From NCBI GenBank assembly GCA_947494565.1, contig CANLVG010000003.1, positions 186,001-250,000 on the forward strand: a stretch of 64,000 bases of DNA. Direction: 5' to 3'. Source of the DNA: an uncultured Flavobacteriaceae bacterium. GTDB lineage: Bacteria > Bacteroidota > Bacteroidia > Flavobacteriales > Flavobacteriaceae. The position numbers and the translations under genes are program-made. This document shows positions 1 to 64,000 of this stretch, piece after piece (the first letter of the stretch is position 1; each line of letters opens with the position of its first letter). The notes below the pieces were generated by a model that was not told where the DNA came from, ran no database searches, and was given only the letters and a program-made list of their open reading frames with translations.

Positions 1-128
1 CCAAGAAAATGAGCGCTATGAACAATGGATTCTTAAGTCAGGGCATTGGTTATCAATTGTTTCGCTTGAACGAACCTATTTCCGAAGTATTACAGTTGTT
101 CCTAAAGCGTCGAAAATCATTATTGTAA
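1..128 (+). CDS. C-terminal end of a DUF58-type protein (partial)
   Basis: An open frame enters from the left edge and ends at a TAA (126-128) that overlaps the next start as TAATG. About 41 residues are visible, ending in a basic KRRKSLL tail. Nothing in this short piece is diagnostic. The call rests on context: in Bacteroidota the gene before a BatA-domain protein is usually a DUF58 protein of the MoxR/Bat cluster, and such proteins often end in a short basic tail. The overlap implies translational coupling with the next gene. The 5' part lies outside the window. Confidence 0.45.
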   Translation, partial: KKMSAMNNGFLSQGIGYQLFRLNEPISEVLQLFLKRRKSLL

Positions 129-1408
129 TGACTTTTTTGAACCCGACATATTTGTGGTTGTCCTTAGGAATTCTCATTCCCATAGCCATCCATTTATGGA
201 GTAGACGAAAAGTAGTGACGGTTAAAGTCGGCAGTACCCAGTTATTGCAGGAATCAGAACCCAAACGTACCAGTACGGTTCGATTGAACGAATTATGGCT
301 TTTGGTATTGAGGGTATTGACCGTACTGCTCATCACTTTATTACTTGCCTCACCAAGAACTACCGATACCAGTGCCCGAATGTCACTAGTATATCTCATA
401 GAGCCCTCGCTTCTAAATAACGATCATGTAAAACGACTGTTGAACGAGACTCCAGCGGAAGAAGTCAAAGTGCTTATGGACGGTTTTCCGAATGCGGAAG
501 GGTACAGTCCGGGAAAAAGGGAAAATGAGATTCCTGAATATTGGCAATTAGCACAGAAAATGAACGCCTTGCCTGCAGATAGCATTATTGTTATTACTGA
601 AGGCTTTGTTTCAGGAATAAAAGGCAAGCGCCCTTATGGGGCCAATCATGTCAATTGGACCGTACTTCCGTCGGGTGATACGCAAAATCAACTCCTTGAA
701 GTAGCGCTCGCAAGAGATACCTTGACCATATTGACCCTTGTGAGCGATGCTGATGGCCTATATGTCGAAAGCGAAGAACAGTCTAAAAATAGTATTGATG
801 TAAAATCGAATAAGACCGCAGATAGTGTCTTTATAAATGGGGTTTTAATGCCCCTCCGGACCCCGGAACCTATCATGGTCTTGATGAGGTATCACGATAG
901 TCTAATGCAAGAGCGACACTATCTTAGCGCAGCCCTCAAGGCGGTTGCAAAATTGATGAATCGTCCCCTAATCCTTGATGAAAATCCAGGACAGGATTCC
1001 GTCGATGCCACATATGATCTATCTATTTGGCTAGGCGATCCACCCGAACAGAACTTAAGCGTAAAACAGCTGATTTTTAATTCTTCGACCTTAGCCAATG
1101 GGCTCATTGAACCTACCATCGATAAGAATGTATATGTGCTGACCAGTCGCTTGAACAATGAGAACGTATTCTCGGAACATCTTGCGGAACAACTCTACAT
1201 CGTATTGAACTTGCGTAAGGATATGGAAGAAAAGATCCTTGATAACGATAAGCGCGTCGCAACTAAAGATGAGTTACGACCACACCGAACTGACCCACCG
1301 ATGGCTACTGACACAGCAGGACTTGTTGATCCGTTCACGTGGTTATGGGGACTACTTTTCTTGATGATCGCATTAGAACGTGTACTGGCTAAATATCGCA
1401 AACAATGA
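128..1408 (+). CDS. BatA N-terminal domain membrane protein
   Basis: The 426-residue protein starts with a typical BatA N-terminal segment (TIGR02226 type): a membrane helix at about residues 8-25, a basic stretch, then a second helix at about 58-78. A third helix lies near 402-420, just before the C-terminus. The region between is probably periplasmic and lacks an obvious MIDAS (DxSxS) von Willebrand motif, so it is not a full BatA/BatB. The start at 128 overlaps the upstream stop (TAATG), and the stop overlaps the next start (ATGA). Family knowledge links Bat clusters to envelope stress and aerotolerance, but no biochemical role is proven here. The domain call is firm and the function tentative. 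Confidence 0.85.
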   Translation: MTFLNPTYLWLSLGILIPIAIHLWSRRKVVTVKVGSTQLLQESEPKRTSTVRLNELWLLVLRVLTVLLITLLLASPRTTDTSARMSLVYLIEPSLLNNDHVKRLLNETPAEEVKVLMDGFPNAEGYSPGKRENEIPEYWQLAQKMNALPADSIIVITEGFVSGIKGKRPYGANHVNWTVLPSGDTQNQLLEVALARDTLTILTLVSDADGLYVESEEQSKNSIDVKSNKTADSVFINGVLMPLRTPEPIMVLMRYHDSLMQERHYLSAALKAVAKLMNRPLILDENPGQDSVDATYDLSIWLGDPPEQNLSVKQLIFNSSTLANGLIEPTIDKNVYVLTSRLNNENVFSEHLAEQLYIVLNLRKDMEEKILDNDKRVATKDELRPHRTDPPMATDTAGLVDPFTWLWGLLFLMIALERVLAKYRKQ

Positions 1409-3621
1409 GCTCAGGGAAACAACTACTTTTAAGGTTCAAGAAACGATGGTCGATAATGCAGGCCATTGTGATAGTGCTTTATGCCCTTGGGCCGGCCATG
1501 CTCATTTACTTTTTGACCAAAGACATCATATGGGCTGTATTTACCTTTATGGGTGTTGGGCTTCTTGCACTGCTGTTTCGAAAACCATGGCAGCTGACCT
1601 TAGAGAAAGTTGGGCAATATCTTGACCATGAATTGGAAACTACTGAATACAGTACCGGACTCTTATTGGTGTCCAGCGGAGAGTTGTCAAGTTTAGCGCG
1701 ACTTCAGCAACACAAGGTAAGAAAGGTATTGGAGAGGAGCATCCATAAGGTTCGCCCAAACGTCCATATGAAAAGTGCGTTTATAGTTCTGGGCGCATGT
1801 GGACTGCTATCCCTTTTGGCAAATCAGTATGGTACCTCATTACGATCTACCGATTCCGTTCCCGCACAAGGTGACCGGCAAATCTTGTTCACACCCTTGG
1901 ATTCGTCTGAATTGAAGTATACACCCCCAAACATAGTGTTTCAAGAACTTGTCATTCAATATCCTGCATATACGAATAGTGCTCCTGTGACAACAAGCAA
2001 TATGAATATCAAGGCATTAGAGGGATCCAAACTTAAATGGCGCTTACGGTTTGATACTCCTCCAAACCAGGTTTTTTTTGAGGATAACGAAGCAGCCTAT
2101 AGCATGTCAAGGAACAGTAATGGTTATGAACATCGAATGCAGTTGACAGCTTCCGGATTTTATAATTTCAAGTTTGAGGCCAAGGATTCAACTTCACACC
2201 AATCGGAGCTTTATGCACTTGAACTTTTCGAAGATGAAGCCCCAGTAATAGAGATTCAGAAACTAAAGCAATTCACCACCTTTGAATTCGATGACGATAA
2301 GACCATTGAATTTGAAGCAGTTCTAACTGACGATTTTGGGATTACCGATGCATATGTCGTTGCGACAGTAAGTAGAGGAGAGGGGGAATCGGTTAAATTT
2401 AGGGAAGAACGTTTGCCTTTCGAAACGAGACTGCGGCAAGGTGAAAATACCCTTCAACTCTCAAAAAAAATCGACTTGGACAATCTTGGGATGGTGCCTG
2501 GAGATGAGCTTTACTTTTATATTTCCGCTGTTGACACTAAAGAACCTAGACCAAATACCAGTCGAAGCGAAACGTATTTCGCTGTGATACGGGATACCCT
2601 TACCAATCAATTTGCAGTGGAAGGAACCATGGGCGCTGATTTAATGCCTGACTACTTTAGAAGTCAGCGGCAACTAATTATCGATACGGAAAAGTTGATA
2701 GCAGACAAAAATAGACTGCCCAAAAACGATTTTAATTCCACCAGTAATGAGTTGGGGTTTGATCAGAAAGCCCTTCGTCTAAAGTATGGGGAATTTATGG
2801 GCGATGAGGCCGAATCTGGTATCACAGTTGCGGAAGAGGTCACTGTGGAAGAAGCCCAAGATGAGGATGTTGATGAAGATGAAGACCCTTTATCAAAATA
2901 CACGCATGACCATGATGGGAGCAATGAACATCATCTATTGGATCACGAAGATGGAGAACACGAGGACGAGGACCCTTTGGAAAGTTACCTTCACAATCAT
3001 GATGACCCCGAGGAGTCTACCTTGTTTACGCAATCACTAAAGAGCAAGCTGCGACAGGCAATGACTGAAATGTGGGATGCAGAATTATACCTACGCCTAT
3101 ACACCCCTGAAAAGTCCCTGCCTTATCAATATCGAGCCTTGAAATTGATTCAGGAAATCAAGAATAGTGCCCGTATTTATGTGCATCGTATCGGCTTTGA
3201 TCCTCCACCTATTAAAGAAGACAAGCGATTGACCGGAGAACTGGATGAAATCGTGAGTTTCCAAAAAAAAGAAAACATTTCGGTTTACGATGACTTGAAT
3301 TTCCTAAGAAAGGCAGCGGAAAGATTGGAACAACTTATAGAACGAAACGACTATCAGGAATCTGATAGGATACTCTTCAAGGAATCGGGTAACGAGTTGG
3401 CCCAATTGGCAATTGAAGAACCTGGGAAGTACCTTGAAACGTTACAAAAATTAAAATGGCTTTCAGATCGTGAACGCCATTGGTCAGAAAAAGAACTACG
3501 TCAAATTTTAAGAGGTGTACTGGCCGCTATTCCAAAACCTATTGCAAAACCCACCAAGCAGGGTGAAGCCATTAGTGATTTGAACGAACTTGTACTCCAA
3601 GAATTGGAAACCAATGACTAA
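1405..3621 (+). CDS. DUF4175-like membrane protein with acidic/histidine-rich linker
   Basis: This 738-residue protein has two membrane helices near residues 18-55, a third near 125-145, a beta-rich middle region, and a helical charged C-terminal third. It starts at an ATGA overlap with the BatA-domain gene. Residues about 465-535 form a low-complexity tract rich in Asp, Glu and His, in which a unit of the form EDEDPLxxYxHxHD occurs twice about 30 residues apart. That tract could bind divalent metal, or could simply be a flexible linker. The architecture matches DUF4175-like proteins found next to DUF58/BatA genes in flavobacteria. The function is unknown, but operon membership suggests a cell-envelope complex with its neighbours. 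Confidence 0.7.
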   Translation: MSSGKQLLLRFKKRWSIMQAIVIVLYALGPAMLIYFLTKDIIWAVFTFMGVGLLALLFRKPWQLTLEKVGQYLDHELETTEYSTGLLLVSSGELSSLARLQQHKVRKVLERSIHKVRPNVHMKSAFIVLGACGLLSLLANQYGTSLRSTDSVPAQGDRQILFTPLDSSELKYTPPNIVFQELVIQYPAYTNSAPVTTSNMNIKALEGSKLKWRLRFDTPPNQVFFEDNEAAYSMSRNSNGYEHRMQLTASGFYNFKFEAKDSTSHQSELYALELFEDEAPVIEIQKLKQFTTFEFDDDKTIEFEAVLTDDFGITDAYVVATVSRGEGESVKFREERLPFETRLRQGENTLQLSKKIDLDNLGMVPGDELYFYISAVDTKEPRPNTSRSETYFAVIRDTLTNQFAVEGTMGADLMPDYFRSQRQLIIDTEKLIADKNRLPKNDFNSTSNELGFDQKALRLKYGEFMGDEAESGITVAEEVTVEEAQDEDVDEDEDPLSKYTHDHDGSNEHHLLDHEDGEHEDEDPLESYLHNHDDPEESTLFTQSLKSKLRQAMTEMWDAELYLRLYTPEKSLPYQYRALKLIQEIKNSARIYVHRIGFDPPPIKEDKRLTGELDEIVSFQKKENISVYDDLNFLRKAAERLEQLIERNDYQESDRILFKESGNELAQLAIEEPGKYLETLQKLKWLSDRERHWSEKELRQILRGVLAAIPKPIAKPTKQGEAISDLNELVLQELETND

Positions 3622-5362
3622 TACGTTCAGCTTTGTGCATATTGATTTTATCTGGCCAGTAGGTATCGGAGCACTATTGCTATTCGCACTATTTCTTTGG
3701 AAAGAATGGTCACTTCCCAGAAAGCTGTATTATCTACATGCCTTAATCGCCCTGATTACCATAATCGCGTTGGTCCTATTGCTACTGAGGCCTATGATTC
3801 TAGAGGGGCATGATGGAACCCAAGGAGTACTACTCACGGAAGACTATGGTAAAGAACAACTGGATAGTCTAAAGAAACGATATAAAAGGTTAAAACAGAT
3901 TCCTTATGTTGAGAATGTACCAATGAGTGGTATTTTAGATTCTATTTCGTCCTTGTTCATTGTTGGAAACGGCGTTCGGACTTTTGATTTTTGGCAGTTG
4001 GATGGTGTACCCACTACCTATTTGGATGCTGGCGAACCCGAGGGGGTCCTACAATTGAATTATGAACGAGAGACGAGGGTCGGTGATGATTGGACAGTTC
4101 GTGGCAGCTACAAAGCCAATCAGGAAAAGCGCAAACTTATTTTGGCCGATCCGGGAGGTAATCCTATAGATTCCGTTTTGATCGATACCCTAGGACGTTC
4201 CGATTTCGAATTATCAAACGATTTGAAGGTGAGTGGACGATACCTTTATCATCTTCTCGAAAAGGATTCTAGTGGTGTCACAATTGCCAATGAACCGCTA
4301 CCGGTTCTTGTGAAATCAAAAAAAGAGTTACGGCTTTTGATGATCCAAGGTTTTCCAACCTTCGATTCGAAGTACCTGAAAAACTTTTTGGCAGAAGGCG
4401 GAAATGAATTGATAGTGCGTAACCAATTGTCTCGTGGGAAGTATAAATTTGAATATTTCAATACCGAGCGTCGTTCGTTTTATGCACTTTCCCAGGAGCT
4501 GCTCGAAACTATGGATGTGCTGCTTATCGATGCAAATTCTTTGGCCAATCTTTCTGAAAGTTCGATCCGTACTATAGAAAAGGTCATGAAGCATGATGGT
4601 CTTGGCGTATTGGTTTTACCGGATGACGATTTTTTTAGGTTGCCTATTCGCGCTTCCAATTTTGAGTTTTTAAGGGAGACTACATCTAAAGTAACCTTGG
4701 ATGAATGGCCAGACCTATCCCTTGAAAAATATCCTTTCACTTTTGAAAACGCTATTGGATTGCAAACGATACATCGGTCAAATGATAGGATAGTATCAGC
4801 GTACAGTAGAATGGGTCGAGGAAGGATCGGTACTACAGTAGTGGGCAATAGCTACCAGTTAGTGTTAAATGGTAATAAGGAGGCCTACCAGCAATTTTGG
4901 GCTCAAATGATTACGGCAATAGCCAAGAGAAACGAACCGATTTTGGATTGGGAACCAATGGAAAAGTTGATCTATGACAACGAACCCTTCTCTTTTGTGG
5001 TACGCACATCGGAAGACAACCCCCAAGTCTTTGGTGCGAACGGTCGAATAGCGCTTAGGCAACATTTAGATATCAAAGAACGCTACACGGGAACTACATA
5101 TCCCAGAGCAATCGGATGGAATACCATTTCATCGGCCAACGACTCGCTGTCGACCCTTAATTTCTATGTAATGGATAATTCGCAATGGGAGTCATTAAGA
5201 GCTTTTGGAACAAGAATGCAGAACAAACGACATTTTTCCGATGCAAAGGTTTCCGCAAACGACAAAAAAGTCCTGCGACAGATTCATCCGATTTGGTTTT
5301 TTTTAGTCGGTATTGCGGGAATGGGTTATTTGTGGTTGGCGCCTAAATTGATCAAGAATTGA
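3614..5362 (+). CDS. Bat-operon membrane protein of unknown function
   Basis: The protein is about 582 residues long. I chose the ATG at 3614 over one at 3590 because it gives an 8-bp overlap (ATGACTAA) with the upstream stop, as elsewhere in this operon. Two N-terminal membrane helices (about residues 10-30 and 38-62) and one C-terminal helix (about 555-575) flank a large, probably periplasmic region. That region contains a segment like a class I glutamine amidotransferase/von Willebrand-type fold (around VLLIDANSL and GLGVLVLPDD), seen in related BatA-cluster proteins. This resemblance is inference. It is the last gene of the operon and is followed by about 125 bases without a gene. Confidence 0.65.
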   Translation: MTNTFSFVHIDFIWPVGIGALLLFALFLWKEWSLPRKLYYLHALIALITIIALVLLLLRPMILEGHDGTQGVLLTEDYGKEQLDSLKKRYKRLKQIPYVENVPMSGILDSISSLFIVGNGVRTFDFWQLDGVPTTYLDAGEPEGVLQLNYERETRVGDDWTVRGSYKANQEKRKLILADPGGNPIDSVLIDTLGRSDFELSNDLKVSGRYLYHLLEKDSSGVTIANEPLPVLVKSKKELRLLMIQGFPTFDSKYLKNFLAEGGNELIVRNQLSRGKYKFEYFNTERRSFYALSQELLETMDVLLIDANSLANLSESSIRTIEKVMKHDGLGVLVLPDDDFFRLPIRASNFEFLRETTSKVTLDEWPDLSLEKYPFTFENAIGLQTIHRSNDRIVSAYSRMGRGRIGTTVVGNSYQLVLNGNKEAYQQFWAQMITAIAKRNEPILDWEPMEKLIYDNEPFSFVVRTSEDNPQVFGANGRIALRQHLDIKERYTGTTYPRAIGWNTISSANDSLSTLNFYVMDNSQWESLRAFGTRMQNKRHFSDAKVSANDKKVLRQIHPIWFFLVGIAGMGYLWLAPKLIKN

Positions 5363-5459
5363 AATTTATCGAACTATGCGGGTTTTGAATAAGGTGTTAT
5401 TTAACGATTATTTAGGTGTTTTTATGTGTTTAATATCATAAGAGTTCCGGATCGAACGT

Positions 5460-5467
5460 TAGCTTTG
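5460..5467 (+). promoter_or_regulatory. Putative -7 promoter element (TAnnTTTG)
   Basis: TAGCTTTG matches the flavobacterial -7 consensus TAnnTTTG, 20 bases before the GTG start of the small membrane protein. No good TTG (-33) lies at the usual distance, so this is only a candidate. Confidence 0.4.
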
Positions 5468-5487
5468 TAACTTCTAAAAAATCTTCT

Positions 5488-5946
5488 GTGATTCAAGATG
5501 TTCTTATTGCTTTTTTATGGAGTATTTCGCCTTTTGGCGAGGCCAAAGTGGGTATTCCATATGGTATGCTAAACGGAGTGAACATCTACCTTGTATTTAT
5601 CGTTTGCCTTTGTGCCAATATTTTGGTGTTTCCTTTGATGCAGTTCTTCCTGAAACATATCAATACGTATTTACTTAGATGGAATTTTTATAAAAAATCG
5701 GCGGTATACGTGGCTAGGAAAGCAAAAGTGGGTTCAGGTGACAACATTAAAAAGTATGGTTTTTTTGGTCTGGTTTTCTTTGTGATGCTTCCTATTCCCG
5801 GTACCGGGGTATATGCCGGTAGCATTGCGAGCTATATCTTCAAAATAGAATCGAGGAAAGCTTTTGCTGCGAACGCCATTGGTATTTTTTTCTCTTCCCT
5901 TATTGTTTGGAGTACTACCTTATTGACAATGAAAGGGATAGCCTAA
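5488..5946 (+). CDS. Small multidrug export-type membrane protein (COG2426 family)
   Basis: The 152-residue protein is strongly hydrophobic, with four to five membrane segments. It carries the family pattern of an early SPFGEAKVGIP segment and a later MLPIPGTGVYAG loop, both typical of the COG2426/Sm_multidrug_ex family. The start codon is GTG (5488-5490); no in-frame ATG precedes the conserved N-terminus, so the GTG is needed to keep it. A TAnnTTTG element lies just upstream. The family name comes from early annotation and export activity is poorly established. Length is normal for the family. Confidence 0.8.
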   Translation: MIQDVLIAFLWSISPFGEAKVGIPYGMLNGVNIYLVFIVCLCANILVFPLMQFFLKHINTYLLRWNFYKKSAVYVARKAKVGSGDNIKKYGFFGLVFFVMLPIPGTGVYAGSIASYIFKIESRKAFAANAIGIFFSSLIVWSTTLLTMKGIA

Positions 5947-6007
5947 TAACATTTAGGGCCAACGAACATTGCTGGTCAGATTGTTCATAATTCTTCAAAT
6001 GATATAC

Positions 6008-6038
6008 TTGTACAGACCGATGAGGGCGATTATTTTTG
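6008..6038 (+). promoter_or_regulatory. Flavobacterial promoter (TTG-N20-TAnnTTTG)
   Basis: TTG at 6008-6010 and TATTTTTG at 6031-6038 are 20 bases apart, which fits the flavobacterial consensus TTG-N17-23-TAnnTTTG. Transcription would begin near 6045, which favours the ATG at 6055 over the TTG at 6046 as start of the next gene. Confidence 0.55.
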
Positions 6039-6054
6039 CGTCCTTTTGAACTAT

Positions 6055-6411
6055 ATGAGACAGCTCGAAGTAGGGGATAAAGTATACAACGTAAAGCAAA
6101 ATGGCTTTGGTGACTTTGCGCGATATTCATTTTCGGAGGTCATAAAGTTAACCAAGACCTTGGCCATTTTAAAAAATGGGGTCCGTCTCTACAATCAGCC
6201 CAGACCCTCTTATCTTATTGAGGAGGTCGGCTACTGTGTCTCTAGAAAAAAAGGGGTGCATTGGCACTTGGTTTCCCTCCAAGCCATTCGCAATGCCCAA
6301 ATTGAGAATGAAAAGATAGCCGCACATGATTGGTTTGAAACTAAAGAGTTCACACTGCAAGAAAAGCAACGTATTTATAAGGCATTCAGTAGATTAGAAG
6401 ATTTTTCGTAG
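6055..6411 (+). CDS. Hypothetical protein
   Basis: This is a 118-residue soluble protein with no signal peptide or membrane helix. The ATG at 6055 is preferred over an in-frame TTG at 6046 because of the promoter spacing. The N-terminal half (VGDKVYNVKQNGFG...) has the look of a small beta-barrel, and the C-terminal part is helical and charged. I recognise no family. Its 3' end overlaps the end of the convergent aminotransferase gene by 37 bases, so the two transcripts could form a short antisense overlap. Confidence 0.6.
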   Translation: MRQLEVGDKVYNVKQNGFGDFARYSFSEVIKLTKTLAILKNGVRLYNQPRPSYLIEEVGYCVSRKKGVHWHLVSLQAIRNAQIENEKIAAHDWFETKEFTLQEKQRIYKAFSRLEDFS

Positions 6412-7274
6412 TTCATTTCCGGATGGTAGTTGTTCTTCAGTTTGAGAAAGAGTTCCTGCAATTTTTCGGTCATGGCGCCGGGGCTAGTTCCCTCTTGAAA
6501 TACATGCGTATCCAGTTGTTTGATGCCTGCAATCTGGGTGGATGTTCCTGTTAGAAATGCTTCATCCATCATAGGTATAGCTTCAAAGGTTATGGCCTCT
6601 TCGCGATAAGGGATATCTGCATCACGACAAATCTTCAAGACGATTTCACGGGTAATCCCATTTAAAATATAACTATCGGAGGGGTGCGTGTATACCATAC
6701 CATCTTTTACGAAAAAAAGATTGGAGTGAGAACCCTCGGTCATTTTGCCCTCACGATGGAAGACTGCCTCATAATGTCCATTTTTAATCGCAAAATCATT
6801 GGCCATCACGTTGCCCAACAAAGAAGTCATTTTAATATCGCAGCGATGCCATCTAAAATCAGGTTGCGTTACCACAGAAACCAACTGTGTATTAACTTCT
6901 GGCAGTTCATAGGGTACCGCATACATCATCAGTGTGGAATCGGTATTTTCAGGGAATGAATGTTTTCTAGGTGCTACACCCCTAGTCACCTGAATATATA
7001 GCAAACAATTTTCCGATTGCAGACCAGTAGCCCCTAATAAGTGGTCAATGTACCCATTAAGAAGAGTTGTATCAAAAGTGATATTTACTTTTTTTAGACA
7101 ACCTGCAAGTCGTTTCAGATGGGCATCACCGAAGAAAAAATGACCATTGAATTGTATCATGACCTCGTAGATGCCATCACCGAATAAAAACCCCCGATCA
7201 AAAACCGAAATTTTAGCCTCGGAGCTCGCTATTATTTCACCATTCAAAAAAACTTTTTCAGGATAATTTGCCAT
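6375..7274 (-). CDS. Class IV aminotransferase (BCAT / D-amino-acid transaminase family)
   Basis: The 299-residue protein matches the fold-type IV PLP aminotransferases. It has an N-terminal FDRGFLFGDGIYE motif, the DIKMTSLLGN segment carrying the presumed PLP-binding lysine, and a TEGSHSNLFFV motif followed by LNGITREIVL. Family members transfer amino groups between branched-chain or D-amino acids and 2-oxoacids, or cleave aminodeoxychorismate. The sequence alone does not settle which. It is a single gene, convergent with the preceding hypothetical protein. Length is typical for the family. Confidence 0.9.
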   Translation of the reverse strand: MANYPEKVFLNGEIIASSEAKISVFDRGFLFGDGIYEVMIQFNGHFFFGDAHLKRLAGCLKKVNITFDTTLLNGYIDHLLGATGLQSENCLLYIQVTRGVAPRKHSFPENTDSTLMMYAVPYELPEVNTQLVSVVTQPDFRWHRCDIKMTSLLGNVMANDFAIKNGHYEAVFHREGKMTEGSHSNLFFVKDGMVYTHPSDSYILNGITREIVLKICRDADIPYREEAITFEAIPMMDEAFLTGTSTQIAGIKQLDTHVFQEGTSPGAMTEKLQELFLKLKNNYHPEMNYEKSSNLLNAL

Positions 7275-7349
7275 AGTCCATGCAATATGATGAATGCAAT
7301 TTACCCATTATTTGAATACGTTGTGAATGGGTCGCAGACCCGACCTAAA

Positions 7350-8618
7350 CTATTTTTTCAGTCTTTTGAAAGCCTCTCTTTCCAATTGTTCTTGATGGTC
7401 AGGGTGTGCTATCGAAATCAAGGCTTCTGAACGTTCCTTTAGGTTCTTTCCAAAGAGGTCTACCGCACCATATTCAGTTGCTACGAAATGCACATGAGCC
7501 CGGGTGGTGGTCACTCCGGCGCCTTGCTTTAAATAGGGTGTGATTTTCGAAACGCCTTTTGACGTTACGGAAGACATGGTGAAAATGGGTTTGCCTCCTT
7601 GTGATAAGGCCGCACCCCGTATGAAATCCATTTGCCCGCCGACACCAGAGTATTGCAAACTCCCGATAGTGTCCGCACACACTTGGCCGGTGATATCGAT
7701 TTCAATGGCGCTATTTATTGCCGTGACCTTTGGGTTTCTCCGTATTCGGGCCGTATCATTGGTATAGGCGGCATCCCTAAAATCGCAAATCGGATTGTCA
7801 TCGATAAAGTCGTACAGCGCTCGTGAACCCACCGCAAAACAACTCACTATTTTTCCTCGTTTGACAATCTTTTCCTCTCCGGTAATGATACCCTGTTCTA
7901 TCAAAGGCAGTACGCCGTCGGAGAACATCTCGGTATGAATTCCCAGTTTTTTGTGCCCGGTTAATTTTGATAGAACGGCATCGGGTATACTTCCGATTCC
8001 CATCTGAAGTGTTGCGCCGTTTTCGACCAGAGCAGCTACTTGTTCCCCGATTCGGTATTCGACCGGTGAAATGATTGCGGGATGGTGTTCATGAATTGGC
8101 ACATCGACTTCTACGGCATATTCGATGTCATCGATATGTACGATTCCGGTACCGTGCGTTCTTGGAACGGTGGGATTGATTTGAGCGACTATTTTTTTTG
8201 CATGGCGCACCGCGGGTAGTGTTACATCCACGGATACTCCTAAGGAGCAATAGCCGTGTTTATCCGGAGGGGACACCTGAACAAAAGCGACATCGATCGG
8301 CAAGATATTCCTTGAAAACAACAAGTGTATTTCACTAAGGAAGATCGGAATGTAGTTGCCACCTAGGGTGTTGACATAGTTACGCACGTTGCCGCCCACA
8401 AAACATGAATTAAGGCGAAAGGTATTGCTGTAAGGAGGTAGGGTATAGGGAGCTTCTCCCTCGGTGTGAATGGATATAATCTCAATATCTCTCAGCGTTG
8501 TATGTCGCTCGCATAAACTATCGATTAGCTTGTTGGGTGTCATGGCGGCACCTTGTATGAACACACGGTTTTCCGATTGTACTATTGAAACTGCTTCCGA
8601 AAGGGATACTATTTTCAT
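7350..8618 (-). CDS. Acetyl-CoA hydrolase/transferase family protein (4-hydroxybutyrate CoA-transferase-like)
   Basis: The 422-residue protein has the full two-domain structure of the Cat/ACH family. The GIHTEMFSDGVL motif holds the likely catalytic glutamate that carries CoA as a thioester. A GVGGQMDFIRGA segment and a C-terminal GAGVTTTRAHVHFVATEYG segment are also family hallmarks. The enzyme would exchange CoA between acetyl-CoA and a short-chain acid, such as 4-hydroxybutyrate or another carboxylate, in the cytosol. Substrate choice cannot be read from sequence. It lies 75 bases upstream of the aminotransferase gene on the same strand, so co-transcription is possible. Confidence 0.88.
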   Translation of the reverse strand: MKIVSLSEAVSIVQSENRVFIQGAAMTPNKLIDSLCERHTTLRDIEIISIHTEGEAPYTLPPYSNTFRLNSCFVGGNVRNYVNTLGGNYIPIFLSEIHLLFSRNILPIDVAFVQVSPPDKHGYCSLGVSVDVTLPAVRHAKKIVAQINPTVPRTHGTGIVHIDDIEYAVEVDVPIHEHHPAIISPVEYRIGEQVAALVENGATLQMGIGSIPDAVLSKLTGHKKLGIHTEMFSDGVLPLIEQGIITGEEKIVKRGKIVSCFAVGSRALYDFIDDNPICDFRDAAYTNDTARIRRNPKVTAINSAIEIDITGQVCADTIGSLQYSGVGGQMDFIRGAALSQGGKPIFTMSSVTSKGVSKITPYLKQGAGVTTTRAHVHFVATEYGAVDLFGKNLKERSEALISIAHPDHQEQLEREAFKRLKK

Positions 8619-8806
8619 CTATGTTATTTAAAGAGTACAAATTTCAACTTCCGTACCTTCTGAAAACATGATAATATTCATGGTTTTTCTTAGGGGGTCG
8701 ATAAATACCATGATAAAGATGCAATAGCCCCTGCACTTCACGAAATTATGTATTGATTGCCCCAAAGCCATCTGCAATCACATCGCATTTTTTGTTGTAA
8801 AAGCGG

Positions 8807-8814
8807 TAAATTTG
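8807..8814 (+). promoter_or_regulatory. Putative -7 promoter element before msrB
   Basis: TAAATTTG fits TAnnTTTG and lies 30 bases before the msrB ATG. The nearest upstream TTG is only 12 bases away, so the -33 box is weak or displaced. Confidence 0.4.
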
Positions 8815-8844
8815 TAAAAGAAAATAGTTAAGAAAAAGAAAACG

Positions 8845-9309
8845 ATGTTGACTTGGAAAGATATTATTAGTTTCAGCGTGAATGGCAATCTTAAACCGGA
8901 TAGAAGAATTGAAAAGACGGAAGGGGAATGGCGCGAACAATTAACTGCTGAACAGTACCGTATAACCCGGAAAAAAGGCACCGAAGCGGCGCATTCTGGA
9001 GCGCTATGTGGTATTCATGCGGCCGGCAAATATAGTTGCATCTGCTGTGCTACACCCTTATTTGATTCGACCATCAAGTTTGAGTCGGGTACGGGTTGGC
9101 CCAGTTTTACGCAACCGATCAAAGAAAATGCGATCAAATATGAAAAGGATTCTTCCTTTGGAATGATCCGGGTAGAGGTGATGTGCAATACTTGTGACGC
9201 CCATTTAGGGCATGTTTTTCCTGACGGTCCCGAACCGAGCGGATTACGGTATTGTATCAATTCAGAATCCATGCAGCTTGAGAAAGCCGAGCAAGAACAG
9301 CAAGAGTAG
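8845..9309 (+). CDS. msrB: Peptide-methionine (R)-S-oxide reductase MsrB
   Basis: This 154-residue protein reduces R-methionine sulfoxide in proteins. It has two zinc-binding CxxC pairs (CICC near residue 65 and CNTC near 114), the GTGWPSF substrate motif, and the catalytic cysteine in RYCINSES near residue 138. There is no signal peptide, so it is cytosolic. It is first in a row with selO, a small unknown gene and msrA, a grouping that fits repair of oxidised proteins. Its TAG stop is followed after one codon by the TTG start of selO in the same reading frame. Confidence 0.95.
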   Translation: MLTWKDIISFSVNGNLKPDRRIEKTEGEWREQLTAEQYRITRKKGTEAAHSGALCGIHAAGKYSCICCATPLFDSTIKFESGTGWPSFTQPIKENAIKYEKDSSFGMIRVEVMCNTCDAHLGHVFPDGPEPSGLRYCINSESMQLEKAEQEQQE

Positions 9310-9312
9310 GAT

Positions 9313-10878
9313 TTGGCACTTCAATTGAACATCAAGGATAAGTTTAATAAGGAACTACCGGCGGATCCGCTCCTGACCAATACAAGGCGACAAGTTCGGA
9401 ATGCCTGTTTTTCTTATGTGATCCCAAAAATGCCTTCGAAACCGGAATTGGTCCATTTCTCGGAAGAAATGATCAAGGCCATAGGATTGAAAGAATCCCC
9501 GAACTCAAAGGAATTTTTGGATGTGGTCACCGGAAATTCGGTATTGGCCGATTCAAATCCGTATGCGATGTGTTATGGAGGTCACCAATTCGGCCATTGG
9601 GCCGGACAGTTAGGTGATGGACGCGCTATCAATTTGGCGGAAGTGGAACATGAGGGTAAAAATTGGGCCCTGCAATTAAAGGGGGCAGGAGAAACCCCCT
9701 ATTCAAGAAGTGCTGATGGCCTGGCCGTTTTGCGATCTTCCATACGCGAGTACCTCTGTAGTGAGGCCATGTTTCATTTAGGCATACCAACGACAAGGGC
9801 ATTATCCCTAGCCTTGAGCGGAGATCAAGTATTACGCGATATCATGTATGATGGAAACCCCGCTTATGAGAAGGGAGCTATCGTTTGTCGTGTAGCACCC
9901 TCCTTTGTTCGTTTCGGAAGCTTTGAAATTTTAGCGGCCCAGGAAGACAAGAAGACGCTCAAAGTACTGGTCGACCATATCATCAAGCATCATTATGCGC
10001 ATCTTGGAAACCCCTCTAAGGGTACCTATTTGAAATTCTTTAAGGAAGTAGCGGTACGAAGCATGAAGATGGTAATCGATTGGCAGCGAGTCGGTTTTGT
10101 GCATGGGGTGATGAATACGGATAATATGTCCATTTTGGGATTGACCATAGATTATGGCCCTTATGGCTGGTTAGAGGATTATGATTTGGGATGGACACCA
10201 AATACCACAGATCGCGTGAACAAGCGCTATCGCTATGGTACACAGCCGCAGATCGTTCTATGGAATTTGTTACAACTGGCCAATGCTTTATTTCCACTGA
10301 TTGAAGAAGCTGCGCTTTTACAGGAAATTCTGAAGGAATATCAAGAAGAAGTAGAAGTCGCCTATCATGATATGATGCGTTCGAAACTTGGATTGATTGA
10401 AAATGAGTCGGAAGATCTCAAGTTGATATCGGAACTGGAGTCTGTTTTACAGCTTTCCGAAACGGACATGACTATTTTCTTTCGACTTTTGGCCCAATTA
10501 AAAAGAGACGGGTTCTCTTCTGGATTGGAATTGATCAAGGATTCTTTTTATAAACCTGAAGAGATTACGGCTAACATAGCTGCCAAATGGACGGATTGGT
10601 TCGAGAAGTATGGAAAACGTCTTCAAAAAGAAACCAAAACCGACGATGAACGGAAACAACGGATGAATACGGTCAATCCGAAGTATGTTCTACGAAATTA
10701 CATGGCCCAACTGGCCATTGACGCTGCCGAAGAAGGAGACTATGCCATTTTGGATGAACTATTCACACTGCTAAAAGAACCTTACGGAGAGCAGCCCGCC
10801 CATGAAAAGTGGTTTGCTAAACGTCCTGAATGGGCACGTCATAAAGTGGGGTGTTCAATGTTGTCCTGTAGCTCGTAA
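9313..10878 (+). CDS. selO: SelO/YdiU family protein adenylyltransferase
   Basis: SelO proteins have a pseudokinase fold and transfer AMP from ATP to protein Ser/Thr/Tyr residues, linked to redox homeostasis. This 521-residue protein shows family motifs: YGGHQFGHWAGQLGDGRA near 80-97, LQLKGAGETPYSRSADG, and HGVMNTDNMS with DYGPYG further on, which hold the metal and nucleotide contacts. It ends in C-S-S, placing a cysteine at the third-last position, where animal SELENOO has selenocysteine. Translation probably starts at TTG 9313, because no ATG occurs before the conserved region. That TTG is one codon after the msrB stop and in frame with it. Confidence 0.92.
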   Translation: MALQLNIKDKFNKELPADPLLTNTRRQVRNACFSYVIPKMPSKPELVHFSEEMIKAIGLKESPNSKEFLDVVTGNSVLADSNPYAMCYGGHQFGHWAGQLGDGRAINLAEVEHEGKNWALQLKGAGETPYSRSADGLAVLRSSIREYLCSEAMFHLGIPTTRALSLALSGDQVLRDIMYDGNPAYEKGAIVCRVAPSFVRFGSFEILAAQEDKKTLKVLVDHIIKHHYAHLGNPSKGTYLKFFKEVAVRSMKMVIDWQRVGFVHGVMNTDNMSILGLTIDYGPYGWLEDYDLGWTPNTTDRVNKRYRYGTQPQIVLWNLLQLANALFPLIEEAALLQEILKEYQEEVEVAYHDMMRSKLGLIENESEDLKLISELESVLQLSETDMTIFFRLLAQLKRDGFSSGLELIKDSFYKPEEITANIAAKWTDWFEKYGKRLQKETKTDDERKQRMNTVNPKYVLRNYMAQLAIDAAEEGDYAILDELFTLLKEPYGEQPAHEKWFAKRPEWARHKVGCSMLSCSS

Positions 10879-10917
10879 CCTGTGTAAGTACTGGATCAAA
10901 AAGTTGACTATTGCAAG

Positions 10918-11172
10918 GTGGAAAAGATATTGAATACAATACAAAAAATTCCAGAGGGCTACTCCGAAGGAAAGTATGAGAATCAAAAGTATGGTGTGAC
11001 CAAAAAGAGCTTCAATGACAATAGATCATATAAGATCTATGCCAAGGCGCTGGGCGGAAACGATTTTGTGAGCCTGAATTACTATTGCACATCTTCAGCG
11101 GGAGTCTTGAAACCATGTGAGATGCCTGAAGAAAAAGTAATCGATTTTTTGAATCATCTTGAACTTGAATAA
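10918..11172 (+). CDS. Small conserved protein in the msr operon
   Basis: This is an 84-residue soluble protein with a GTG start at 10918; an in-frame TGA lies four codons before it. Predicted content is mixed beta strands and a C-terminal helix ([12 protein letters not shown]). I do not recognise a named family. Position between selO and msrA on the same strand suggests co-transcription and a role in handling oxidised proteins, but that is inference from context. Confidence 0.6.
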
Positions 11173-11182
11173 ATTAGAAGAA

Positions 11183-11674
11183 ATGAGCACGAAAAAAGCA
11201 TATATAGCAGGAGGTTGTTTTTGGGGTATGGAAGAACTATTTCGGGTACGCCCCGGAATTCTCGATACCGAAGTGGGATATATTGGAGGGGCGAACGACC
11301 ATCCGACCTACCGAAATCACCCGGGTCATGCCGAGGGACTCGAGTTGACCTACGATGCCGAAAAAACGTCCTTCAAGGAAATTCTGGATTATTTTTTTCG
11401 TATCCACAATCCGACTACAGTAGATCAGCAGGGTAATGACATGGGCTCAAGCTATCGTTCCGCTATCTTTTTTCAGGATGATGAAGAGCGAATGATTTCG
11501 AAAGAAGTCATAAGAGTAGTGGAAGATTCGAATAAGTGGGAAGGAAAGGTTGTCACTACGCTAGAACCCTATACGACTTTCTGGCCCGCTGAACCCGAAC
11601 ATCAAGATTACCTACAACGTATTCCCAATGGGTATACATGTCATTTTGAACGGTTTAAGGAACCTTTTATTTAA
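11183..11674 (+). CDS. msrA: Peptide-methionine (S)-S-oxide reductase MsrA
   Basis: The 163-residue cytosolic enzyme reduces S-methionine sulfoxide. The GCFWG motif near residue 14 holds the catalytic cysteine, and [20 protein letters not shown] and a C-terminal HFERF segment are further hallmarks. I chose the ATG at 11183 because GAAGAA precedes it and the conserved sequence begins soon after; an upstream TTG at 11159 would add eight unneeded residues. It ends the msrB-selO-unknown-msrA group, so both sulfoxide stereoisomers are covered. Confidence 0.95.
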
Positions 11675-11892
11675 CAAATAAATTTCTTTAAAGACCTCAT
11701 ATTGTTCTTCTTGAAGTTGTTTTCACTATAGAATTAAGATCAGGGCATCACAAGGTTTCAACATGCATTTTATGTCGGACCTTTCGTTCTTGTCCACTTT
11801 GGTAATTTCTATGGTGTGAGACATCAAAAGGGATTTTTGTATCTTCAGGTAGCCATTACAGCTACTAACCGGTGTCCAAAAAAAAAGGAATT

Positions 11893-12459
11893 ATGAAAAA
11901 TGACCATACAAAAAGAATTCTTTTGGGATTAACCCTAATGCTACTATTTTCTTGTCAGATACAAAAGGAAGACGAAGCTGGCTGGCGGAAAGTCTTTCAG
12001 AACGATGCTGAGGGAAAGGCCCTTTTCGGGGATAAATCGGAATTAATGGATGCGGTACGCTTAGGATATCCGATTAGAATCGGTTGGGGAAGCAGTAGCG
12101 TAGAACATGTGGCCGAGGCCGACTTTTTGACCATTTTCGAAGGAGAAGAAGTATTTGCCCAAATCGAGACCATTATCGGCCAAGCACCTACCGTAGAAGG
12201 TGATACCCTTAAAATACGATTTCGAACTCAAAATCATTGGACGAAAATTGCCGGTACTAACGGATATTCTACGGGAATGATGACCGATTATTTTAAAGAC
12301 ACCCTGGTGGGAGGAGGTGTAGATCGATATTCATCGACAACTTGGTATGTCATGTATCCATCACATCACTTGGCTATTGAAGCCCGGCCTCTATGGCGTG
12401 AGGAGTCTCCGAATTGGAAGAAATGGAAAAGCGCTGACCCACCGGAAAGTATGCAGTAA
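11893..12459 (+). CDS. Putative lipoprotein of unknown function
   Basis: This 188-residue protein begins with a lipoprotein signal peptide: basic start, hydrophobic core, and LFSC lipobox with the cysteine near residue 22. The ATG at 11893 (preceded by AAAGGAA) fits the signal peptide better than an in-frame GTG at 11872. The mature part has several strands, with repeated charged and glycine-rich turns. I do not recognise the family. It would be anchored in an envelope membrane. It appears to be a stand-alone gene. Confidence 0.75.
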   Translation: MKNDHTKRILLGLTLMLLFSCQIQKEDEAGWRKVFQNDAEGKALFGDKSELMDAVRLGYPIRIGWGSSSVEHVAEADFLTIFEGEEVFAQIETIIGQAPTVEGDTLKIRFRTQNHWTKIAGTNGYSTGMMTDYFKDTLVGGGVDRYSSTTWYVMYPSHHLAIEARPLWREESPNWKKWKSADPPESMQ

Positions 12460-12503
12460 GGGCAGGGGACTCCGTTAATTCATTGCCAGAGCACCATTGA
12501 TGA

Positions 12504-12611
12504 TCAGTTCTGGTCAATTCTATTTTTTAGTAACCCCATCACAATATAGAGGATTACATTGGATGAAATAATAAGGGCCGTAAGCGCAATAAAGTAGCTT
12601 AATGAATTCAT
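12504..12611 (-). CDS. Small single-helix membrane peptide (35 aa)
   Basis: A short open frame on the strand opposite its neighbours encodes 35 residues. It has a short polar N-terminus, one hydrophobic helix of about 22 residues (from about YFIAL to YIVMG), and a basic/polar C-terminal KNRIDQN. The composition is that of a genuine small membrane protein rather than a random frame. It sits alone between two rightward lipoprotein genes. No function can be given. Confidence 0.45.
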   Translation of the reverse strand: MNSLSYFIALTALIISSNVILYIVMGLLKNRIDQN

Positions 12612-12739
12612 CTGATTCTTTCTATTTCAAAAATGTTCATGTATACGGGGAGTACTTTAAAGAGTCAAAAACCAACAAAGGGTTGCTCTTAAAAATGGGA
12701 AAAGTGAGTTAGAAGATGTTTTTGCATAATTAAAAATCT

Positions 12740-13492
12740 ATGAGGACTTACAATACCATATCGATTTTGTTCGTAATCAGCGTATTGACATTTCTTTCTC
12801 AATGCTCCAGTTCTGATAGAGAACAAATGTGTGGCGCGGGTTCGATGTCCATCGCCGGAACGAACAGTTGCCTTTCTTTTGAACACAAAGGACTTTCGGA
12901 TACCCAGCAAGTCAGTATTCAAGATAAGGTTGCCCAAGCCATGCTAGCCGTGAACCGGATAATGCCGGTAGACAATCTCTTGATACGCATTATTGATGAT
13001 CCAAGGCTTGTGATTCCGGGTTTAGGTATTGGGGGATACAACCCTAGCGAAACGGAAATCCTTATTGTAATCGATACTTCTTTTACGGATTTGGAACGTT
13101 CTTTGGAGGGATATCTGTTTCCAATGATAGCCCATGAAGCCCACCACACCAAACGAAGGCTTTCTGTTGGCTATGGTACTACCTTATTTGAGGCTATGGT
13201 ATCAGAAGGTCTCGCCGATCATTTTTCAATGCAGGTCGCGGGAATCGAACCACCACCCTGGTCCGTAGTCTTGACCGGCCAGGAATTGGAAGATTGGAAA
13301 GGGATAGCACGCATGGTTTGGCACGAGACTTCATACGACCATGACGCCTGGTTTTTTGGTATTGGCGATTCCATCCCATCATGGACGGCCTATGCAGTGG
13401 GGTATGATATGGTCAATACCTACTTGCACCAGAATCCGAATAGGAAACCAGCGGACCTCCATGACGAACCGGCTTCGTCTTTTGAGTTTTAA
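12740..13492 (+). CDS. DUF2268-type zinc metalloprotease-like lipoprotein
   Basis: The 250-residue protein starts with a lipoprotein signal peptide whose cysteine lies near residue 22 (SQC). HEAHH at residues 132-136 is a classical HExxH zinc site, and a downstream SEGLADHF segment supplies a likely third ligand glutamate, as in DUF2268 predicted Zn-dependent proteases. Glycine-rich and acidic segments follow. It is probably an envelope-bound protease or a degenerate relative. The substrate is unknown. It converges with the large regulator gene downstream with only 26 bases between stops. Confidence 0.8.
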   Translation: MRTYNTISILFVISVLTFLSQCSSSDREQMCGAGSMSIAGTNSCLSFEHKGLSDTQQVSIQDKVAQAMLAVNRIMPVDNLLIRIIDDPRLVIPGLGIGGYNPSETEILIVIDTSFTDLERSLEGYLFPMIAHEAHHTKRRLSVGYGTTLFEAMVSEGLADHFSMQVAGIEPPPWSVVLTGQELEDWKGIARMVWHETSYDHDAWFFGIGDSIPSWTAYAVGYDMVNTYLHQNPNRKPADLHDEPASSFEF

Positions 13493-13518
13493 CAATCTGA
13501 AATGAGAGTTGCTTCTCG

Positions 13519-16500
13519 CTATACCATATCTTCAGGGGTAATAATTGGACTATTTTGTAAATTTTGATTTTCAAGGTAACGTTTTTTGTATGCGAAAGGC
13601 GACACGCCAAACTCGTTCTTAAAGCATTTAGAGAAGTACTTAGGATCGTTAAAACCGACGGAAAACGCTGATTCAGCTACCGAAAAATTACTCTCGGTCA
13701 AATACATGGCCGCTTTTCTTAAGCGCATCGAACGTACAAAATCAACAATGGTCTTACCGGTCAACCTTTGAAATTTCTTATAGATGACGGAATAGCTGAT
13801 ATGTAGGTCTTTTGAAAGTTCTTCGACTTTGAAATCGGGATTCGCCATATGCTTTTCAATCAATTCAACTAAGTTTTCGAGAAAGGTTTCATCTTTGGAT
13901 TTTACTTCATGTTGCTTTGGGGTACCTAACAGATCAGATTTGAACTTTGATTTCAACCGATCACCCCGTGTAATAATGTTGTTCGTTTTTAAGATGAGTT
14001 CATTTACATTGAATGGTTTGTTCAAGTATTCAATGGCGCCCACTTGTAAAGCCATGATCTTATTGACCTGTGTTTTTTCCGCAGTCAATAGAATAACCGG
14101 AATATGGGCGGTAACCAGATTTTTTCGAAGCATTTTGGTCATCTCGATACCGTCTAATTCGGGCATCATAATGTCACTGAGAATAAGATTCGGAAGTTGT
14201 TTTTTGGCTAATTCAAAGCCTTTCATGCCGTTATTGGCGGTTAGTACGTTAAAGTACTCCCCAAAAATTTTCTTTAAATAATCTTGAAGTTCAAAATTGT
14301 CTTCTACGATAAGAATGGTCTTGGTAAAGTCATCTGAGATATGATCTACTTCAACATGTTCGTATCTATGGTTGATCGTGTTTGCGACTTCAATTGAAGA
14401 ACCGGTATTCAGCTTTTCGTGTGCTGAAAACGTACTTTCTTTCATTAATAGGCCAATGGTGAAACAGGTTCCTTTTTCACTATTTGAACTTACCTCGATC
14501 GAACCATGATGTAAGTCGATGAGCTCTTTGACCAATGCTAGGCCGATACCCATACCCAAATATTTTTTTCCTGTTTCTACCTGATAGAACAGTTCAAATA
14601 TATGTTTCAAAGATTCTTTGGGGATACCCGGCCCGGTGTCCTTGATACTTAACATGACCTTCTCTTCTTCAAGGTTTTCCCATATGCTGAGTTTCACGCT
14701 ACCACCTTCAGGTGTAAACTTGAATGCATTTGAAAAAAGGTTATATAGAACGTGCTCTATTTTATCTTTATCATACCAGATGTTGAAATCCTTTTTTGGG
14801 TAGGTGGTCTGGAAGTCGATTTTCTTTAGTTCTGCTTGTTCCTTAAATGAGGATGCGATTTCCTTTACCTCTTTCACGATATTGTATTCAGCAACATTTA
14901 ATTTCAATTGCTTCAATTCTTTATTACGTACGGTGGTCAATTCAAAAACGATGCGAGACAATCGTCTGGCATTATTGGATATCATCTTCAAACGCTTCTG
15001 TAATAGTTCATTGCCACTTTTTGCCGCATTTTCCATCATATTTTCGATAGGAATCAAAATAAGGGTCAGAGGAGTCTGAATCTCGTGCGATATTTTGGCA
15101 AAAAAGTTCATCTTTAAATCATATCGGGTCTTATCTGCCTGGTGATTCAATTCTTCGGTAATCAATCTGTTCTTTAAAGAGACCCATCTGTATAGTGCAT
15201 AAATAAGGGTTAAGGCAATCAAAATGTATAGTACGATAGCCCAATTCTGTTTATAGAAAGGGGCGGCAACATGTACCCTGATCGTTTTTTGACCCAAGTC
15301 CCAATTACCCCTATTGGTACCTGCTCTTACGTGAAACTCATAATCTCCCGGAAGGATGTTCGTATACGAAGCTTTAGAAGGTGTGTCGGAATTCGTCCAA
15401 TTGTCATCATAGCCCACTAAACGATGAGCGTAGTGGAAGCTCGGACTGAGCACATTGTCTAGGGCAACATAGTTAAAAGAAAAAGAAGCCTGGTCATGAT
15501 CTAGGTCAATGTGCCCTATATTCTGGACAGTGGTATGTATTTGATCCGGGATAATTGACACTGCGGGCTTATTCAGAATCTCGATACCTTCAATGAACAA
15601 TTTAGCGGATGGTCTTTTTTTTGTGAGTTCTTTAGGGGAGAAATAGTTGATACCAATACGGGAACCGAAGTACAAGTTGCCATCGCTATCCTTATATGAA
15701 CTTTTAAGGAATGCATCGTCTAAGAACCCATCTGATTTGAAATAGGTCGTATGCTGGTCTTTTACGAGGTCCAAATGCCAAAGTCCTTTATTCGAACCAA
15801 TCCATAGGTTGTTGGAATTCTGTACTTCGATCGACTTGAAATCAACGTCTGTGAATCTTGGGTCGTCTTTGTAGAAGAAAAATTCCTTGGTATTTTTCGA
15901 GTAGGTCAATAAGTCTCCATTTAAATCTAACATCCATAATTTATTTTCTACTGAAACGATATCCCTTAACAATACCGAACCTTTTCGTGCTACGGTTTCA
16001 TTGGGGTAGGTAGCACGTTTAAGTGTTGAATTCGAGAAGTCTTGTAGATCTTCATTAAACTGATAAAGTCCAAGTGGAAACCCCAGCCAAATATACCCCT
16101 GTTCATCTTCTGCAATGCTACCGCATAAATTTTCGGACAATGACCCGGCAGATTCTGCCTTGAAATTAGCCAAGAATCGACGTTGCGCATCATAGACAAA
16201 TACACCTTGACCCGTTCTGATCCACATACGTTTTTTTGAATCTTTAAAAATCTCAAGACAGATAGAGGCCTTGACGCCCTGATTGTCGACTAGAATCAAT
16301 TTTTCCGCAGTCCCACTCTTTTTGTCAAAAATCCAAACACCATTGACCTGACTTGAAACCCATAGATTACCGATATCGTCTGCTGTAATATTCTCAATGT
16401 AAAAACCGTTACTGAAATCTTCATTTACCAAATACTGCTTCTCACTACCATCCGGTGAGACCCGAACCATGCCCTTACCATCAGTACCGAACCATAGGGT

Positions 16501-17604
16501 ACCATCTTTTTCCTTGTAGGAAGCCATAACCACTGAAGGACTATTTTTTATGGCACCTGAGTGATAGTGGATCAAGTCATTCTCTTTATTTGATAAGACG
16601 TTGATTTCCCCATAATTATTGGCTATCCAAAGGTTTTGTAAGCGGTCTTCAAAAATATCGATTACCGTATTGCTACTTATGGAGGCACTATCGAAAATAT
16701 CATAATTGAAAATAGAAAGTTCTCCTGTCTCGGGATTGATTTTATAGAGACCGTTGCCATCGGTACCTGCCCATATCGTTCCTTTTGAATCCATAAAGAT
16801 CGAAGAAAAATTCTCTTTCATTTTTTCCAACGTTTCTACTTTTAAAACGTCATTCTGAACAAACTCCTTGCTTTGTATGTCATATATCATTGGTCCTAGA
16901 TTGGGCGAATTTGTCGCTATCCACAATCGTTGGTTTCCGTCCAAAATCATTCCGGTATTGAAGATGACCTCGCCTTTGGTATCTAGATCTATTTCCTCTA
17001 AGCGATCGGTGGTCATATCATATACGAATAGTTCTCCTCTAGTTGAGATGAGGTATAATTCATGGGATGATAGCACCATAGTACCACGACTTATAATGGG
17101 CTGAAGGTTTACCGGCAACGTTGTTAGCTCTACAAGTGTCTCCTCTTTAAGATCATAAGACAAGATCTTTCCTGACTTGGTGGCAATCCAGTTTTGGTTT
17201 TCAGTCGCTAGAAATTGACTTACCTTATGAGACTGAAACATTCCACCTTCTTGCGATAAGGATGAAAATCCTCCTTTCTTATTCGTTTTTGATATTTCCC
17301 CATTTTGAGATACCATCCAAATGGTACCCTGGGAATCACAAATAATACGGTCTAACTTATCTGATTGTCTTTCTTTGTGAAAGATCTCTTTATAGGGTAT
17401 GAATTCAAACCCGTATCCATTGTATTTACTGATCCCCTTAATATGTGAAATCCACATATATCCCAATGTATCTTGGGCCATGGATACGGATTGATAGGTG
17501 TGGTCACTTATTCGATACTCTAAATGGATAAAGCGCGGTTTTTTTTGGGCGTGGGAAATACAAACGACACAAAAAAGCACTGAATAGATAAACAATTTAT
17601 TCAT
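13519..17604 (-). CDS. Hybrid two-component system sensor/regulator (HTCS)
   Basis: This 1361-residue protein joins a whole two-component system in one chain. In order: signal peptide (about 1-20), periplasmic beta-propeller of Reg_prop repeats (about 25-690), Y_Y_Y domain (about 695-770), membrane helix (about 786-805), histidine kinase with phospho-accepting His near 839 in ISHEIQTP, ATPase domain with DTGPGIP and GMGIGLALV boxes, receiver with phospho-accepting Asp near 1143 in LSDIMMPE, and a C-terminal AraC-type DNA-binding domain. HTCS proteins sense glycan fragments and activate PULs. Here no PUL lies beside it, so its target is elsewhere. The ATG at 17604 is preferred for the signal peptide; a TTG at 17619 preceded by AGGAG (17628-17632) is possible. 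Confidence 0.93.
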   Translation of the reverse strand: MNKLFIYSVLFCVVCISHAQKKPRFIHLEYRISDHTYQSVSMAQDTLGYMWISHIKGISKYNGYGFEFIPYKEIFHKERQSDKLDRIICDSQGTIWMVSQNGEISKTNKKGGFSSLSQEGGMFQSHKVSQFLATENQNWIATKSGKILSYDLKEETLVELTTLPVNLQPIISRGTMVLSSHELYLISTRGELFVYDMTTDRLEEIDLDTKGEVIFNTGMILDGNQRLWIATNSPNLGPMIYDIQSKEFVQNDVLKVETLEKMKENFSSIFMDSKGTIWAGTDGNGLYKINPETGELSIFNYDIFDSASISSNTVIDIFEDRLQNLWIANNYGEINVLSNKENDLIHYHSGAIKNSPSVVMASYKEKDGTLWFGTDGKGMVRVSPDGSEKQYLVNEDFSNGFYIENITADDIGNLWVSSQVNGVWIFDKKSGTAEKLILVDNQGVKASICLEIFKDSKKRMWIRTGQGVFVYDAQRRFLANFKAESAGSLSENLCGSIAEDEQGYIWLGFPLGLYQFNEDLQDFSNSTLKRATYPNETVARKGSVLLRDIVSVENKLWMLDLNGDLLTYSKNTKEFFFYKDDPRFTDVDFKSIEVQNSNNLWIGSNKGLWHLDLVKDQHTTYFKSDGFLDDAFLKSSYKDSDGNLYFGSRIGINYFSPKELTKKRPSAKLFIEGIEILNKPAVSIIPDQIHTTVQNIGHIDLDHDQASFSFNYVALDNVLSPSFHYAHRLVGYDDNWTNSDTPSKASYTNILPGDYEFHVRAGTNRGNWDLGQKTIRVHVAAPFYKQNWAIVLYILIALTLIYALYRWVSLKNRLITEELNHQADKTRYDLKMNFFAKISHEIQTPLTLILIPIENMMENAAKSGNELLQKRLKMISNNARRLSRIVFELTTVRNKELKQLKLNVAEYNIVKEVKEIASSFKEQAELKKIDFQTTYPKKDFNIWYDKDKIEHVLYNLFSNAFKFTPEGGSVKLSIWENLEEEKVMLSIKDTGPGIPKESLKHIFELFYQVETGKKYLGMGIGLALVKELIDLHHGSIEVSSNSEKGTCFTIGLLMKESTFSAHEKLNTGSSIEVANTINHRYEHVEVDHISDDFTKTILIVEDNFELQDYLKKIFGEYFNVLTANNGMKGFELAKKQLPNLILSDIMMPELDGIEMTKMLRKNLVTAHIPVILLTAEKTQVNKIMALQVGAIEYLNKPFNVNELILKTNNIITRGDRLKSKFKSDLLGTPKQHEVKSKDETFLENLVELIEKHMANPDFKVEELSKDLHISYSVIYKKFQRLTGKTIVDFVRSMRLRKAAMYLTESNFSVAESAFSVGFNDPKYFSKCFKNEFGVSPFAYKKRYLENQNLQNSPIITPEDMV

Positions 17605-18191
17605 AGTACGATACAACACGAGAAGGACTCCTTTTTGATATAAAACTTATATTAGTTGTTAGCTTCAACAAGCCATTGCGATTTGCAGGGAAATACTTTC
17701 AACAATGCGAATGGTAGGTAGCCCGGGTCTTTTCAGAATTTTCAAACCCACCTAAACATATATTTTTAAAACTGCATTGTGACTTGCGTCAACCCATATG
17801 AACTAGTGTAGGACGATGAATAGTTCCTAAGGTTTTCCAGAATAAAGTCATTCCTGTCATTCGATGCCGTAAATCTGTAGTGTTCGGGCATCTACTTGTG
17901 TGGCAAACCTGTTGGGGTAAAAATAGGAAAAAGTGTTCATTAGAGGGGTATGGAATGAATAAAATCGAATATTCCACAATTCGTATATGTACCTGAATTA
18001 CGGGCTTAGAGGCGATGAAATGGACTTAGATCCTTGTATATCAATAAAATAAAACGGTCAATTTGCCCTTAAAATGATGGAGAGGAATTACCGAACTTTT
18101 TTTTGGAGCGCATGATGGGTCATTAGCATTCTAAAAAGACCCTTATGCTTGAGCGCGCACCGCAATTACAGCCCCTTAAAATAAGTAACAA
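17605..18191. other. Intergenic region without a supported gene
   Basis: The roughly 590 bases hold the upstream region of the HTCS gene and the downstream region of the DUF6090 gene. A minus-strand frame at 17766-17891 (41 codons) has a protein-like composition ending in aromatic TMQF, like the last strand of an outer-membrane barrel, but it lacks support and may be a decayed remnant. No promoter with the TAnnTTTG form was seen. Confidence 0.4.
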
Positions 18192-18959
18192 TCATTCTTT
18201 CAGTTCAATTTCGATCAACTCTAGAATAGTGTCAAGGTTCTTCATCAGTGGATCGTAATGGGAAGCTTCGGTAGATAAACTAGTCAAATAAAACATGAAC
18301 ATATTGTTCTCAAAAGCCACAGACCGTAACAAATTCAGATTACTCAAGTTATTGGCCTCTATTAAAGAGCGCTTCTGTTGATCGACGTTGGCATATTCAT
18401 AAATGGTTCTAATGCTATAGTCATCATTTCGGAACATATCCAAGACTTTTTGCCTTTGATTACCGAGGTCTTCCTCTTGGCGAGTGATATCATCCAAAGT
18501 AGCGACCCAATTGGTCAGCTGTATTCTCAAGGCTGTATTGGAAATGTCTTTTAAGCTACCGGAGCTGATCATCTCATTTAAAAGCGAGTTGTTCGGGTTA
18601 AAGGCAATATCGAAATTGAACGATTGATACAGTAGCTTCGAAAATTGTGCTTCGGATGGTAGAAGGTCTTGATTGGCCGTAAACTCTAGAAGCCGCTTTG
18701 CCCCCTCATAGTTCTGCTCATTGACCGTGATCAGCTCTTGCAGTTTTTCCCGACTGGTCTCAAATTCCGAATACAGTCCTTTTAGGTAGATCTGTTCTTT
18801 TTGCGCCAACACCCTTTTCTGCTGGGCATTGTTGATGGCCAGGGCAATTAATATGCCGATGACCACAAGGATGATTTCACCGATAGCATATATCAGATAG
18901 TTGCGAATTTTTTTTTCGCGCACCAGTTGCTGCCTGATTTTTCGAAAGAACTTTAGCAT
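18192..18959 (-). CDS. DUF6090 family membrane protein
   Basis: The 255-residue protein begins with a basic amphipathic segment (MLKFFRKIRQQL) and a single membrane helix near residues 22-42 (YLIYAIGEIILVVIGILIAL), followed by NNAQQKR and a long helical, probably periplasmic domain with coiled-coil character. This N-terminal pattern is diagnostic of DUF6090, a family common and multi-copy in Flavobacteriia. The function is unknown. It stands alone, with about 400 bases upstream before the next gene. Confidence 0.85.
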   Translation of the reverse strand: MLKFFRKIRQQLVREKKIRNYLIYAIGEIILVVIGILIALAINNAQQKRVLAQKEQIYLKGLYSEFETSREKLQELITVNEQNYEGAKRLLEFTANQDLLPSEAQFSKLLYQSFNFDIAFNPNNSLLNEMISSGSLKDISNTALRIQLTNWVATLDDITRQEEDLGNQRQKVLDMFRNDDYSIRTIYEYANVDQQKRSLIEANNLSNLNLLRSVAFENNMFMFYLTSLSTEASHYDPLMKNLDTILELIEIELKE

Positions 18960-19363
18960 GGGTCTATTACTATCGCTTAGGTTGACTAGTTATTAAACTT
19001 AAACTCGGTTGAACTATTCGTATCGAATTTAATCATTTGGTTACACTTCGGCATAATTCTCTTTGTTTAAAGAATAGACCAAACTACTATCGATATCGTT
19101 TCGCATTACTTCGCTTAGTGCTAGTAATGCATTCCTACTATGTACAATACTTGTTTTTAGTACCCGTTCAATTGAAACCTTTTATTTTGAGTTTTTAGCG
19201 CTTTCAATCTCAGAAAGATCAAGACACCGGCTACTTTGGTGAGTTTTATGATGGTAGGCCATGGCGTGGTTCTTTAATTTTAGTTGAACTAGGTTACTTT
19301 GCTGAGCCGAACATAATCTCCATCGGGGAACCCTTTCACGGCGGTTCCCCGATGAAGGTCGGT
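18960..19363. other. Intergenic region with a terminator-like hairpin
   Basis: This stretch of about 400 bases separates the DUF6090 gene from the NmrA-like gene, both leftward. The only structure seen is the inverted repeat at 19321-19354 listed separately. No open frame with protein-like composition was found. Confidence 0.5.
19321..19354 (-). terminator. Perfect 12-bp hairpin after the NmrA-like gene
   Basis: CATCGGGGAACC and GGTTCCCCGATG pair perfectly around a 10-base loop, about 10 bases past the stop of the leftward reductase gene. There is no clear U-tract on the leftward transcript, so it may act as an end-of-transcript stabiliser rather than a strong intrinsic terminator. Confidence 0.55.
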
Positions 19364-20209
19364 TTAGTTCACTTGTTCAATCGATGTATTCCAGATACCG
19401 GTTTTGGCAATGTTTTGCGCATATTCACTAAAATCAATTGGCTTTCTGCCTAATACTTTTTCAATGTCGTGTGATATTTCCGCTAGCTCAGGGTTACCTA
19501 AAACTTCGGTAAACAAGTATTCTATCAACCAGACAAAGTCTTCGGGAACACTGGCCTTGCGCATTTCGTCTCCATATTCCTGAACTGAAATCGGAATGAA
19601 GGTGATATTGCGGTTACTAGCTTTTGAAATTTCCGATACCGCATCCTTAAAGTTAAGTGTACGTGGGCCAGTGAGCTCATAGATCTGTCCATTATGTACA
19701 TCTTCTACTAAAGCTTTGACCGCCACTTCGGCAATATCGTCGGCATCGACCCATGGTATTTGAGCTTCTGCCTGGGGCAGTGCAACTACCCCCTCTAAGA
19801 TAGGTTCCAATAAAAAGTTTTCACTAAAGTTCTGGTTGAACCAGCTTGCTCTTATGATGGTAAAGTCCAATCCTGAGTGTATCACGACCTGTTCGCACAG
19901 TTGTGCTTCTCGTTCTCCTTTTCCAGAGAGTAATACTAACTTTTTGATTTTTGCTCTTCTTGAGATTTTGACCAATTCTTCAATGGCTTCCAGGGCCCCT
20001 GGAACGGCCAAGTCGGGTTGATAGGTGATATAAACCTTATCCATTCCTTCGAATGCGGTTGGCCAATCTTCTGGTTGGTGCCAGTCAAATGATGGGCTGT
20101 TTGACCTTGAGCCAACACGTACTTGGTGCCCCATTGCTTCTAATTGTGTTACGATTCTTCTTCCTGTTTTACCAGTTCCTCCAATTACTAAGATGTTTTC
20201 TGTTTTCAT
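19364..20209 (-). CDS. NmrA-like NAD(P)-binding oxidoreductase
   Basis: The 281-residue protein is an atypical short-chain dehydrogenase of the NmrA/quinone oxidoreductase 2 group. GGTGKTGRRI near residue 10 is the Rossmann dinucleotide loop, and the GSRSN segment probably selects NADP(H). LVLLSGKGE and the ASWFNQNFSE segment follow family positions, and the C-terminal half has the substrate-facing helices. Such proteins sense redox state or reduce quinones. It is last in a leftward cluster with an AraC regulator, a c-type cytochrome and two membrane proteins, consistent with a redox role. Length is normal. Confidence 0.85.
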   Translation of the reverse strand: MKTENILVIGGTGKTGRRIVTQLEAMGHQVRVGSRSNSPSFDWHQPEDWPTAFEGMDKVYITYQPDLAVPGALEAIEELVKISRRAKIKKLVLLSGKGEREAQLCEQVVIHSGLDFTIIRASWFNQNFSENFLLEPILEGVVALPQAEAQIPWVDADDIAEVAVKALVEDVHNGQIYELTGPRTLNFKDAVSEISKASNRNITFIPISVQEYGDEMRKASVPEDFVWLIEYLFTEVLGNPELAEISHDIEKVLGRKPIDFSEYAQNIAKTGIWNTSIEQVN

Positions 20210-20338
20210 TTTTCTATTGTTTTAAACCTGTCCGCTGACAGGCAGATTGATAATTTTTGATATTTAAATTGTGTTTCTAAGCGTTCATTTTAATGTGGCG
20301 TAAACTTTGGTTTGAAGCCGATTCTTTAAATCCGTGGC

Positions 20339-20737
20339 TTATGATTGTGTTTGTTTTTCTATAGAAAATTTGGCGTACCGGTATACTATCGTTACGGCTA
20401 TAAACTCTAGACCAATGAACCAAAAGCCAAAATCGATAAAGAAGTCATAATAAGTGCCTCCATAAGGTAGTATTGTGAAGGGTACGGTAATGAGTGCGTC
20501 TAAAATCGCCGATGTAATAAAGAAAATGAGACCGACCTTAAAAGCATTGGTTCTAACACCTTTGCCGTAATATAGTTTTGCGCCAAACCAAACGATTGGC
20601 AGTACTACCACCGACAGCCAAATATTGGCTTGTTGTTCCGCATCTTCCAAAATGGGTACGTAGTAGGAGAGTGAATACAAATTGACTCCGATGATCCAAA
20701 TGACTATCCCGATACTGATTGCTCGTACTAATTTCAT
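20339..20737 (-). CDS. Small four-helix membrane protein (DUF5367-like)
   Basis: The 132-residue protein has four hydrophobic helices (about 7-25, 40-56, 66-90, 103-122) and short polar loops. The N-terminus (RAISIGIVIWIIGVN) resembles DUF5367 proteins, though I hold this family call only loosely. It lies between the DUF1772 gene and the NmrA-like gene on the same strand, so it is probably co-transcribed. No function is known. Confidence 0.65.
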   Translation of the reverse strand: MKLVRAISIGIVIWIIGVNLYSLSYYVPILEDAEQQANIWLSVVVLPIVWFGAKLYYGKGVRTNAFKVGLIFFITSAILDALITVPFTILPYGGTYYDFFIDFGFWFIGLEFIAVTIVYRYAKFSIEKQTQS

Positions 20738-20781
20738 AACTGTTCGTTTTTTTGATCTGCCATGGGCAGCGTGATTCGTAT

Positions 20782-21276
20782 TTAGTTGTTGTATATAATT
20801 CCTAGTAGCAATAATGCAAAGGCGCTAAACGATGCGATAGTTCTCTTAAGGTGCCAGCGGTTCCAAGGGTGCTCAAATTTCGACCTCAATTCTTTGAGTT
20901 CGATCGGTGTCAGGTTTTCCAATATCGTTTTGTCTAGTATCTCATTAAGCGGAACATTTTTGAAAACCGTAATGAGGCCGATGCCGATAAAAAATAGAGT
21001 TGCAGCTAGCATAAAGGACCAAAACGTAGCCGGGTGCGCATTTCGATGTAAAAAGGCATTGGCAAATAGGAGTACGACCGGTCCGAAAAAGATAATGAGG
21101 AAACTACGGTTGATTATTGCGCGATTCATTACTTGAAAAGATTGTAAGAAGCCGAGGTCGTCCAATCTCCCGATACCTGGGGTGACAGTATTTGACCAAG
21201 TGAAACACAAACCAGCTGTGAGCCCTGTAAACAAGATGCCGAGTACTAAGATGATCGCTTTGATATTAAATTCCAT
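20782..21276 (-). CDS. DUF1772 (anthrone oxygenase-like) membrane protein
   Basis: This 164-residue protein has four membrane helices. An N-terminal GLTAGLCFTWSNTVTPGIGRL segment, followed by FLQSFQVMNRAI, is the characteristic DUF1772 pattern. Fungal relatives include anthrone oxygenases; bacterial members are uncharacterised. Its start overlaps the end of the cytochrome gene by 11 bases, so the two are translationally linked. The pairing of a small membrane protein with a c-type cytochrome hints at a redox function. Confidence 0.8.
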   Translation of the reverse strand: MEFNIKAIILVLGILFTGLTAGLCFTWSNTVTPGIGRLDDLGFLQSFQVMNRAIINRSFLIIFFGPVVLLFANAFLHRNAHPATFWSFMLAATLFFIGIGLITVFKNVPLNEILDKTILENLTPIELKELRSKFEHPWNRWHLKRTIASFSAFALLLLGIIYNN

Positions 21277-21631
21277 TGCTTTGATTTTTTGTGGAAGTTA
21301 TCCAGGTTAATAATTCTTGATATTCTTGGTTGGTCAGTTTGATTTTATTGCCTTTTGGCATCCGCTTTTTCAGGAATACCTGTTTGTAAACATCATCTGC
21401 CCAAGGGCTCATGTTTTCTTGGGTGAATATCCTTTTTCTATTGCGCCTAACATGGCAGACATTACACTTGTTCGTAAGTATTTTGAATGCAACTGATCGG
21501 GTAGAATCGGCGGATATCCCATAGACTGATTTGACAGGTATGTAGTTTTGAACCAAATCTTTTTTAGAAGTCTCTTCTCCTAGACATATGAGGGTGATTC
21601 CGAAGATAAATTTTACTATTGTGGTCATCAT
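21266..21631 (-). CDS. Monoheme c-type cytochrome-like protein
   Basis: The 121-residue protein has a short hydrophobic N-terminus (a signal peptide or anchor of about 18 residues) and a single CNVCH heme c motif near residue 55. A MPKG segment near residue 91 may give the axial methionine. The last 30 residues are helical, as expected for a class I cytochrome c. Two adjacent ATGs (21631, 21628) are possible starts. It would act in the periplasm. It overlaps the DUF1772 gene and follows the AraC gene on the same strand. Confidence 0.75.
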   Translation of the reverse strand: MMTTIVKFIFGITLICLGEETSKKDLVQNYIPVKSVYGISADSTRSVAFKILTNKCNVCHVRRNRKRIFTQENMSPWADDVYKQVFLKKRMPKGNKIKLTNQEYQELLTWITSTKNQSNGI

Positions 21632-21723
21632 GATGTGTTTTAGTACTTATGATGACACAAAATTGCGTAGGATTCACTCGAATCGTTTATTCGAGCGGAA
21701 CTATGATTTGTTCGAAAAGTGCG

Positions 21724-22578
21724 CTACTTGATTTGACTAGGGCGATAGCCGAACTTTTTGGCAAAAGCATTGGAGAACGAACTCAAACTATCGTAGCCCA
21801 CTTGCCACGCAGCTTCTTGTACAGTTGCCTTTTTTTCGCTAATCAATTGGTGTGCGGAGTCTAGCCTTTCATTTTGTAGGTATTTGAATACCGGTACCCC
21901 GAAAAAAGCTTTGAACTCTTTTTTCAGTCTTGTGGTATTGAACCCTATCTCTTTAGAGAGCTCTGTTAATGACGGCGGGTTATCGATATTCTCTAATAAA
22001 ATAGCTCTCGCTTTATTGAGCTGTGCCTTATAACTTGGTTTTGAAGACTCTTCTTGTTGTATGGCAAGCTGACCGAAAAAATGCGATAATAATGCCGTAA
22101 TCTGACTTCTGAAAAACATCATTTTTGTCTTGCCCGTATAGTTGTTGGAAAAGAAAGCATCGACAATGCGTTCCATTTCGGGCGTCATAAAGAATCTGGG
22201 GCCTTCCACATAATGATCTTTGGGCTTTACCAAGGCCCCTAGCAGTTCAGAAAATATTTCACCCTCCTGATTGGGCAAATGTTCTAAATTTCGAAGCGAA
22301 GTTGCCACCACAATACATTTTAGGCTTTTTCCCGGACTTACCGTGTGCTCAAATTCTACCTTCTCGTCGGCGTAAAAAGAGAGTGCCAGCCCCTTAGTAT
22401 AGGTGAAATCATCTTGTTTGCTACCGTATTTCACCGCTAGATCTACATTGCCAGACCCATAAAACGCTATGGCAATAAGGGGTTCGTCAAAAAAACAAGA
22501 ATCTACCTCCTTCGTAAGGGAATCGGCTTCCTCAACAAGAATTACAAAATCGTTGATATGTATGAAATCGCGCGTCAT
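21724..22578 (-). CDS. AraC family transcriptional regulator
   Basis: The 284-residue protein has a sensory N-terminal region of about 170 residues and a C-terminal AraC-type double helix-turn-helix. The latter is seen in LTELSKEIGFNTTRLKKEFK and, after about 45 residues, QVGYDSLSSFSNAFAKKFG, ending with PSQIK. The overall form resembles PchR-like regulators. It lies upstream of and in the same direction as the cytochrome/DUF1772 cluster, about 90 bases away, so it probably regulates these genes. The ligand is unknown. Confidence 0.88.
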   Translation of the reverse strand: MTRDFIHINDFVILVEEADSLTKEVDSCFFDEPLIAIAFYGSGNVDLAVKYGSKQDDFTYTKGLALSFYADEKVEFEHTVSPGKSLKCIVVATSLRNLEHLPNQEGEIFSELLGALVKPKDHYVEGPRFFMTPEMERIVDAFFSNNYTGKTKMMFFRSQITALLSHFFGQLAIQQEESSKPSYKAQLNKARAILLENIDNPPSLTELSKEIGFNTTRLKKEFKAFFGVPVFKYLQNERLDSAHQLISEKKATVQEAAWQVGYDSLSSFSNAFAKKFGYRPSQIK

Positions 22579-22820
22579 TAGTCTCCCTAAATTTAAGAAT
22601 TATCATAACTAAATTAACTGTTCGCTAGAAAAACACCTGTTCTAAAATGAAGAAGGGTTTGAAAGAGAAGAGGTTCTGGACCGTCTTGCCATTGTATTCC
22701 AATAAAAACTGGATATTTTTCCGTGAGGGCTATGTTACCGGGGACTATGTCAATTCGGGAATCATACCCGAACTAGGTACGATACCCGTAACGTTGATAT
22801 TTGAAAAGGAAACTAAAAAA

Positions 22821-24203
22821 TCAACCATATTTTTTTTCGATTTCGCGAATAATATGTTCCTTGAAATCCGTGTGGATAATAAAGTTTGTTTTGAATACTT
22901 CAAACTGTTTTTTACTGATACCGCTTTTTGTAGCCGCTCGCTCTAGATGCTCCAAGGTCAATGATTCTTTCTTGGCGAAATCCAATACATATTTCAGGGT
23001 TAGATTCGCCTTTTGTCTGCCAAACCTATCCTCAAAACATTTGAGCATTAACGGAGCTAATACATATCTGTACTTTTCATCGATTTGGTCTTTGTGCTCA
23101 ATTTTATCTAAAGGGATAAAGCTACTCTCTTTTATATGTTTTAATTGCTCAATCAGCACTTCTGACAAGAACTGTTTTCCGGAGAGATCTTCGGCAGTGT
23201 TGTAGGACAGGTACTCTGCAAAGGATTCTAACCAGAACCACCCAAGCTTTCCGGACATGACATTGGAACCGAAATAGTTGTGTCCGAACTCGTGTCCGAA
23301 GTATTTGTAATAATCGTCGTAGAATTTGCCATTGGAATCGACCAATTTTTTAAAGTCCAGACCAGTAAAGGCAAATGAAGGGTAGGTATTGAAACCCCAA
23401 CTACTTCCTTTTTTTCTTTTGTTGATAGCCCTGTGATGTATCAGGTAGATATTATCGGAAAATTCGATGCCCAAATTTTTGGAAAGGTTATTCTTTATTC
23501 GCGCTATGTTCCCAAATATAATTTCTGCATTCTCCTTGGTCACAGTCGTATTTAGAATGTAATCTCCTTTATCTTCAACAAAATCATAATTTCCGGCAAA
23601 TAGTAGCAGCGGATGTGCTTTGTTGGAAACAAAATGTTCTTTTGCCGCTTTTTTTGGTGCCGAACCATTGATAAAAATGGTACTTCCCCCTTCTAGGCTT
23701 AGGGTCAGATCATAGGTATAACTATGAATTAGTTTGTCGTTTTTTACGTCATAGACAACGGGATACCATTTTGTTTGTTCTGTGGCCCTTAAGGTTTTAT
23801 CGTTGATAGCGATCAAACCTTTATGGTCAAAAAGATTGAAATCATCTACATATACCGGGAACGCACCTTTATAATTTACTCGGAACTCCTGAGGTATATG
23901 TTCGTTCGGGTCAGCTTTGAAAGTGTATTCCACAGCTTCCCCCTTTATACTGCCATCATAATGGCCAACATAATCTATCAATTCATTTCTAGTGTCCTTG
24001 AAGTATTTGATGTTCATTCCCTTATTCAATAAAATACGGTAGGCTTTTAATTTGGGAAGATTTGATAGCTGAAGGTCGCACTTGAAAAATCCTGTTTTTA
24101 GGTCTAGCGCTACACTGCCTTCCATATGTATTTGGCCGTTAAGGGTATTGCAAAGGCTGAGCGCGCATACAAGCTGTAAAATTAGTTTGCTTTTTAGGTA
24201 CAT
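22821..24203 (-). CDS. M1-like zinc aminopeptidase family protein
   Basis: The protein is about 460 residues long with a signal peptide (MYLKSKLILQLVCALSLC...). Earlier in-frame ATGs at 24233 and 24296 exist, but the one at 24203 gives the best signal peptide. HEFGH at about residues 304-308 is the HExxH zinc site, and a WLESFAEYLS segment about 20 residues later carries the third-ligand glutamate, as in gluzincins. The usual M1 GAMEN exopeptidase motif is not evident. The order of a beta-rich N-terminal domain followed by a catalytic helical domain matches M1-type peptidases. It is probably periplasmic or surface-exposed, with unknown substrate. It is divergent from the YceI gene. Confidence 0.8.
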   Translation of the reverse strand: MYLKSKLILQLVCALSLCNTLNGQIHMEGSVALDLKTGFFKCDLQLSNLPKLKAYRILLNKGMNIKYFKDTRNELIDYVGHYDGSIKGEAVEYTFKADPNEHIPQEFRVNYKGAFPVYVDDFNLFDHKGLIAINDKTLRATEQTKWYPVVYDVKNDKLIHSYTYDLTLSLEGGSTIFINGSAPKKAAKEHFVSNKAHPLLLFAGNYDFVEDKGDYILNTTVTKENAEIIFGNIARIKNNLSKNLGIEFSDNIYLIHHRAINKRKKGSSWGFNTYPSFAFTGLDFKKLVDSNGKFYDDYYKYFGHEFGHNYFGSNVMSGKLGWFWLESFAEYLSYNTAEDLSGKQFLSEVLIEQLKHIKESSFIPLDKIEHKDQIDEKYRYVLAPLMLKCFEDRFGRQKANLTLKYVLDFAKKESLTLEHLERAATKSGISKKQFEVFKTNFIIHTDFKEHIIREIEKKYG

Positions 24204-24470
24204 CTGATCTGTTGCTTTTATTAGTGTATACATCTTAATTGCAAAAAGGTTACAGTTTGGGTTCTGGATTTTCCGTAAGAATTGTTCGTTTTGCAAATAG
24301 CATTAAATCCTCACTGTGGCATCTATGGCAATCGGACCCTAAATTTTCAAAATTCAAAAATGTCGTCTCTATATCGTGTAGTTGGATTTTCAGTTCCAAG
24401 ATTAGGGTTAGGCCATTGTCAAGACTACAAAATTCACAACTTTTCACATTTGTTTTACATCTTTTTGACA

Positions 24471-24498
24471 TTGATCAGGGACCCCAATACTAGTTTTG
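24471..24498 (+). promoter_or_regulatory. Flavobacterial promoter before the YceI gene
   Basis: TTG at 24471-24473 and TAGTTTTG at 24491-24498 are 17 bases apart, fitting TTG-N17-23-TAnnTTTG. Transcription would start near 24505, so translation must start at the ATG at 24514 and not at an upstream TTG. Confidence 0.55.
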
Positions 24499-24513
24499 GG
24501 AAAAACAACATAT

Positions 24514-25098
24514 ATGAAAACAAGTAGTGTAATAGTACTCTGGTTATGTTCGATTACTGTGACAATGGCCCAAGATTCATTTGAGATAGATACCAGTCAA
24601 AGTTTGCTCAAGTGGAAAGGTTCGAACCTATTCAAATTTAATGAACACTTTGGGACCGCCAAGTTTAGCAGCGGTCAAATTTTAATGGAAAACGATTCTA
24701 TATCTGGTGGGAATTTTAAGGTTGATATGAATACAATAATAAATACGGATGGTAAATACAATGAAATGCTCGTCCGGCATCTTAAGAATGAAGATTTTTT
24801 CGACGTAAAGAAGCATCCGAGTGCTTATCTGGAAATAAAGGAAGTCAACTACATAGATGAAAACCAAGTGCAAATAAATGCGAACCTTACCATCAAAAGT
24901 ATAACGAATCCCATAGTATATAACAGCGCTGTAGAACGTCAAAAAGGGAAAGTCATCATGACGGCGAAATTCATTATCGATAGAACACTCTGGAACGTGA
25001 ACTACGAGTCGAAAAGTCTTTTGAACAGTCTAAAAGACGATACTATTTCCGATGCTATTGAATTTGAAGCTATGGTGATTACCGATCAAAAAAAATGA
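24514..25098 (+). CDS. YceI family periplasmic protein
   Basis: The 194-residue protein has a cleavable signal peptide (about 19 residues, ending in TMAQ). The mature lipocalin-like beta-barrel carries the YceI pattern: DTSQSLLKWKGSNL at the start, SGGNFKVDM, LKNEDFFDVKKHPSA, and TMTAKFIIDRTLWNVNY near the end. YceI proteins bind isoprenoid-type lipids such as polyprenyl quinones. It overlaps the WD40 gene by four bases (ATGA), so the two are co-translated. Confidence 0.92.
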   Translation: MKTSSVIVLWLCSITVTMAQDSFEIDTSQSLLKWKGSNLFKFNEHFGTAKFSSGQILMENDSISGGNFKVDMNTIINTDGKYNEMLVRHLKNEDFFDVKKHPSAYLEIKEVNYIDENQVQINANLTIKSITNPIVYNSAVERQKGKVIMTAKFIIDRTLWNVNYESKSLLNSLKDDTISDAIEFEAMVITDQKK

Positions 25099-26078
25099 GA
25101 ACCCTGGGAAAAAATAGGAAAGAAATGACCTTTTACGTTTTTTGTATGCTACTTATAGGAGTTAGCGCCATCGGTCAGCAACCAAATAATGCTAAAACCT
25201 TATGGACCGTAGCTTGGAGTCCGGACGGGAAATACATTGGTTCAGGGGGAAACCAAGATGAACTTATTCTATTCGATGCAAACACTTTTGAACTGGTCAA
25301 GACCTACCCTGTAAAGGATGCACTATTAAGTAGAATCAAATGGCATCCTTCGAAAAATATATTGGCTATAATAACCCAAGGAAAAACGATTAAGGCACGA
25401 ATACTGAATTTAGATAAAGATGAATGGATCGATTTGGAGGGGCTAGAGTCGAGTTCTCGGGGTTTGGATTGGAATTTTAATGGAGCACTTCTTGCGGTTT
25501 CAGAACTTGAACATGCGGTGTCCGTTTTTACGCTTCATGGAAAACGTGTTAGCCGATTTATTGCTGATCCGAAATCGGTTACGGGAATAGATTGGCATCC
25601 GACCAAAAACATTATGACGACAGTAGGCTCTCAAATCGGTATATATGACCACCTTGGCCAACCTATACATACTTTCCGACCTAGAAACAAAGAGGTATTA
25701 TTATTATGTGTTGAGTGGCATGATTCTGGTGATTTTTTCGTGGTGGGTGATTATGGTGATCTTGAAAATGCTGATGACAAACTACTACAATTTTGGCGCC
25801 CTGAAGGCGTCAAAATTAATGAAATCAGCGGAAGCATTGCCGAGTATCGAAATATAAGATGGAGCACTGATGGAGAGCGATTGGCAAGTGCGAGTGATGC
25901 ACTTAGAATTTGGTCGAAGGAAGGCAAGTTATTGGCAGAATCCAAATCTACTGACGACTATTTATGGGGTGTCGACTGGAGTCCTGACGGCGACTATATT
26001 GTCACATCAAGCAGCAACGGAAAACTTGTGATTTGGGATAAGAATGCCAATTTCATACGGCAGATTGGAAAAAAATAG
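25095..26078 (+). CDS. WD40 repeat protein, exported
   Basis: The 327-residue protein has an N-terminal signal segment (cleavage probably after VSAIGQ, near residue 28) and about seven WD40-like repeats forming a beta-propeller. Recurrent units such as VAWSPDGKYIGSGG, IKWHPSKN, IDWHPTKN and VDWSPDGDYIVTSSSNGKLVIWD are clear. It probably serves as an envelope interaction scaffold; no enzymatic residues are seen. It overlaps the YceI gene start-to-stop, and 20 bases after its stop a truncated ABC permease gene begins, so all three were probably one operon. Confidence 0.88.
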   Translation: MRTLGKNRKEMTFYVFCMLLIGVSAIGQQPNNAKTLWTVAWSPDGKYIGSGGNQDELILFDANTFELVKTYPVKDALLSRIKWHPSKNILAIITQGKTIKARILNLDKDEWIDLEGLESSSRGLDWNFNGALLAVSELEHAVSVFTLHGKRVSRFIADPKSVTGIDWHPTKNIMTTVGSQIGIYDHLGQPIHTFRPRNKEVLLLCVEWHDSGDFFVVGDYGDLENADDKLLQFWRPEGVKINEISGSIAEYRNIRWSTDGERLASASDALRIWSKEGKLLAESKSTDDYLWGVDWSPDGDYIVTSSSNGKLVIWDKNANFIRQIGKK

Positions 26079-26097
26079 GCATTGCTAAATCGTTCAT

Positions 26098-26391
26098 ATG
26101 TTCAAAAATTATTTAAAGGTCGCTTCTAGAAACCTATGGCGCCATAGCGGGTTTTCCTTTTTAAATATTGTTGGTCTATCGATAGGCCTTACCGCAAGTT
26201 TTTTAATACTTCTCTATATAGGTTTTGAATTAAGTTATGATCGATTTCATAGCAAGGCGGACAACATCTATCGGGTAGTAGTAGATTTTGAAACTCCAAC
26301 TGGATTATTAAAAGAAAGTAAACCCGCTTGGGCGGTTCCCCGTCATATGCAAAAGGAGTTTTCAGAAGTGGAATCAGCAGTACGAATCTGA
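26098..26391 (+). pseudogene. Truncated ABC transporter permease (MacB/FtsX-like, N-terminal fragment)
   Basis: The 97 residues match only the start of a Bacteroidota MacB-type permease of about 800 residues: MFKNYLKVASRNLWRHS, a first membrane helix (GFSFLNIVGLSIGLTASFLILLY), then ELSYDRFHSKADNIYRV and the first part of the periplasmic domain. Translation stops at a TGA after SAVRI, and no continuation occurs in any frame downstream; the next gene faces the other way. This is a deletion or rearrangement breakpoint, not a normal short protein. The fragment is probably non-functional. Confidence 0.8.
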
Positions 26392-26500
26392 GAAATGAAT
26401 TGACAGGTACATAAGAACTGAGAAAGATAACATGAAAGGGGAATGGCAGTTGATCCTGATTTTTTAACGCATTCGATTTTCGTATTCCCGCCAGACCATG

Positions 26501-27190
26501 CTATTGCTTAAGTTCTTTAAGAACTGATTCTCCCTTAGAATAATCATCACAGGTCCACTGCCACTTCTCTTCCAAAATTAGTGTCCCGTCTTCAATTTTA
26601 ATAATTGATTCGCACTTTCCGGTTTTAAAATCCCCGATAGTATTTTGATGCTGGTATGTAAAAGTTAGATGCTGTTGTTCAATGCGACCTGAAAGCGTAC
26701 CGAACAAAACCCCTCCACCTTGATAAGTTGCCCAAATCACGTTTCCTTTTTGTCGATATTCAAATAGCGTAGTTGGGCTTACTTCTCCATTATTCGAATT
26801 GGAAATAGATTTAAATTTTTTACCGTTCAAATTCAATTTGTTCTTGGCAAAAGGTTCGTTGATTCTATCTCCTCTTGTTGTTGGCTGTGAAATGACAATG
26901 AATTCTAATTCAGTGGATTCTTCATTTTTGATTTGGTGTGCAATTTGCGGATAAATATGTATTCCCTCTCCTTTCTTGACTTCAACGATTTCCTTTTCCA
27001 ATTCAAAAATTGCACTACCGTTCAAGACATAAAAAAACTGTTGGGAAAAATTATGATAGTGTTTTTCTTCAGAAGTATGAGCAGGCATTAATTCTTCAAT
27101 TACGCTCAGATTTTCAGATTGAACAAGATGCCACCCACAACAATTAGTTCCCCATTTATACTGTTCGCTATTTTCTTTGGATTTCTTCAT
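26501..27190 (-). CDS. Cupin domain protein fused to a lipocalin-like domain
   Basis: The 229-residue protein has two parts. Residues about 20-105 form a cupin barrel with metal-ligand histidines in EEKHYHNFSQQFFYVLNG and a later HIYPQIAHQIKN segment. Residues about 120-229 resemble small flavobacterial proteins often labelled N-acetylglutamate synthase, with a KFKSISNSNNGEVS start and a WQWTCDDYSKGES end. That label is doubtful, so only a lipocalin-like fold is suggested. Its start overlaps the end of the aminotransferase gene by 23 bases. It may modify or sense a small metabolite made by that enzyme. Confidence 0.75.
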   Translation of the reverse strand: MKKSKENSEQYKWGTNCCGWHLVQSENLSVIEELMPAHTSEEKHYHNFSQQFFYVLNGSAIFELEKEIVEVKKGEGIHIYPQIAHQIKNEESTELEFIVISQPTTRGDRINEPFAKNKLNLNGKKFKSISNSNNGEVSPTTLFEYRQKGNVIWATYQGGGVLFGTLSGRIEQQHLTFTYQHQNTIGDFKTGKCESIIKIEDGTLILEEKWQWTCDDYSKGESVLKELKQ

Positions 27191-28316
27191 TCTGTCTATT
27201 CGTCTTCTTTAGAATTTGACTTAATTTGTTTAGGGTCGTTTTTAATTTTTCTGTTTCCATATAGCCAAAACCTAATCGAAAATAGCGTTTAGATTCGCCA
27301 AACCATTCTCCATTTGCTATTTGAATTCCCATCTTTTTTGATTGGCTGTAAAATTCTTCAACGGCGTCTTGGGTAAATCGTTCCTCCTTTAACTTTATAC
27401 AACAAAGTGCCCCTGCTTTTGGTTCAACCCAACTAATAAGTTCATTATTTTTCGCAACCCAATTTCTAGTTGACGTTAACCCTTTTATGGAATGATTTCT
27501 TCGACTTTTGAAAATTTCAAGTTCTTTGTCAAGCACTTTTAATGCTACAAATTCATCCAATACGGAATTTGAAATTACAGTATTCACTTTGGCGACCCCA
27601 ACGTGCTCGATAAATTCTGGATCACTCGATTGAAGCCAGCCAATTCTTAGCCCTGGAGTACCATGACATTTGGATAAAGACGAAATGGTAATGATATTAT
27701 CCCGTAGACCGGCATAAGTTGGAAGTACATCGTTAGCTCCATAGGTGGCTTCGCGATAGGTTTCATCAATGATTAGTTTACAGCTCGGATAGTGATGATG
27801 TAGTCGGTCTGAAATTTCTAATATTTCGGCACTGCTATGAATTGTTCCAGACGGATTTAAAGGAGAAACCAAAATAATTAACCTTGTTTTATTCGTTATT
27901 TTAGAAAATAATTCACTTATATCTATTCGGTATTCCTCTTCAAACAGCAACTTGATCAATACTCTTTTAAACCCTAAACTTTCGATTAAGTCCATGGTAG
28001 GAGGGAAGTTGGGTTGTACGGTGATAACTTCATCTTGGTGCTCACACAAGCAAAGCATCGCTAACAAAGTGCCAAATGCAGCGCCATTTGTGATTACTAT
28101 TTGATTTTGGTCAACCTGCAGTTTATCTCCAATTTTTTTTCGCAGTTTTTTATTACCCTGAGACGTTCCATACTCCAATTTGAGATTCATTAATTCTTTG
28201 GAAAAATCATCATCCCAAATTTCATTGAGAATGAGGTCCATGTTTGTACTTTCGGCAAGATTAAATTCTAATCTTTCATCTAAAAGTGTAATGATATCGT
28301 TAACCGGAAATTTCAT
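27168..28316 (-). CDS. PLP-dependent aminotransferase class I/II
   Basis: The 382-residue fold-type I enzyme shows YGTSQGNKKLRKKI, the ITNGAAFG segment, a conserved SPLNPSGT motif, DETYRE (Asp for the pyridine nitrogen) and SLSKCHGTPGLRIGW with the PLP-binding lysine near residue 220. It is a cytosolic transaminase or lyase whose substrate is not readable. It lies between the FMN split-barrel gene (3-base gap) and the cupin gene (overlap), all in one leftward unit that faces a PdxR/MocR regulator. Confidence 0.9.
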   Translation of the reverse strand: MKFPVNDIITLLDERLEFNLAESTNMDLILNEIWDDDFSKELMNLKLEYGTSQGNKKLRKKIGDKLQVDQNQIVITNGAAFGTLLAMLCLCEHQDEVITVQPNFPPTMDLIESLGFKRVLIKLLFEEEYRIDISELFSKITNKTRLIILVSPLNPSGTIHSSAEILEISDRLHHHYPSCKLIIDETYREATYGANDVLPTYAGLRDNIITISSLSKCHGTPGLRIGWLQSSDPEFIEHVGVAKVNTVISNSVLDEFVALKVLDKELEIFKSRRNHSIKGLTSTRNWVAKNNELISWVEPKAGALCCIKLKEERFTQDAVEEFYSQSKKMGIQIANGEWFGESKRYFRLGFGYMETEKLKTTLNKLSQILKKTNRQNEEIQRK

Positions 28317-28318
28317 TC

Positions 28319-28978
28319 TTACTGATTGAACTGATAATAATCTAAAACGTGTTTTGGTATGTCCATTTTCTGGGGTAGGCCGGTATCAGGTATGGGATAT
28401 TCCGCAACTTGCTTTAAAGGTACTAAACCAGCCCAAACATCTAAGTTGTAATCTTCGGGTTCATCGGCCACTCCAACATCCCTTATTTTGGCTGAAGCGG
28501 TTTCAATAGTCATTTCCACCACCAATGTTCTGTCCACCTCTTCAGGATGCATTGATCTGATTCCGTCCCAACGCCCCTTCATCATATGTTCCATAAAGCA
28601 AAAAAGAGCTGCTTCTTTTTCTTTCGGATTTTCAAGGTTTTTGATTGGGCCGAATAGCGTCGCTGATCGGTAATTTACCGAGTGATGTAACCCAGAACGA
28701 GCTAAGACCAAGGCATCTAAATGCATTACGGTCATGCTCATTTCCTTGGCTTCCAACAAGGCCAATAACATCCTATTTGCTTGGGAACCGTGTAAGTATA
28801 TTTTATTGTCTTTTCGTCCATAAGCCATTGGTAGCGTAATTGCGCTGCCCTTATATACATAACTGACATGGCCGATAAAACCGGCATCTAAAATAGTATT
28901 GATTTTTTCAACATCGTAAGTAGCTCTGATTTTCCCACGTTTTACTCTGTTCAATTTTGATTTTGAATACTCTTGCAT
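28319..28978 (-). CDS. Pyridoxamine 5'-phosphate oxidase-related FMN-binding protein
   Basis: The 219-residue protein is an FMN split-barrel protein of the Pyridox_ox_2/NimA-like group. It shows GFIGHVSYVYKGSAITLPMAYGRKDNKIYLHGSQANRM at its start and a WAGLVPL segment near residue 185. Such proteins bind FMN or related cofactors and often accompany PdxR-type regulators. It is the first gene of the leftward unit and is divergent from the regulator gene across 129 bases with paired repeats, so it is probably the main regulated gene. Confidence 0.85.
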   Translation of the reverse strand: MQEYSKSKLNRVKRGKIRATYDVEKINTILDAGFIGHVSYVYKGSAITLPMAYGRKDNKIYLHGSQANRMLLALLEAKEMSMTVMHLDALVLARSGLHHSVNYRSATLFGPIKNLENPKEKEAALFCFMEHMMKGRWDGIRSMHPEEVDRTLVVEMTIETASAKIRDVGVADEPEDYNLDVWAGLVPLKQVAEYPIPDTGLPQKMDIPKHVLDYYQFNQ

Positions 28979-29063
28979 AGCTCTAGTTTATTGATACTTG
29001 TTTTCACAAAGCCGAAGTTCTTTTGGTGTTTTTTGTTTCGATAGTTCAAAAATATTATATTTA

Positions 29064-29107
29064 TGGACTACGAAAGTATTCCAGAATAAATATAATAAGT
29101 AGTCCAG
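29064..29107. promoter_or_regulatory. Putative PdxR/MocR operator repeats
   Basis: The intergenic region holds TGGACTAC (29064-29071), its exact reverse complement GTAGTCCA (29099-29106), and a third related copy GTATTCCAG (29076-29084), which with GTAGTCCAG (29099-29107) forms a direct repeat with one mismatch. The last copy abuts the ATG of the regulator gene, suggesting autorepression. MocR regulators commonly bind such repeats as dimers. Confidence 0.5.
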
Positions 29108-30601
29108 ATGTTTCCTTATAAAACTAGTATTGAATTTGATAGAAAAAATAGTCAAGCGCTGTATTTACAGTTGGCAAATCAAATTATTCAATTCATAAAA
29201 AATCAAACCTTAGGCCCCAATACCAGACTTCCTGGTAGTAGAACTTTAGCAAAACAGCTTAATGTTCATAGGAAAACCATTGTTGCTTGCTATGAAGAGT
29301 TATCGCTTCAAGGGTGGGTGGAAAGTGTCCCTAAAAAGGGAACTTTCGTACTGCGCAATTTGCCGGTGCTGCAACAACAAAAACTAAAGGAGTTAAAGAC
29401 TGATGGTTTGCGAGTAAATGTTGGCTTTTCTTTTTATGGGAATCCGATCTTACAAACTAAGTCGACGAAAAGGGAAGACGGTTTCATGTATTTCAATGAT
29501 GGTATTTCAGATGGTAGATTAACGCCAATAGATGAAATCGCTAGGACGTATAGAAGGATTTCCGCAAAAAAGACAGTGTTTGAACATTTGTCGTATGGTT
29601 CTACTTACGGTAATGATACATTACGCGAGGTATTGGTTGCTTATTTAAATGCCACCAGAGGTTTGCATGGTACCAAGGTTAATGTACTGATTACGCGTGG
29701 CAGCCAGATGGGAATATGGCTGTCCTCGCAGTTATTGCTTCAGAAAGATGATGTCATTGTGGTTGGTAAAACCAATTATGCCTCTGCTGATGCTACTTTT
29801 TTATACCAAAAAGCAAGAATAGAACGTGTTTCGGTCGATGAAGACGGAATAGTGACAGAAGCTATTGAAAAACTATGTAAACAACAACAGATTAAAGCCG
29901 TATATGTCACGTCGCATCACCACCATCCGACAACAGTAACCCTTTCTGCAAAAAGGAGAATACATCTCTTAAACCTATCAAGACAATACAATTTTGCCAT
30001 TATTGAAGATGATTACGATTACGACTTTAATTATAATCATGCCCCAATATTGCCATTGGCGAGTCACGACACAAACGGAAATGTCATTTATATCGGTTCG
30101 GTTTGTAAAACAGTTGCTCCTGTTTATCGTGTAGGTTACTTAATTGCTTCAAAAGAATTTGTAGATGAAGCTGCGAAGTTGAGAGGTTTTGTCGACCGGC
30201 AAGGTGATGCATTATTGGAGTTAACCTTCGCTGATTTTATTAAATCAGGAGATTTAGATAGGCATATTCGCAAAGTGATGAAAATCTACGAAAAACGTCG
30301 CGATCTGTTCTGCACACTTTTAAAGGACAAATTAGGCAGTTATTTTCATTTTGAAATTCCTAAAGGGGGCATGGCGGTTTGGGTAAAGTTAAAATCGGAC
30401 TATTCTTGGGAGACTATCTCCGCAGTTGCACGAAAACATAGATTGGGAATAGGCAATTGGCAACGCTATGATAGCGCTGAATTAGGACACAATTATATAA
30501 GAATTGGTTTTGCGGCGTATAATGAAGAAGAAATCGGTGAATTGATAAACAGGTTAAAAAGAACAATCGATGACGTGAAAAGGGCCGAACATCATCGTTA
30601 A
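29108..30601 (+). CDS. PdxR/MocR-type GntR regulator with aminotransferase domain
   Basis: The 497-residue protein has a GntR winged helix at about residues 10-80 (LPGSRTLAKQLNVHRKTIVACYEELSLQGWVESVPKKGTF) and a fold-type I aminotransferase-like domain from about 115 to 490, with a DDYDYDF segment and SVCKTVAP holding the PLP lysine. MocR proteins use PLP as cofactor or effector; PdxR members control vitamin B6 metabolism, others control GABA or other amino compounds. It faces an FMN split-barrel gene and an aminotransferase gene, which suggests that it regulates them. The exact effector is unknown. Confidence 0.9.
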   Translation: MFPYKTSIEFDRKNSQALYLQLANQIIQFIKNQTLGPNTRLPGSRTLAKQLNVHRKTIVACYEELSLQGWVESVPKKGTFVLRNLPVLQQQKLKELKTDGLRVNVGFSFYGNPILQTKSTKREDGFMYFNDGISDGRLTPIDEIARTYRRISAKKTVFEHLSYGSTYGNDTLREVLVAYLNATRGLHGTKVNVLITRGSQMGIWLSSQLLLQKDDVIVVGKTNYASADATFLYQKARIERVSVDEDGIVTEAIEKLCKQQQIKAVYVTSHHHHPTTVTLSAKRRIHLLNLSRQYNFAIIEDDYDYDFNYNHAPILPLASHDTNGNVIYIGSVCKTVAPVYRVGYLIASKEFVDEAAKLRGFVDRQGDALLELTFADFIKSGDLDRHIRKVMKIYEKRRDLFCTLLKDKLGSYFHFEIPKGGMAVWVKLKSDYSWETISAVARKHRLGIGNWQRYDSAELGHNYIRIGFAAYNEEEIGELINRLKRTIDDVKRAEHHR

Positions 30602-30950
30602 CTGTTTGTACCCTTTTTGATACTTGAATTATATAGCCATTACACTTCCTTGAAACAGATACTGGTGTCTTAACACTGTCAGTTCAGTATCCGGAGGAAT
30701 CAATGGTGCAGCTAAGATTGGGACAGGGTCATGGTGGATAGCATATCTTATAAGTCCTAAGACAATACATCCTGGTCATCAATTCACCTACAGTACCCTA
30801 GTGCTACGCGAATCGAGCGGCATAAGTACAAAGGCTCAGGTTGGAACTATCTTGAAGCCTATTTTGGTGGCGTGTTCTAAAAAAGAGGGGTAACAGAACT
30901 TTACGAGGGTAAAGGTTGAAAGTCCCGCCAAGCGCTGTTTCATAGGACTT
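30602..30950. other. Intergenic region with possible decayed coding remnants
   Basis: About 350 bases between two convergent genes. Two overlapping plus-strand frames without start codons are open: 30654-30893 and 30761-30880. The latter reads like a C-terminus rich in aromatic residues (KYKGSGWNYLEAYFGG). Neither has a start or recognisable family, so they may be remnants or chance. A weak 7-bp inverted repeat (30919-30925 with 30945-30951) borders the hydrolase stop. Confidence 0.3.
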
Positions 30951-32165
30951 TTACAAATCCTTTATTTGTATACCATATTTCCATAGTTCATCAAAAATAG
31001 CTCTAGTATTTGCTCCACCTGTATTGCTGAATAAAATAACCCCAACCTCTTTTGAAAGATTACAAAACATATCGGTGCTTACTCCATAATCACTACCCCC
31101 GTGGCCAATTAAGGTTACATCACGCTTTGTAGACCAAAAAATACCCGAGTTCTTGTTCGGTTCTTTCAAATTGATGTTTTCTGGCCTGCTGGCCTCCGTA
31201 AATTGAAACTTCAACATTTCATCAACAGTTTCTTTTTTTAAGATTCTCGTATCTTGATAAAGTCCTTGATTCAACAAGGCAATGAAAAAACTGGACAAAT
31301 CTGAAACTGACGTATGTACACCACCATCTGGATAGGTTACCAAACTGTACAACGGAATGATTTCTAACGAATCCCCTATTTTTTCGTATTGCTTTGAATG
31401 CTTGTCCAAGTCCACTTCTGCTAAAGACCAACATGTTTCGAGCATTTTCAAGCGCTTAAAAATTTTCTCTCCAGCATATTCCCATAATTTTTGCCCGGTT
31501 ACCGATTCTATGATATAGCCAGCCAAACCTGCGGCAATATTTGAATAGTCACGATAGGTTCCTGGTTTTTTATTCATGAAGTTTTTCTTTGAATAGTGTT
31601 CTCCATTTGGCGTAAAATAATTTGCTAAGAAATCTCCTAAGTCTTCTGGCTTTGCATTACCATAGTGATAGGTCTTGTCATAAACCTCATAATCATCTAC
31701 TAAACTAGAGGTGTGGGTGGCCAACTGTCTTAATGTTATTTTTTCTTTCGGAAAGTATGGGTTTGTGACCTTAAAAGGCAAATAGGTATTTATATCAGCA
31801 TCTAAAGAAAGTAATCCAGATTCTACAGCACTCATTAATAAGGCACCTGTAAAGGTTTTGCTTATTGATGCTATACTCATTGCGGTCTTTGACGTAAATG
31901 GCGTTTTCTTCTCTTTGTCCGCATGGCCATAGCCTTTCATCCAAACGAGTTCTTTATTGACGATAATTGCAGCCCCAAGACCCACAATCCCTGATTCTTT
32001 CATTCTCATACTAATGAAACTATCTATCGGTTTCATTAAATTTTGTATTTCTGAGGACTCTACCTTAGAACTTGAGACATACTCCTTCTTGGTTTTTTTA
32101 CTAAAGCAGGAGAGAAGTATGAGCGAGAAAAAACAGATGACGTTGACACGAATTATTTTCTTCAT
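30951..32165 (-). CDS. Serine hydrolase of the beta-lactamase (class C / PBP4*) family, lipoprotein
   Basis: The 404-residue protein has a lipoprotein signal peptide with LLSC at about residues 17-20. The catalytic serine and lysine lie in SISKTFTG (SxxK) near residue 100. The YSN motif follows in YRDYSNIAAGLAGY near 205, and an HGGSDYG segment near 355 replaces the usual KTG box. This is typical of class C beta-lactamase-related esterases and D-aminopeptidases rather than antibiotic-resistance enzymes. It is probably periplasmic and lipid-anchored. It is divergent from an Lrp-type regulator. Confidence 0.88.
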   Translation of the reverse strand: MKKIIRVNVICFFSLILLSCFSKKTKKEYVSSSKVESSEIQNLMKPIDSFISMRMKESGIVGLGAAIIVNKELVWMKGYGHADKEKKTPFTSKTAMSIASISKTFTGALLMSAVESGLLSLDADINTYLPFKVTNPYFPKEKITLRQLATHTSSLVDDYEVYDKTYHYGNAKPEDLGDFLANYFTPNGEHYSKKNFMNKKPGTYRDYSNIAAGLAGYIIESVTGQKLWEYAGEKIFKRLKMLETCWSLAEVDLDKHSKQYEKIGDSLEIIPLYSLVTYPDGGVHTSVSDLSSFFIALLNQGLYQDTRILKKETVDEMLKFQFTEASRPENINLKEPNKNSGIFWSTKRDVTLIGHGGSDYGVSTDMFCNLSKEVGVILFSNTGGANTRAIFDELWKYGIQIKDL

Positions 32166-32243
32166 TTATGCTGATTTTTAGCTATGATTTCATGAAGTAA
32201 ATATATTCGAAGTAAAAACGGTAAGTGTAGTTTATTTGCGTAA

Positions 32244-32265
32244 ATTACCTGATTGAACAGGTAAT
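32244..32265. promoter_or_regulatory. Palindromic operator candidate for the Lrp-type regulator
   Basis: ATTACCTG and CAGGTAAT are perfect inverted repeats separated by six bases, in the 133-base gap between the divergent hydrolase and Lrp/AsnC genes. Lrp-family proteins bind such AT-rich dyads, so this could control both promoters. Confidence 0.45.
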
Positions 32266-32298
32266 AAAACCTATTATTGATACTATTTTGATCAAATT

Positions 32299-32760
32299 AT
32301 GCAAGAAATTGATGATGTAGATAAAAAATTGCTCGCTCAGCTCCAAAAAAATAATAGACTAAGCTCCAAGGAACTTGGAGAAATCGTGAATTTAAGTACG
32401 AGTGCGGTACAGCGAAGAATTCAAAGACTTAGAGACAAAAAAATCATTGAAGCTGACGTATCCATACTATCTCCTGATTTAGTCGGGCTTACGGTTTCAT
32501 GTATTGTATATGTTTCACTAATACACGGTAGTTCAAAAGTTATAGATATGTTTAAAAAAAGACTGACTTCTTGCTCAGAGGTAATGCAGTGTTATTATGT
32601 GGCGGGGGTTTACGATTTTGTTTTAATTCTAAACATGAGGGACATGAAGCACTACGAAAAATTTTCAAAGGATTATTTTATGGACAATACGGACGTAAAG
32701 CAATTTCATACCCACGTGGTTATTGACAGGGTTAAGGTGGGGTTTAATATTGATATTTAG
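32299..32760 (+). CDS. Lrp/AsnC family transcriptional regulator
   Basis: The 153-residue protein begins with a DNA-binding domain of Lrp type (DDVDKKLLAQLQKNNRLSSKELGEIVNLSTSAVQRRIQRLRDKKII), followed by the alpha-beta RAM ligand-binding domain of about 80 residues. Members sense amino acids or related compounds and act as dimers or octamers. It is a single gene, divergent from the serine hydrolase, with a palindrome between them. Length is normal. Confidence 0.93.
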   Translation: MQEIDDVDKKLLAQLQKNNRLSSKELGEIVNLSTSAVQRRIQRLRDKKIIEADVSILSPDLVGLTVSCIVYVSLIHGSSKVIDMFKKRLTSCSEVMQCYYVAGVYDFVLILNMRDMKHYEKFSKDYFMDNTDVKQFHTHVVIDRVKVGFNIDI

Positions 32761-32904
32761 AGGTTTTGATAAATGAGAATGACCTTACCGACGAAAGGGA
32801 ATACCCTTAGTTTCATAGCGGATTAACAAAGGAACTTCTAGCGGCCTGCATAGTTCGTAAAATATTGGTAATTCTATATTCCCCGTAACTCTTTGAGCCA
32901 CCGT

Positions 32905-33060
32905 TTACCTCAATGCATTTAGAATATAATTAGGAATCATTTCGTTTGGAAGGGTATTTTTTCCGTTAAGGGCGTAGGAGTTATAGTTACCTCCGGTGAA
33001 AATGGTAATCATATCTTGCTCGGGCTAAATATTAACTTTGGCTACGAATTGCTTATGTAA
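32905..33060 (-). pseudogene. Decayed C-terminal remnant of a serine hydrolase (beta-lactamase-related)
   Basis: On the minus strand a frame ending at 32905 reads PEQDMITIFTGGNYN...LPNEMIPNYILNAL, which is the typical C-terminus of Bacteroidota class C beta-lactamase-related proteins. Immediately upstream in the same frame is a TAG (33025-33027), preceded by a degraded stretch (FVAKVNI) and more stops. No intact gene exists. This is a vestige of a gene lost here, possibly by recombination. I recognise the motif by eye only. Confidence 0.5.
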
Positions 33061-33157
33061 CCTCTATAGTATAAAACACCGTATGGTTTTTCATAGGTGT
33101 TTCTTCGATTGATGAATATGGACTCCGTTGAAGTTAAAGATTTTTTTAGTGTATTGA

Positions 33158-33202
33158 ACCCTATTGAATTTCATTTTGCAAGCGATCAGAATTCAATAGG
33201 GT
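33158..33202. terminator. 13-bp inverted repeat after the NHL-repeat gene
   Basis: ACCCTATTGAATT and AATTCAATAGGGT pair perfectly around a 19-base loop, starting about 14 bases beyond the leftward stop. A T-rich run follows on the plus strand, so it could also end rightward transcription. Probably a (bidirectional) terminator. Confidence 0.5.
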
Positions 33203-33215
33203 CTTATCTTTTTAG

Positions 33216-34151
33216 TTAGAACCGTATGGCACGAAGCCCCGCTGTCCCGAATTGTGATATGTATAGAATTCTTCGGCGGTGATCGGCGGCAATGCCATTT
33301 GGTCGGGAAAAGGTAGCCTCATCCAAGGCTCCATCAGTATTCCCGTTTTCTCCTGTTCCTGCAAAGACCTCTACAGTTCCGTCAAAACCTACCTTATAGA
33401 TTTGATTCTCGTTGATGGCCGTAGCATAGATATTATGCTCGAAAATTGTCATGTACCCTACTGCGAAACCTTGGGTCAGATTTGGAATGTTAGCTATCAA
33501 AGAAACTTCTCCTTCTTGGGTAATCTTAAGAATATCAGCGGTGAAAAAATTGGCAACGATTACATTGCCTTCGAAATCAATATCGATTCCTACTCCTCCA
33601 AAAAGGCGGTCATCGGTTGCGAGTACCGATATGGTTCCATCCGGTAAAATTTTGTGCAGCGTGGGAGCAAAGAAATTGGCCGAGTAGATGATATCATGGT
33701 CATCTATGGCGAGTCCGGAAGGCCATCCTGCAATTTCACCCAGTTGCGTTGAGGTACCATCTGGGGCAAGTTTGACCAATACCCCGGAAACAGCATCGTT
33801 ATTGTTCTCGGTATTGAAATAAAGATTACCGTAACTATCTTGCACACTGCCCATGGGCGCTTCGAATCCGTCAGCCTTTATCGTAATGCCGCGCTTGGTT
33901 ATTTCAAAGACCTGTGTACCATTGTATTTGCCCAGTTCGGCATCGAAAACACCAAAGTTGGAAGCAAAAATAGTTCCATCGGATGCGACATGTAGCCCGT
34001 CGTTGGCGGGAAAGTCTTCGCCGATTATCGTTGTAACTTTTTGTCGTTTCGGAACACCGCCTACATAGTCCTTAAAACAGGAAGTTAAGGATAGCATACC
34101 TAGGCATGCCAATAGTATTCCGATTTTACTGAATAGGTTTCTTTTTTTCAT
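33216..34151 (-). CDS. NHL/SMP-30-type beta-propeller lipoprotein
   Basis: The 311-residue protein starts with a lipoprotein signal peptide with LTSC at about residues 22-25. The mature part repeats blade motifs of the form DGTIFASNF, GNLYFNTEN, DIIYSANFF, GNVIVANFF, NIYATAINENQIYKV and GIAADHRRRILYISQFG, forming a six-bladed propeller like SMP-30/gluconolactonase or NHL-repeat proteins. Some relatives are lactonases, but no catalytic set can be confirmed. It is probably membrane-anchored and periplasmic or surface-exposed. The AraC-type gene upstream on the same strand could regulate it. Confidence 0.82.
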   Translation of the reverse strand: MKKRNLFSKIGILLACLGMLSLTSCFKDYVGGVPKRQKVTTIIGEDFPANDGLHVASDGTIFASNFGVFDAELGKYNGTQVFEITKRGITIKADGFEAPMGSVQDSYGNLYFNTENNNDAVSGVLVKLAPDGTSTQLGEIAGWPSGLAIDDHDIIYSANFFAPTLHKILPDGTISVLATDDRLFGGVGIDIDFEGNVIVANFFTADILKITQEGEVSLIANIPNLTQGFAVGYMTIFEHNIYATAINENQIYKVGFDGTVEVFAGTGENGNTDGALDEATFSRPNGIAADHRRRILYISQFGTAGLRAIRF

Positions 34152-34178
34152 CTTTTCAAAGTTTTAATTGTTAGTGTT

Positions 34179-34186
34179 CAAAACTA
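34179..34186 (-). promoter_or_regulatory. Putative -7 promoter element of the NHL-repeat gene
   Basis: On the minus strand TAGTTTTG matches TAnnTTTG. A TTG lies 25 bases upstream, slightly beyond the normal 17-23 spacing. Two CATTGT words about 10 bases apart occur in the same upstream region and may be a regulator site. Confidence 0.4.
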
Positions 34187-34234
34187 AAGTTCAGATGAGT
34201 GCTTATCGACACAATGGATACAATGACACCTTTT

Positions 34235-35368
34235 TCAAGCTACATTTGGGTTTTTTAGATATTCTTTAGGGGTGGTACCCAATTCCGATTTGAATACGCG
34301 GTTGAAGGTAGATTTGGAATTAAAACCAACATCCATGGCCATAGCCAATAGCGTATGGTTTTGATGTTCATTGTTATCGATTTTTTTTAAGAACGCATGG
34401 ATTCTATGGTTGTTTATGTATTCATAGAAAGAAGCCTGATAGACTTGATTCAACAGCCAAGAGAGGTTATTTGAAGAGGTGTTCAATTTATCGGCCAAGG
34501 TTTTAAGGGAAAGGTCAGCGTTCAGATAAATCTTTTCTTCCTCTATATAATAATGCAACCTTCTCTGTAATTTTTGAATCTCCTCAGGCTTTAAACGGTC
34601 ATTTTCGGATTTGGATTTGGGTTCAAACGGAATCCTGAATATATGGGGTTGCCTTAGGCTGAAATACCCTATACCATATATGAACAGGGGGGTTGAAATC
34701 CACATGGTGACGTAATTGATGTACTTGATCGGGCCAAGAAGAAAATGTGTACTTAGAAAACTAATCGCCCAAAGTGTGATAAAGAGTCCTAAAGTCGCTA
34801 GGAAAAACCAGAGATACGGTAGTACGCTTTGGTGGAATGATAGTTCCATTTCTTCTTTGTTGGAATACCTTTTGACCAACTGAAAGGTCTTTGTCCAATA
34901 CCAGATGAATGAAATCAATCCCGCCGCTTCTACGATAAAAAACATTAGGTTGAGTTTTCCGGAAAAGTAAATCTCATTAAATTCTTCAACAGAAAAATGT
35001 AAGGCCCAAAAGTAATAGCAAAGATGTAGCGCGGCAGGTATGTAATGCCACCATGACAATTGAAAAACAGGTTTTTCATTGAATACCAATCTTCTAGCAT
35101 AGCTATAGAGTAGGGGCCCGAAAAGAAAAATGGTCGTGTCTACAAGCACTCCAAAACGCCATACCCAGATTTCGGGAATGCGATATGCGGTAATCCGGCC
35201 GAAAAGCATGAGTACTGCGATTAAAAGTAAAAAGGATAAAATTTTGTTGGCAGGTTTGTTGCGATTATGGATAAGTCTTAGGGAAATAGATAAAAACAGC
35301 CCTTGGCTTACCCCTAAAAACAATACGAGATCTGTGAAATTCAAAAAGCCCATAGATTTCAATTTCAA
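34235..35368 (-). CDS. AraC family regulator with membrane N-terminal domain
   Basis: The 377-residue protein has an N-terminal half with about six to seven hydrophobic helices (residues about 10-245) and a cytoplasmic C-terminal AraC helix-turn-helix domain. The DNA-binding part runs from LSLKTLADKLNTSSNNLSWLLNQV to AMDVGFNSKSTFNRVFKSELGTTPKEYLK. Such membrane-bound AraC regulators are common in Flavobacteriia and probably sense an envelope signal. It lies directly upstream of the NHL-type lipoprotein gene, which is a likely target. The start may be the first ATG or the next, five codons later. Confidence 0.85.
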   Translation of the reverse strand: MKLKSMGFLNFTDLVLFLGVSQGLFLSISLRLIHNRNKPANKILSFLLLIAVLMLFGRITAYRIPEIWVWRFGVLVDTTIFLFGPLLYSYARRLVFNEKPVFQLSWWHYIPAALHLCYYFWALHFSVEEFNEIYFSGKLNLMFFIVEAAGLISFIWYWTKTFQLVKRYSNKEEMELSFHQSVLPYLWFFLATLGLFITLWAISFLSTHFLLGPIKYINYVTMWISTPLFIYGIGYFSLRQPHIFRIPFEPKSKSENDRLKPEEIQKLQRRLHYYIEEEKIYLNADLSLKTLADKLNTSSNNLSWLLNQVYQASFYEYINNHRIHAFLKKIDNNEHQNHTLLAMAMDVGFNSKSTFNRVFKSELGTTPKEYLKNPNVA

Positions 35369-35670
35369 TAGATCAAAAGTATGTTTTAAAATCGTAAGGA
35401 AGGTATCAATGGGTACGTTGGTACTTAAAGAGTAACCTCTTAGAGTAGATAATTACGGGACGATGAGCGGACTTAAAAAGGCAGCTTGGATGATCTAGTA
35501 TCTCGATTGATACTTATGCCGAATACAAAATAGATTGAAGAAAATGGGAAAATTCTGGAACCCGTTCGTTTTTTGGGAAATTAAAAGTTACACAAGGGCA
35601 AGCTGTCAAGACGATGTAGTAGTGCCTCATCCCTCCAAGCGTTTTGCCTTCGCCGGCATCCGCAATAGTT
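35369..35670. other. Intergenic region, nothing recognised
   Basis: About 300 bases between two leftward AraC-type genes. I see no hairpin, repeat or open frame with protein-like composition here. Confidence 0.5.
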
Positions 35671-36582
35671 TTAGTTCATCCTATATTTTTCCCTGAATTC
35701 CGATGGGCTTATTCCTTCCTTCTTTTTAAATAACCGTGAAAAATAAGGCGGATATTCAAAACCCAATTCATAGGCCACTTCAGAAACGGTTTTATCGGGG
35801 TTTAACAAAATATTCTTGGCCTCGTCGATCAGGTACAATTGTAAATGTTCGGTTGATGTTTTCCCCGTTTCCTTTTTAAGCGTGTCACTCAGGTAACGTT
35901 GGGAAACCGACAGTTGATTCGCTAATTGTGCTATGCTCGGAATTCCTTTTTCCTGTAACTGCCCCGAATTGAAATAGTCTTCCAACTGCTGATTAAACTG
36001 CTCCAATAAACCCTTGGAAAGCTCCTTTCGGTTCAAAAACTGCCTTTCGTAAAAACGGTTGGCATACTTTAAAAGCGTACCAAGTTGAGAAATGATGATG
36101 TCTTTGCTGAATTCATCTTGATTGTTCCGGTATTCCATTTCGATATGCCCCACTATGGATTCTATCTGCTTTTCTTCTTGGGGTGAAAGATGCAAGGCTT
36201 CATTTACTGTATAGGAAAAGAACCCATATTTTTTGATTTGCTGCGCTACATCCGTTCCTTTCAGAAAATCTTCGTGAAAGTTTATCGAGAAACCTTTTTG
36301 CTCAAAAACCACGCTATCATCCCATTGCAACACTTGTCTTGGAGCGATGAAAAACAACGCACCATTGGTAAAATCATATGTCGTACGGCCGTAGTTTAAG
36401 TTACCTTTTATAAACTTCTTAAGGCTAATAGAATAGCAATCGTTGGTAATGGGCGGTGAACTCGCTTTCGGACAAGGCAGAAAACCTTCGTTCAGTGCTG
36501 AAAATACACTGAGCATAGGGTGTTCGGGTCTCGGAAGTTCCAAGTAATCCAAGTAAGCCGATAATGTTCGAAAGTGCTGCAT
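35671..36582 (-). CDS. AraC family transcriptional regulator
   Basis: The 303-residue protein has a cupin-like N-terminal sensory region (about residues 25-150) and a C-terminal AraC domain: GIPSIAQLANQLSVSQRYLSDTLKKETG and TVSEVAYELGFEYPPYFSRLFKKKEGISPSEFREKYR. It starts one base after the stop of the membrane protein gene upstream, so they form an operon with the dehydrogenase gene. It probably regulates this small operon or itself. The inducer is unknown. Confidence 0.88.
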   Translation of the reverse strand: MQHFRTLSAYLDYLELPRPEHPMLSVFSALNEGFLPCPKASSPPITNDCYSISLKKFIKGNLNYGRTTYDFTNGALFFIAPRQVLQWDDSVVFEQKGFSINFHEDFLKGTDVAQQIKKYGFFSYTVNEALHLSPQEEKQIESIVGHIEMEYRNNQDEFSKDIIISQLGTLLKYANRFYERQFLNRKELSKGLLEQFNQQLEDYFNSGQLQEKGIPSIAQLANQLSVSQRYLSDTLKKETGKTSTEHLQLYLIDEAKNILLNPDKTVSEVAYELGFEYPPYFSRLFKKKEGISPSEFREKYRMN

Positions 36583-36583
36583 C

Positions 36584-37096
36584 TTAATTTTTCAATTCGT
36601 TTTCTACAGATAATAATTGTTTGTGGTAGGTATCTATTCTGGCATGTGCCGTACCATCGATCAATAAAATGACTACTAACATGGCGATCGCCGTTATCAT
36701 GCTTGCGCGCCAAATGGGTGTGTCGACAAATAAAATGACTAGGGCACAAGCGATAATGATTAACGGAATGGCGGTAAAAACAATGGTTTTATATTCCTTT
36801 AAGGTACTTTCGGCCCGCTCAATTTCTGACGCGACAAAAGCCGAGGCATTCGCATTGTAGGCCATTTCAAATTGCTTTATTCTTGATTTATTGGTGAAAA
36901 ATAACCCAAGCCCAATGGTCAGCAGTAAAGCACCAGCTACCAAGGTAGGAATGATGTAAGCTCTTGCCAAATCGGTTTTTCCCAATTGCCAAAACCCTAG
37001 GCTTGCAGCCAAAAATACGACTCCGAAAAAAATAAAGAACGGGGTTGAAAAAAGTTCCGCCTTTGCCCAATCGGTGGCTGTTTTTAAAATATCCAT
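36584..37096 (-). CDS. Hypothetical four-helix membrane protein
   Basis: This 170-residue protein has four membrane helices (about 18-40, 47-66, 102-122, 128-148) and a cytoplasmic-type helical hairpin between helices two and three, rich in Glu and Lys. I recognise no named family. It lies between the dehydrogenase (25 bases upstream) and the AraC gene (one base downstream), all in one orientation, so they are probably co-expressed. A C-terminal tail of about 20 charged residues follows the last helix. Confidence 0.6.
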   Translation of the reverse strand: MDILKTATDWAKAELFSTPFFIFFGVVFLAASLGFWQLGKTDLARAYIIPTLVAGALLLTIGLGLFFTNKSRIKQFEMAYNANASAFVASEIERAESTLKEYKTIVFTAIPLIIIACALVILFVDTPIWRASMITAIAMLVVILLIDGTAHARIDTYHKQLLSVENELKN

Positions 37097-37121
37097 GCCT
37101 TGTGTTTTAAAGATTTCTAAA

Positions 37122-38099
37122 TTATGGATTCCACTCGAAACCCGTTGCCTTTTCTGATACTTCCCATAAGCGCTCCATCACATGCTTATCTTTTGCGTGC
37201 GGTTCTAATTTACATTCCCCAACTGGGCCGGTCCAATAGTTTCTTCCTGTAGGTCCATAGAAACCACCTTGATCCAAATCAGGTTCTGTGGCACACATCA
37301 ATTGAGGATATGCACCTTTTTTAGCGGATTGCACAAATGGTGACCATTTCATTAGTTGCCAAACGAAGCGTGTCATCAAACTTCCGTTGGTTCTTATCAG
37401 TGACGTCCTGGAAGCCCCTGGGTGACAGGCATACGCCTTCACATTAGTCTTGCCGGCCTTTTTCAATCTATCCTGAAGTTCATAGACGGTCATTAGTTGT
37501 GCCAATTTACTTTGGCTGTATACCCCATTGGGACTGTAGTTCTTATCCCAGTTCATATTGTCGAACTGTATGGTCTTAATACCTAAATTATATCCCATAC
37601 TACCTACAGTCACCAGACGTCCATTTGACTCTTCAATTCGCGGGTAGAGCAGCCCCTGTAGCAAAAAGTTACCATAGTGGTTCACACCTAGTTGGCTTTC
37701 AAAACCATCAACGGTGAACGTTTGTTCGGGCACTTGGGCAATGGCAGCGTTCAATATCAAGGCATCCATTTGAGGAACGGTCTTTAGGACTGCTGCCGCT
37801 GCTTTTCGTATCGAAGCTAGTTCAGACAGATCCATACGTATATTGAATACGTCGATATCATTTCCAAGATCTTGTTTCAGCGCCGTTATGGTGTCTTCCG
37901 ATTTTTTCGTATTACGATTGAGCATCACCACTTTTGCTCCTTTTGATAGCAATATGCTTGCTGCTTCAAATCCTGTACCGCTAGTGGTGCCTGTTATGAC
38001 GTAGGTTTTTCCTTTTAAGGACCCGATTCGATTAGGTGTCCACCCTTGTTTGCCAAATTGATTCGTATCCACTCTGATTTGTTTCAAATGATATAACAA
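37122..38099 (-). CDS. Short-chain dehydrogenase/reductase (SDR) family oxidoreductase
   Basis: The 325-residue protein has a Rossmann dinucleotide motif TGTTSGTGFE near residue 37, a NAAIA segment, and the SDR active-site pair YSQSK (Tyr-x-x-x-Lys) near residue 193. The extra N-terminal 30 residues and long C-terminal part resemble protochlorophyllide reductase-like and retinol dehydrogenase-like SDRs. It would reduce or oxidise a hydroxyl/keto compound with NAD(P)(H) in the cytosol. It is first in an operon with a membrane protein and an AraC regulator. The start at 38099 overlaps an upstream short frame. Confidence 0.87.
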   Translation of the reverse strand: MLYHLKQIRVDTNQFGKQGWTPNRIGSLKGKTYVITGTTSGTGFEAASILLSKGAKVVMLNRNTKKSEDTITALKQDLGNDIDVFNIRMDLSELASIRKAAAAVLKTVPQMDALILNAAIAQVPEQTFTVDGFESQLGVNHYGNFLLQGLLYPRIEESNGRLVTVGSMGYNLGIKTIQFDNMNWDKNYSPNGVYSQSKLAQLMTVYELQDRLKKAGKTNVKAYACHPGASRTSLIRTNGSLMTRFVWQLMKWSPFVQSAKKGAYPQLMCATEPDLDQGGFYGPTGRNYWTGPVGECKLEPHAKDKHVMERLWEVSEKATGFEWNP

Positions 38100-38256
38100 A
38101 GGTAGATCTGAAGAGATTTGGTCTTCTTATACGAATTTTCGAATCTTGTATACTTTTTGGTTTTCTTTTCGACTTTTTCAAGAGCAGTATGCTACAGATA
38201 AGTCCTGTAATCATACCTATTATTAATAAATCAAAAAAGGACAACTGTATATTCAA
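38032..38256 (-). CDS. Possible short membrane protein overlapping the SDR start
   Basis: A 74-codon frame begins with a polar start, one hydrophobic helix (about residues 8-26, FFDLLIIGMITGLICSILLL) and a basic KKSKRK stretch, then becomes non-specific. It overlaps the first 68 bases of the SDR gene in another frame. The first half looks like a small membrane protein, but the overlapping second half may be chance. Low confidence. Confidence 0.25.
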   Translation of the reverse strand: MNIQLSFFDLLIIGMITGLICSILLLKKSKRKPKSIQDSKIRIRRPNLFRSTFVISFETNQSGYESIWQTRVDT

Positions 38257-38596
38257 GACAATGTTTCTTTTGCGTTTTAAAATTCAATATTTAGTGCAGC
38301 AATTATATAGTGACACCAGTATACCTACCGCTATTTTGGCCCAACGAATTTAAGCTTTTGTACTAAAGCGGATAGTCTTGAATAATGGCCGTTTTATAGC
38401 AGTGGTCGGAAGAAACAGCAAAGTCTCACCAAATGTTCATTTTAGTATACTCTTGATAAATCCGGATTTTTCTAGTTAAGCGAGGCTGGATCTGGCATTT
38501 AAGGCTTGCCATCAAATCGAGTAACTTGTCAATCACCGCAGCGGATCACAATTCTACCTTAATTTAGTGGGCTGTAGAAGTAAATGCTAAGCCCCC
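38257..38596. other. Intergenic region, nothing recognised
   Basis: About 340 bases upstream of the SDR operon and downstream of the propeller lipoprotein gene. I saw no convincing promoter, hairpin or open frame here. Confidence 0.45.
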
Positions 38597-39640
38597 TTAC
38601 TTTTTAAAGTCTGTGATGGTTGTTCCATCATAGCGATAAACGTCATCAGCGCCGAACCAAATACTTCCATCGGCGGCTTCTAAAATTCCAAAAAGCATTT
38701 TTCCTTCAAGGGGGTTTATTTCGGTGGGCGTAGGTGCCCTATCGGACAAGGATTTTTCATCGTAGCGAGAAAGCACCCAACCCTGTGTAGTTTCTGAGCT
38801 AGTCCAAACGTTACCTTTTTGATCCTCATAGATATCCCCCACAAAATTCTGGGCGATGTTGGCAAATGAAGTACCATTATGGCGCCAAAGGCCATCCATA
38901 CCACCGAGCCAAATAGTGCCTTTTTCATCTTCGATTATAGTTCGAACATTCTTAAAAGGTTGACCGTCATGGGTTACAGTGGTAAATTTTTGGCCATCAT
39001 AAACGAAGGTATGGCCCCGGGTGCCAAACCAAAACGTACCGGTATGGTCTTCAATAATGGAATTCACTTCTTGAGGGGGACGGGTAAAATCCGGAATCGA
39101 TTTCCCAGTGGTATCCTCTTCGATAGAATCACCGTTCAGTATATAATTTCGAAAGGATTTCCCATCGTAGCGACTTGCCCCTCCATTGACACCGAACCAA
39201 ATGTTGCCGATTTTATCTTCATAAATACAAACAATCTCATTATTGGGAAGTCCGTCTTTGGTCGTGAAATTTTGAAAGTATTTCCCATCGTAACGATATA
39301 CGCCTGAGCCGATTGAGCCGAACCACAGATTACCTTTGCTATCTTCCAAAGCGGAAAAGAAGCGGGCCGAGCTCACTTCACTTGTCATATCGGTAAACAG
39401 TTTTCCGTCGTATCGAAAAACACCATGCCATGAAGCAACCCAAATGATGCCCTTTCGGTCTTGTATGATTGTACGAGTGATACTATTGGGCGTAAGTCTG
39501 TTAGGCCCGTACAGAGGAGTGACCTCTTTGGTTTCGGACTGAATCGCATCTTTGGGCAGATCAGTTTTATTTTGTCTTTTACATAAGACGCAAAAAACGA
39601 ACACGACGAACGAAGCCAATAATTTTAGGTATTTTTTCAT
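38597..39640 (-). CDS. Reg_prop beta-propeller lipoprotein
   Basis: The protein of about 347 residues starts with a lipoprotein-type signal peptide (cysteine near residue 20). It consists almost entirely of Reg_prop (two-component regulator propeller) repeats: DRKGIIWVASWHGVFRYDG, DSKGNLWFGSIGSGVYRYDG, DKIGNIWFGVNGGASRYDG and further copies to the C-terminus. In hybrid two-component sensors this propeller is the periplasmic sensory part. Here it stands alone as an anchored protein. It is divergent from a membrane-bound winged-helix regulator, which suggests a split sensor pair. The ATG at 39640 lies just beyond the -7 element and is preferred over an ATG at 39655. Confidence 0.88.
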   Translation of the reverse strand: MKKYLKLLASFVVFVFCVLCKRQNKTDLPKDAIQSETKEVTPLYGPNRLTPNSITRTIIQDRKGIIWVASWHGVFRYDGKLFTDMTSEVSSARFFSALEDSKGNLWFGSIGSGVYRYDGKYFQNFTTKDGLPNNEIVCIYEDKIGNIWFGVNGGASRYDGKSFRNYILNGDSIEEDTTGKSIPDFTRPPQEVNSIIEDHTGTFWFGTRGHTFVYDGQKFTTVTHDGQPFKNVRTIIEDEKGTIWLGGMDGLWRHNGTSFANIAQNFVGDIYEDQKGNVWTSSETTQGWVLSRYDEKSLSDRAPTPTEINPLEGKMLFGILEAADGSIWFGADDVYRYDGTTITDFKK

Positions 39641-39656
39641 AGTTATTCCATTCATT

Positions 39657-39664
39657 CAAAACTA
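39657..39664 (-). promoter_or_regulatory. Promoter -7 element of the propeller lipoprotein gene
   Basis: TAGTTTTG on the minus strand, with a TTG 23 bases upstream (39688-39690 on the plus strand as CAA), fits TTG-N17-23-TAnnTTTG. It lies in the 113-base gap shared with the divergent regulator gene. Confidence 0.5.
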
Positions 39665-39753
39665 GGAGTACACTTCCCGATTCTTGTCAAAAAAATGTCA
39701 AATAAGTGTAAAAAGTTGTAACTTTTGTTGAATGGTATCCAAAAACAAACGGC

Positions 39754-40620
39754 ATGAATAAAGAAAGGATTTTAAGTCTGATCGTTTTAATGATTTTAAT
39801 CTCCTTTACCTTAGTTGGGTATGTTGGTTTTGAGAAGGACGATAATTTTTCTGAAAGAGCGAAAATAGCTCTTAGAGATTCCGGAAATAAATTGTTATTG
39901 TCGTTGGGTGACTCCACTTCATTGATCATGCCCGTTATTGAGTTGGACGAGAATACCTTTGAACTGTCTTTTCAAAACAAACTTCGCATCGAGCCGGCTA
40001 GCTTGGTAAGCATCTTAGGGCAAAGCTTGGTAGATTCCAATCTGCCTCAGAGTTATATCGTTGAAATCATTGAAATGGGTAGTGGGGAGGTTGCCTATAG
40101 CTATGAGGTCAAGAGTGATTCAGAGAAGAGCATAGTGCCATGCATCGGTCGAAACTTACCTCTGGATAGTTATAAAGTAAAAATCCATTTTATGGGGGAG
40201 CGCACTATTTTAACGATAGATAAGGAGTATTCGTTACTCCCCCTAGTGTTCATAGGATTTGTGGGATTTGGACTGCTCTATTGGAAAAAAGGGAAAGACA
40301 AAGCTTCGAAAGTAGGTATGTCCTCTTTTTCGAAAATCGGAAATTACCGATTCTACCCAGAAGAGAACAAACTAGTCAAAGGGAACAATACCATTGAACT
40401 TACGGCGAAGGAGTGCGAATTGCTAAGAATATTCAGTGAAAAACCAAATCAGATCATAAAGCGCGACTTGCTCATAAAAGAAGTCTGGGAGGATAACGGA
40501 GTATTTGTGGGCCGAAGTCTGGACACCTTTATCTCAAAAATCAGGAAAAAGTTTCAAGATGACGATTCCATCACCATTGTAACCGTTCATGGAGTTGGAT
40601 ATAAACTAGATATTTCCTAA
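39754..40620 (+). CDS. Membrane-anchored OmpR-type winged-helix regulator (ToxR-like)
   Basis: The 288-residue protein has an N-terminal membrane helix (about 7-26), a periplasmic region (about 27-165), a second helix (about 168-188) and a cytoplasmic C-terminal OmpR/PhoB-type winged helix (about 200-286; LTAKECELLRIFSEKPNQIIKRDLLIKEVW, then GRSLDTFISKIRKKF and TVHGVGYKL). There is no receiver or kinase domain. Such membrane-bound transcription factors respond directly to an envelope signal. It is divergent from the propeller lipoprotein, which could be its sensor partner or its target. Confidence 0.88.
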   Translation: MNKERILSLIVLMILISFTLVGYVGFEKDDNFSERAKIALRDSGNKLLLSLGDSTSLIMPVIELDENTFELSFQNKLRIEPASLVSILGQSLVDSNLPQSYIVEIIEMGSGEVAYSYEVKSDSEKSIVPCIGRNLPLDSYKVKIHFMGERTILTIDKEYSLLPLVFIGFVGFGLLYWKKGKDKASKVGMSSFSKIGNYRFYPEENKLVKGNNTIELTAKECELLRIFSEKPNQIIKRDLLIKEVWEDNGVFVGRSLDTFISKIRKKFQDDDSITIVTVHGVGYKLDIS

Positions 40621-40915
40621 CGGTTGATTTCTTGACGGATAGTGCTCTAAAACGGCGGATTAGAAGGACTGATTTGGCAATTGGAAAGGGTGTTAAGAAA
40701 GGTTCGTTTTATGAGATACTATTTGATGTTAGGGTATTATTTGAACATTACTTGCCCATATGAACACTTAGTAGCCTCTAAAGCTATGCACTAAAAAAAC
40801 CCATCTACTTTTTAAAGCTAAAATTGATTACTCTAATGAATTGATGTTTTGGTTTTTTCAATTTCTAGATGAAACAAAATTTAAATTCCGCTCTCCAATG
40901 TTGCCTATTTGTCCA

Positions 40916-42478
40916 TTAAAAATCTACCCTACTTTTCTTTGCCCCCACATTCTCCAAGAGTAAAAGTTTTATGGGATCATCTTCACTAGATTTGAAAATG
41001 GAGTTTTTCTTCCGCAAACCTGGCACATTAAAGGTACCTATCATAATATCAATATCCCCATCAGCATCGTAGTCTCCTTTTGCCATGGTAAGCCAACCAT
41101 TTGTGAAATTCCCCTTTATAGTATAGGATTGAAATTCGAATTGCTTCGAAGTCAAGTTCTCAAGATATATAAAGCCTTCCTTGGGTGAGTTTTTGATATC
41201 GTTAAAAAGAGCGGTTACGGCAAAATCGATATCACCGTCTAAATCATAGTCGTCGGATAATACGCGAGTAGCTCCATATATGGGGTAAAACCATTTTTGA
41301 TCGAAGCTGTTCAGACCATCATTTAAAAATAACCGGATACCATGATATGGTTTTAGAAAAATTGAATAATCTGCATTATCCCCATTGGTTAGAACAATAT
41401 CGAGGTCCCCATCGGTATCATAATCTATTAATTCGAACCAACTCGAACCGTATTCTGGTGGTAGTTGAATAACTTGTTCGCCAATAAATTTCAGATCATC
41501 TTTTTGGTAAAAAATAAAAACACCTTCATTACCTTGTGAAAACAATGCCACGATATCTTTTTTTCCATCATTATCCATATCCGAAATTTCAAACTTTATT
41601 GCACCAGCTTGTGGGTATATAATTCTTTTGATATACTCCACACCTTTGTGCTCTAAAAGCGTCAACTGCCCTGTTAGGTTGCCAAATTCACAGATAAGTA
41701 ACTCGTCCACTCCATCTTCGTCTAAGTCTAAGATTTCCGTGAAAACAGGTCGTCGTAATTCTTTTACAATAGTATCCGTGACATCGGGAGAAACTTTGGT
41801 TATTAGTCCTTTTGGAACTTCACTCGGATTCAATACTCCAATCTCAGTCCTATATAGATTATCCTGTTTTTGCGTATAAGCCGTAATAGGGGAATTAAAT
41901 TTCTCTGGTATAATTTTATCCGGGCTTGGCCATTGAAGCAAATTTCCCTCTGCATCTCCGATAGTAAAGAACCGTCCGATGGTATCAAATTGTAAGCCAG
42001 TTATAATAGGTGCAATATGTTTTGGGACGTAAGTTGTTCTCAATGAAAATTGACTAAGTTCTTTGTTCCTGGTTCTTCTGGTTTTATCTATGGGAATAGA
42101 ACTAGGAGCTAGGGAAACAATATAATCATGAATGCCCCACCATGTTATACTATCGATTATTGGCTGTTCAGGATACTTTTTACTAAGACCAATGTGAACT
42201 TGTTCCTCGGGAGATTTATATTCATAGGGGTCGTAGCCTTCAAATGTATATCCCATTCTTGCTGCCATTTCGGGTAGCACATCATTTTGCCAAATAGCCT
42301 TTGGAATGTTTTTGGGGTTTGTTGGCAAATGACAGCTGCCACAATATTTCTCATACTGAACTCGATCCGACGAAGTAATTCTAGTCTCATTTTGACAAGA
42401 AAAAAAAAGCAACCCGATTACTAGGGAAAAGAATACCATCGTCCTGTGTTTTCTTTTCCAAATAACCATGGCTTTCAT
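40916..42478 (-). CDS. FG-GAP/VCBS repeat lipoprotein with a c-type heme motif
   Basis: The protein of about 520 residues has a lipoprotein signal (LFFSC) followed by CGSCH (about residue 46), a c-type heme site, with MAARMGYTF giving a possible methionine ligand. The rest has five or more FG-GAP/VCBS calcium-binding blades: DLDEDGVDELLICEFG, DMDNDGKKDIVALFSQ, DYDTDGDLDIVLTNGD, DYDLDGDIDFAVTALF and DYDADGDIDIMIGTFN. A heme-propeller fusion is seen in marine Bacteroidota near PULs. It is divergent from SusC across about 700 bases. The start is probably 42478, with 42496 and 42469 as alternatives. Confidence 0.82.
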   Translation of the reverse strand: MKAMVIWKRKHRTMVFFSLVIGLLFFSCQNETRITSSDRVQYEKYCGSCHLPTNPKNIPKAIWQNDVLPEMAARMGYTFEGYDPYEYKSPEEQVHIGLSKKYPEQPIIDSITWWGIHDYIVSLAPSSIPIDKTRRTRNKELSQFSLRTTYVPKHIAPIITGLQFDTIGRFFTIGDAEGNLLQWPSPDKIIPEKFNSPITAYTQKQDNLYRTEIGVLNPSEVPKGLITKVSPDVTDTIVKELRRPVFTEILDLDEDGVDELLICEFGNLTGQLTLLEHKGVEYIKRIIYPQAGAIKFEISDMDNDGKKDIVALFSQGNEGVFIFYQKDDLKFIGEQVIQLPPEYGSSWFELIDYDTDGDLDIVLTNGDNADYSIFLKPYHGIRLFLNDGLNSFDQKWFYPIYGATRVLSDDYDLDGDIDFAVTALFNDIKNSPKEGFIYLENLTSKQFEFQSYTIKGNFTNGWLTMAKGDYDADGDIDIMIGTFNVPGLRKKNSIFKSSEDDPIKLLLLENVGAKKSRVDF

Positions 42479-42729
42479 AAGCACGCTAATCAACAATTTC
42501 TTTGTTCTTAACCTTCATTTGTTTTATTTATAATTTCAAATTAGATATTTTTTCGAGCTGCTTAAACTCGATTTTGATTGGATTCTTCCAACATGAAATA
42601 GGCGAATGCTCCACAGTGACTCGTGGATATTCGCAAAAGGCTTAGGTCTGACTCCACTTATTCCGCAGGTAATCAATAATAAAATAAAAAGACATTAAAA
42701 CCTAATATGCACGACATATTTGATTTTTG

Positions 42730-42748
42730 GGCAAAAAAAGTATTGATT
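42730..42748 (+). promoter_or_regulatory. Shared PUL operator motif, copy 1
   Basis: GGCAAAAAAAGTATTGATT differs from the copy at 59610 by only two of 19 bases, and shares GGYAnAAAAAGTATWG with the reversed copy at 58682. It lies 437 bases upstream of the SusC start. It is a candidate AraC-family activator site. No binding evidence exists. Confidence 0.5.
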
Positions 42749-43093
42749 TTCATCAAAATTTTATTATACATCTGGAGTCTAAATAATTAATTTTACAATA
42801 GAAGTTCTCCCTTATTATTAAAATAGCATTTTTTTAACTCTGAAATTGAGAGTTTGACAATATTCGTTTAGTGCTATTAGTTTCAACAGGGTTTTTAAAT
42901 AGACCGCAGGTTCAATGAGAAAACCCGAACTCTAGTAGTAATCAAAGGGTTAACGAACCCCTTTCTAGAATAAAGTTTAGGTGGAGTTATGATGTTATTA
43001 TCTCGACCAGAAAACCATTCATTGAAGTAATTTTCTTGAAGGTCCATAAAGCATAATCAGGAATACTCTTAAATAGAAATAAAACATAAAAAA

Positions 43094-43121
43094 GGCCAAA
43101 AACGTTGGAGCGTTTTTAGCC
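43094..43121 (+). promoter_or_regulatory. Hairpin in the SusC leader
   Basis: An 11-pair stem with one mismatch (GGCCAAAAACG with CGTTTTTAGCC) encloses a TTGGAG loop, 63 bases before the SusC ATG. It may act as a leader structure controlling transcription or translation. No U-tract follows, so it is not a classical terminator. Confidence 0.4.
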
Positions 43122-43184
43122 AGTATTAATTGATTTTAATCACATTTACTAACATTCTTAAACTAACTAAAATCTTTCAAAATT

Positions 43185-46100
43185 ATGAAAAAAAACATCC
43201 TGTTTTCTTTTCTGGTGAGAATCTTTTTCGGTTTGCGTACCCATAAAAAGATTTTTCTTTTACCATTTGTTCTTGTAGTACTATATGCTAATGCGAACAA
43301 TGATCATTTCGAAAATGAAGAATACACTTCCCGTATTTATAATGTGAAGCTGGAGAATTTTCCAAAGACATTGAAGTACAGTTCGATCCTTTTTCAAACC
43401 ACAATCTCAGGACAGGTTCTAGATCAGAATAATCAACCCTTACCTGGAGCGAGTATCGTTGAAAAAGGTACTACGAATGGTACACAATCTGACTTTGACG
43501 GCAATTTTTCATTGGAGGTTGCCAGCGGAGCTATCTTAGAGGTATCTTATATAGGTTTTTCAACACAGGAAGTTACGGTCGGTTCTCAATCCAACATTTC
43601 GGTGGTGTTACAAGAAAGCGCCTCTGGTTTGGATGAGGTAGTGGTCATTGGTTATGGTACCCAAATAGAGGCCTTGCGAACGGGCTCTGTAGCTACGGTC
43701 AGTAGTAAAGAAGTAACTCAGGTAGCTGTGACCAATAGTGCAAGCGCATTACAAGGAAGGGTTGCTGGGGTAAGAGTAGAGGCAAATGGCGGTGCGCCCG
43801 GTTCTGGCGTGAATGTAGTCATTAGGGGTACCGGTTCTTTTGGTAACGACCAACCTTTATATGTGGTTGATGGCAATATTGTTGAATCAATGTCTTTTAT
43901 AAATCCCAATGACATTGAGTCCATTAGTGTTCTGAAAGATGCTTCATCTGCAGCCATTTATGGAAGTCGTGCATCTAACGGAGTTGTTCTTATAACGACA
44001 AAAAAAGGAAAGGCTGGCGACATACGGATCAATTTTCAATCACAATTAGGGTTCCAATCATCGACCAGTAGACTTGATTTGCTGAATGCCCGAGAGTTCG
44101 CCGATTGGCATAATATGGCCAAAGATAATGATGGTGATTCAAGGGCAATACCTCATGATACCGGTTTTGACCCAAGTATCGATACCGATTGGCAAGACCT
44201 ACAGGTGACTTCGGCTATATTCCAAGAATACAGTATTAATATTTCCGGAGGGTCTGAAAACGCTCAATTTTATGTGTCAGGTCAAGTGCTGGATCAAGAA
44301 GGTATTGTTGTAGATTCAGGTAGTAAACGGTATAACTTCTCGGTGAATACCTCTTTTCAAAAAGGTATTTTTAGTTTAGACCAAAGTCTTATCTTATCGC
44401 GTCAAGAAAACAATCCGAATAACTTTTTCCAGCGTGAAGGTGAAGTACCTCCTACCGTACCGGTATTTGACGAGAATAACGAAGGGGGTTTTGCAGGCCT
44501 AGACCCCAACTTATATGGAATGGCAAGGGGAATCAATTGGTACGGCCGGGCACTTTTGAACGATAATCTCTTTACCACGGATCGTATAGTAGGTTCTGTA
44601 CAACCCCAATTTCAACTGCATAAAAATTTGACATTTAAGACCAATTTAGGCCTTGAATATTTTGTACAACATAATTACAACTTTGAGCCCACTTTTTTTC
44701 AGAGTACTTCGCAAGAAGCGTCCAATGTCATAGCGCGTTTAGAGGAAAATTACACGCGTTCGCTGAGTTTGTTAATGGAAAATACGTTGGAGTACAACAA
44801 CACCTTTGGAAAGCACGGCCTTAACCTTTTAGGCGGGTTTTCAACCCAGAATATCTCAGCGCGTTCAGCGGGGGGCATCGGAACGAACTTTCCTTTTAAT
44901 GATTTTAGAGTATTGGATGCTGCAGATGACAATACGGATAATACTACGGGAAATTTACAGGAAAACGCATTGACTTCTTATTTTGGCCGTCTTAATTATG
45001 ATTATGACGGGAAATATATTTTGAGTGCTACGGTAAGGCATGACGGAACATCGCGATTTCGTCCGGAGAATAGATGGAGCACGTTTCCATCGGCGTCCCT
45101 GGGTTGGCGAGTGAGCAAAGAAAGCTTCTTCCCACAAGATGGTGTGATAAGCAATCTAAAATTACGTGGTAGTTACGGTGTATTGGGTTCCCAGAATACG
45201 GGATCTCTGGCAAATCCTCGAAATTACTCAACTGAGAGTGTGCTAAATGTCAGTAACTTCTATGATTTTGGAGGTGTGGTCCTCGGAGGACAAACGGTGA
45301 ACGAGTTAGCAAACCCAGACTTAAAATGGGAATCGACCACCATGCAGAACTACGGTCTTGATGCCGAGTTTTTAGATGGGAAAATCAGTTTTTCAGCCGA
45401 ATACTTCCAAAATAGGTCAGAAGACATTTTGGTCTTGGTACCGATTCCCTTGAGCGGTGGTCTAGGTAACAATTTACTGAACAATGCGGCTACCATTGAT
45501 AATAAAGGTTTTGAATTTAGTGGTACGTACCGGCATTTTTCGCAAAACGATGGAATTAACTTCGATGCAACATTGAACTTCAATACAATCGACAATGAAG
45601 TCATTGCCCTAGGTGATGGGGTTAACCCTATTACCGGTGGCGGGTACACACAAGGGGGCTTTCAAGCTACCAGAACCGATGTAGGTCAGCCAGTGGCCAG
45701 TTTTTATGGCTTAATTACCGAAGGGGTATACCAAACCCAAGCGGAAATTGATGCGGATGGTGCCACTGCCGCCGTATTGGGTGATATGAACTTTGTCGAT
45801 CTTAATGGAGATGGCGTCATTAATGATGATGACCAGACCTATTTAGGTAGTGCCATACCCGATTTGGAATATAGCATAGCGTTCAATATGAATTATAAAA
45901 ATTGGGATTTTTCTATGTTCTGGCAAGGTGTTCAAGGCAATGAAATTTGGAACGGTAAACGCTACCATCAAGTATTGGATGGTACGAGGGGACTGAAAAG
46001 ACGTGAAGCCCTTGACGCATGGACTCCTCAAAATACGGATACCAACGTACCTAGAGCTACCATTCTAGATTTGAACTTAAACAAAAGACCTTCGGATTAT

Positions 46101-46367
46101 TTGGTTGAAGACGGATCCTATCTACGATTAAAGAACGTACAACTAGGATATAGCTTGCCTACCGATATACTTGAAAAGTTCTACGTCGCCAATTTAAGAA
46201 TATATATTTCAGGTCAAAATTTACTCACCTTCACTGATTATCAAGGATACGACCCGGAAATTGGTCGGCCACTTAATGGTCAAGGAACTCTTTTTGACAG
46301 TGGGGTGAACAGAAGGGCATATCCTCAAAACAAGATGGTTTTGTTTGGGCTGCAAGTCGGATTTTAA
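43185..46367 (+). CDS. SusC/RagA family TonB-dependent outer-membrane transporter
   Basis: The 1060-residue protein is a SusC-type glycan importer. After an unusual N-terminus with two hydrophobic runs (about 5-17 and 22-37) comes a carboxypeptidase regulatory-like domain (about 70-150; ISGQVLDQNNQPLPGASI), then DEVVVIGYGTQ, the plug domain (about 160-280; LYVVDGNIV, ISVLKDASSAAIYGSRASNGVVLITTK) and a beta-barrel to the final phenylalanine. It imports glycan fragments powered by TonB. It is directly followed by SusD (21 bases) and the PUL degradation genes. The substrate is probably a fucose-containing sulfated glycan, inferred from neighbours. Confidence 0.95.
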   Translation: MKKNILFSFLVRIFFGLRTHKKIFLLPFVLVVLYANANNDHFENEEYTSRIYNVKLENFPKTLKYSSILFQTTISGQVLDQNNQPLPGASIVEKGTTNGTQSDFDGNFSLEVASGAILEVSYIGFSTQEVTVGSQSNISVVLQESASGLDEVVVIGYGTQIEALRTGSVATVSSKEVTQVAVTNSASALQGRVAGVRVEANGGAPGSGVNVVIRGTGSFGNDQPLYVVDGNIVESMSFINPNDIESISVLKDASSAAIYGSRASNGVVLITTKKGKAGDIRINFQSQLGFQSSTSRLDLLNAREFADWHNMAKDNDGDSRAIPHDTGFDPSIDTDWQDLQVTSAIFQEYSINISGGSENAQFYVSGQVLDQEGIVVDSGSKRYNFSVNTSFQKGIFSLDQSLILSRQENNPNNFFQREGEVPPTVPVFDENNEGGFAGLDPNLYGMARGINWYGRALLNDNLFTTDRIVGSVQPQFQLHKNLTFKTNLGLEYFVQHNYNFEPTFFQSTSQEASNVIARLEENYTRSLSLLMENTLEYNNTFGKHGLNLLGGFSTQNISARSAGGIGTNFPFNDFRVLDAADDNTDNTTGNLQENALTSYFGRLNYDYDGKYILSATVRHDGTSRFRPENRWSTFPSASLGWRVSKESFFPQDGVISNLKLRGSYGVLGSQNTGSLANPRNYSTESVLNVSNFYDFGGVVLGGQTVNELANPDLKWESTTMQNYGLDAEFLDGKISFSAEYFQNRSEDILVLVPIPLSGGLGNNLLNNAATIDNKGFEFSGTYRHFSQNDGINFDATLNFNTIDNEVIALGDGVNPITGGGYTQGGFQATRTDVGQPVASFYGLITEGVYQTQAEIDADGATAAVLGDMNFVDLNGDGVINDDDQTYLGSAIPDLEYSIAFNMNYKNWDFSMFWQGVQGNEIWNGKRYHQVLDGTRGLKRREALDAWTPQNTDTNVPRATILDLNLNKRPSDYLVEDGSYLRLKNVQLGYSLPTDILEKFYVANLRIYISGQNLLTFTDYQGYDPEIGRPLNGQGTLFDSGVNRRAYPQNKMVLFGLQVGF

Positions 46368-46388
46368 TTAATTAAAAAAAATAGTAAA

Positions 46389-47930
46389 ATGAAAAGCAAA
46401 GTAAAAATATATATAGTACTGGTTTTGAGCTGTTTTTTTATGCTTAATAATTGTAGCGATGACCAACTGGATATTTCAAATCCAAATAGTCCAACACCAG
46501 AAAGTTTTTGGCAAAACGAGGATCACGCAGAAGGGGGGTTAGTATCGGTTTACGCACCACTACCTACCATACCTATGTTTGGAAGGATTTTGGTTGGTAT
46601 TCATTTGATACACCGATCAGATATTGCAAATCCTTTTCCACAATCCAATGTGAATGATGTAGGGGCGTTACAGGTAAGACCGGAAAACCCGCGTCTCATC
46701 GAAATTTATAGTGAGTGGTATAAGATGGTGTCTAGGGCCAATCAGGTAATCAACCGTGTTCCGGATATTGAAATGGATGCGGCACGAAAAAGTGAAATAT
46801 TGGCAGAGGCCCATTTTTTACGTGGTTTTGCCTACTTCTACATCGTTAACCTATGGGGAACCTCTCCACTTATTTTAGACGAGGTAACTGGCCTTGAAGA
46901 CTTGTTTGCTCCCAATTCTACCGTAGAGGCCACCTACGCATCGATTATTAGCGATTTTACGATTGCTCAAGCAGGCTTACCCCAAGATGGATCACTTCCT
47001 AAAGGCGAAGTAGGCCGCGCCACATGGGGGGCCGCTACTGCTTTTTTAGGTAGGTCTTATCTCTATACCGGTGATTTTGCAAGTGCCATAACTGAATTCA
47101 AAAAAGTGATGGATTCAGGAATCTATATGTTAAATGAAAACTATAATGACAATTTTACAGAGGAAATCAAGAATACCCCTGAATCGATTTTTGAAATTCA
47201 GTACTCTGTTGATGGAAACGCAACAGGTTCCTGGGGCGGGGCTGGCGGTGATAGGTGGCGTGCTCAAGCGTGGGAAGCCGATGTAGCCCCCAGGAATTAT
47301 AGTAGTCAACAGAGTTTTAGTGTCAATCAATGGGTCTTAGATCTTTTTCTTAGTGAACAGACAGTTGACGGTGGAGAAGATCCTCGGGCAAGAGCAACCC
47401 TATTATGGGATTATCCAGGAGCAATGATCTATCAAGATGTTTTTGCGGAGCAATTTATGGGTGATGATTTGACACGGGTATGGGCACGAAAATATCTAAA
47501 CTTCAGAAGAGAGAATGCCCTAACACCAGGTGCGTGGGCCGGAGCGCATAACAACTGGAAAATATTTAGATATGCCGATTTACTGTTAATGTATGCCGAA
47601 GCGGAAAATGAGGTTACCGGTGGTTCTCAGGCGGCACTTGACGCACTGAACGAAGTACGTGCTAGAGTTAACATGCCGGCAGTGGCCGGTCTTGGGCAGG
47701 CAGATTTAAGACAGGCGATTAGAGATGAACGAGTCAAAGAACTTGCTATAGAAGGAAATCGCTTTTTTGATTTACTCCGGTGGGGTATTTCCGCAGATCG
47801 ATTTGAACAAAATCCTGAATTTAGATCCAATAGCCAAGGCGTATTTATTCGTGGTCGACATGAGTATCTCCCTATCCCTGCGCAGGATGTACAGGCAAAT
47901 CCGAACCTGGTTCAAAATCCAGGGTATTGA
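46389..47930 (+). CDS. SusD/RagB family glycan-binding lipoprotein
   Basis: The 513-residue lipoprotein has a signal peptide ending in LNNC near residue 22, then the SusD N-terminal part with the ESFWQNEDHA segment and TPR-like helices (LAEAHFLRGFAYFYIVNLWG). The C-terminal SusD domain ends with WKIFRYADLLLMYAEAENE, VRDERVKELAIEGNRFFDLLRWG and the final YLPIPAQDVQANPNL. It captures oligosaccharide at the cell surface and docks on SusC. It follows SusC by 21 bases. The hairpin terminator that follows suggests SusCD forms a discrete, abundant transcript. Confidence 0.96.
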   Translation: MKSKVKIYIVLVLSCFFMLNNCSDDQLDISNPNSPTPESFWQNEDHAEGGLVSVYAPLPTIPMFGRILVGIHLIHRSDIANPFPQSNVNDVGALQVRPENPRLIEIYSEWYKMVSRANQVINRVPDIEMDAARKSEILAEAHFLRGFAYFYIVNLWGTSPLILDEVTGLEDLFAPNSTVEATYASIISDFTIAQAGLPQDGSLPKGEVGRATWGAATAFLGRSYLYTGDFASAITEFKKVMDSGIYMLNENYNDNFTEEIKNTPESIFEIQYSVDGNATGSWGGAGGDRWRAQAWEADVAPRNYSSQQSFSVNQWVLDLFLSEQTVDGGEDPRARATLLWDYPGAMIYQDVFAEQFMGDDLTRVWARKYLNFRRENALTPGAWAGAHNNWKIFRYADLLLMYAEAENEVTGGSQAALDALNEVRARVNMPAVAGLGQADLRQAIRDERVKELAIEGNRFFDLLRWGISADRFEQNPEFRSNSQGVFIRGRHEYLPIPAQDVQANPNLVQNPGY

Positions 47931-47973
47931 TTGAAATGGACAAAAAACAGTTTGTTTGAGTTAGTTTTAGTTT

Positions 47974-48012
47974 AAATAGTCCTCGATTTTTCATCGAGGA
48001 CTATTTTTATTC
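47974..48012 (+). terminator. Rho-independent terminator after SusD
   Basis: A perfect 14-bp stem (AAATAGTCCTCGAT with ATCGAGGACTATTT) with a five-base loop is followed by a T-run, about 45 bases after the SusD stop. It may partly separate SusCD transcription from the genes downstream, letting SusCD be made in higher amount. Confidence 0.85.
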
Positions 48013-48093
48013 TTTAGTTCTTTACAGTAAATTATTATTGATTTCATTTTAAGCATTTTTATCAAATTCACCCTTTTGAAGCCATTTTCTAAA

Positions 48094-51000
48094 ATGTCAC
48101 TTATTACTAAGCTTTCAACTTCTTTAATTGTTCTAATGCTCATGGCATGTGGCGAAAGTGAAGATAAAATCCAAACCAATCTTTATGGATTTGAGAAAAT
48201 AACAGCTGTAACGTCGGGTATATCCTTCAGCAATGATCTTACACTATCCGATACCTTTAACTACAATACCTTTCCATATATCTACATGGGTGCCGGAGTG
48301 GCCTTAGGCGATATCAATAATGATGGGCTTACCGATGTATTCTTGACGGGGAATATGACCCCCAATAAATTATACCTAAACAAAGGTAACATGACTTTCG
48401 ATGATATTTCTAAGGAAGCTGAAATAGATGGGGATAGTAGGTGGTATACGGGGGTCACCATGGTTGACATCAACACAGATGGTTGGTTGGATATTTATGT
48501 GAGTGTTTCAGGCCTGAGCGGTAATACCCAAAACCAATTGTTCGTCAATGACGGTCCTAGCGATTCGGGACAAGTGAGCTTCACTGAAATGGCTGCTCAA
48601 TACGGTATCGCCGATAAAAGTAACTCAATACAGGCAACATTTTTTGATAGTGATAACGATGGAGACTTAGATCTTTATGTCTGTAATTATCCAGTAATAC
48701 CGTTAACCATGCCCAATAGCTATTACTATGAAAAAATGCAGTTACGTAATCCTATTGAATCTGGTCATCTGTTCAGAAATGAAGGAAACGGAAAGTTCAC
48801 GGACATTACGGAGGAATCCGGAGTATTAAATTTTGGCCTTTCTCTAGGTGTGGTGGCCAGCGATTTCAATAATGACGGATGGCAAGACCTATATGTTTCC
48901 AACGATTTTAATGTGCCAGATTACTTTTATATAAACAACGGCGATGGCACGTTCAATGAAAAAATCAAGGAAACCAGTAGACAAACCTCAATGTTCGGTA
49001 TGGGCGTCGATGCTGCAGATTTTAATAATGACGGTTTGATGGATCTCGTGCAGGTAGATATGACCCCTAACGATTATTACCGCTCTAAGACCAACATGGC
49101 AAGTATGGACCCTGAATCTTTTTATGGTATGGTGTCCATGGGATTTCACTATCAATATATGCAGAATAGCCTTCAGGTCAATAACGGAATCGACAATCTA
49201 GGGAGACCTATTTTTAGCAATGTAGCAAGACTGACAGGTATTGCAACTACTGATTGGAGTTGGGCTCCCCTTTTTGCCGATTTTGACAACGATGGTTTGA
49301 AAGATATTGTCATCACCAATGGCATGAGGCTTGATGTCAATAACAATGATTTGCTTAGTACGGAAAACGCCACCTCATTAGTCCGGGAAAAGATAGATAT
49401 GAACAAAGCACCCTCGACACCTATCGAAAATTTTCTTTTCAAGAACAAGGGAGGCTACGAATTTGAAGATGTTTCGGAAAAATGGAATGTTAACTACAAA
49501 GGTTTTTCAAACGGTATTTCTTATGGTGACTTAGATAATGATGGCGATTTAGATTTGGTCATCAATAATATAGATGACGAAACAAGTCTGCTCCGGAACA
49601 ATAGTCAGGGAACTAACTTTTACCGAATAAAATTACATGGCAGTACAAACAACCCCATGGGGCTTGGTTCTAAAATCAAGCTTGTATCAGGTAATACCAC
49701 GCAATGGGTAGAACATAGCCTAACCCGCGGTTTTCAATCCAGTGTAGAACCTATAGTTCACTTCGGATTGGGACAGGAAGAAACCATAGATAGCATCGAA
49801 ATTTTTTGGCCTGACGGAAAGGTAGAATCTCTAAAGAATGTACCTGTCAATCAAACATTGGAAGTGTATTATGCGAATGCGAAAGAAAAAAATACTGAAC
49901 CGGGAAAGCGAAAATTGGCATTTACGGATATTACAAAAGAATCAGGACTGAGTTTTTCCCATACGGAAGATCTTTATAACGATTTCTTGGTGGAGCCTTT
50001 ATTACCTCATAAAAATTCTGAATTAGGTCCGGCCTTGACGGTAGCGGATATCAATAAAGATGGTTTTGATGATTTTTTCGTCGGAAATGCAAGGAACAGT
50101 GCAGGAGCATTATTTATTCAAAACAGATTAGGAGGGTTTGATGAGATGGACGGCCCTTGGAGAGAAGACGAATCCTTTGAAGATACGGGAGCTGTTTTTT
50201 TTGATGCCGATTCAGACGGCGATCTAGATTTGTATGTTGCAAGCGGCGGGAATAATCTAGTAAATAACGCTGATTTTTATCAAGACCGCTTGTATGTGAA
50301 TACGCCTGAGGGTTTTGTGAAATCAAAAGGTGGCCTTCCCCAAATAAATGCAAGTGGACTCAAAGTAGCCCCTATGGATTTTGATGGCGATGGCGATGTG
50401 GATCTTTTTGTTGGAGGAAGGATTCAACCTGGGCACTACCTTCAACCTCCTAAAAGTTATCTTCTGGAGAATACCGGAGGTATGGATCTGACCATAGAAT
50501 TTGTAGATGTAACGGCAAAGATTGCTCCGGAACTTGAAAACATTGGTCTTGTGACAGATGCCTTATGGCAAGACTTTAATGCCGATGGTAAGCAAGATTT
50601 AATTTTGACTGGTGAATGGATGCCGATTACCTTTTTTGAAAATGATGGTAATCGTTTCAACAATGTGACCGGAAAAATGGGCTTTGAAAATACCGTAGGC
50701 TGGTGGAATTCGATAACAACAGCTGATCTCGATAATGATGGCGATATGGACCTCGTTGCAGGTAATCTTGGTCTAAATAGTAAATACAAGAGTACGGAAG
50801 ATTCCCCCTTTGAGATATATGTGAATGATTTTGATGAAAATAAAAAGCAAGATATCGTATTGAGTGTTACCAAAAAAGGGGTTAAACTACCATTAAGAGG
50901 AAGGGAATGTTCTTCTCAGCAAATTCCAATGATCAAGAAGAACTTTGAAACCTATGCATCATTTGCGTCGGCAAGCTTAGATGATATTTATGGAGAAGGT

Positions 51001-51411
51001 ATGCTTGAAAATTCAATTCATAAAAAAGTGAACACTTTTGCCCATCATTGGTTTGAAAATAAAGGAGATGGAACATATATAATGCATGAACTCCCCATTG
51101 AAGCCCAATTTTCATCAATCAATAGCATTGTGGTTTTTGACTATAATGAAGACGCGTATCCAGACCTGTTAATCGCCGGAAACTTATATGATACAGAGGT
51201 AGAAACACCAAGGTCTGATGCCGGTATTGGTCTTATTCTTCAAAACAATGGGCAGAAGGGTTTTGATGCGCTGTCAATGAATGAAAGCGGGCTGCTAGTA
51301 GATAATGAAGTCAAAGCAATAGAGAGAATCAAAGGCGTGAAAGGCGAGGAGGGGTTTATTTTTGCCCTAAACAATGCTGCGCCAAGGTTACTTTCTTTTG
51401 AAAGACAATGA
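48094..51411 (+). CDS. FG-GAP/VCBS repeat lipoprotein with ASPIC/UnbV domain (CRTAC1-like)
   Basis: The protein of about 1105 residues has a lipoprotein signal (LMAC), then FG-GAP repeats (about 30-480; DINNDGLTDVFLTGN, DSDNDGDLDLYVCN, DFNNDGWQDLYVSND and others), an ASPIC/UnbV domain (about 515-592; GLGSKIKLVSG... SIEIFWPDGKVE) and a second FG-GAP series to the C-terminus (DADSDGDLDLYVASGG, DFDGDGDVDLFVGG). Calcium-binding Asp-rich loops are plentiful. Such proteins often accompany SusCD in marine Bacteroidota and may bind glycan at the surface, but this is unproven. The ATG at 48094 is favoured over TTG 48076. Its stop overlaps a possible upstream start of the fucosidase gene. Confidence 0.88.
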   Translation: MSLITKLSTSLIVLMLMACGESEDKIQTNLYGFEKITAVTSGISFSNDLTLSDTFNYNTFPYIYMGAGVALGDINNDGLTDVFLTGNMTPNKLYLNKGNMTFDDISKEAEIDGDSRWYTGVTMVDINTDGWLDIYVSVSGLSGNTQNQLFVNDGPSDSGQVSFTEMAAQYGIADKSNSIQATFFDSDNDGDLDLYVCNYPVIPLTMPNSYYYEKMQLRNPIESGHLFRNEGNGKFTDITEESGVLNFGLSLGVVASDFNNDGWQDLYVSNDFNVPDYFYINNGDGTFNEKIKETSRQTSMFGMGVDAADFNNDGLMDLVQVDMTPNDYYRSKTNMASMDPESFYGMVSMGFHYQYMQNSLQVNNGIDNLGRPIFSNVARLTGIATTDWSWAPLFADFDNDGLKDIVITNGMRLDVNNNDLLSTENATSLVREKIDMNKAPSTPIENFLFKNKGGYEFEDVSEKWNVNYKGFSNGISYGDLDNDGDLDLVINNIDDETSLLRNNSQGTNFYRIKLHGSTNNPMGLGSKIKLVSGNTTQWVEHSLTRGFQSSVEPIVHFGLGQEETIDSIEIFWPDGKVESLKNVPVNQTLEVYYANAKEKNTEPGKRKLAFTDITKESGLSFSHTEDLYNDFLVEPLLPHKNSELGPALTVADINKDGFDDFFVGNARNSAGALFIQNRLGGFDEMDGPWREDESFEDTGAVFFDADSDGDLDLYVASGGNNLVNNADFYQDRLYVNTPEGFVKSKGGLPQINASGLKVAPMDFDGDGDVDLFVGGRIQPGHYLQPPKSYLLENTGGMDLTIEFVDVTAKIAPELENIGLVTDALWQDFNADGKQDLILTGEWMPITFFENDGNRFNNVTGKMGFENTVGWWNSITTADLDNDGDMDLVAGNLGLNSKYKSTEDSPFEIYVNDFDENKKQDIVLSVTKKGVKLPLRGRECSSQQIPMIKKNFETYASFASASLDDIYGEGMLENSIHKKVNTFAHHWFENKGDGTYIMHELPIEAQFSSINSIVVFDYNEDAYPDLLIAGNLYDTEVETPRSDAGIGLILQNNGQKGFDALSMNESGLLVDNEVKAIERIKGVKGEEGFIFALNNAAPRLLSFERQ

Positions 51412-51452
51412 CCAAAATCAAAAGGAAGGGAAAAACATATAATGAGAAAAAA

Positions 51453-53234
51453 ATGATACGATTTATTACATTCCTACTTATGATAAGTAGTCTTGGTCTA
51501 TATACCCAAGACTCTAAAGAAAAAGGAATGGATGAAATGTGGGGCGATCAAAAAGTAATCGATCGCTCCCATATAGGGCATAGGGCTTCGTTATTCGATG
51601 ATGGTAATTATTCAATGTTCATACATTGGGGTATTTACTCGAACATCGCTAACAAATGGAAAGACAAAACCTACTACGGTATTAGCGAGTGGATAATGAA
51701 TCCGAGAAGGGCGGGAATTCCTGTAGATGAGTATATGTCCGAGGCTAAAAACTTCAACCCCGTCAATTTTGACGCTAAGGCAATCACCAAGTTGGCGAAA
51801 GATGCCGGCATGAAATATATTGTGGTGACCAGCAAGCACCACGATGGTTTTGCGATGTATGATTCAAAAAGTAATGACTTTAATATCGTGAAAGCCACTC
51901 CTTTTGCTCGAGACCCTATGAAAGAATTGTCAAAAGCGTGTAAAGAAGAAGGCCTCGGTTTCGGGTTTTATTATTCCCATAATCAAGATTGGACCTTTCC
52001 CGGCGGTAATGGAGGACCAAAAATCAATGACAAAGGCAAGTCCGTAGGATTCGATTATTACTTTAAAGAAAAGTGTCTGCCCCAGGTAAAGGAAATCACC
52101 ACCCAATATGGTGATATAGCCATGGTTTGGTTTGATACTCCTGGGGATATGGAGAAAAAATACGTTGAGGAATTGGTCTCCGTGGTTAGGAAAAATCAAC
52201 CAAATGCCATGATTTCAGGTAGGGCAGGCCATGGTCTTGGAGATTACCTATCGCTAGGCGACATGAATATTCCGGTTAGGAATGTAGACGGATTGTGGGA
52301 AACAGTAGACGTTACCAATGACTCATGGGGATATGCTTGGTATGATGAAAATTGGAAAAGCCCAAAACGTATTCTGAAATCCGTGATTTCTACAGTTGCT
52401 AGAGGAGGCACTTACATGTTGAATGTCGGCCCGACTCCAGATGGAATCATTCCATTTGAAGCGGAAAACGCCTTGAGGGTATCTGGTGAATGGATTAAAA
52501 AATATCCTCAGGTAGTCTATGCTGCAAATGGATCCCCTTGGGGGCGTCAATTGCCTTGGGGAGACGTGACTGAAAAAGACGGAAAGCTGAATCTCAGCAT
52601 TTACCAATGGCCCCTAGATGGAAAAATTCACCTGCCTGGTCTAACAAATAAAATAAAAAGTGCCAAATTATGGGTCAATGGAAAGCAGGAAACCTTAAAG
52701 ACTGAAAAACTAGGAAACTGGGTAAGTATCGAACTACCATCCGAGAGACCAGAGAAATTGGTTTCGGTGGTCGAAGTTGAAGTTGAAGGTACTTTGAGAA
52801 TAGACAAGTTCTTGAGCATAGATCCAGTTTATATAACAACTTTACCGATGGATTTTGCTGAAGCCGAAGGGTGTAAAATCCAAGAAAAAAAATGGATGGA
52901 AAAATTCGGAGAATGGAAGCACATTTCGCAGGCGCAAGATTGGACGAAAACCAGCAAAGTACATTGGGAATTTGAAATCATGGATGCAGGATATTACCAA
53001 ATAGATTTGAACTACGCGGGTAATGGCAGACTCGTTTGGCGCATTGAGAATGAAGAAGCTGCGATGGTTCAAAACCAGCAGAATTCTTCCGAGGTATATC
53101 AGCATTATGAAATGGGCCTGCTAAAATTCGAGAAAGCAGGAAAGCATAGGATTTCTGTCGCTCTAAAAGAAGGCGATATGGAAAGTGCCAGCTTAAAAGA
53201 AATTCGATTTACCCCATTGAAAAGCCTTGAATAG
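51453..53234 (+). CDS. GH29 alpha-L-fucosidase
   Basis: This enzyme of about 593 residues releases terminal alpha-L-fucose with retention of configuration. It has a signal peptide, and the GH29 catalytic barrel with MFIHWGIYS, VTSKHHDGFAMYDS and GFYYSHNQDW. The catalytic nucleophile is Asp 228 in MVWFDTPGD, counted from the chosen start. A beta-sandwich C-terminal domain follows, then about 120 residues of a possible carbohydrate-binding module (FAEAEGCKI ... KHRISVALK). Translation could instead begin at 51408, overlapping the upstream stop. In this PUL it trims fucose from the imported glycan. Confidence 0.93.
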   Translation: MIRFITFLLMISSLGLYTQDSKEKGMDEMWGDQKVIDRSHIGHRASLFDDGNYSMFIHWGIYSNIANKWKDKTYYGISEWIMNPRRAGIPVDEYMSEAKNFNPVNFDAKAITKLAKDAGMKYIVVTSKHHDGFAMYDSKSNDFNIVKATPFARDPMKELSKACKEEGLGFGFYYSHNQDWTFPGGNGGPKINDKGKSVGFDYYFKEKCLPQVKEITTQYGDIAMVWFDTPGDMEKKYVEELVSVVRKNQPNAMISGRAGHGLGDYLSLGDMNIPVRNVDGLWETVDVTNDSWGYAWYDENWKSPKRILKSVISTVARGGTYMLNVGPTPDGIIPFEAENALRVSGEWIKKYPQVVYAANGSPWGRQLPWGDVTEKDGKLNLSIYQWPLDGKIHLPGLTNKIKSAKLWVNGKQETLKTEKLGNWVSIELPSERPEKLVSVVEVEVEGTLRIDKFLSIDPVYITTLPMDFAEAEGCKIQEKKWMEKFGEWKHISQAQDWTKTSKVHWEFEIMDAGYYQIDLNYAGNGRLVWRIENEEAAMVQNQQNSSEVYQHYEMGLLKFEKAGKHRISVALKEGDMESASLKEIRFTPLKSLE

Positions 53235-53247
53235 CACTAAAAATTTA

Positions 53248-54693
53248 ATGATGGATCAGATTGGAAAATCAATAAAGAATATTGTGGTAATAAGCTTTTT
53301 GGGGTGCATATTGCCTTTTTCCTGTCAAACCAATAACAAAAAAGAAAAGCAGGCTCAAAAAGTTGAAACCAAAAATCAACCAAATATCCTTTTCATTTTT
53401 GCCGACGACTGGGGTTATGGGGATCTTGGGTGTTATGGCGCAACCGAAGTTGCCACGCCCAATATTGATAAATTAGCCAAGCAGGGTACCAAATACACTC
53501 AGTTTCATGTAACTAGTGGTGTATGTTCGCCGAGTCGCACCTCGGTCATTACAGGCCATTTTCCAGCGAGACATCGGGTACATGGACATTTTGCGGGTAA
53601 TGAACCTAATGCCAACAGAAATATGCCAAATTGGTTAGATGAGACCCTTCCAGTGTATATGCCGAGGCTTATGCAACAGGCAGGTTATACTACCGCTCAC
53701 TTCGGAAAGTGGCATTTGGGTGGGGGAGGGCTACCGCATGGAGACTTGTCCGCCCCAGAGCCCAAGGTCTATGGTTATGATGAAACCCGGGTTTGGAATG
53801 GAAATGGCCCTACCTGGAAAGGAGACCAGCTATGGCCGACTACCCGGTATATGGATAGTGATAGTACATGGGTACATAGCTCAAGCCGAATCGTGGTTGA
53901 TGCGACTATCGATTTTCTAAAACGTAATAAGAAGAAAGCATCGCCAATGTTCGTAAATCTTTGGTTAAAAGATCCGCATACACCACTTTGGCCTACGGAT
54001 GAACAAAGAACCCCCTACAAAGACCTTGATCCGGACAAAGAAACCTATTATGCAGTATTGACCGATGCCGACTTTCATATCGGTCGTTTGATGAAGGCAC
54101 TAAACGAAATGGGATTGGATGAGGATACATTGGTCATTTTTAGTAGTGATAATGGACCTGCACATGTTCCGCCTGCTTTATTTGTGGGTTCTACAGGAGG
54201 AATGAAGGGACGTAAAGTTGATATTACTCAAGGTGGGGTGAACGTACCTTTTATCGTAAGATGGCCCGGTAGGGTAAATGCGGGAGCTATTGATAGCACA
54301 AGTGTACTGTCGGCAGTTGATCTTTTACCGACCTTTGCGGCATTGGCAGGTAAAAAACTTCCCGTTGATTATCAACCCGATGGGGAAAGCTTTACTGCAA
54401 TTTTCGATAACAACTTGTTTAAACGCAGCAAACCGTTGTTTTGGGATTGGCGTTTTCCAACACAAAGTGCGAGTCGGCCTAACGGTTGGGTCTCGGGTGC
54501 CGTACGCGATGGTAATTGGAAACTATTGGCAGATGAAAATCAAGAGCGTGTTGAACTTTACAATATTTACGATGATCGCTTTGAAAGTAAAGACCTCTCA
54601 CAAGAGAATCCAATAAAGACGAAAGAACTTCTAGCAATGCTAGAAGAGTGGCAGGAGCAGTTACCAAAACGAGGTGAAAGAATAAAAGAATGA
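53248..54693 (+). CDS. S1-type sulfatase, lipoprotein
   Basis: The protein of about 481 residues is a type I (formylglycine) sulfatase with a lipoprotein signal (PFSC). Metal-binding FADDWGYGDLGCYG appears early, and C93 in VCSPSRTSVITG is the cysteine converted to formylglycine (CxPxR motif). GKWHLGGGGLPHG and SSDNGPAH follow as expected. It removes sulfate esters from the glycan in the periplasm or at the surface. The start at 53248 gives the signal peptide; a TTG at 53227 overlaps the fucosidase end. Its stop overlaps the next start (ATGA). Confidence 0.93.
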   Translation: MMDQIGKSIKNIVVISFLGCILPFSCQTNNKKEKQAQKVETKNQPNILFIFADDWGYGDLGCYGATEVATPNIDKLAKQGTKYTQFHVTSGVCSPSRTSVITGHFPARHRVHGHFAGNEPNANRNMPNWLDETLPVYMPRLMQQAGYTTAHFGKWHLGGGGLPHGDLSAPEPKVYGYDETRVWNGNGPTWKGDQLWPTTRYMDSDSTWVHSSSRIVVDATIDFLKRNKKKASPMFVNLWLKDPHTPLWPTDEQRTPYKDLDPDKETYYAVLTDADFHIGRLMKALNEMGLDEDTLVIFSSDNGPAHVPPALFVGSTGGMKGRKVDITQGGVNVPFIVRWPGRVNAGAIDSTSVLSAVDLLPTFAALAGKKLPVDYQPDGESFTAIFDNNLFKRSKPLFWDWRFPTQSASRPNGWVSGAVRDGNWKLLADENQERVELYNIYDDRFESKDLSQENPIKTKELLAMLEEWQEQLPKRGERIKE

Positions 54694-57110
54694 AGAAGGT
54701 AGTACACACCGTATTTTCAGTAGTCCTTTTGTGGATCTGTTTTTCTTGTCAAAAACAGGCGGTTGAAATTTATATTGCTACAAATGGGGATGATACTGCT
54801 TTCGGAACCAAAGATGCTCCCATAAAATCAATTCAAAGGGCCAGAGATCTTTCAATTGCCCTAATCAAAAAAAGCCCCGTAGATATTATTTTTGAAGATG
54901 GCACCTATTACCTGTCCGAGTCGGTAGTTTTTGAAACTGAACATTCAGGTTCCAAAGAAAATGGCATTACATATAAGGCTGCTACTAAAGGGAAGGCCAT
55001 AATCAGTGGCGGAACACTATTGGATTTGAGCTGGGAACGGCACAAAGATGGAATCTATAAGGCCAAAATCCCAGAGGGATTAACGAGTATAGATCAGCTG
55101 TATGTAAACGGTCGCAATCAGCGTATGGCTAGATTTCCCAATGCTAGAGCCGGGAAAAATGTATTTGATACTTGGGATTTAATACATACCAAAGAGCCTG
55201 ACCCTGATAACGATCCCTTAAGTTCAAAACGTATTGCTTCTTATGAAAATCCGGAAGGTGCCTATGTTCATGCTATGCATGCGGCACTTTGGGGCGATAT
55301 GCATTGGTTGGTAAAAGGGAAGACCAAAAACGATAGTCTTATTCTTGAAGGTGGCTGGCAGAATAACAGGCCCTCGGCAATGCATCCGAGATATCGAATT
55401 ATTGAAAATGTTTTCGAAGAATTGGATGCACCACAAGAATGGTATTTCAATAAGACGGAAAGGATGCTTTATTATTATCCCGAAGAAAATATTGAAATTC
55501 AAAATGCAAAAATAGAAGTAGTCCGATTAAAGAACCTTCTTGAATTAAAGGGAACGAAAGAAAAGCCCGTGGAATTCATCTCTTTTGACGGTTTGGTTTT
55601 TCGTCATGCATCACGCAGTTTTATGGAAAACAAGGAACCCTTGTTACGAAGTGATTGGACTACCTATAGAGGGGGAGCACTTAAGTTTACAGGAGCGGAA
55701 AATTGCCTTATAGCCAATTGCGAGTTTGACCAATTGGGTGGCAACAGCATATTTGTAAACAACCATAATAGAAACCTAACATTCAAGAGTTGCTATATTC
55801 ACGATTCTGGTGCGAGCGGCATTGCCTTTGTAGGCGACCCGGCAATGGTACGAAGTCCATTGTTTCGATACGGCCCCCAAGACTACGGGAGTTTAGATAG
55901 AATTCCAGGTCCCAAAGGCGATAACTATCCACAAGATTGCCGCGTAGAAGATTGCTTGATCACCATGACAGGGCGTTTTGAAAAACAAACTGCACCTATT
56001 CAAATTTCCATGTCTTCAAGAATTACGGTCGATCATTGTTCAATTTATGACGTGCCCCGTGCAGGAATAAATATAAGTGAAGGCACATTCGGAGGGCATA
56101 TCATCGAAAATTGCGATGTATTCAATACCGTGTTGGAAACAGGCGATCATGGTAGTTTCAATTCATGGGGTCGCGATCGTTTTTGGACCCCCGATATCAA
56201 GGAAACTGCCCTGCAGGTTGAAAAGGATACGCTATTGCCATATCTTGATATGATAGAACCCAATATTATCAGAAACAGCAGATGGCGTTGTGACCATGGG
56301 TGGGATATCGACCTTGACGACGGTTCTTCTCGTTACCTGATTTATAACAATCTTCTCTTGAATGGAGGCCTAAAAATGAGAGAAGGGTATCATAGGATGG
56401 CCTATAACAATATTATTATAAACAATAGTCTACATCCGCATGTTTGGTATACGAATAGTGGCGATGTGTTCAAGAAAAATATTATTTCAGGAGCTTATAG
56501 ACCTGCTATAATGAGCCGGAGTATTGCTAAAGAGAGGAAATGGGGGAAGGAGTTAGACTCTAATCTCTTTATCACAAACGGGTTTGACAAGACGCGATTT
56601 TTGAAGAACAAAGCTGATTTAAATTCAGTAGTCGGTAAGCCATTGTTCGTGAATCCGCAGGATGGGGACTTTAGCGTTGCTGAAAACTCTCCGGCCTTCG
56701 CAATCGGATTTAAAAATTTTCCGATGAATGAATTTGGTGTTGTTTCAGAGAAATTAAAAAGTATGGCCAAGCAGCCCATAATTCCGTCAATAAATGCCTT
56801 TTCCACGAAAAAAGAAGGTAAGACCTATATTTGGGATACGGCTACCGTGAAAAATGTAGAGACCATGGAAGAACGATCGGCGGCCGGTTTGTCCGATATT
56901 CAAGGAGTTCTATTAGTAAATGTGCCCGGCTATTCAATCTTGGGGAGATCTGGGTTTGAAACGGGAGATGTTATTATTTCATACCAGGGGAAAACCATCA
57001 AAGATTTTGAACAAATTCAAAACCTTTTAAATGAGAATCCAGACTTAAAAGAAATGACTTTTAAGGTGATGCATAATCAAGAAGAAGCTCAACTAAAACT
57101 TAAACTATGA
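54690..57110 (+). CDS. Right-handed beta-helix glycoside hydrolase-like protein (GH141-like) with C-terminal PDZ domain
   Basis: The 806-residue lipoprotein has a CFSC lipobox near residue 20. The start (IYIATNGDDTAFGTKDAPIKSIQRARD), the EDGTYYLSESVVFETEHSGS and IISGG segments, and IDQLYVNGRNQRMARFPN match GH141-type proteins. A right-handed parallel beta-helix follows (about 300-660). Residues about 725-800 form a PDZ-like domain (GRSGFETGDVIISYQGKTIKDFEQIQNLL). GH141 includes alpha-L-fucosidases and xylanases, so fucosidase activity is a reasonable inference. PDZ addition to this fold is unusual. It overlaps the sulfatase stop (ATGA). Confidence 0.8.
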   Translation: MKKVVHTVFSVVLLWICFSCQKQAVEIYIATNGDDTAFGTKDAPIKSIQRARDLSIALIKKSPVDIIFEDGTYYLSESVVFETEHSGSKENGITYKAATKGKAIISGGTLLDLSWERHKDGIYKAKIPEGLTSIDQLYVNGRNQRMARFPNARAGKNVFDTWDLIHTKEPDPDNDPLSSKRIASYENPEGAYVHAMHAALWGDMHWLVKGKTKNDSLILEGGWQNNRPSAMHPRYRIIENVFEELDAPQEWYFNKTERMLYYYPEENIEIQNAKIEVVRLKNLLELKGTKEKPVEFISFDGLVFRHASRSFMENKEPLLRSDWTTYRGGALKFTGAENCLIANCEFDQLGGNSIFVNNHNRNLTFKSCYIHDSGASGIAFVGDPAMVRSPLFRYGPQDYGSLDRIPGPKGDNYPQDCRVEDCLITMTGRFEKQTAPIQISMSSRITVDHCSIYDVPRAGINISEGTFGGHIIENCDVFNTVLETGDHGSFNSWGRDRFWTPDIKETALQVEKDTLLPYLDMIEPNIIRNSRWRCDHGWDIDLDDGSSRYLIYNNLLLNGGLKMREGYHRMAYNNIIINNSLHPHVWYTNSGDVFKKNIISGAYRPAIMSRSIAKERKWGKELDSNLFITNGFDKTRFLKNKADLNSVVGKPLFVNPQDGDFSVAENSPAFAIGFKNFPMNEFGVVSEKLKSMAKQPIIPSINAFSTKKEGKTYIWDTATVKNVETMEERSAAGLSDIQGVLLVNVPGYSILGRSGFETGDVIISYQGKTIKDFEQIQNLLNENPDLKEMTFKVMHNQEEAQLKLKL

Positions 57111-57155
57111 ATTTATAGCCTAGGCTATTTCTTTTAAAACCAAAAAAGTTAAAAA

Positions 57156-58631
57156 ATGAACGTTCGTACAAAAGTATTTTTATCGACCATAGTTGCCGCA
57201 ATTTTAATTGTTAGCTGTAAAAGCGAGGTAAAGACATCCGAAGAAAAAAAGCGTCCAAATTTCTTGTTTGTTTTGGTTGATGACCAATCTCCTTTTGATT
57301 TAAAGACATACGACCCAGAATCCATATTGGAGACTCCGAATATCAATCAACTAGCCAGAGAAGGACTCGTCTTTGATAATGCCTATCATATGGGTTCTTG
57401 GAGCGGTGCGGTCTGCACCCCTTCACGACACATGATCATGAGTGGAAGAACCTTATGGCATTTACCTTCAAGGGGCGAGCAGTTTCAAAATCCAAACGAG
57501 CCAGATAGCCTCGAAAATCAAACGATGGCAGCGGTATTCAATAGGGCTGGGTATAAGACGATGCGAACCTGTAAAAAGGGAAACTCCTATCCAGCTGCAA
57601 ATACACAATTTACTGTGGTGAAAGATGCCTCAAAAAGAGGCGGTACCGAAGAGACCGGTAGTGCTTGGCATGGCAAACAGGTATTAGAATATCTAGGTGA
57701 ACGAGAAACTACAAAAGAGGATGACCCTTTTTTGATTTATTTTGGATTCTCACATCCCCATGACCCTCGCAATGGAACCCCAGAACTGTTAGCGAAATAT
57801 GGAGCCGTAAACCATACTGATACGCTTAACCTCCCTCCGGCCAATGCAAAACAACCGGCATTACAAGATAATTATCTTCCTGCCCATCCATTTTTTCATG
57901 GACATCCTGAACTTCGTGATGAAGAACGTGTAAGTGGCGTATGGAAAAACAGGGACGAGCAAACCGTGCGTAATGAATTAGGACGCGAATATGCCTGTTC
58001 GGAAAATATTGACATACAGTTAGGGAAAGTGTTGAAAAAATTAGAGGCTATGGGTGAGTTGGACAATACCTATATCATTTACACTTCCGATCACGGCATG
58101 TCGATTGGCCGTCATGGACTTATGGGAAAACAAAACCTCTATGAACACACCTGGCGGGTGCCGTTTATAATTAAGGGTCCTGGTATCGCAAAAGGAAAGC
58201 GTGTAAAAGGAAATTCCTATTTGTTGGATGTGCTACCCACACTATGTGATTTGGCCGGTATTGGGATTCCGGAAACGGTCGAAGGCAGTAGTCTAAAACC
58301 TGTAATCGATGGGGAGACGGAAACGGTTAGAGAGGTCATGTACGGGGTGTATTCAGGAGGAACAAAACCCGGGATGCGCAGCGTGAAAAAAGGAGATTGG
58401 AAATTGATAAAGTATGATGTTATGGATGGAACCGTTCGAGAAACACAGCTTTTTAACCTTGCAGGCAATCCGAACGAGTATCTGACCGAGCATGGTAGGC
58501 CCGGGGAAATGGAAACCAATTTGGCCGATAACCCCAAATATGCTGATAAACTGGCTGAGATGGAAACGCTGCTCTTGAAACAAATGGAGCTGCATGACGA
58601 CCCCTATCGCCTATGGAATCAAAGCAAATAA
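57156..58631 (+). CDS. S1-type sulfatase, lipoprotein (second)
   Basis: The 491-residue protein is a second formylglycine sulfatase with a lipoprotein signal (IVSC). LVDDQSPFDLKTY gives the metal-binding aspartates, C87 in AVCTPSRHMIMSG is the modified cysteine, and YTSDHGMSIGRHGLMGKQNLYE and LDVLPTLCDLAGI follow. It differs clearly from the first sulfatase, so the two probably attack different sulfate positions. It lies 46 bases after the beta-helix gene and is the last of the enzyme run, before an AraC regulator. Confidence 0.93.
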   Translation: MNVRTKVFLSTIVAAILIVSCKSEVKTSEEKKRPNFLFVLVDDQSPFDLKTYDPESILETPNINQLAREGLVFDNAYHMGSWSGAVCTPSRHMIMSGRTLWHLPSRGEQFQNPNEPDSLENQTMAAVFNRAGYKTMRTCKKGNSYPAANTQFTVVKDASKRGGTEETGSAWHGKQVLEYLGERETTKEDDPFLIYFGFSHPHDPRNGTPELLAKYGAVNHTDTLNLPPANAKQPALQDNYLPAHPFFHGHPELRDEERVSGVWKNRDEQTVRNELGREYACSENIDIQLGKVLKKLEAMGELDNTYIIYTSDHGMSIGRHGLMGKQNLYEHTWRVPFIIKGPGIAKGKRVKGNSYLLDVLPTLCDLAGIGIPETVEGSSLKPVIDGETETVREVMYGVYSGGTKPGMRSVKKGDWKLIKYDVMDGTVRETQLFNLAGNPNEYLTEHGRPGEMETNLADNPKYADKLAEMETLLLKQMELHDDPYRLWNQSK

Positions 58632-58681
58632 GTCCTCAACGCACAAGAGGTTTCATAGCCGTAAGTTAGTCGGTTGGCGTA

Positions 58682-58697
58682 CAATACTTTTTATACC
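58682..58697 (-). promoter_or_regulatory. Shared PUL operator motif, copy 2 (reverse)
   Basis: On the minus strand this reads GGTATAAAAAGTATTG, matching GGYAnAAAAAGTATWG with two differences from the copy at 42730. It lies 36 bases upstream of the AraC gene start, where autoregulation would be expected. Confidence 0.45.
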
Positions 58698-58733
58698 TAA
58701 CTTGTTTATTATGATATGTTAACCTATAGATAG

Positions 58734-59597
58734 ATGAAGCTCCATTTACTAAATAGATCTAGTATAGTAGATCGTTCTATAAAGGTTTCGCATAATCTGT
58801 ATAAAAACTTTTTACGGGTCTGGCATTTCCATCCAGAATTTGAACTGGTGGCGATAATTCGGAGTTCTGGGACACGTTTTGTTGGAGATAATATTGAACG
58901 ATTCGATAGTGGAGATGTGGTTCTAATTGGGAAAGATATACCGCATATGTGGTTAAATGACGATGCCTATTTTGAAGAAAATTCTAATTTAACGGCAGAG
59001 GCAATCGCAGTTCATTTTGAAAAAGAGTTTTTAGGAAAGGGATTTTTAGAAGTGCCTGAAATGCACCTGCTTTCCAATCTTTTTGAATTGGCCGCTCGTG
59101 GAATACGATTTTTGAATGTCAAAGAGCAACTGCTAAATGAATTCAATATCTTACCCTATCTTGACCCTACTGCGCAAGTGATAAAAGTAATTGATATTTT
59201 GAGTCATTTAAGTAAGCACAAAGATTATAGGATTATATGCAGTAGTACCTTCGTAAATTCGTTGCACAGGACAGAAAATAGGCGTTTAAATAAAATCTAT
59301 GAGTACGTTTTTGAAAATTTTGACAAACCCATTGGTTCTAGCAATGTGGCGGAAATTATTGGTATGAATAAATCTGCTTTTAGTCGTTTTTTTAAAAAGA
59401 CCCATCGAAAACCCTTCACCAAGTACCTAAACGAGATTAGAATAGGTTATGCTTGTAAATTATTGATTGAAAACAGAGAGAATATTACTTCGATTGCATA
59501 TTTATCAGGATTTAATAATGTATCAAATTTTAACAGACAATTTAAAATAATCAAGGGGAAGACTCCGTCATTGTATTTAAAAGATTTCAAAGACTAG
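58734..59597 (+). CDS. AraC family transcriptional regulator of the PUL
   Basis: The 287-residue protein has a cupin sensory N-terminal part (HFHPEFELVAIIRSSG...GDVVLIGKDIPHMWLND) and a C-terminal AraC double helix-turn-helix (SSNVAEIIGMNKSAFSRFFKKTHRKPF, then SIAYLSGFNNVSNFNRQFKIIKGKTPSLYLKDF). Gene order places it between the sulfatase and fuconate dehydratase genes, so it probably senses fucose or a derivative. A shared motif lies before it, after it and far upstream of SusC, which suggests it controls all three. This regulatory link is inference. Confidence 0.9.
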   Translation: MKLHLLNRSSIVDRSIKVSHNLYKNFLRVWHFHPEFELVAIIRSSGTRFVGDNIERFDSGDVVLIGKDIPHMWLNDDAYFEENSNLTAEAIAVHFEKEFLGKGFLEVPEMHLLSNLFELAARGIRFLNVKEQLLNEFNILPYLDPTAQVIKVIDILSHLSKHKDYRIICSSTFVNSLHRTENRRLNKIYEYVFENFDKPIGSSNVAEIIGMNKSAFSRFFKKTHRKPFTKYLNEIRIGYACKLLIENRENITSIAYLSGFNNVSNFNRQFKIIKGKTPSLYLKDFKD

Positions 59598-59609
59598 AAT
59601 ACGGTTTAA

Positions 59610-59628
59610 GGCACAAAAAGTATAGATT
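59610..59628 (+). promoter_or_regulatory. Shared PUL operator motif, copy 3
   Basis: GGCACAAAAAGTATAGATT matches the SusC-upstream copy in 17 of 19 bases. It lies 98 bases upstream of the fuconate dehydratase start, in the 128-base gap after the AraC gene. Confidence 0.5.
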
Positions 59629-59725
59629 GAAGTAAGCTTTTAGTTAGTTTTATGACACTTAATCTTTTAACTTAAAACAGGTAAGTACGGGATTCTTATC
59701 CGGCCAAAAATACTTAATATTCCAC

Positions 59726-61069
59726 ATGGAAAAACCAATATTGATTACCGAAGTGGTTGTAAAAGATATCCGCTTCCCGACCAGCAAATCACTTGATGGC
59801 TCTGACGCTATGAACCCCGACCCAGATTATTCGGCAGCTTATGTTATACTTTTAACTGACTCTGATGACGGTTTTGAAGGTCATGGTCTGACTTTTACCA
59901 TAGGAAGGGGAAATGAATTGTGTACCGCCGCCATACATTCCCTATCACATTTGATTATGGGTAAGACACTTGAATCTTTTACCTCTAATATGGGCGCATT
60001 TTGGAAGATGATTACCGGTGATAGCCAATTGCGATGGCTCGGACCTGAAAAAGGGGTAATTCATTTAGCGACTGGCGCAATTGTAAATGCCGTTTGGGAT
60101 CTTTATGCCAAAGTGGAAGGCAAACCTTTATGGCAACTTTTAGCAGATATGACATCTAAAGAAATCATTTCTTGTATTGATTTCACCTATATCACAGATG
60201 TAATTACGCCAGAAGAGGCCCTTACTATTTTAGAAAAAAAAGAGGATACCAAAAATGAACGTATTGGACATTTGTTAAAAGACGGGTATCCGGCTTATAC
60301 CACTTCTGCTGGTTGGCTTGGATATTCAGATGCTAAAATGAGAAAACTGTGTAGGGAAGCTAAAACTGCTGGGTTCGATCATATGAAAATAAAAGTGGGG
60401 TCCGATTTAAAAGATGATATGCGTCGAGCAGCCATTATCCGAGAAGAGATCGGACCAGAGTTAAGATTAATGATGGATGCCAATCAAAAATGGGATGTCG
60501 GCGAGGCCATCGAAAATATGGCTGAATTGAAAAAGTTCAACCCTTGGTGGATTGAAGAACCTACAAGTCCTGACGATATTCTTGGTCATGCAAAAATTGC
60601 CAAGGCGGTTCATCCGATTAAGGTTGCAACTGGAGAACATTGCCAAAATAGGGTCATGTTTAAACAACTGATGCAAGCTGAAGCCCTTGGAATCTGTCAA
60701 ATAGATAGTTGCAGGGTCGGTGGGGTCAATGAAATATTGGCTATTCTACTAATGGCGGCCAAGTTCGATATTCCGGTTTGTCCCCATGCTGGAGGCGTGG
60801 GTCTTTGTGAGTATGTGCAGCATCTAGCTATGATTGACTACATCGCCATCAGCGGCTCTTTAGAGAATAGAATAATAGAGTATGTAGACCATTTGCACGA
60901 ACATTTCTTTGATCCGGTGGTTATAAAAAAAGGGGCCTATATGCCCCCGAGTATGCCGGGGTATAGCATAACCATGAAACCGGCTTCTTTAGAAGAATAT
61001 AATTTTCCTAACGGGAGTTTTTGGAGCGAAGAATTACGGTCAAAGAAATCAACATCAATCGAAGTTTAA
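59726..61069 (+). CDS. L-fuconate dehydratase (enolase superfamily)
   Basis: The 447-residue protein is a mandelate racemase/muconate-lactonizing-type member of the enolase superfamily. The N-terminal capping domain (VVVKDIRFPTSKSLDGSDAMNPDPDYSAAYV) and the KIKVG segment with catalytic lysine near residue 220 are typical of L-fuconate dehydratase (FucD, EC 4.2.1.68). Metal ligands lie in DANQKW, EEPTSP and TGEHCQN, and PHAGGVGLCEYVQH holds the His base. It converts L-fuconate to 2-keto-3-deoxy-L-fuconate in the cytosol. Its presence points to an oxidative (non-phosphorylated) fucose route. The remaining enzymes of that route are not in this window. Confidence 0.92.
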   Translation: MEKPILITEVVVKDIRFPTSKSLDGSDAMNPDPDYSAAYVILLTDSDDGFEGHGLTFTIGRGNELCTAAIHSLSHLIMGKTLESFTSNMGAFWKMITGDSQLRWLGPEKGVIHLATGAIVNAVWDLYAKVEGKPLWQLLADMTSKEIISCIDFTYITDVITPEEALTILEKKEDTKNERIGHLLKDGYPAYTTSAGWLGYSDAKMRKLCREAKTAGFDHMKIKVGSDLKDDMRRAAIIREEIGPELRLMMDANQKWDVGEAIENMAELKKFNPWWIEEPTSPDDILGHAKIAKAVHPIKVATGEHCQNRVMFKQLMQAEALGICQIDSCRVGGVNEILAILLMAAKFDIPVCPHAGGVGLCEYVQHLAMIDYIAISGSLENRIIEYVDHLHEHFFDPVVIKKGAYMPPSMPGYSITMKPASLEEYNFPNGSFWSEELRSKKSTSIEV

Positions 61070-61544
61070 TTTAAAAAATACATCGGCTGTAATTACCGAC
61101 GATGGTATATGATCGGTGTTGACGGATATAATGATATCATTTTAAAATAGCCGTATAAAACCGTCATGTTGTAAACAAACTTAAGTTCAACAAAAGGCTA
61201 GGGAAGTAGTGTCACATTTATGGTCTTTTTTTTGATCACTTCGATAATTTACTTTTTACATGCTCAGTACTCCTTTGATAAAAGTAGGTTTCGTATGGCG
61301 TTTAAGTGAATTGTAATTATTTCGGAGAGTTTGAAGCCCATTCTGAAACCATACCCGAACATCTTATAGGGAATACAGTATGATAGGAGGACTTGTTTTA
61401 GGGAAGTGGTAACAGGGCCAAAGAAGCTCTATTTTCCGATACAGTATCTTCTTTTCCCCATAAACATTGGGGTAGGGGCGTTCGAGGTGGAAAATAGGTG
61501 AACATTTTTGTTTTCTTTTGATAGGATATTGCTTTCCAAGATTA
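61070..61544. other. Intergenic region at the PUL edge
   Basis: About 475 bases between the fuconate dehydratase gene and a convergent short gene. A minus-strand frame at 61364-61657 has a composition unlike a protein and overlaps the real antitoxin-like gene in another frame. I see no strong terminator. Confidence 0.4.
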
Positions 61545-61724
61545 TTATTTTGTGTCCTCCATGGGATAATGAATACTCTCGTATTCTTCAACAATGTCCG
61601 AAATTTTGAGAAACTCTTTAGCCAATGGACTATCCAAAGGTGTATTGTCATCAACAATATTTATCAACTCTTCTAATCGAAGATTTGCTCTAGTATATTC
61701 TTCGGCTGAAATTTTCGTGTTCAT
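61545..61724 (-). CDS. HigA-type antitoxin N-terminal module (59 aa), lacking the HTH domain
   Basis: The 59-residue protein (MNTKISAEEYTRANLRLEELINI... EFLKISDIVEEYESIHYPM) matches the helical N-terminal part of COG5499 HigA-like antitoxins, in which a LxRLEELxD helix and an EYExxHYP segment precede a helix-turn-helix. Here a stop falls just after HYPMEDTK, so the DNA-binding part is missing and does not appear in other frames downstream. It may be a truncated pseudogene or a minimal form. No toxin gene lies next to it; it follows two genes of unknown function on the same strand. Confidence 0.55.
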   Translation of the reverse strand: MNTKISAEEYTRANLRLEELINIVDDNTPLDSPLAKEFLKISDIVEEYESIHYPMEDTK

Positions 61725-61825
61725 TTGCTTTGATTGATATTATATAAAGGTATGATAAAGATTGGGGTGCTTAAATTATCAGCATAATTTTATCAATATT
61801 TCAATTGCAATCTATTTGAGGCGTG

Positions 61826-62818
61826 CTATATATCAAAAACCAAACTTCCTTCTTGTTTTACTAGATAAGCATTTATATTACCTTTCCCAGAACTGTAATC
61901 TGGGTTATACTTTTTAGGTTGGGTATAATAAACGGGTGAGTCAGTCAAAGTTGCATAGATGGCCATAGCAATAGACATGGGTTTTGGGCCATATGGCGCA
62001 AAAATTGCAGGCTCCTTGCCATTATCCGTAATTGCCACAATATGGTTGTAAACATCTGAGACATCTAGGGGGTCTATTCTTAGAATCTCATCGTTGTCTT
62101 TTATCCTGTAGTTTTGTTCAATTGTTCGTAAAAACTCCCAACCTCTTTGATAAAATTCATTACTTGGCGGACAAGGGAAGAAAAAAGTAACTGGAATGCT
62201 ACCATATTTATCCTTAAGAAGTCTAGATAATCCAAAAGGGATAAAACCAACTCCAACCATTGCATGTTTAGGTTCCGGTTCAGGGTATAGAATCTCACCA
62301 AATAATGGTATGTTTCCCCATGGCTCTGGATCTTCTGAAAGTGGTTTATTGGTATATTTTAGAGCACTGCCATAAGTAATTATGAGGTTTTGAATCTTGG
62401 AAGATTTGATACAAAGCTTTATTAACGGGAAAAAGAATCTTTTAGGAAGGCAAGAGATGTCGATGATTATACTTGAGCTAGAAGATTCAATAAAGGACTC
62501 TATAGTGTCAACCATGGCACTACTTTTCCCAAGTAAGTCAACCTCGGAGATATTTAAATTAATACCCTTTAACAAATTTTGAAGTTCTACTTCATTTATT
62601 TGCATTTTACTGTTGATAGTATCCGAGTATTCGGAGATTGGGTCATTTATCTTAACAAAACTGTGGCCGTTTAGTAATTTTAAACTAAGTAGTTTTTCAA
62701 TTACACCTGTACAACGATCTTCAAATGATATGCATCCAAATAAGTCCCAGCTATCAACATTTAACTTGCCAACTAGCCAATCTAGATCGCCCCATGGTTT
62801 GAAATGTGAGTAGCCCAT
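61826..62818 (-). CDS. Protein of unknown function (330 aa), Rossmann-like
   Basis: The soluble 330-residue protein has no signal peptide or membrane helix. The N-terminal part includes GCISFEDRCTG (about 28-38) and a strand-loop DISCLPKRFFFPLIKL (120-135). The C-terminal part has FAPYGPKPMSIAMAIYAT (about 273-290) followed by SPVYYTQPKKY. This C-terminal pattern, with a GPKPMS loop, recalls CARF-type nucleotide-sensing domains, but I cannot confirm it. I recognise no named family. It is separated by only 11 bases from the upstream gene on the same strand, so they form a unit. A defence or stress role is only inferred from context. Confidence 0.7.
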   Translation of the reverse strand: MGYSHFKPWGDLDWLVGKLNVDSWDLFGCISFEDRCTGVIEKLLSLKLLNGHSFVKINDPISEYSDTINSKMQINEVELQNLLKGINLNISEVDLLGKSSAMVDTIESFIESSSSSIIIDISCLPKRFFFPLIKLCIKSSKIQNLIITYGSALKYTNKPLSEDPEPWGNIPLFGEILYPEPEPKHAMVGVGFIPFGLSRLLKDKYGSIPVTFFFPCPPSNEFYQRGWEFLRTIEQNYRIKDNDEILRIDPLDVSDVYNHIVAITDNGKEPAIFAPYGPKPMSIAMAIYATLTDSPVYYTQPKKYNPDYSSGKGNINAYLVKQEGSLVFDI

Positions 62819-62829
62819 AAAAACGTGTT

Positions 62830-64000
62830 CTAAATGTCAAGTTTTATTTGGTTATTTCTCACATCCCCTACAGATTTCCTTAACGATAATTCTTTTCTTG
62901 TAAAGGCCTCACTTTTTAAAAGCCACTCTCTGACCTCATCTACTTTTATATAGTATGGTTCTTTTGTATGAGCACTTGGAATTCTAAAATAAGGCGAGAG
63001 AATTTTACTCAAATGCCATTTGATACGTTTTCCTTCCTTCTTTGACCTACTAGTATGTTCTCCATGGTCTAAATCCCCATAATCTGAGGCTTCCCTTAAA
63101 AATTGATTCACCAAAGAGTCTGATTCAATGTCATCTTTCTTAAGTGAAAAACCGTTGTGTCCTGGATAGGTCATAGAGTCATCACTGGAAAGCTTTTCAT
63201 AAAAGAAATTACCTAGGTATCGAATGAACTTTTTTCTACGATCCCCACCGCTTTCTTGACTGATATCTTCAAACCAGTAGTAACTTGCTTTTTCTATTCC
63301 CATAGATTGTATTTCTTTTTCAATTGTTGGGGTTAGATTATTATCCACTCCATATTGGTTATTTTTTAGCCAAGCATCCCAAATATATTTGGACAAATAA
63401 ATAAAGGCCAATATGCTTCCACCACTTAGATCAATTAAATTAGCATAACCTGACCAATGCAATCTTTGCTTGTTTCTAGACGCAATCTGCATTAGTGCTT
63501 GTTCAATCCTTTCTTTACGCCACCATTTCTTCCTTTCCCAAGGAAAGTCCTCTTTAGGAATGTTGTAGACTATATCACCCTTATCCTTTTGTAGAGACCA
63601 TGCTTCAGCCAATTTTGCCGATAAAACACTTTTTTTAAGCAGACTAGTTATAAACACCTTCCAGTTATTTGGCCATTCATCTCTAAAGTTTATAACTTTT
63701 TGCTTTGAAGAATCACTTCTTATATAAAACTCTTCAATTAGTTCGTTGGGTTTAAGGCTCGAACCATATACATATTTAATCAAACTTTTGGTATTGGCGG
63801 GAACACGATATCCTGCAAATAGTAATCTCTTTCTAAAAATATCTTCTGAAAATTTGGGAAAGAGGGTTCTTCTATTTTCACTTCTTTTGAAAAATTGTTC
63901 TATCGATATCTCATTATAGTCACGTTTTCTCTCAAGATTAGCATTGGTTCCGTAAATCAATTTGTTTTTTTTGGTCCAGGCAAAGTCCCTTGTTCCTATT
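62830..64000 (-). CDS. Probable ATPase-related protein, 5' end outside the window
   Basis: An open frame runs from the right edge to 62830 with about 389 visible residues; the first visible ATG-like codon is a TTG at 63960, and the frame stays open beyond it, so the true start is outside. Features include LIYGTNANLERK near the left part, DLSGGSILAFIYLSKYIWDAWL, and a C-terminal block with YPGHNGFSL, YGDLDHGEHTS and HLSKILSPYFRIPSAHTKEPYY. This C-terminal block resembles ORC/CDC6-like AAA ATPases found beside defence genes, but that is recalled and unverified. The Walker motifs, if present, would lie in the missing part. It is co-transcribed with the 330-residue gene. Confidence 0.6.
   Translation of the reverse strand, partial: IGTRDFAWTKKNKLIYGTNANLERKRDYNEISIEQFFKRSENRRTLFPKFSEDIFRKRLLFAGYRVPANTKSLIKYVYGSSLKPNELIEEFYIRSDSSKQKVINFRDEWPNNWKVFITSLLKKSVLSAKLAEAWSLQKDKGDIVYNIPKEDFPWERKKWWRKERIEQALMQIASRNKQRLHWSGYANLIDLSGGSILAFIYLSKYIWDAWLKNNQYGVDNNLTPTIEKEIQSMGIEKASYYWFEDISQESGGDRRKKFIRYLGNFFYEKLSSDDSMTYPGHNGFSLKKDDIESDSLVNQFLREASDYGDLDHGEHTSRSKKEGKRIKWHLSKILSPYFRIPSAHTKEPYYIKVDEVREWLLKSEAFTRKELSLRKSVGDVRNNQIKLDI

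Follow-up and report, generated by a model that had tools for sequence, protein, structure and literature searches.

In a fucose-type PUL of an uncultured Flavobacteriaceae bacterium, a 16-bp motif that recurs in three intergenic regions forms box A, the promoter-distal half of a rigid element of about 66 bp. Many marine flavobacteria have this element, which we consider, with good but not full confidence, to be the operator and core promoter of an AraC-type, FucR-like activator. This element would most likely enable the AraC-type protein to switch on the genes for uptake and breakdown of fucose and fucoidan jointly. In the predicted mechanism, fucose or a fucose breakdown product would bind the AraC protein, and the ligand-bound protein would occupy box A and a second half-site, box B, and recruit RNA polymerase to the −7 element, as in class II activation. 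In this way site 1 would switch on susCD and the genes behind it, and site 3 would switch on the fuconate dehydratase gene; site 2, a box A alone close to the promoter of araC itself, would probably serve autoregulation. The regulon is ordinary in kind, being a new example of a well-known type of gene control. Little is known about how fucoidan degradation is switched on in marine bacteria; with a regulator-operator pair of such strict geometry, a promoter scan can locate gene sets for fucose and fucoidan, even those with no regulator nearby, and the element supplies a candidate fucose-responsive promoter that can be tested in cultured genera holding it (e.g. Maribacter, Gelidibacter, Algibacter).

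Three copies of the motif in the fucose locus

The window, i.e. the whole stretch of 64,000 nucleotides that was analyzed, carries the three motif copies where an earlier note had placed them, all of them intergenic and all matching the pattern GGYANAAAAAGTATWG exactly. Site 1 (box A GGCAAAAAAAGTATTG, 42730..42745, + strand) is located upstream of susC; site 2 (58682..58697, − strand) stands reversed before araC, with 36 bases between it and the ATG; and site 3 (box A GGCACAAAAAGTATAG, 59610..59625, + strand) is upstream of the fuconate dehydratase gene. Sites 1 and 3 are identical in 17 of 19 bases, as the note had reported. Allowing up to two mismatches to GGYANAAAAAGTATWG, the window contains four matches against a shuffle mean of 0.96, and four were reached in 0 of 100 shuffles. 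Shuffling the intergenic stretches 200 times produced 17 of 19 identities between the regions of sites 1 and 3 once and never the three-way score; this test is given no main weight because it is post hoc, the pattern having been found first and tested after. A scan of the window with Rfam yielded no family at its gathering score.

In the bacterium's own genome (5.39 Mb) the exact pattern has three occurrences, none of them outside this locus, and with one mismatch there are 16 further matches versus 12 for the reversed-pattern control. The stricter family consensus of box A gave four matches versus three reversed. Since both counts lie near the reversed control, box A alone is an unspecific genome scanner; its use as a stand-alone 16-mer was rejected, given that none of the 16 one-mismatch loci had a composite (the whole element, described below) above 8 bits.

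Box A belongs to a longer element conserved in relatives

The main argument for the motif being real is its conservation in relatives. Orthologs of the window AraC are present in many genera of its family (299 genomes searched), and 40 ortholog loci of 12-20 kb each, three of them shorter than 19 kb, were sampled; the set includes two loci each from genomes G011 and G050, and one locus that is a paralog in the bacterium's own genome, on contig C17. A box A matrix was trained on the 250 bases before araC, with the window excluded and 29 of the 40 loci contributing. It converged on GGCAAAAAWAGTATYR, and window sites 1, 2 and 3 score 22.9, 15.4 and 14.5 bits with it. Above 14 bits, a scan of the 40 loci plus 28 kb of window sequence gave 56 intergenic sites versus 4 for the reversed matrix and, within genes, 21 versus 22. 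Since training sites make up many of the 56, the intergenic count is partly circular, unlike the tests on held-out loci described below.

An alignment of the flanks of these 56 sites, from relatives and window, revealed further conserved columns at fixed distances: GGT (positions 22-24), GGTAG (34-38) and TAnnTTTG (59-66). The element thus reads box A GGCAAAAAWAGTATYR, box B GGT-N9-GGTAG, and then, at a fixed distance, the Bacteroidetes −7 element TAnnTTTG. With up to one mismatch, TAnnTTTG starts at position 59 in 43 of the 56 sites (26 of them perfect) and at any other offset in 10 or fewer; GGTAG, with the same tolerance, starts at position 34 in 38 of the 56, the next best offset having 10. 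From the GGC of box A to the GGT of box B the start-to-start distance is 21 bp; a further 20 bp separate the end of box B from the −7 element, so that box B covers the −33 region. Beyond GGY the two boxes share little, and because the halves resemble each other so weakly the element is not called a clean direct repeat. In 51 of the 56 cases the following gene points in the direction of the site. The flavobacterial housekeeping sigma factor has been described as using TAnnTTTG for its −7 box (PMC9723704, PMC2483708, as far as the consulted portions of these papers go); the family sites carry this sigma-A box, and the window sites depart from it by one and two mismatches. Judged by sequence alone, the layout is that of class II promoters, with an activator site over −33/−35 at a fixed distance from the −7/−10 element.

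Both forward window sites show this layout. At site 1, box B (42751..42767, + strand) is degenerate, with CAT in place of GGT and ATTAT in place of GGTAG (3 mismatches), and the −7 element TAATTTTA (42788..42795, + strand) has one mismatch to TAnnTTTG. At site 3, box B (59631..59647, + strand) consists of AGT at 59631-59633 and GTTAG at 59643-59647, with one mismatch to GGTAG, and the −7 element TAACTTAA (59668..59675, + strand) has two mismatches. In both cases the −7 element lies at the fixed distance of the family. Site 1 is 439 bases from the susC ATG, compared with 156-242 in six loci that have the element before a SusC-labelled gene. A composite matrix built from 39 sites, none of them from the window, found above 5 bits only site 1 (27.7) and site 3 (27.0) in the 64 kb, and the reversed matrix found none; both window composites score below all 39 training sites (range 33.8-58.8). 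That sites 1 and 3 resemble each other by chance was rejected on account of this recovery by a window-free matrix, the intergenic excess in relatives and the fixed spacing. The earlier note's reading of the motif as an operator is supported, with the refinements that the conserved motif makes up one half of a larger operator-promoter unit and that the copy before araC differs in type from the other two.

The composite element follows one AraC clade

In held-out loci, a composite above 18 bits was present in 13 of 14 belonging to the AraC clade versus 3 of 20 with more distant AraC homologs, the latter at 21.3-24.5 bits; control locus L122, which has no composite above 18 bits, branches inside the clade in the tree. 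Box A alone discriminates poorly, because above 15 bits it is found in all 14 held-out clade loci and also in 10 of the 20 controls. Among 80 loci from named records, the composite occurs in 23 of the 25 whose AraC is at least 47% identical (the misses are L209 and L224) and in 0 of the 55 below that value; five of the 25 are contigs that had already been sampled, and without them the figure is 18 of 20. The named records include Maribacter, Allomuricauda, Gelidibacter, Algibacter, Polaribacter, Aestuariibaculum, Wenyingzhuangia and Lutibacter. The motif is conserved in relatives, as seen in matrix recovery, fixed spacing, and the held-out and named-record loci.

A composite pattern allowing up to two mismatches gave 72 matches in 41 of the 299 family genomes, and its reversed form gave none. 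It is present in 39 of the 47 genomes with a clade AraC (called at E ≤1e-80), a figure that is partly circular because the pattern was derived partly from these genomes, versus 2 of the 252 others (G080 and G289); the 250 clean negatives and the empty reversed control are not circular. Eight of the 47 clade-bearing genomes lack the composite at two mismatches, and neither promoter in the window is strong enough to match this pattern. In the bacterium's own genome, a search relaxed to box A plus −7 with one mismatch detected site 1, site 3, the C17 site and one site on contig C12, versus two for the reversed pattern; box-A-like matches on contigs C5 and C9 have no composite.

These distributions bear on whether the motif might be a chance A-tract, or a general promoter feature such as an AT-rich upstream element, instead of the operator of this AraC. 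Box A is indeed A-rich, and with one mismatch it matches the genome about as often as its control does. This reading is nevertheless very improbable, given that the parts of the element are conserved at a fixed spacing, that reversed controls gave few or no matches, that the element occurs together with one AraC clade, and that the composite pattern is absent from all 246 genomes searched of 15 other families of the order.

The regulator and its paralog

The regulator gene (58734..59597, + strand) encodes a 287-residue protein of the AraC family. HTH_18 matches at 67 bits versus a cut-off of 33.6, and the structure model (pLDDT 81.3, pTM 0.58) shows two HTH units, i.e. the AraC-type double HTH, as well as an N-terminal beta barrel that corresponds to a cupin-like ligand domain. 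Foldseek retrieved full-length AraC-family proteins and the sugar domains of AraC and RhaR; the domain arrangement is uncertain because the full-length TM is about 0.35. A 74-protein tree places the window protein with those of L050, L054 and L063 (99/89) inside the clade, in which the HTH residues are well conserved, those of the C17 paralog included.

This paralog, 50% identical to the window protein, is encoded near the end of contig C17, adjoins a perfect composite and probably controls the main cytosolic fucose operon of this genome. Given the weaker sites of the window and the similar HTH regions of the two proteins, it might be the C17 paralog that mainly binds the window sites, the window AraC having drifted to another role. 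We regard this as unlikely: orthologs of the window protein in L050, L051, L052, L053 and L055 have good composites directly beside araC, so its branch keeps the same operator.

In E. coli, AraC at araI1-I2, like other class II activators, binds two half-sites about 21 bp apart that lie just upstream of and overlap the −33/−35 region. The system proposed here resembles it in the half-site spacing of about 21 bp over −33/−35, in the modelled cupin plus double HTH protein, and in the Foldseek matches to structures 2aac and 2arc, in which the AraC sugar domain carries D-fucose or L-arabinose. It differs in the sequence recognized, in a second half-site only weakly like the first, in the flavobacterial −7 element, and in having no known looping site here.

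Closer to the Flavobacteriaceae, the consulted parts of two papers on Bacteroides (PMC3878776, PMC3870299) describe motifs of HTCS and AraC-type RhaR regulators with two conserved sites about 21 bp apart, that of HTCS_Man consisting of two 16-bp sites and a 5-bp spacer. As far as these parts go, the AraC-type DNA-binding domain and the two-site spacing of about 21 bp are shared with our element, whereas HTCS are membrane-anchored sensor kinases and RhaR serves rhamnose; the window protein is a soluble AraC type of 287 residues in which only HTH models match in Pfam, without the periplasmic sensor, kinase and receiver domains of HTCS. Bacteroides FucR (BT1272) is presented in the portion of PMC3878776 consulted as a GntR-family regulator of L-fucose use with a single fucRIAKUP operon; the (here predicted) control of L-fucose use is common to both, and the two differ in family, the window protein belonging to AraC and not to GntR, and in the oxidative fuconate route found here. 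Another AraC-family gene in an algal PUL is cgrA of Zobellia galactanivorans (ZGAL_3159), for which the part of PMC5698469 at hand reports positive regulation from a deletion and a distant susCD within the same carrageenan-induced regulon; its substrate is carrageenan, unlike fucose here, and that part gives no operator motif. In the literature searched, which left most subscription journals outside, no description of an AraC-type fucose regulator or of this motif in flavobacteria was found.

The site before araC

Site 2 lacks both box B and the −7 element in its own direction. On the + strand it contains a TATAC variant, ATACTTTTTATAC, at 58684-58696. A promoter toward the upstream neighbor was rejected, since these parts are missing and what lies there is the 3' end of an oppositely oriented sulfatase gene. 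In the relatives L056, L061 and L062, the reversed box A before araC points to a divergent susC and does have box B and −7; in L072, L076, L077, L082, L087 and L088 it stands alone, as in the window. Up to one mismatch, ATACTTTTTATAC is found 27-45 bases before the ATG in L050, L054, L063, L203 and L205 and 65 bases before it in L064 (L202 and L206 are contigs of L050 and L054); the reversed pattern with two mismatches matched three upstream stretches. Site 2 is a conserved variant and probably an autoregulatory operator.

Of 55 loci examined in the araC direction, 33 have the reversed box A, and 12 of these, the window not among them, show a −7-like element at +18 from it, other offsets occurring in 4 or fewer; box A would therefore sit on the −33 region of araC itself. 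Together with the position of box B over the −33 region, this would fit an AraC protein that acts as a repressor, blocking RNA polymerase there until released by the sugar. Such a role seems improbable to us, because at the targets box B takes the place of the expected −33 TTTG, which suggests promoters in need of help, and AraC-type sugar regulators are mostly activators.

Genes behind the element

The proposal that the motif links susCD, the AraC gene and fuconate dehydratase as a common operator gains support from the relatives, where the composite tracks the AraC clade and leads into fucose and fucoidan operons. In the window, the predicted target of site 1 is susC (43185..46367, + strand; TIGR04056, 874.9 bits), behind which lie a gene for a SusD-like lipoprotein (46389..47930, + strand), below the curated cut-offs of the exception models, and, within the PUL, a GH29 alpha-L-fucosidase gene (51408..53234, + strand; 1033 bits to the solved GH29 enzyme 9rzx). 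The predicted target of site 3 encodes an L-fuconate dehydratase of the enolase superfamily (59726..61069, + strand), matching the solved L-fuconate dehydratase 1yey at E 4.3e-173.

For copies distant from araC, 20 of the 72 composite sites were sampled; no fewer than three further distant copies, in G080, G289 and G240, were left out. Sixteen lead into genes for fuconate dehydratase, other oxidative fucose enzymes, fucosidase-like proteins, sulfatases, susC/susD or an ECF-sigma/anti-sigma/susC set; the labels come from BLAST to reference genes at 1e-8, and those of GH29 (25-33% identity) and sulfatase (25-34%) are rough. The other four (L184, L188, L190 and L192) do not precede such genes, and in three of them the next gene is oppositely oriented.

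The oxidative L-fucose route ends in pyruvate and L-lactate, and the gene set in relatives is that of this route. In L050, the element between araC and the fuconate dehydratase gene heads a run that continues with a short-chain dehydrogenase, an FAA hydrolase, a fuconolactonase-like amidohydrolase and a second short-chain dehydrogenase, and further on with FucP (TIGR00885 over its cut-off), a mutarotase and an FMN-dependent dehydrogenase. The element precedes an L-fucose dehydrogenase gene in L077 (NF052481 over its cut-off), and genes for LutA/LutB-type lactate oxidation lie near the regulator in L073 (Pfam domains; the match to TIGR00273, the LutB model, falls just short of the cut-off). The first steps of the route are described in PMC5507952, in the section consulted.

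A wider scenario, which we put forward tentatively and hold to be possible rather than probable, is that one operator-promoter code and a duplicated AraC run a fucoidan and L-fucose regulon throughout the Flavobacteriaceae, from outer-membrane uptake (in some genomes via an ECF sigma/anti-sigma relay) to lactate oxidation; in this bacterium, the PUL-borne paralog would have diverged, with weaker sites and an autoregulatory operator of the TATAC type, and as a result the same signal would trigger uptake and catabolism at different thresholds.

The FucP and L-fucose dehydrogenase genes of this genome are located outside the window, at the end of contig C1 (L106), with no site of their own. Because their gene order resembles that of L086 and L089, where these genes follow the gene behind the element found on C17, they may sit behind the C17 element across an assembly gap.

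The composite element in other loci

In three fetched loci (L058, L059 and L182), the composite element, a candidate operator-promoter of the AraC-type regulator, is followed downstream by a gene for an ECF sigma factor and one for a FecR-like anti-sigma factor, and then by susC; these labels come from models or BLAST for L058 and L182, whereas the sigma/anti-sigma assignment in L059 was made from gene size only. Since the element precedes this gene arrangement, the regulator's influence on uptake in loci of this type may be relayed by the sigma factor. Some members of the AraC clade may serve other sugar acids, given that in the fetched locus L075 the element lies upstream of a 2-dehydro-3-deoxygluconate kinase-like gene (8180-9226, minus strand). 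An AraC protein with 62% identity was found together with a composite scoring 39.0 bits in L203, a locus from a record whose title names a Saprospiraceae metagenome-assembled genome, which reflects either wrong binning or gene transfer.

The fucose operon and the surroundings of the PUL

The gene order at the ends of contigs C1 (L106, 13098-19755, with the fucose genes) and C17 (L080) of the window's own genome suggests that these ends are adjacent and that an assembly gap splits the fucose operon.

Within the PUL, the window also encodes an FG-GAP/UnbV protein of 1111 aa (48076-51411) and a beta-helix protein with a PDZ-like match at its C-terminus (54690-57110); homologs of this second protein are also found in related loci. 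Near the end of the window, a 376-aa protein matching an ORC-CDC6-like family (62830-63960, minus strand; PF24389, 83.9 bits) adjoins a 330-aa protein (61826-62818, minus strand) that had no match among Pfam or NCBIfam models.

About 65 bases upstream of the susC ATG, an inverted-repeat hairpin (GGCcAAAAACG...CGTTTTTaGCC, 43087-43121) was spotted by eye; read on the minus strand, it is directly followed by a T-run, and it resembles a terminator that would be directed against antisense transcripts.
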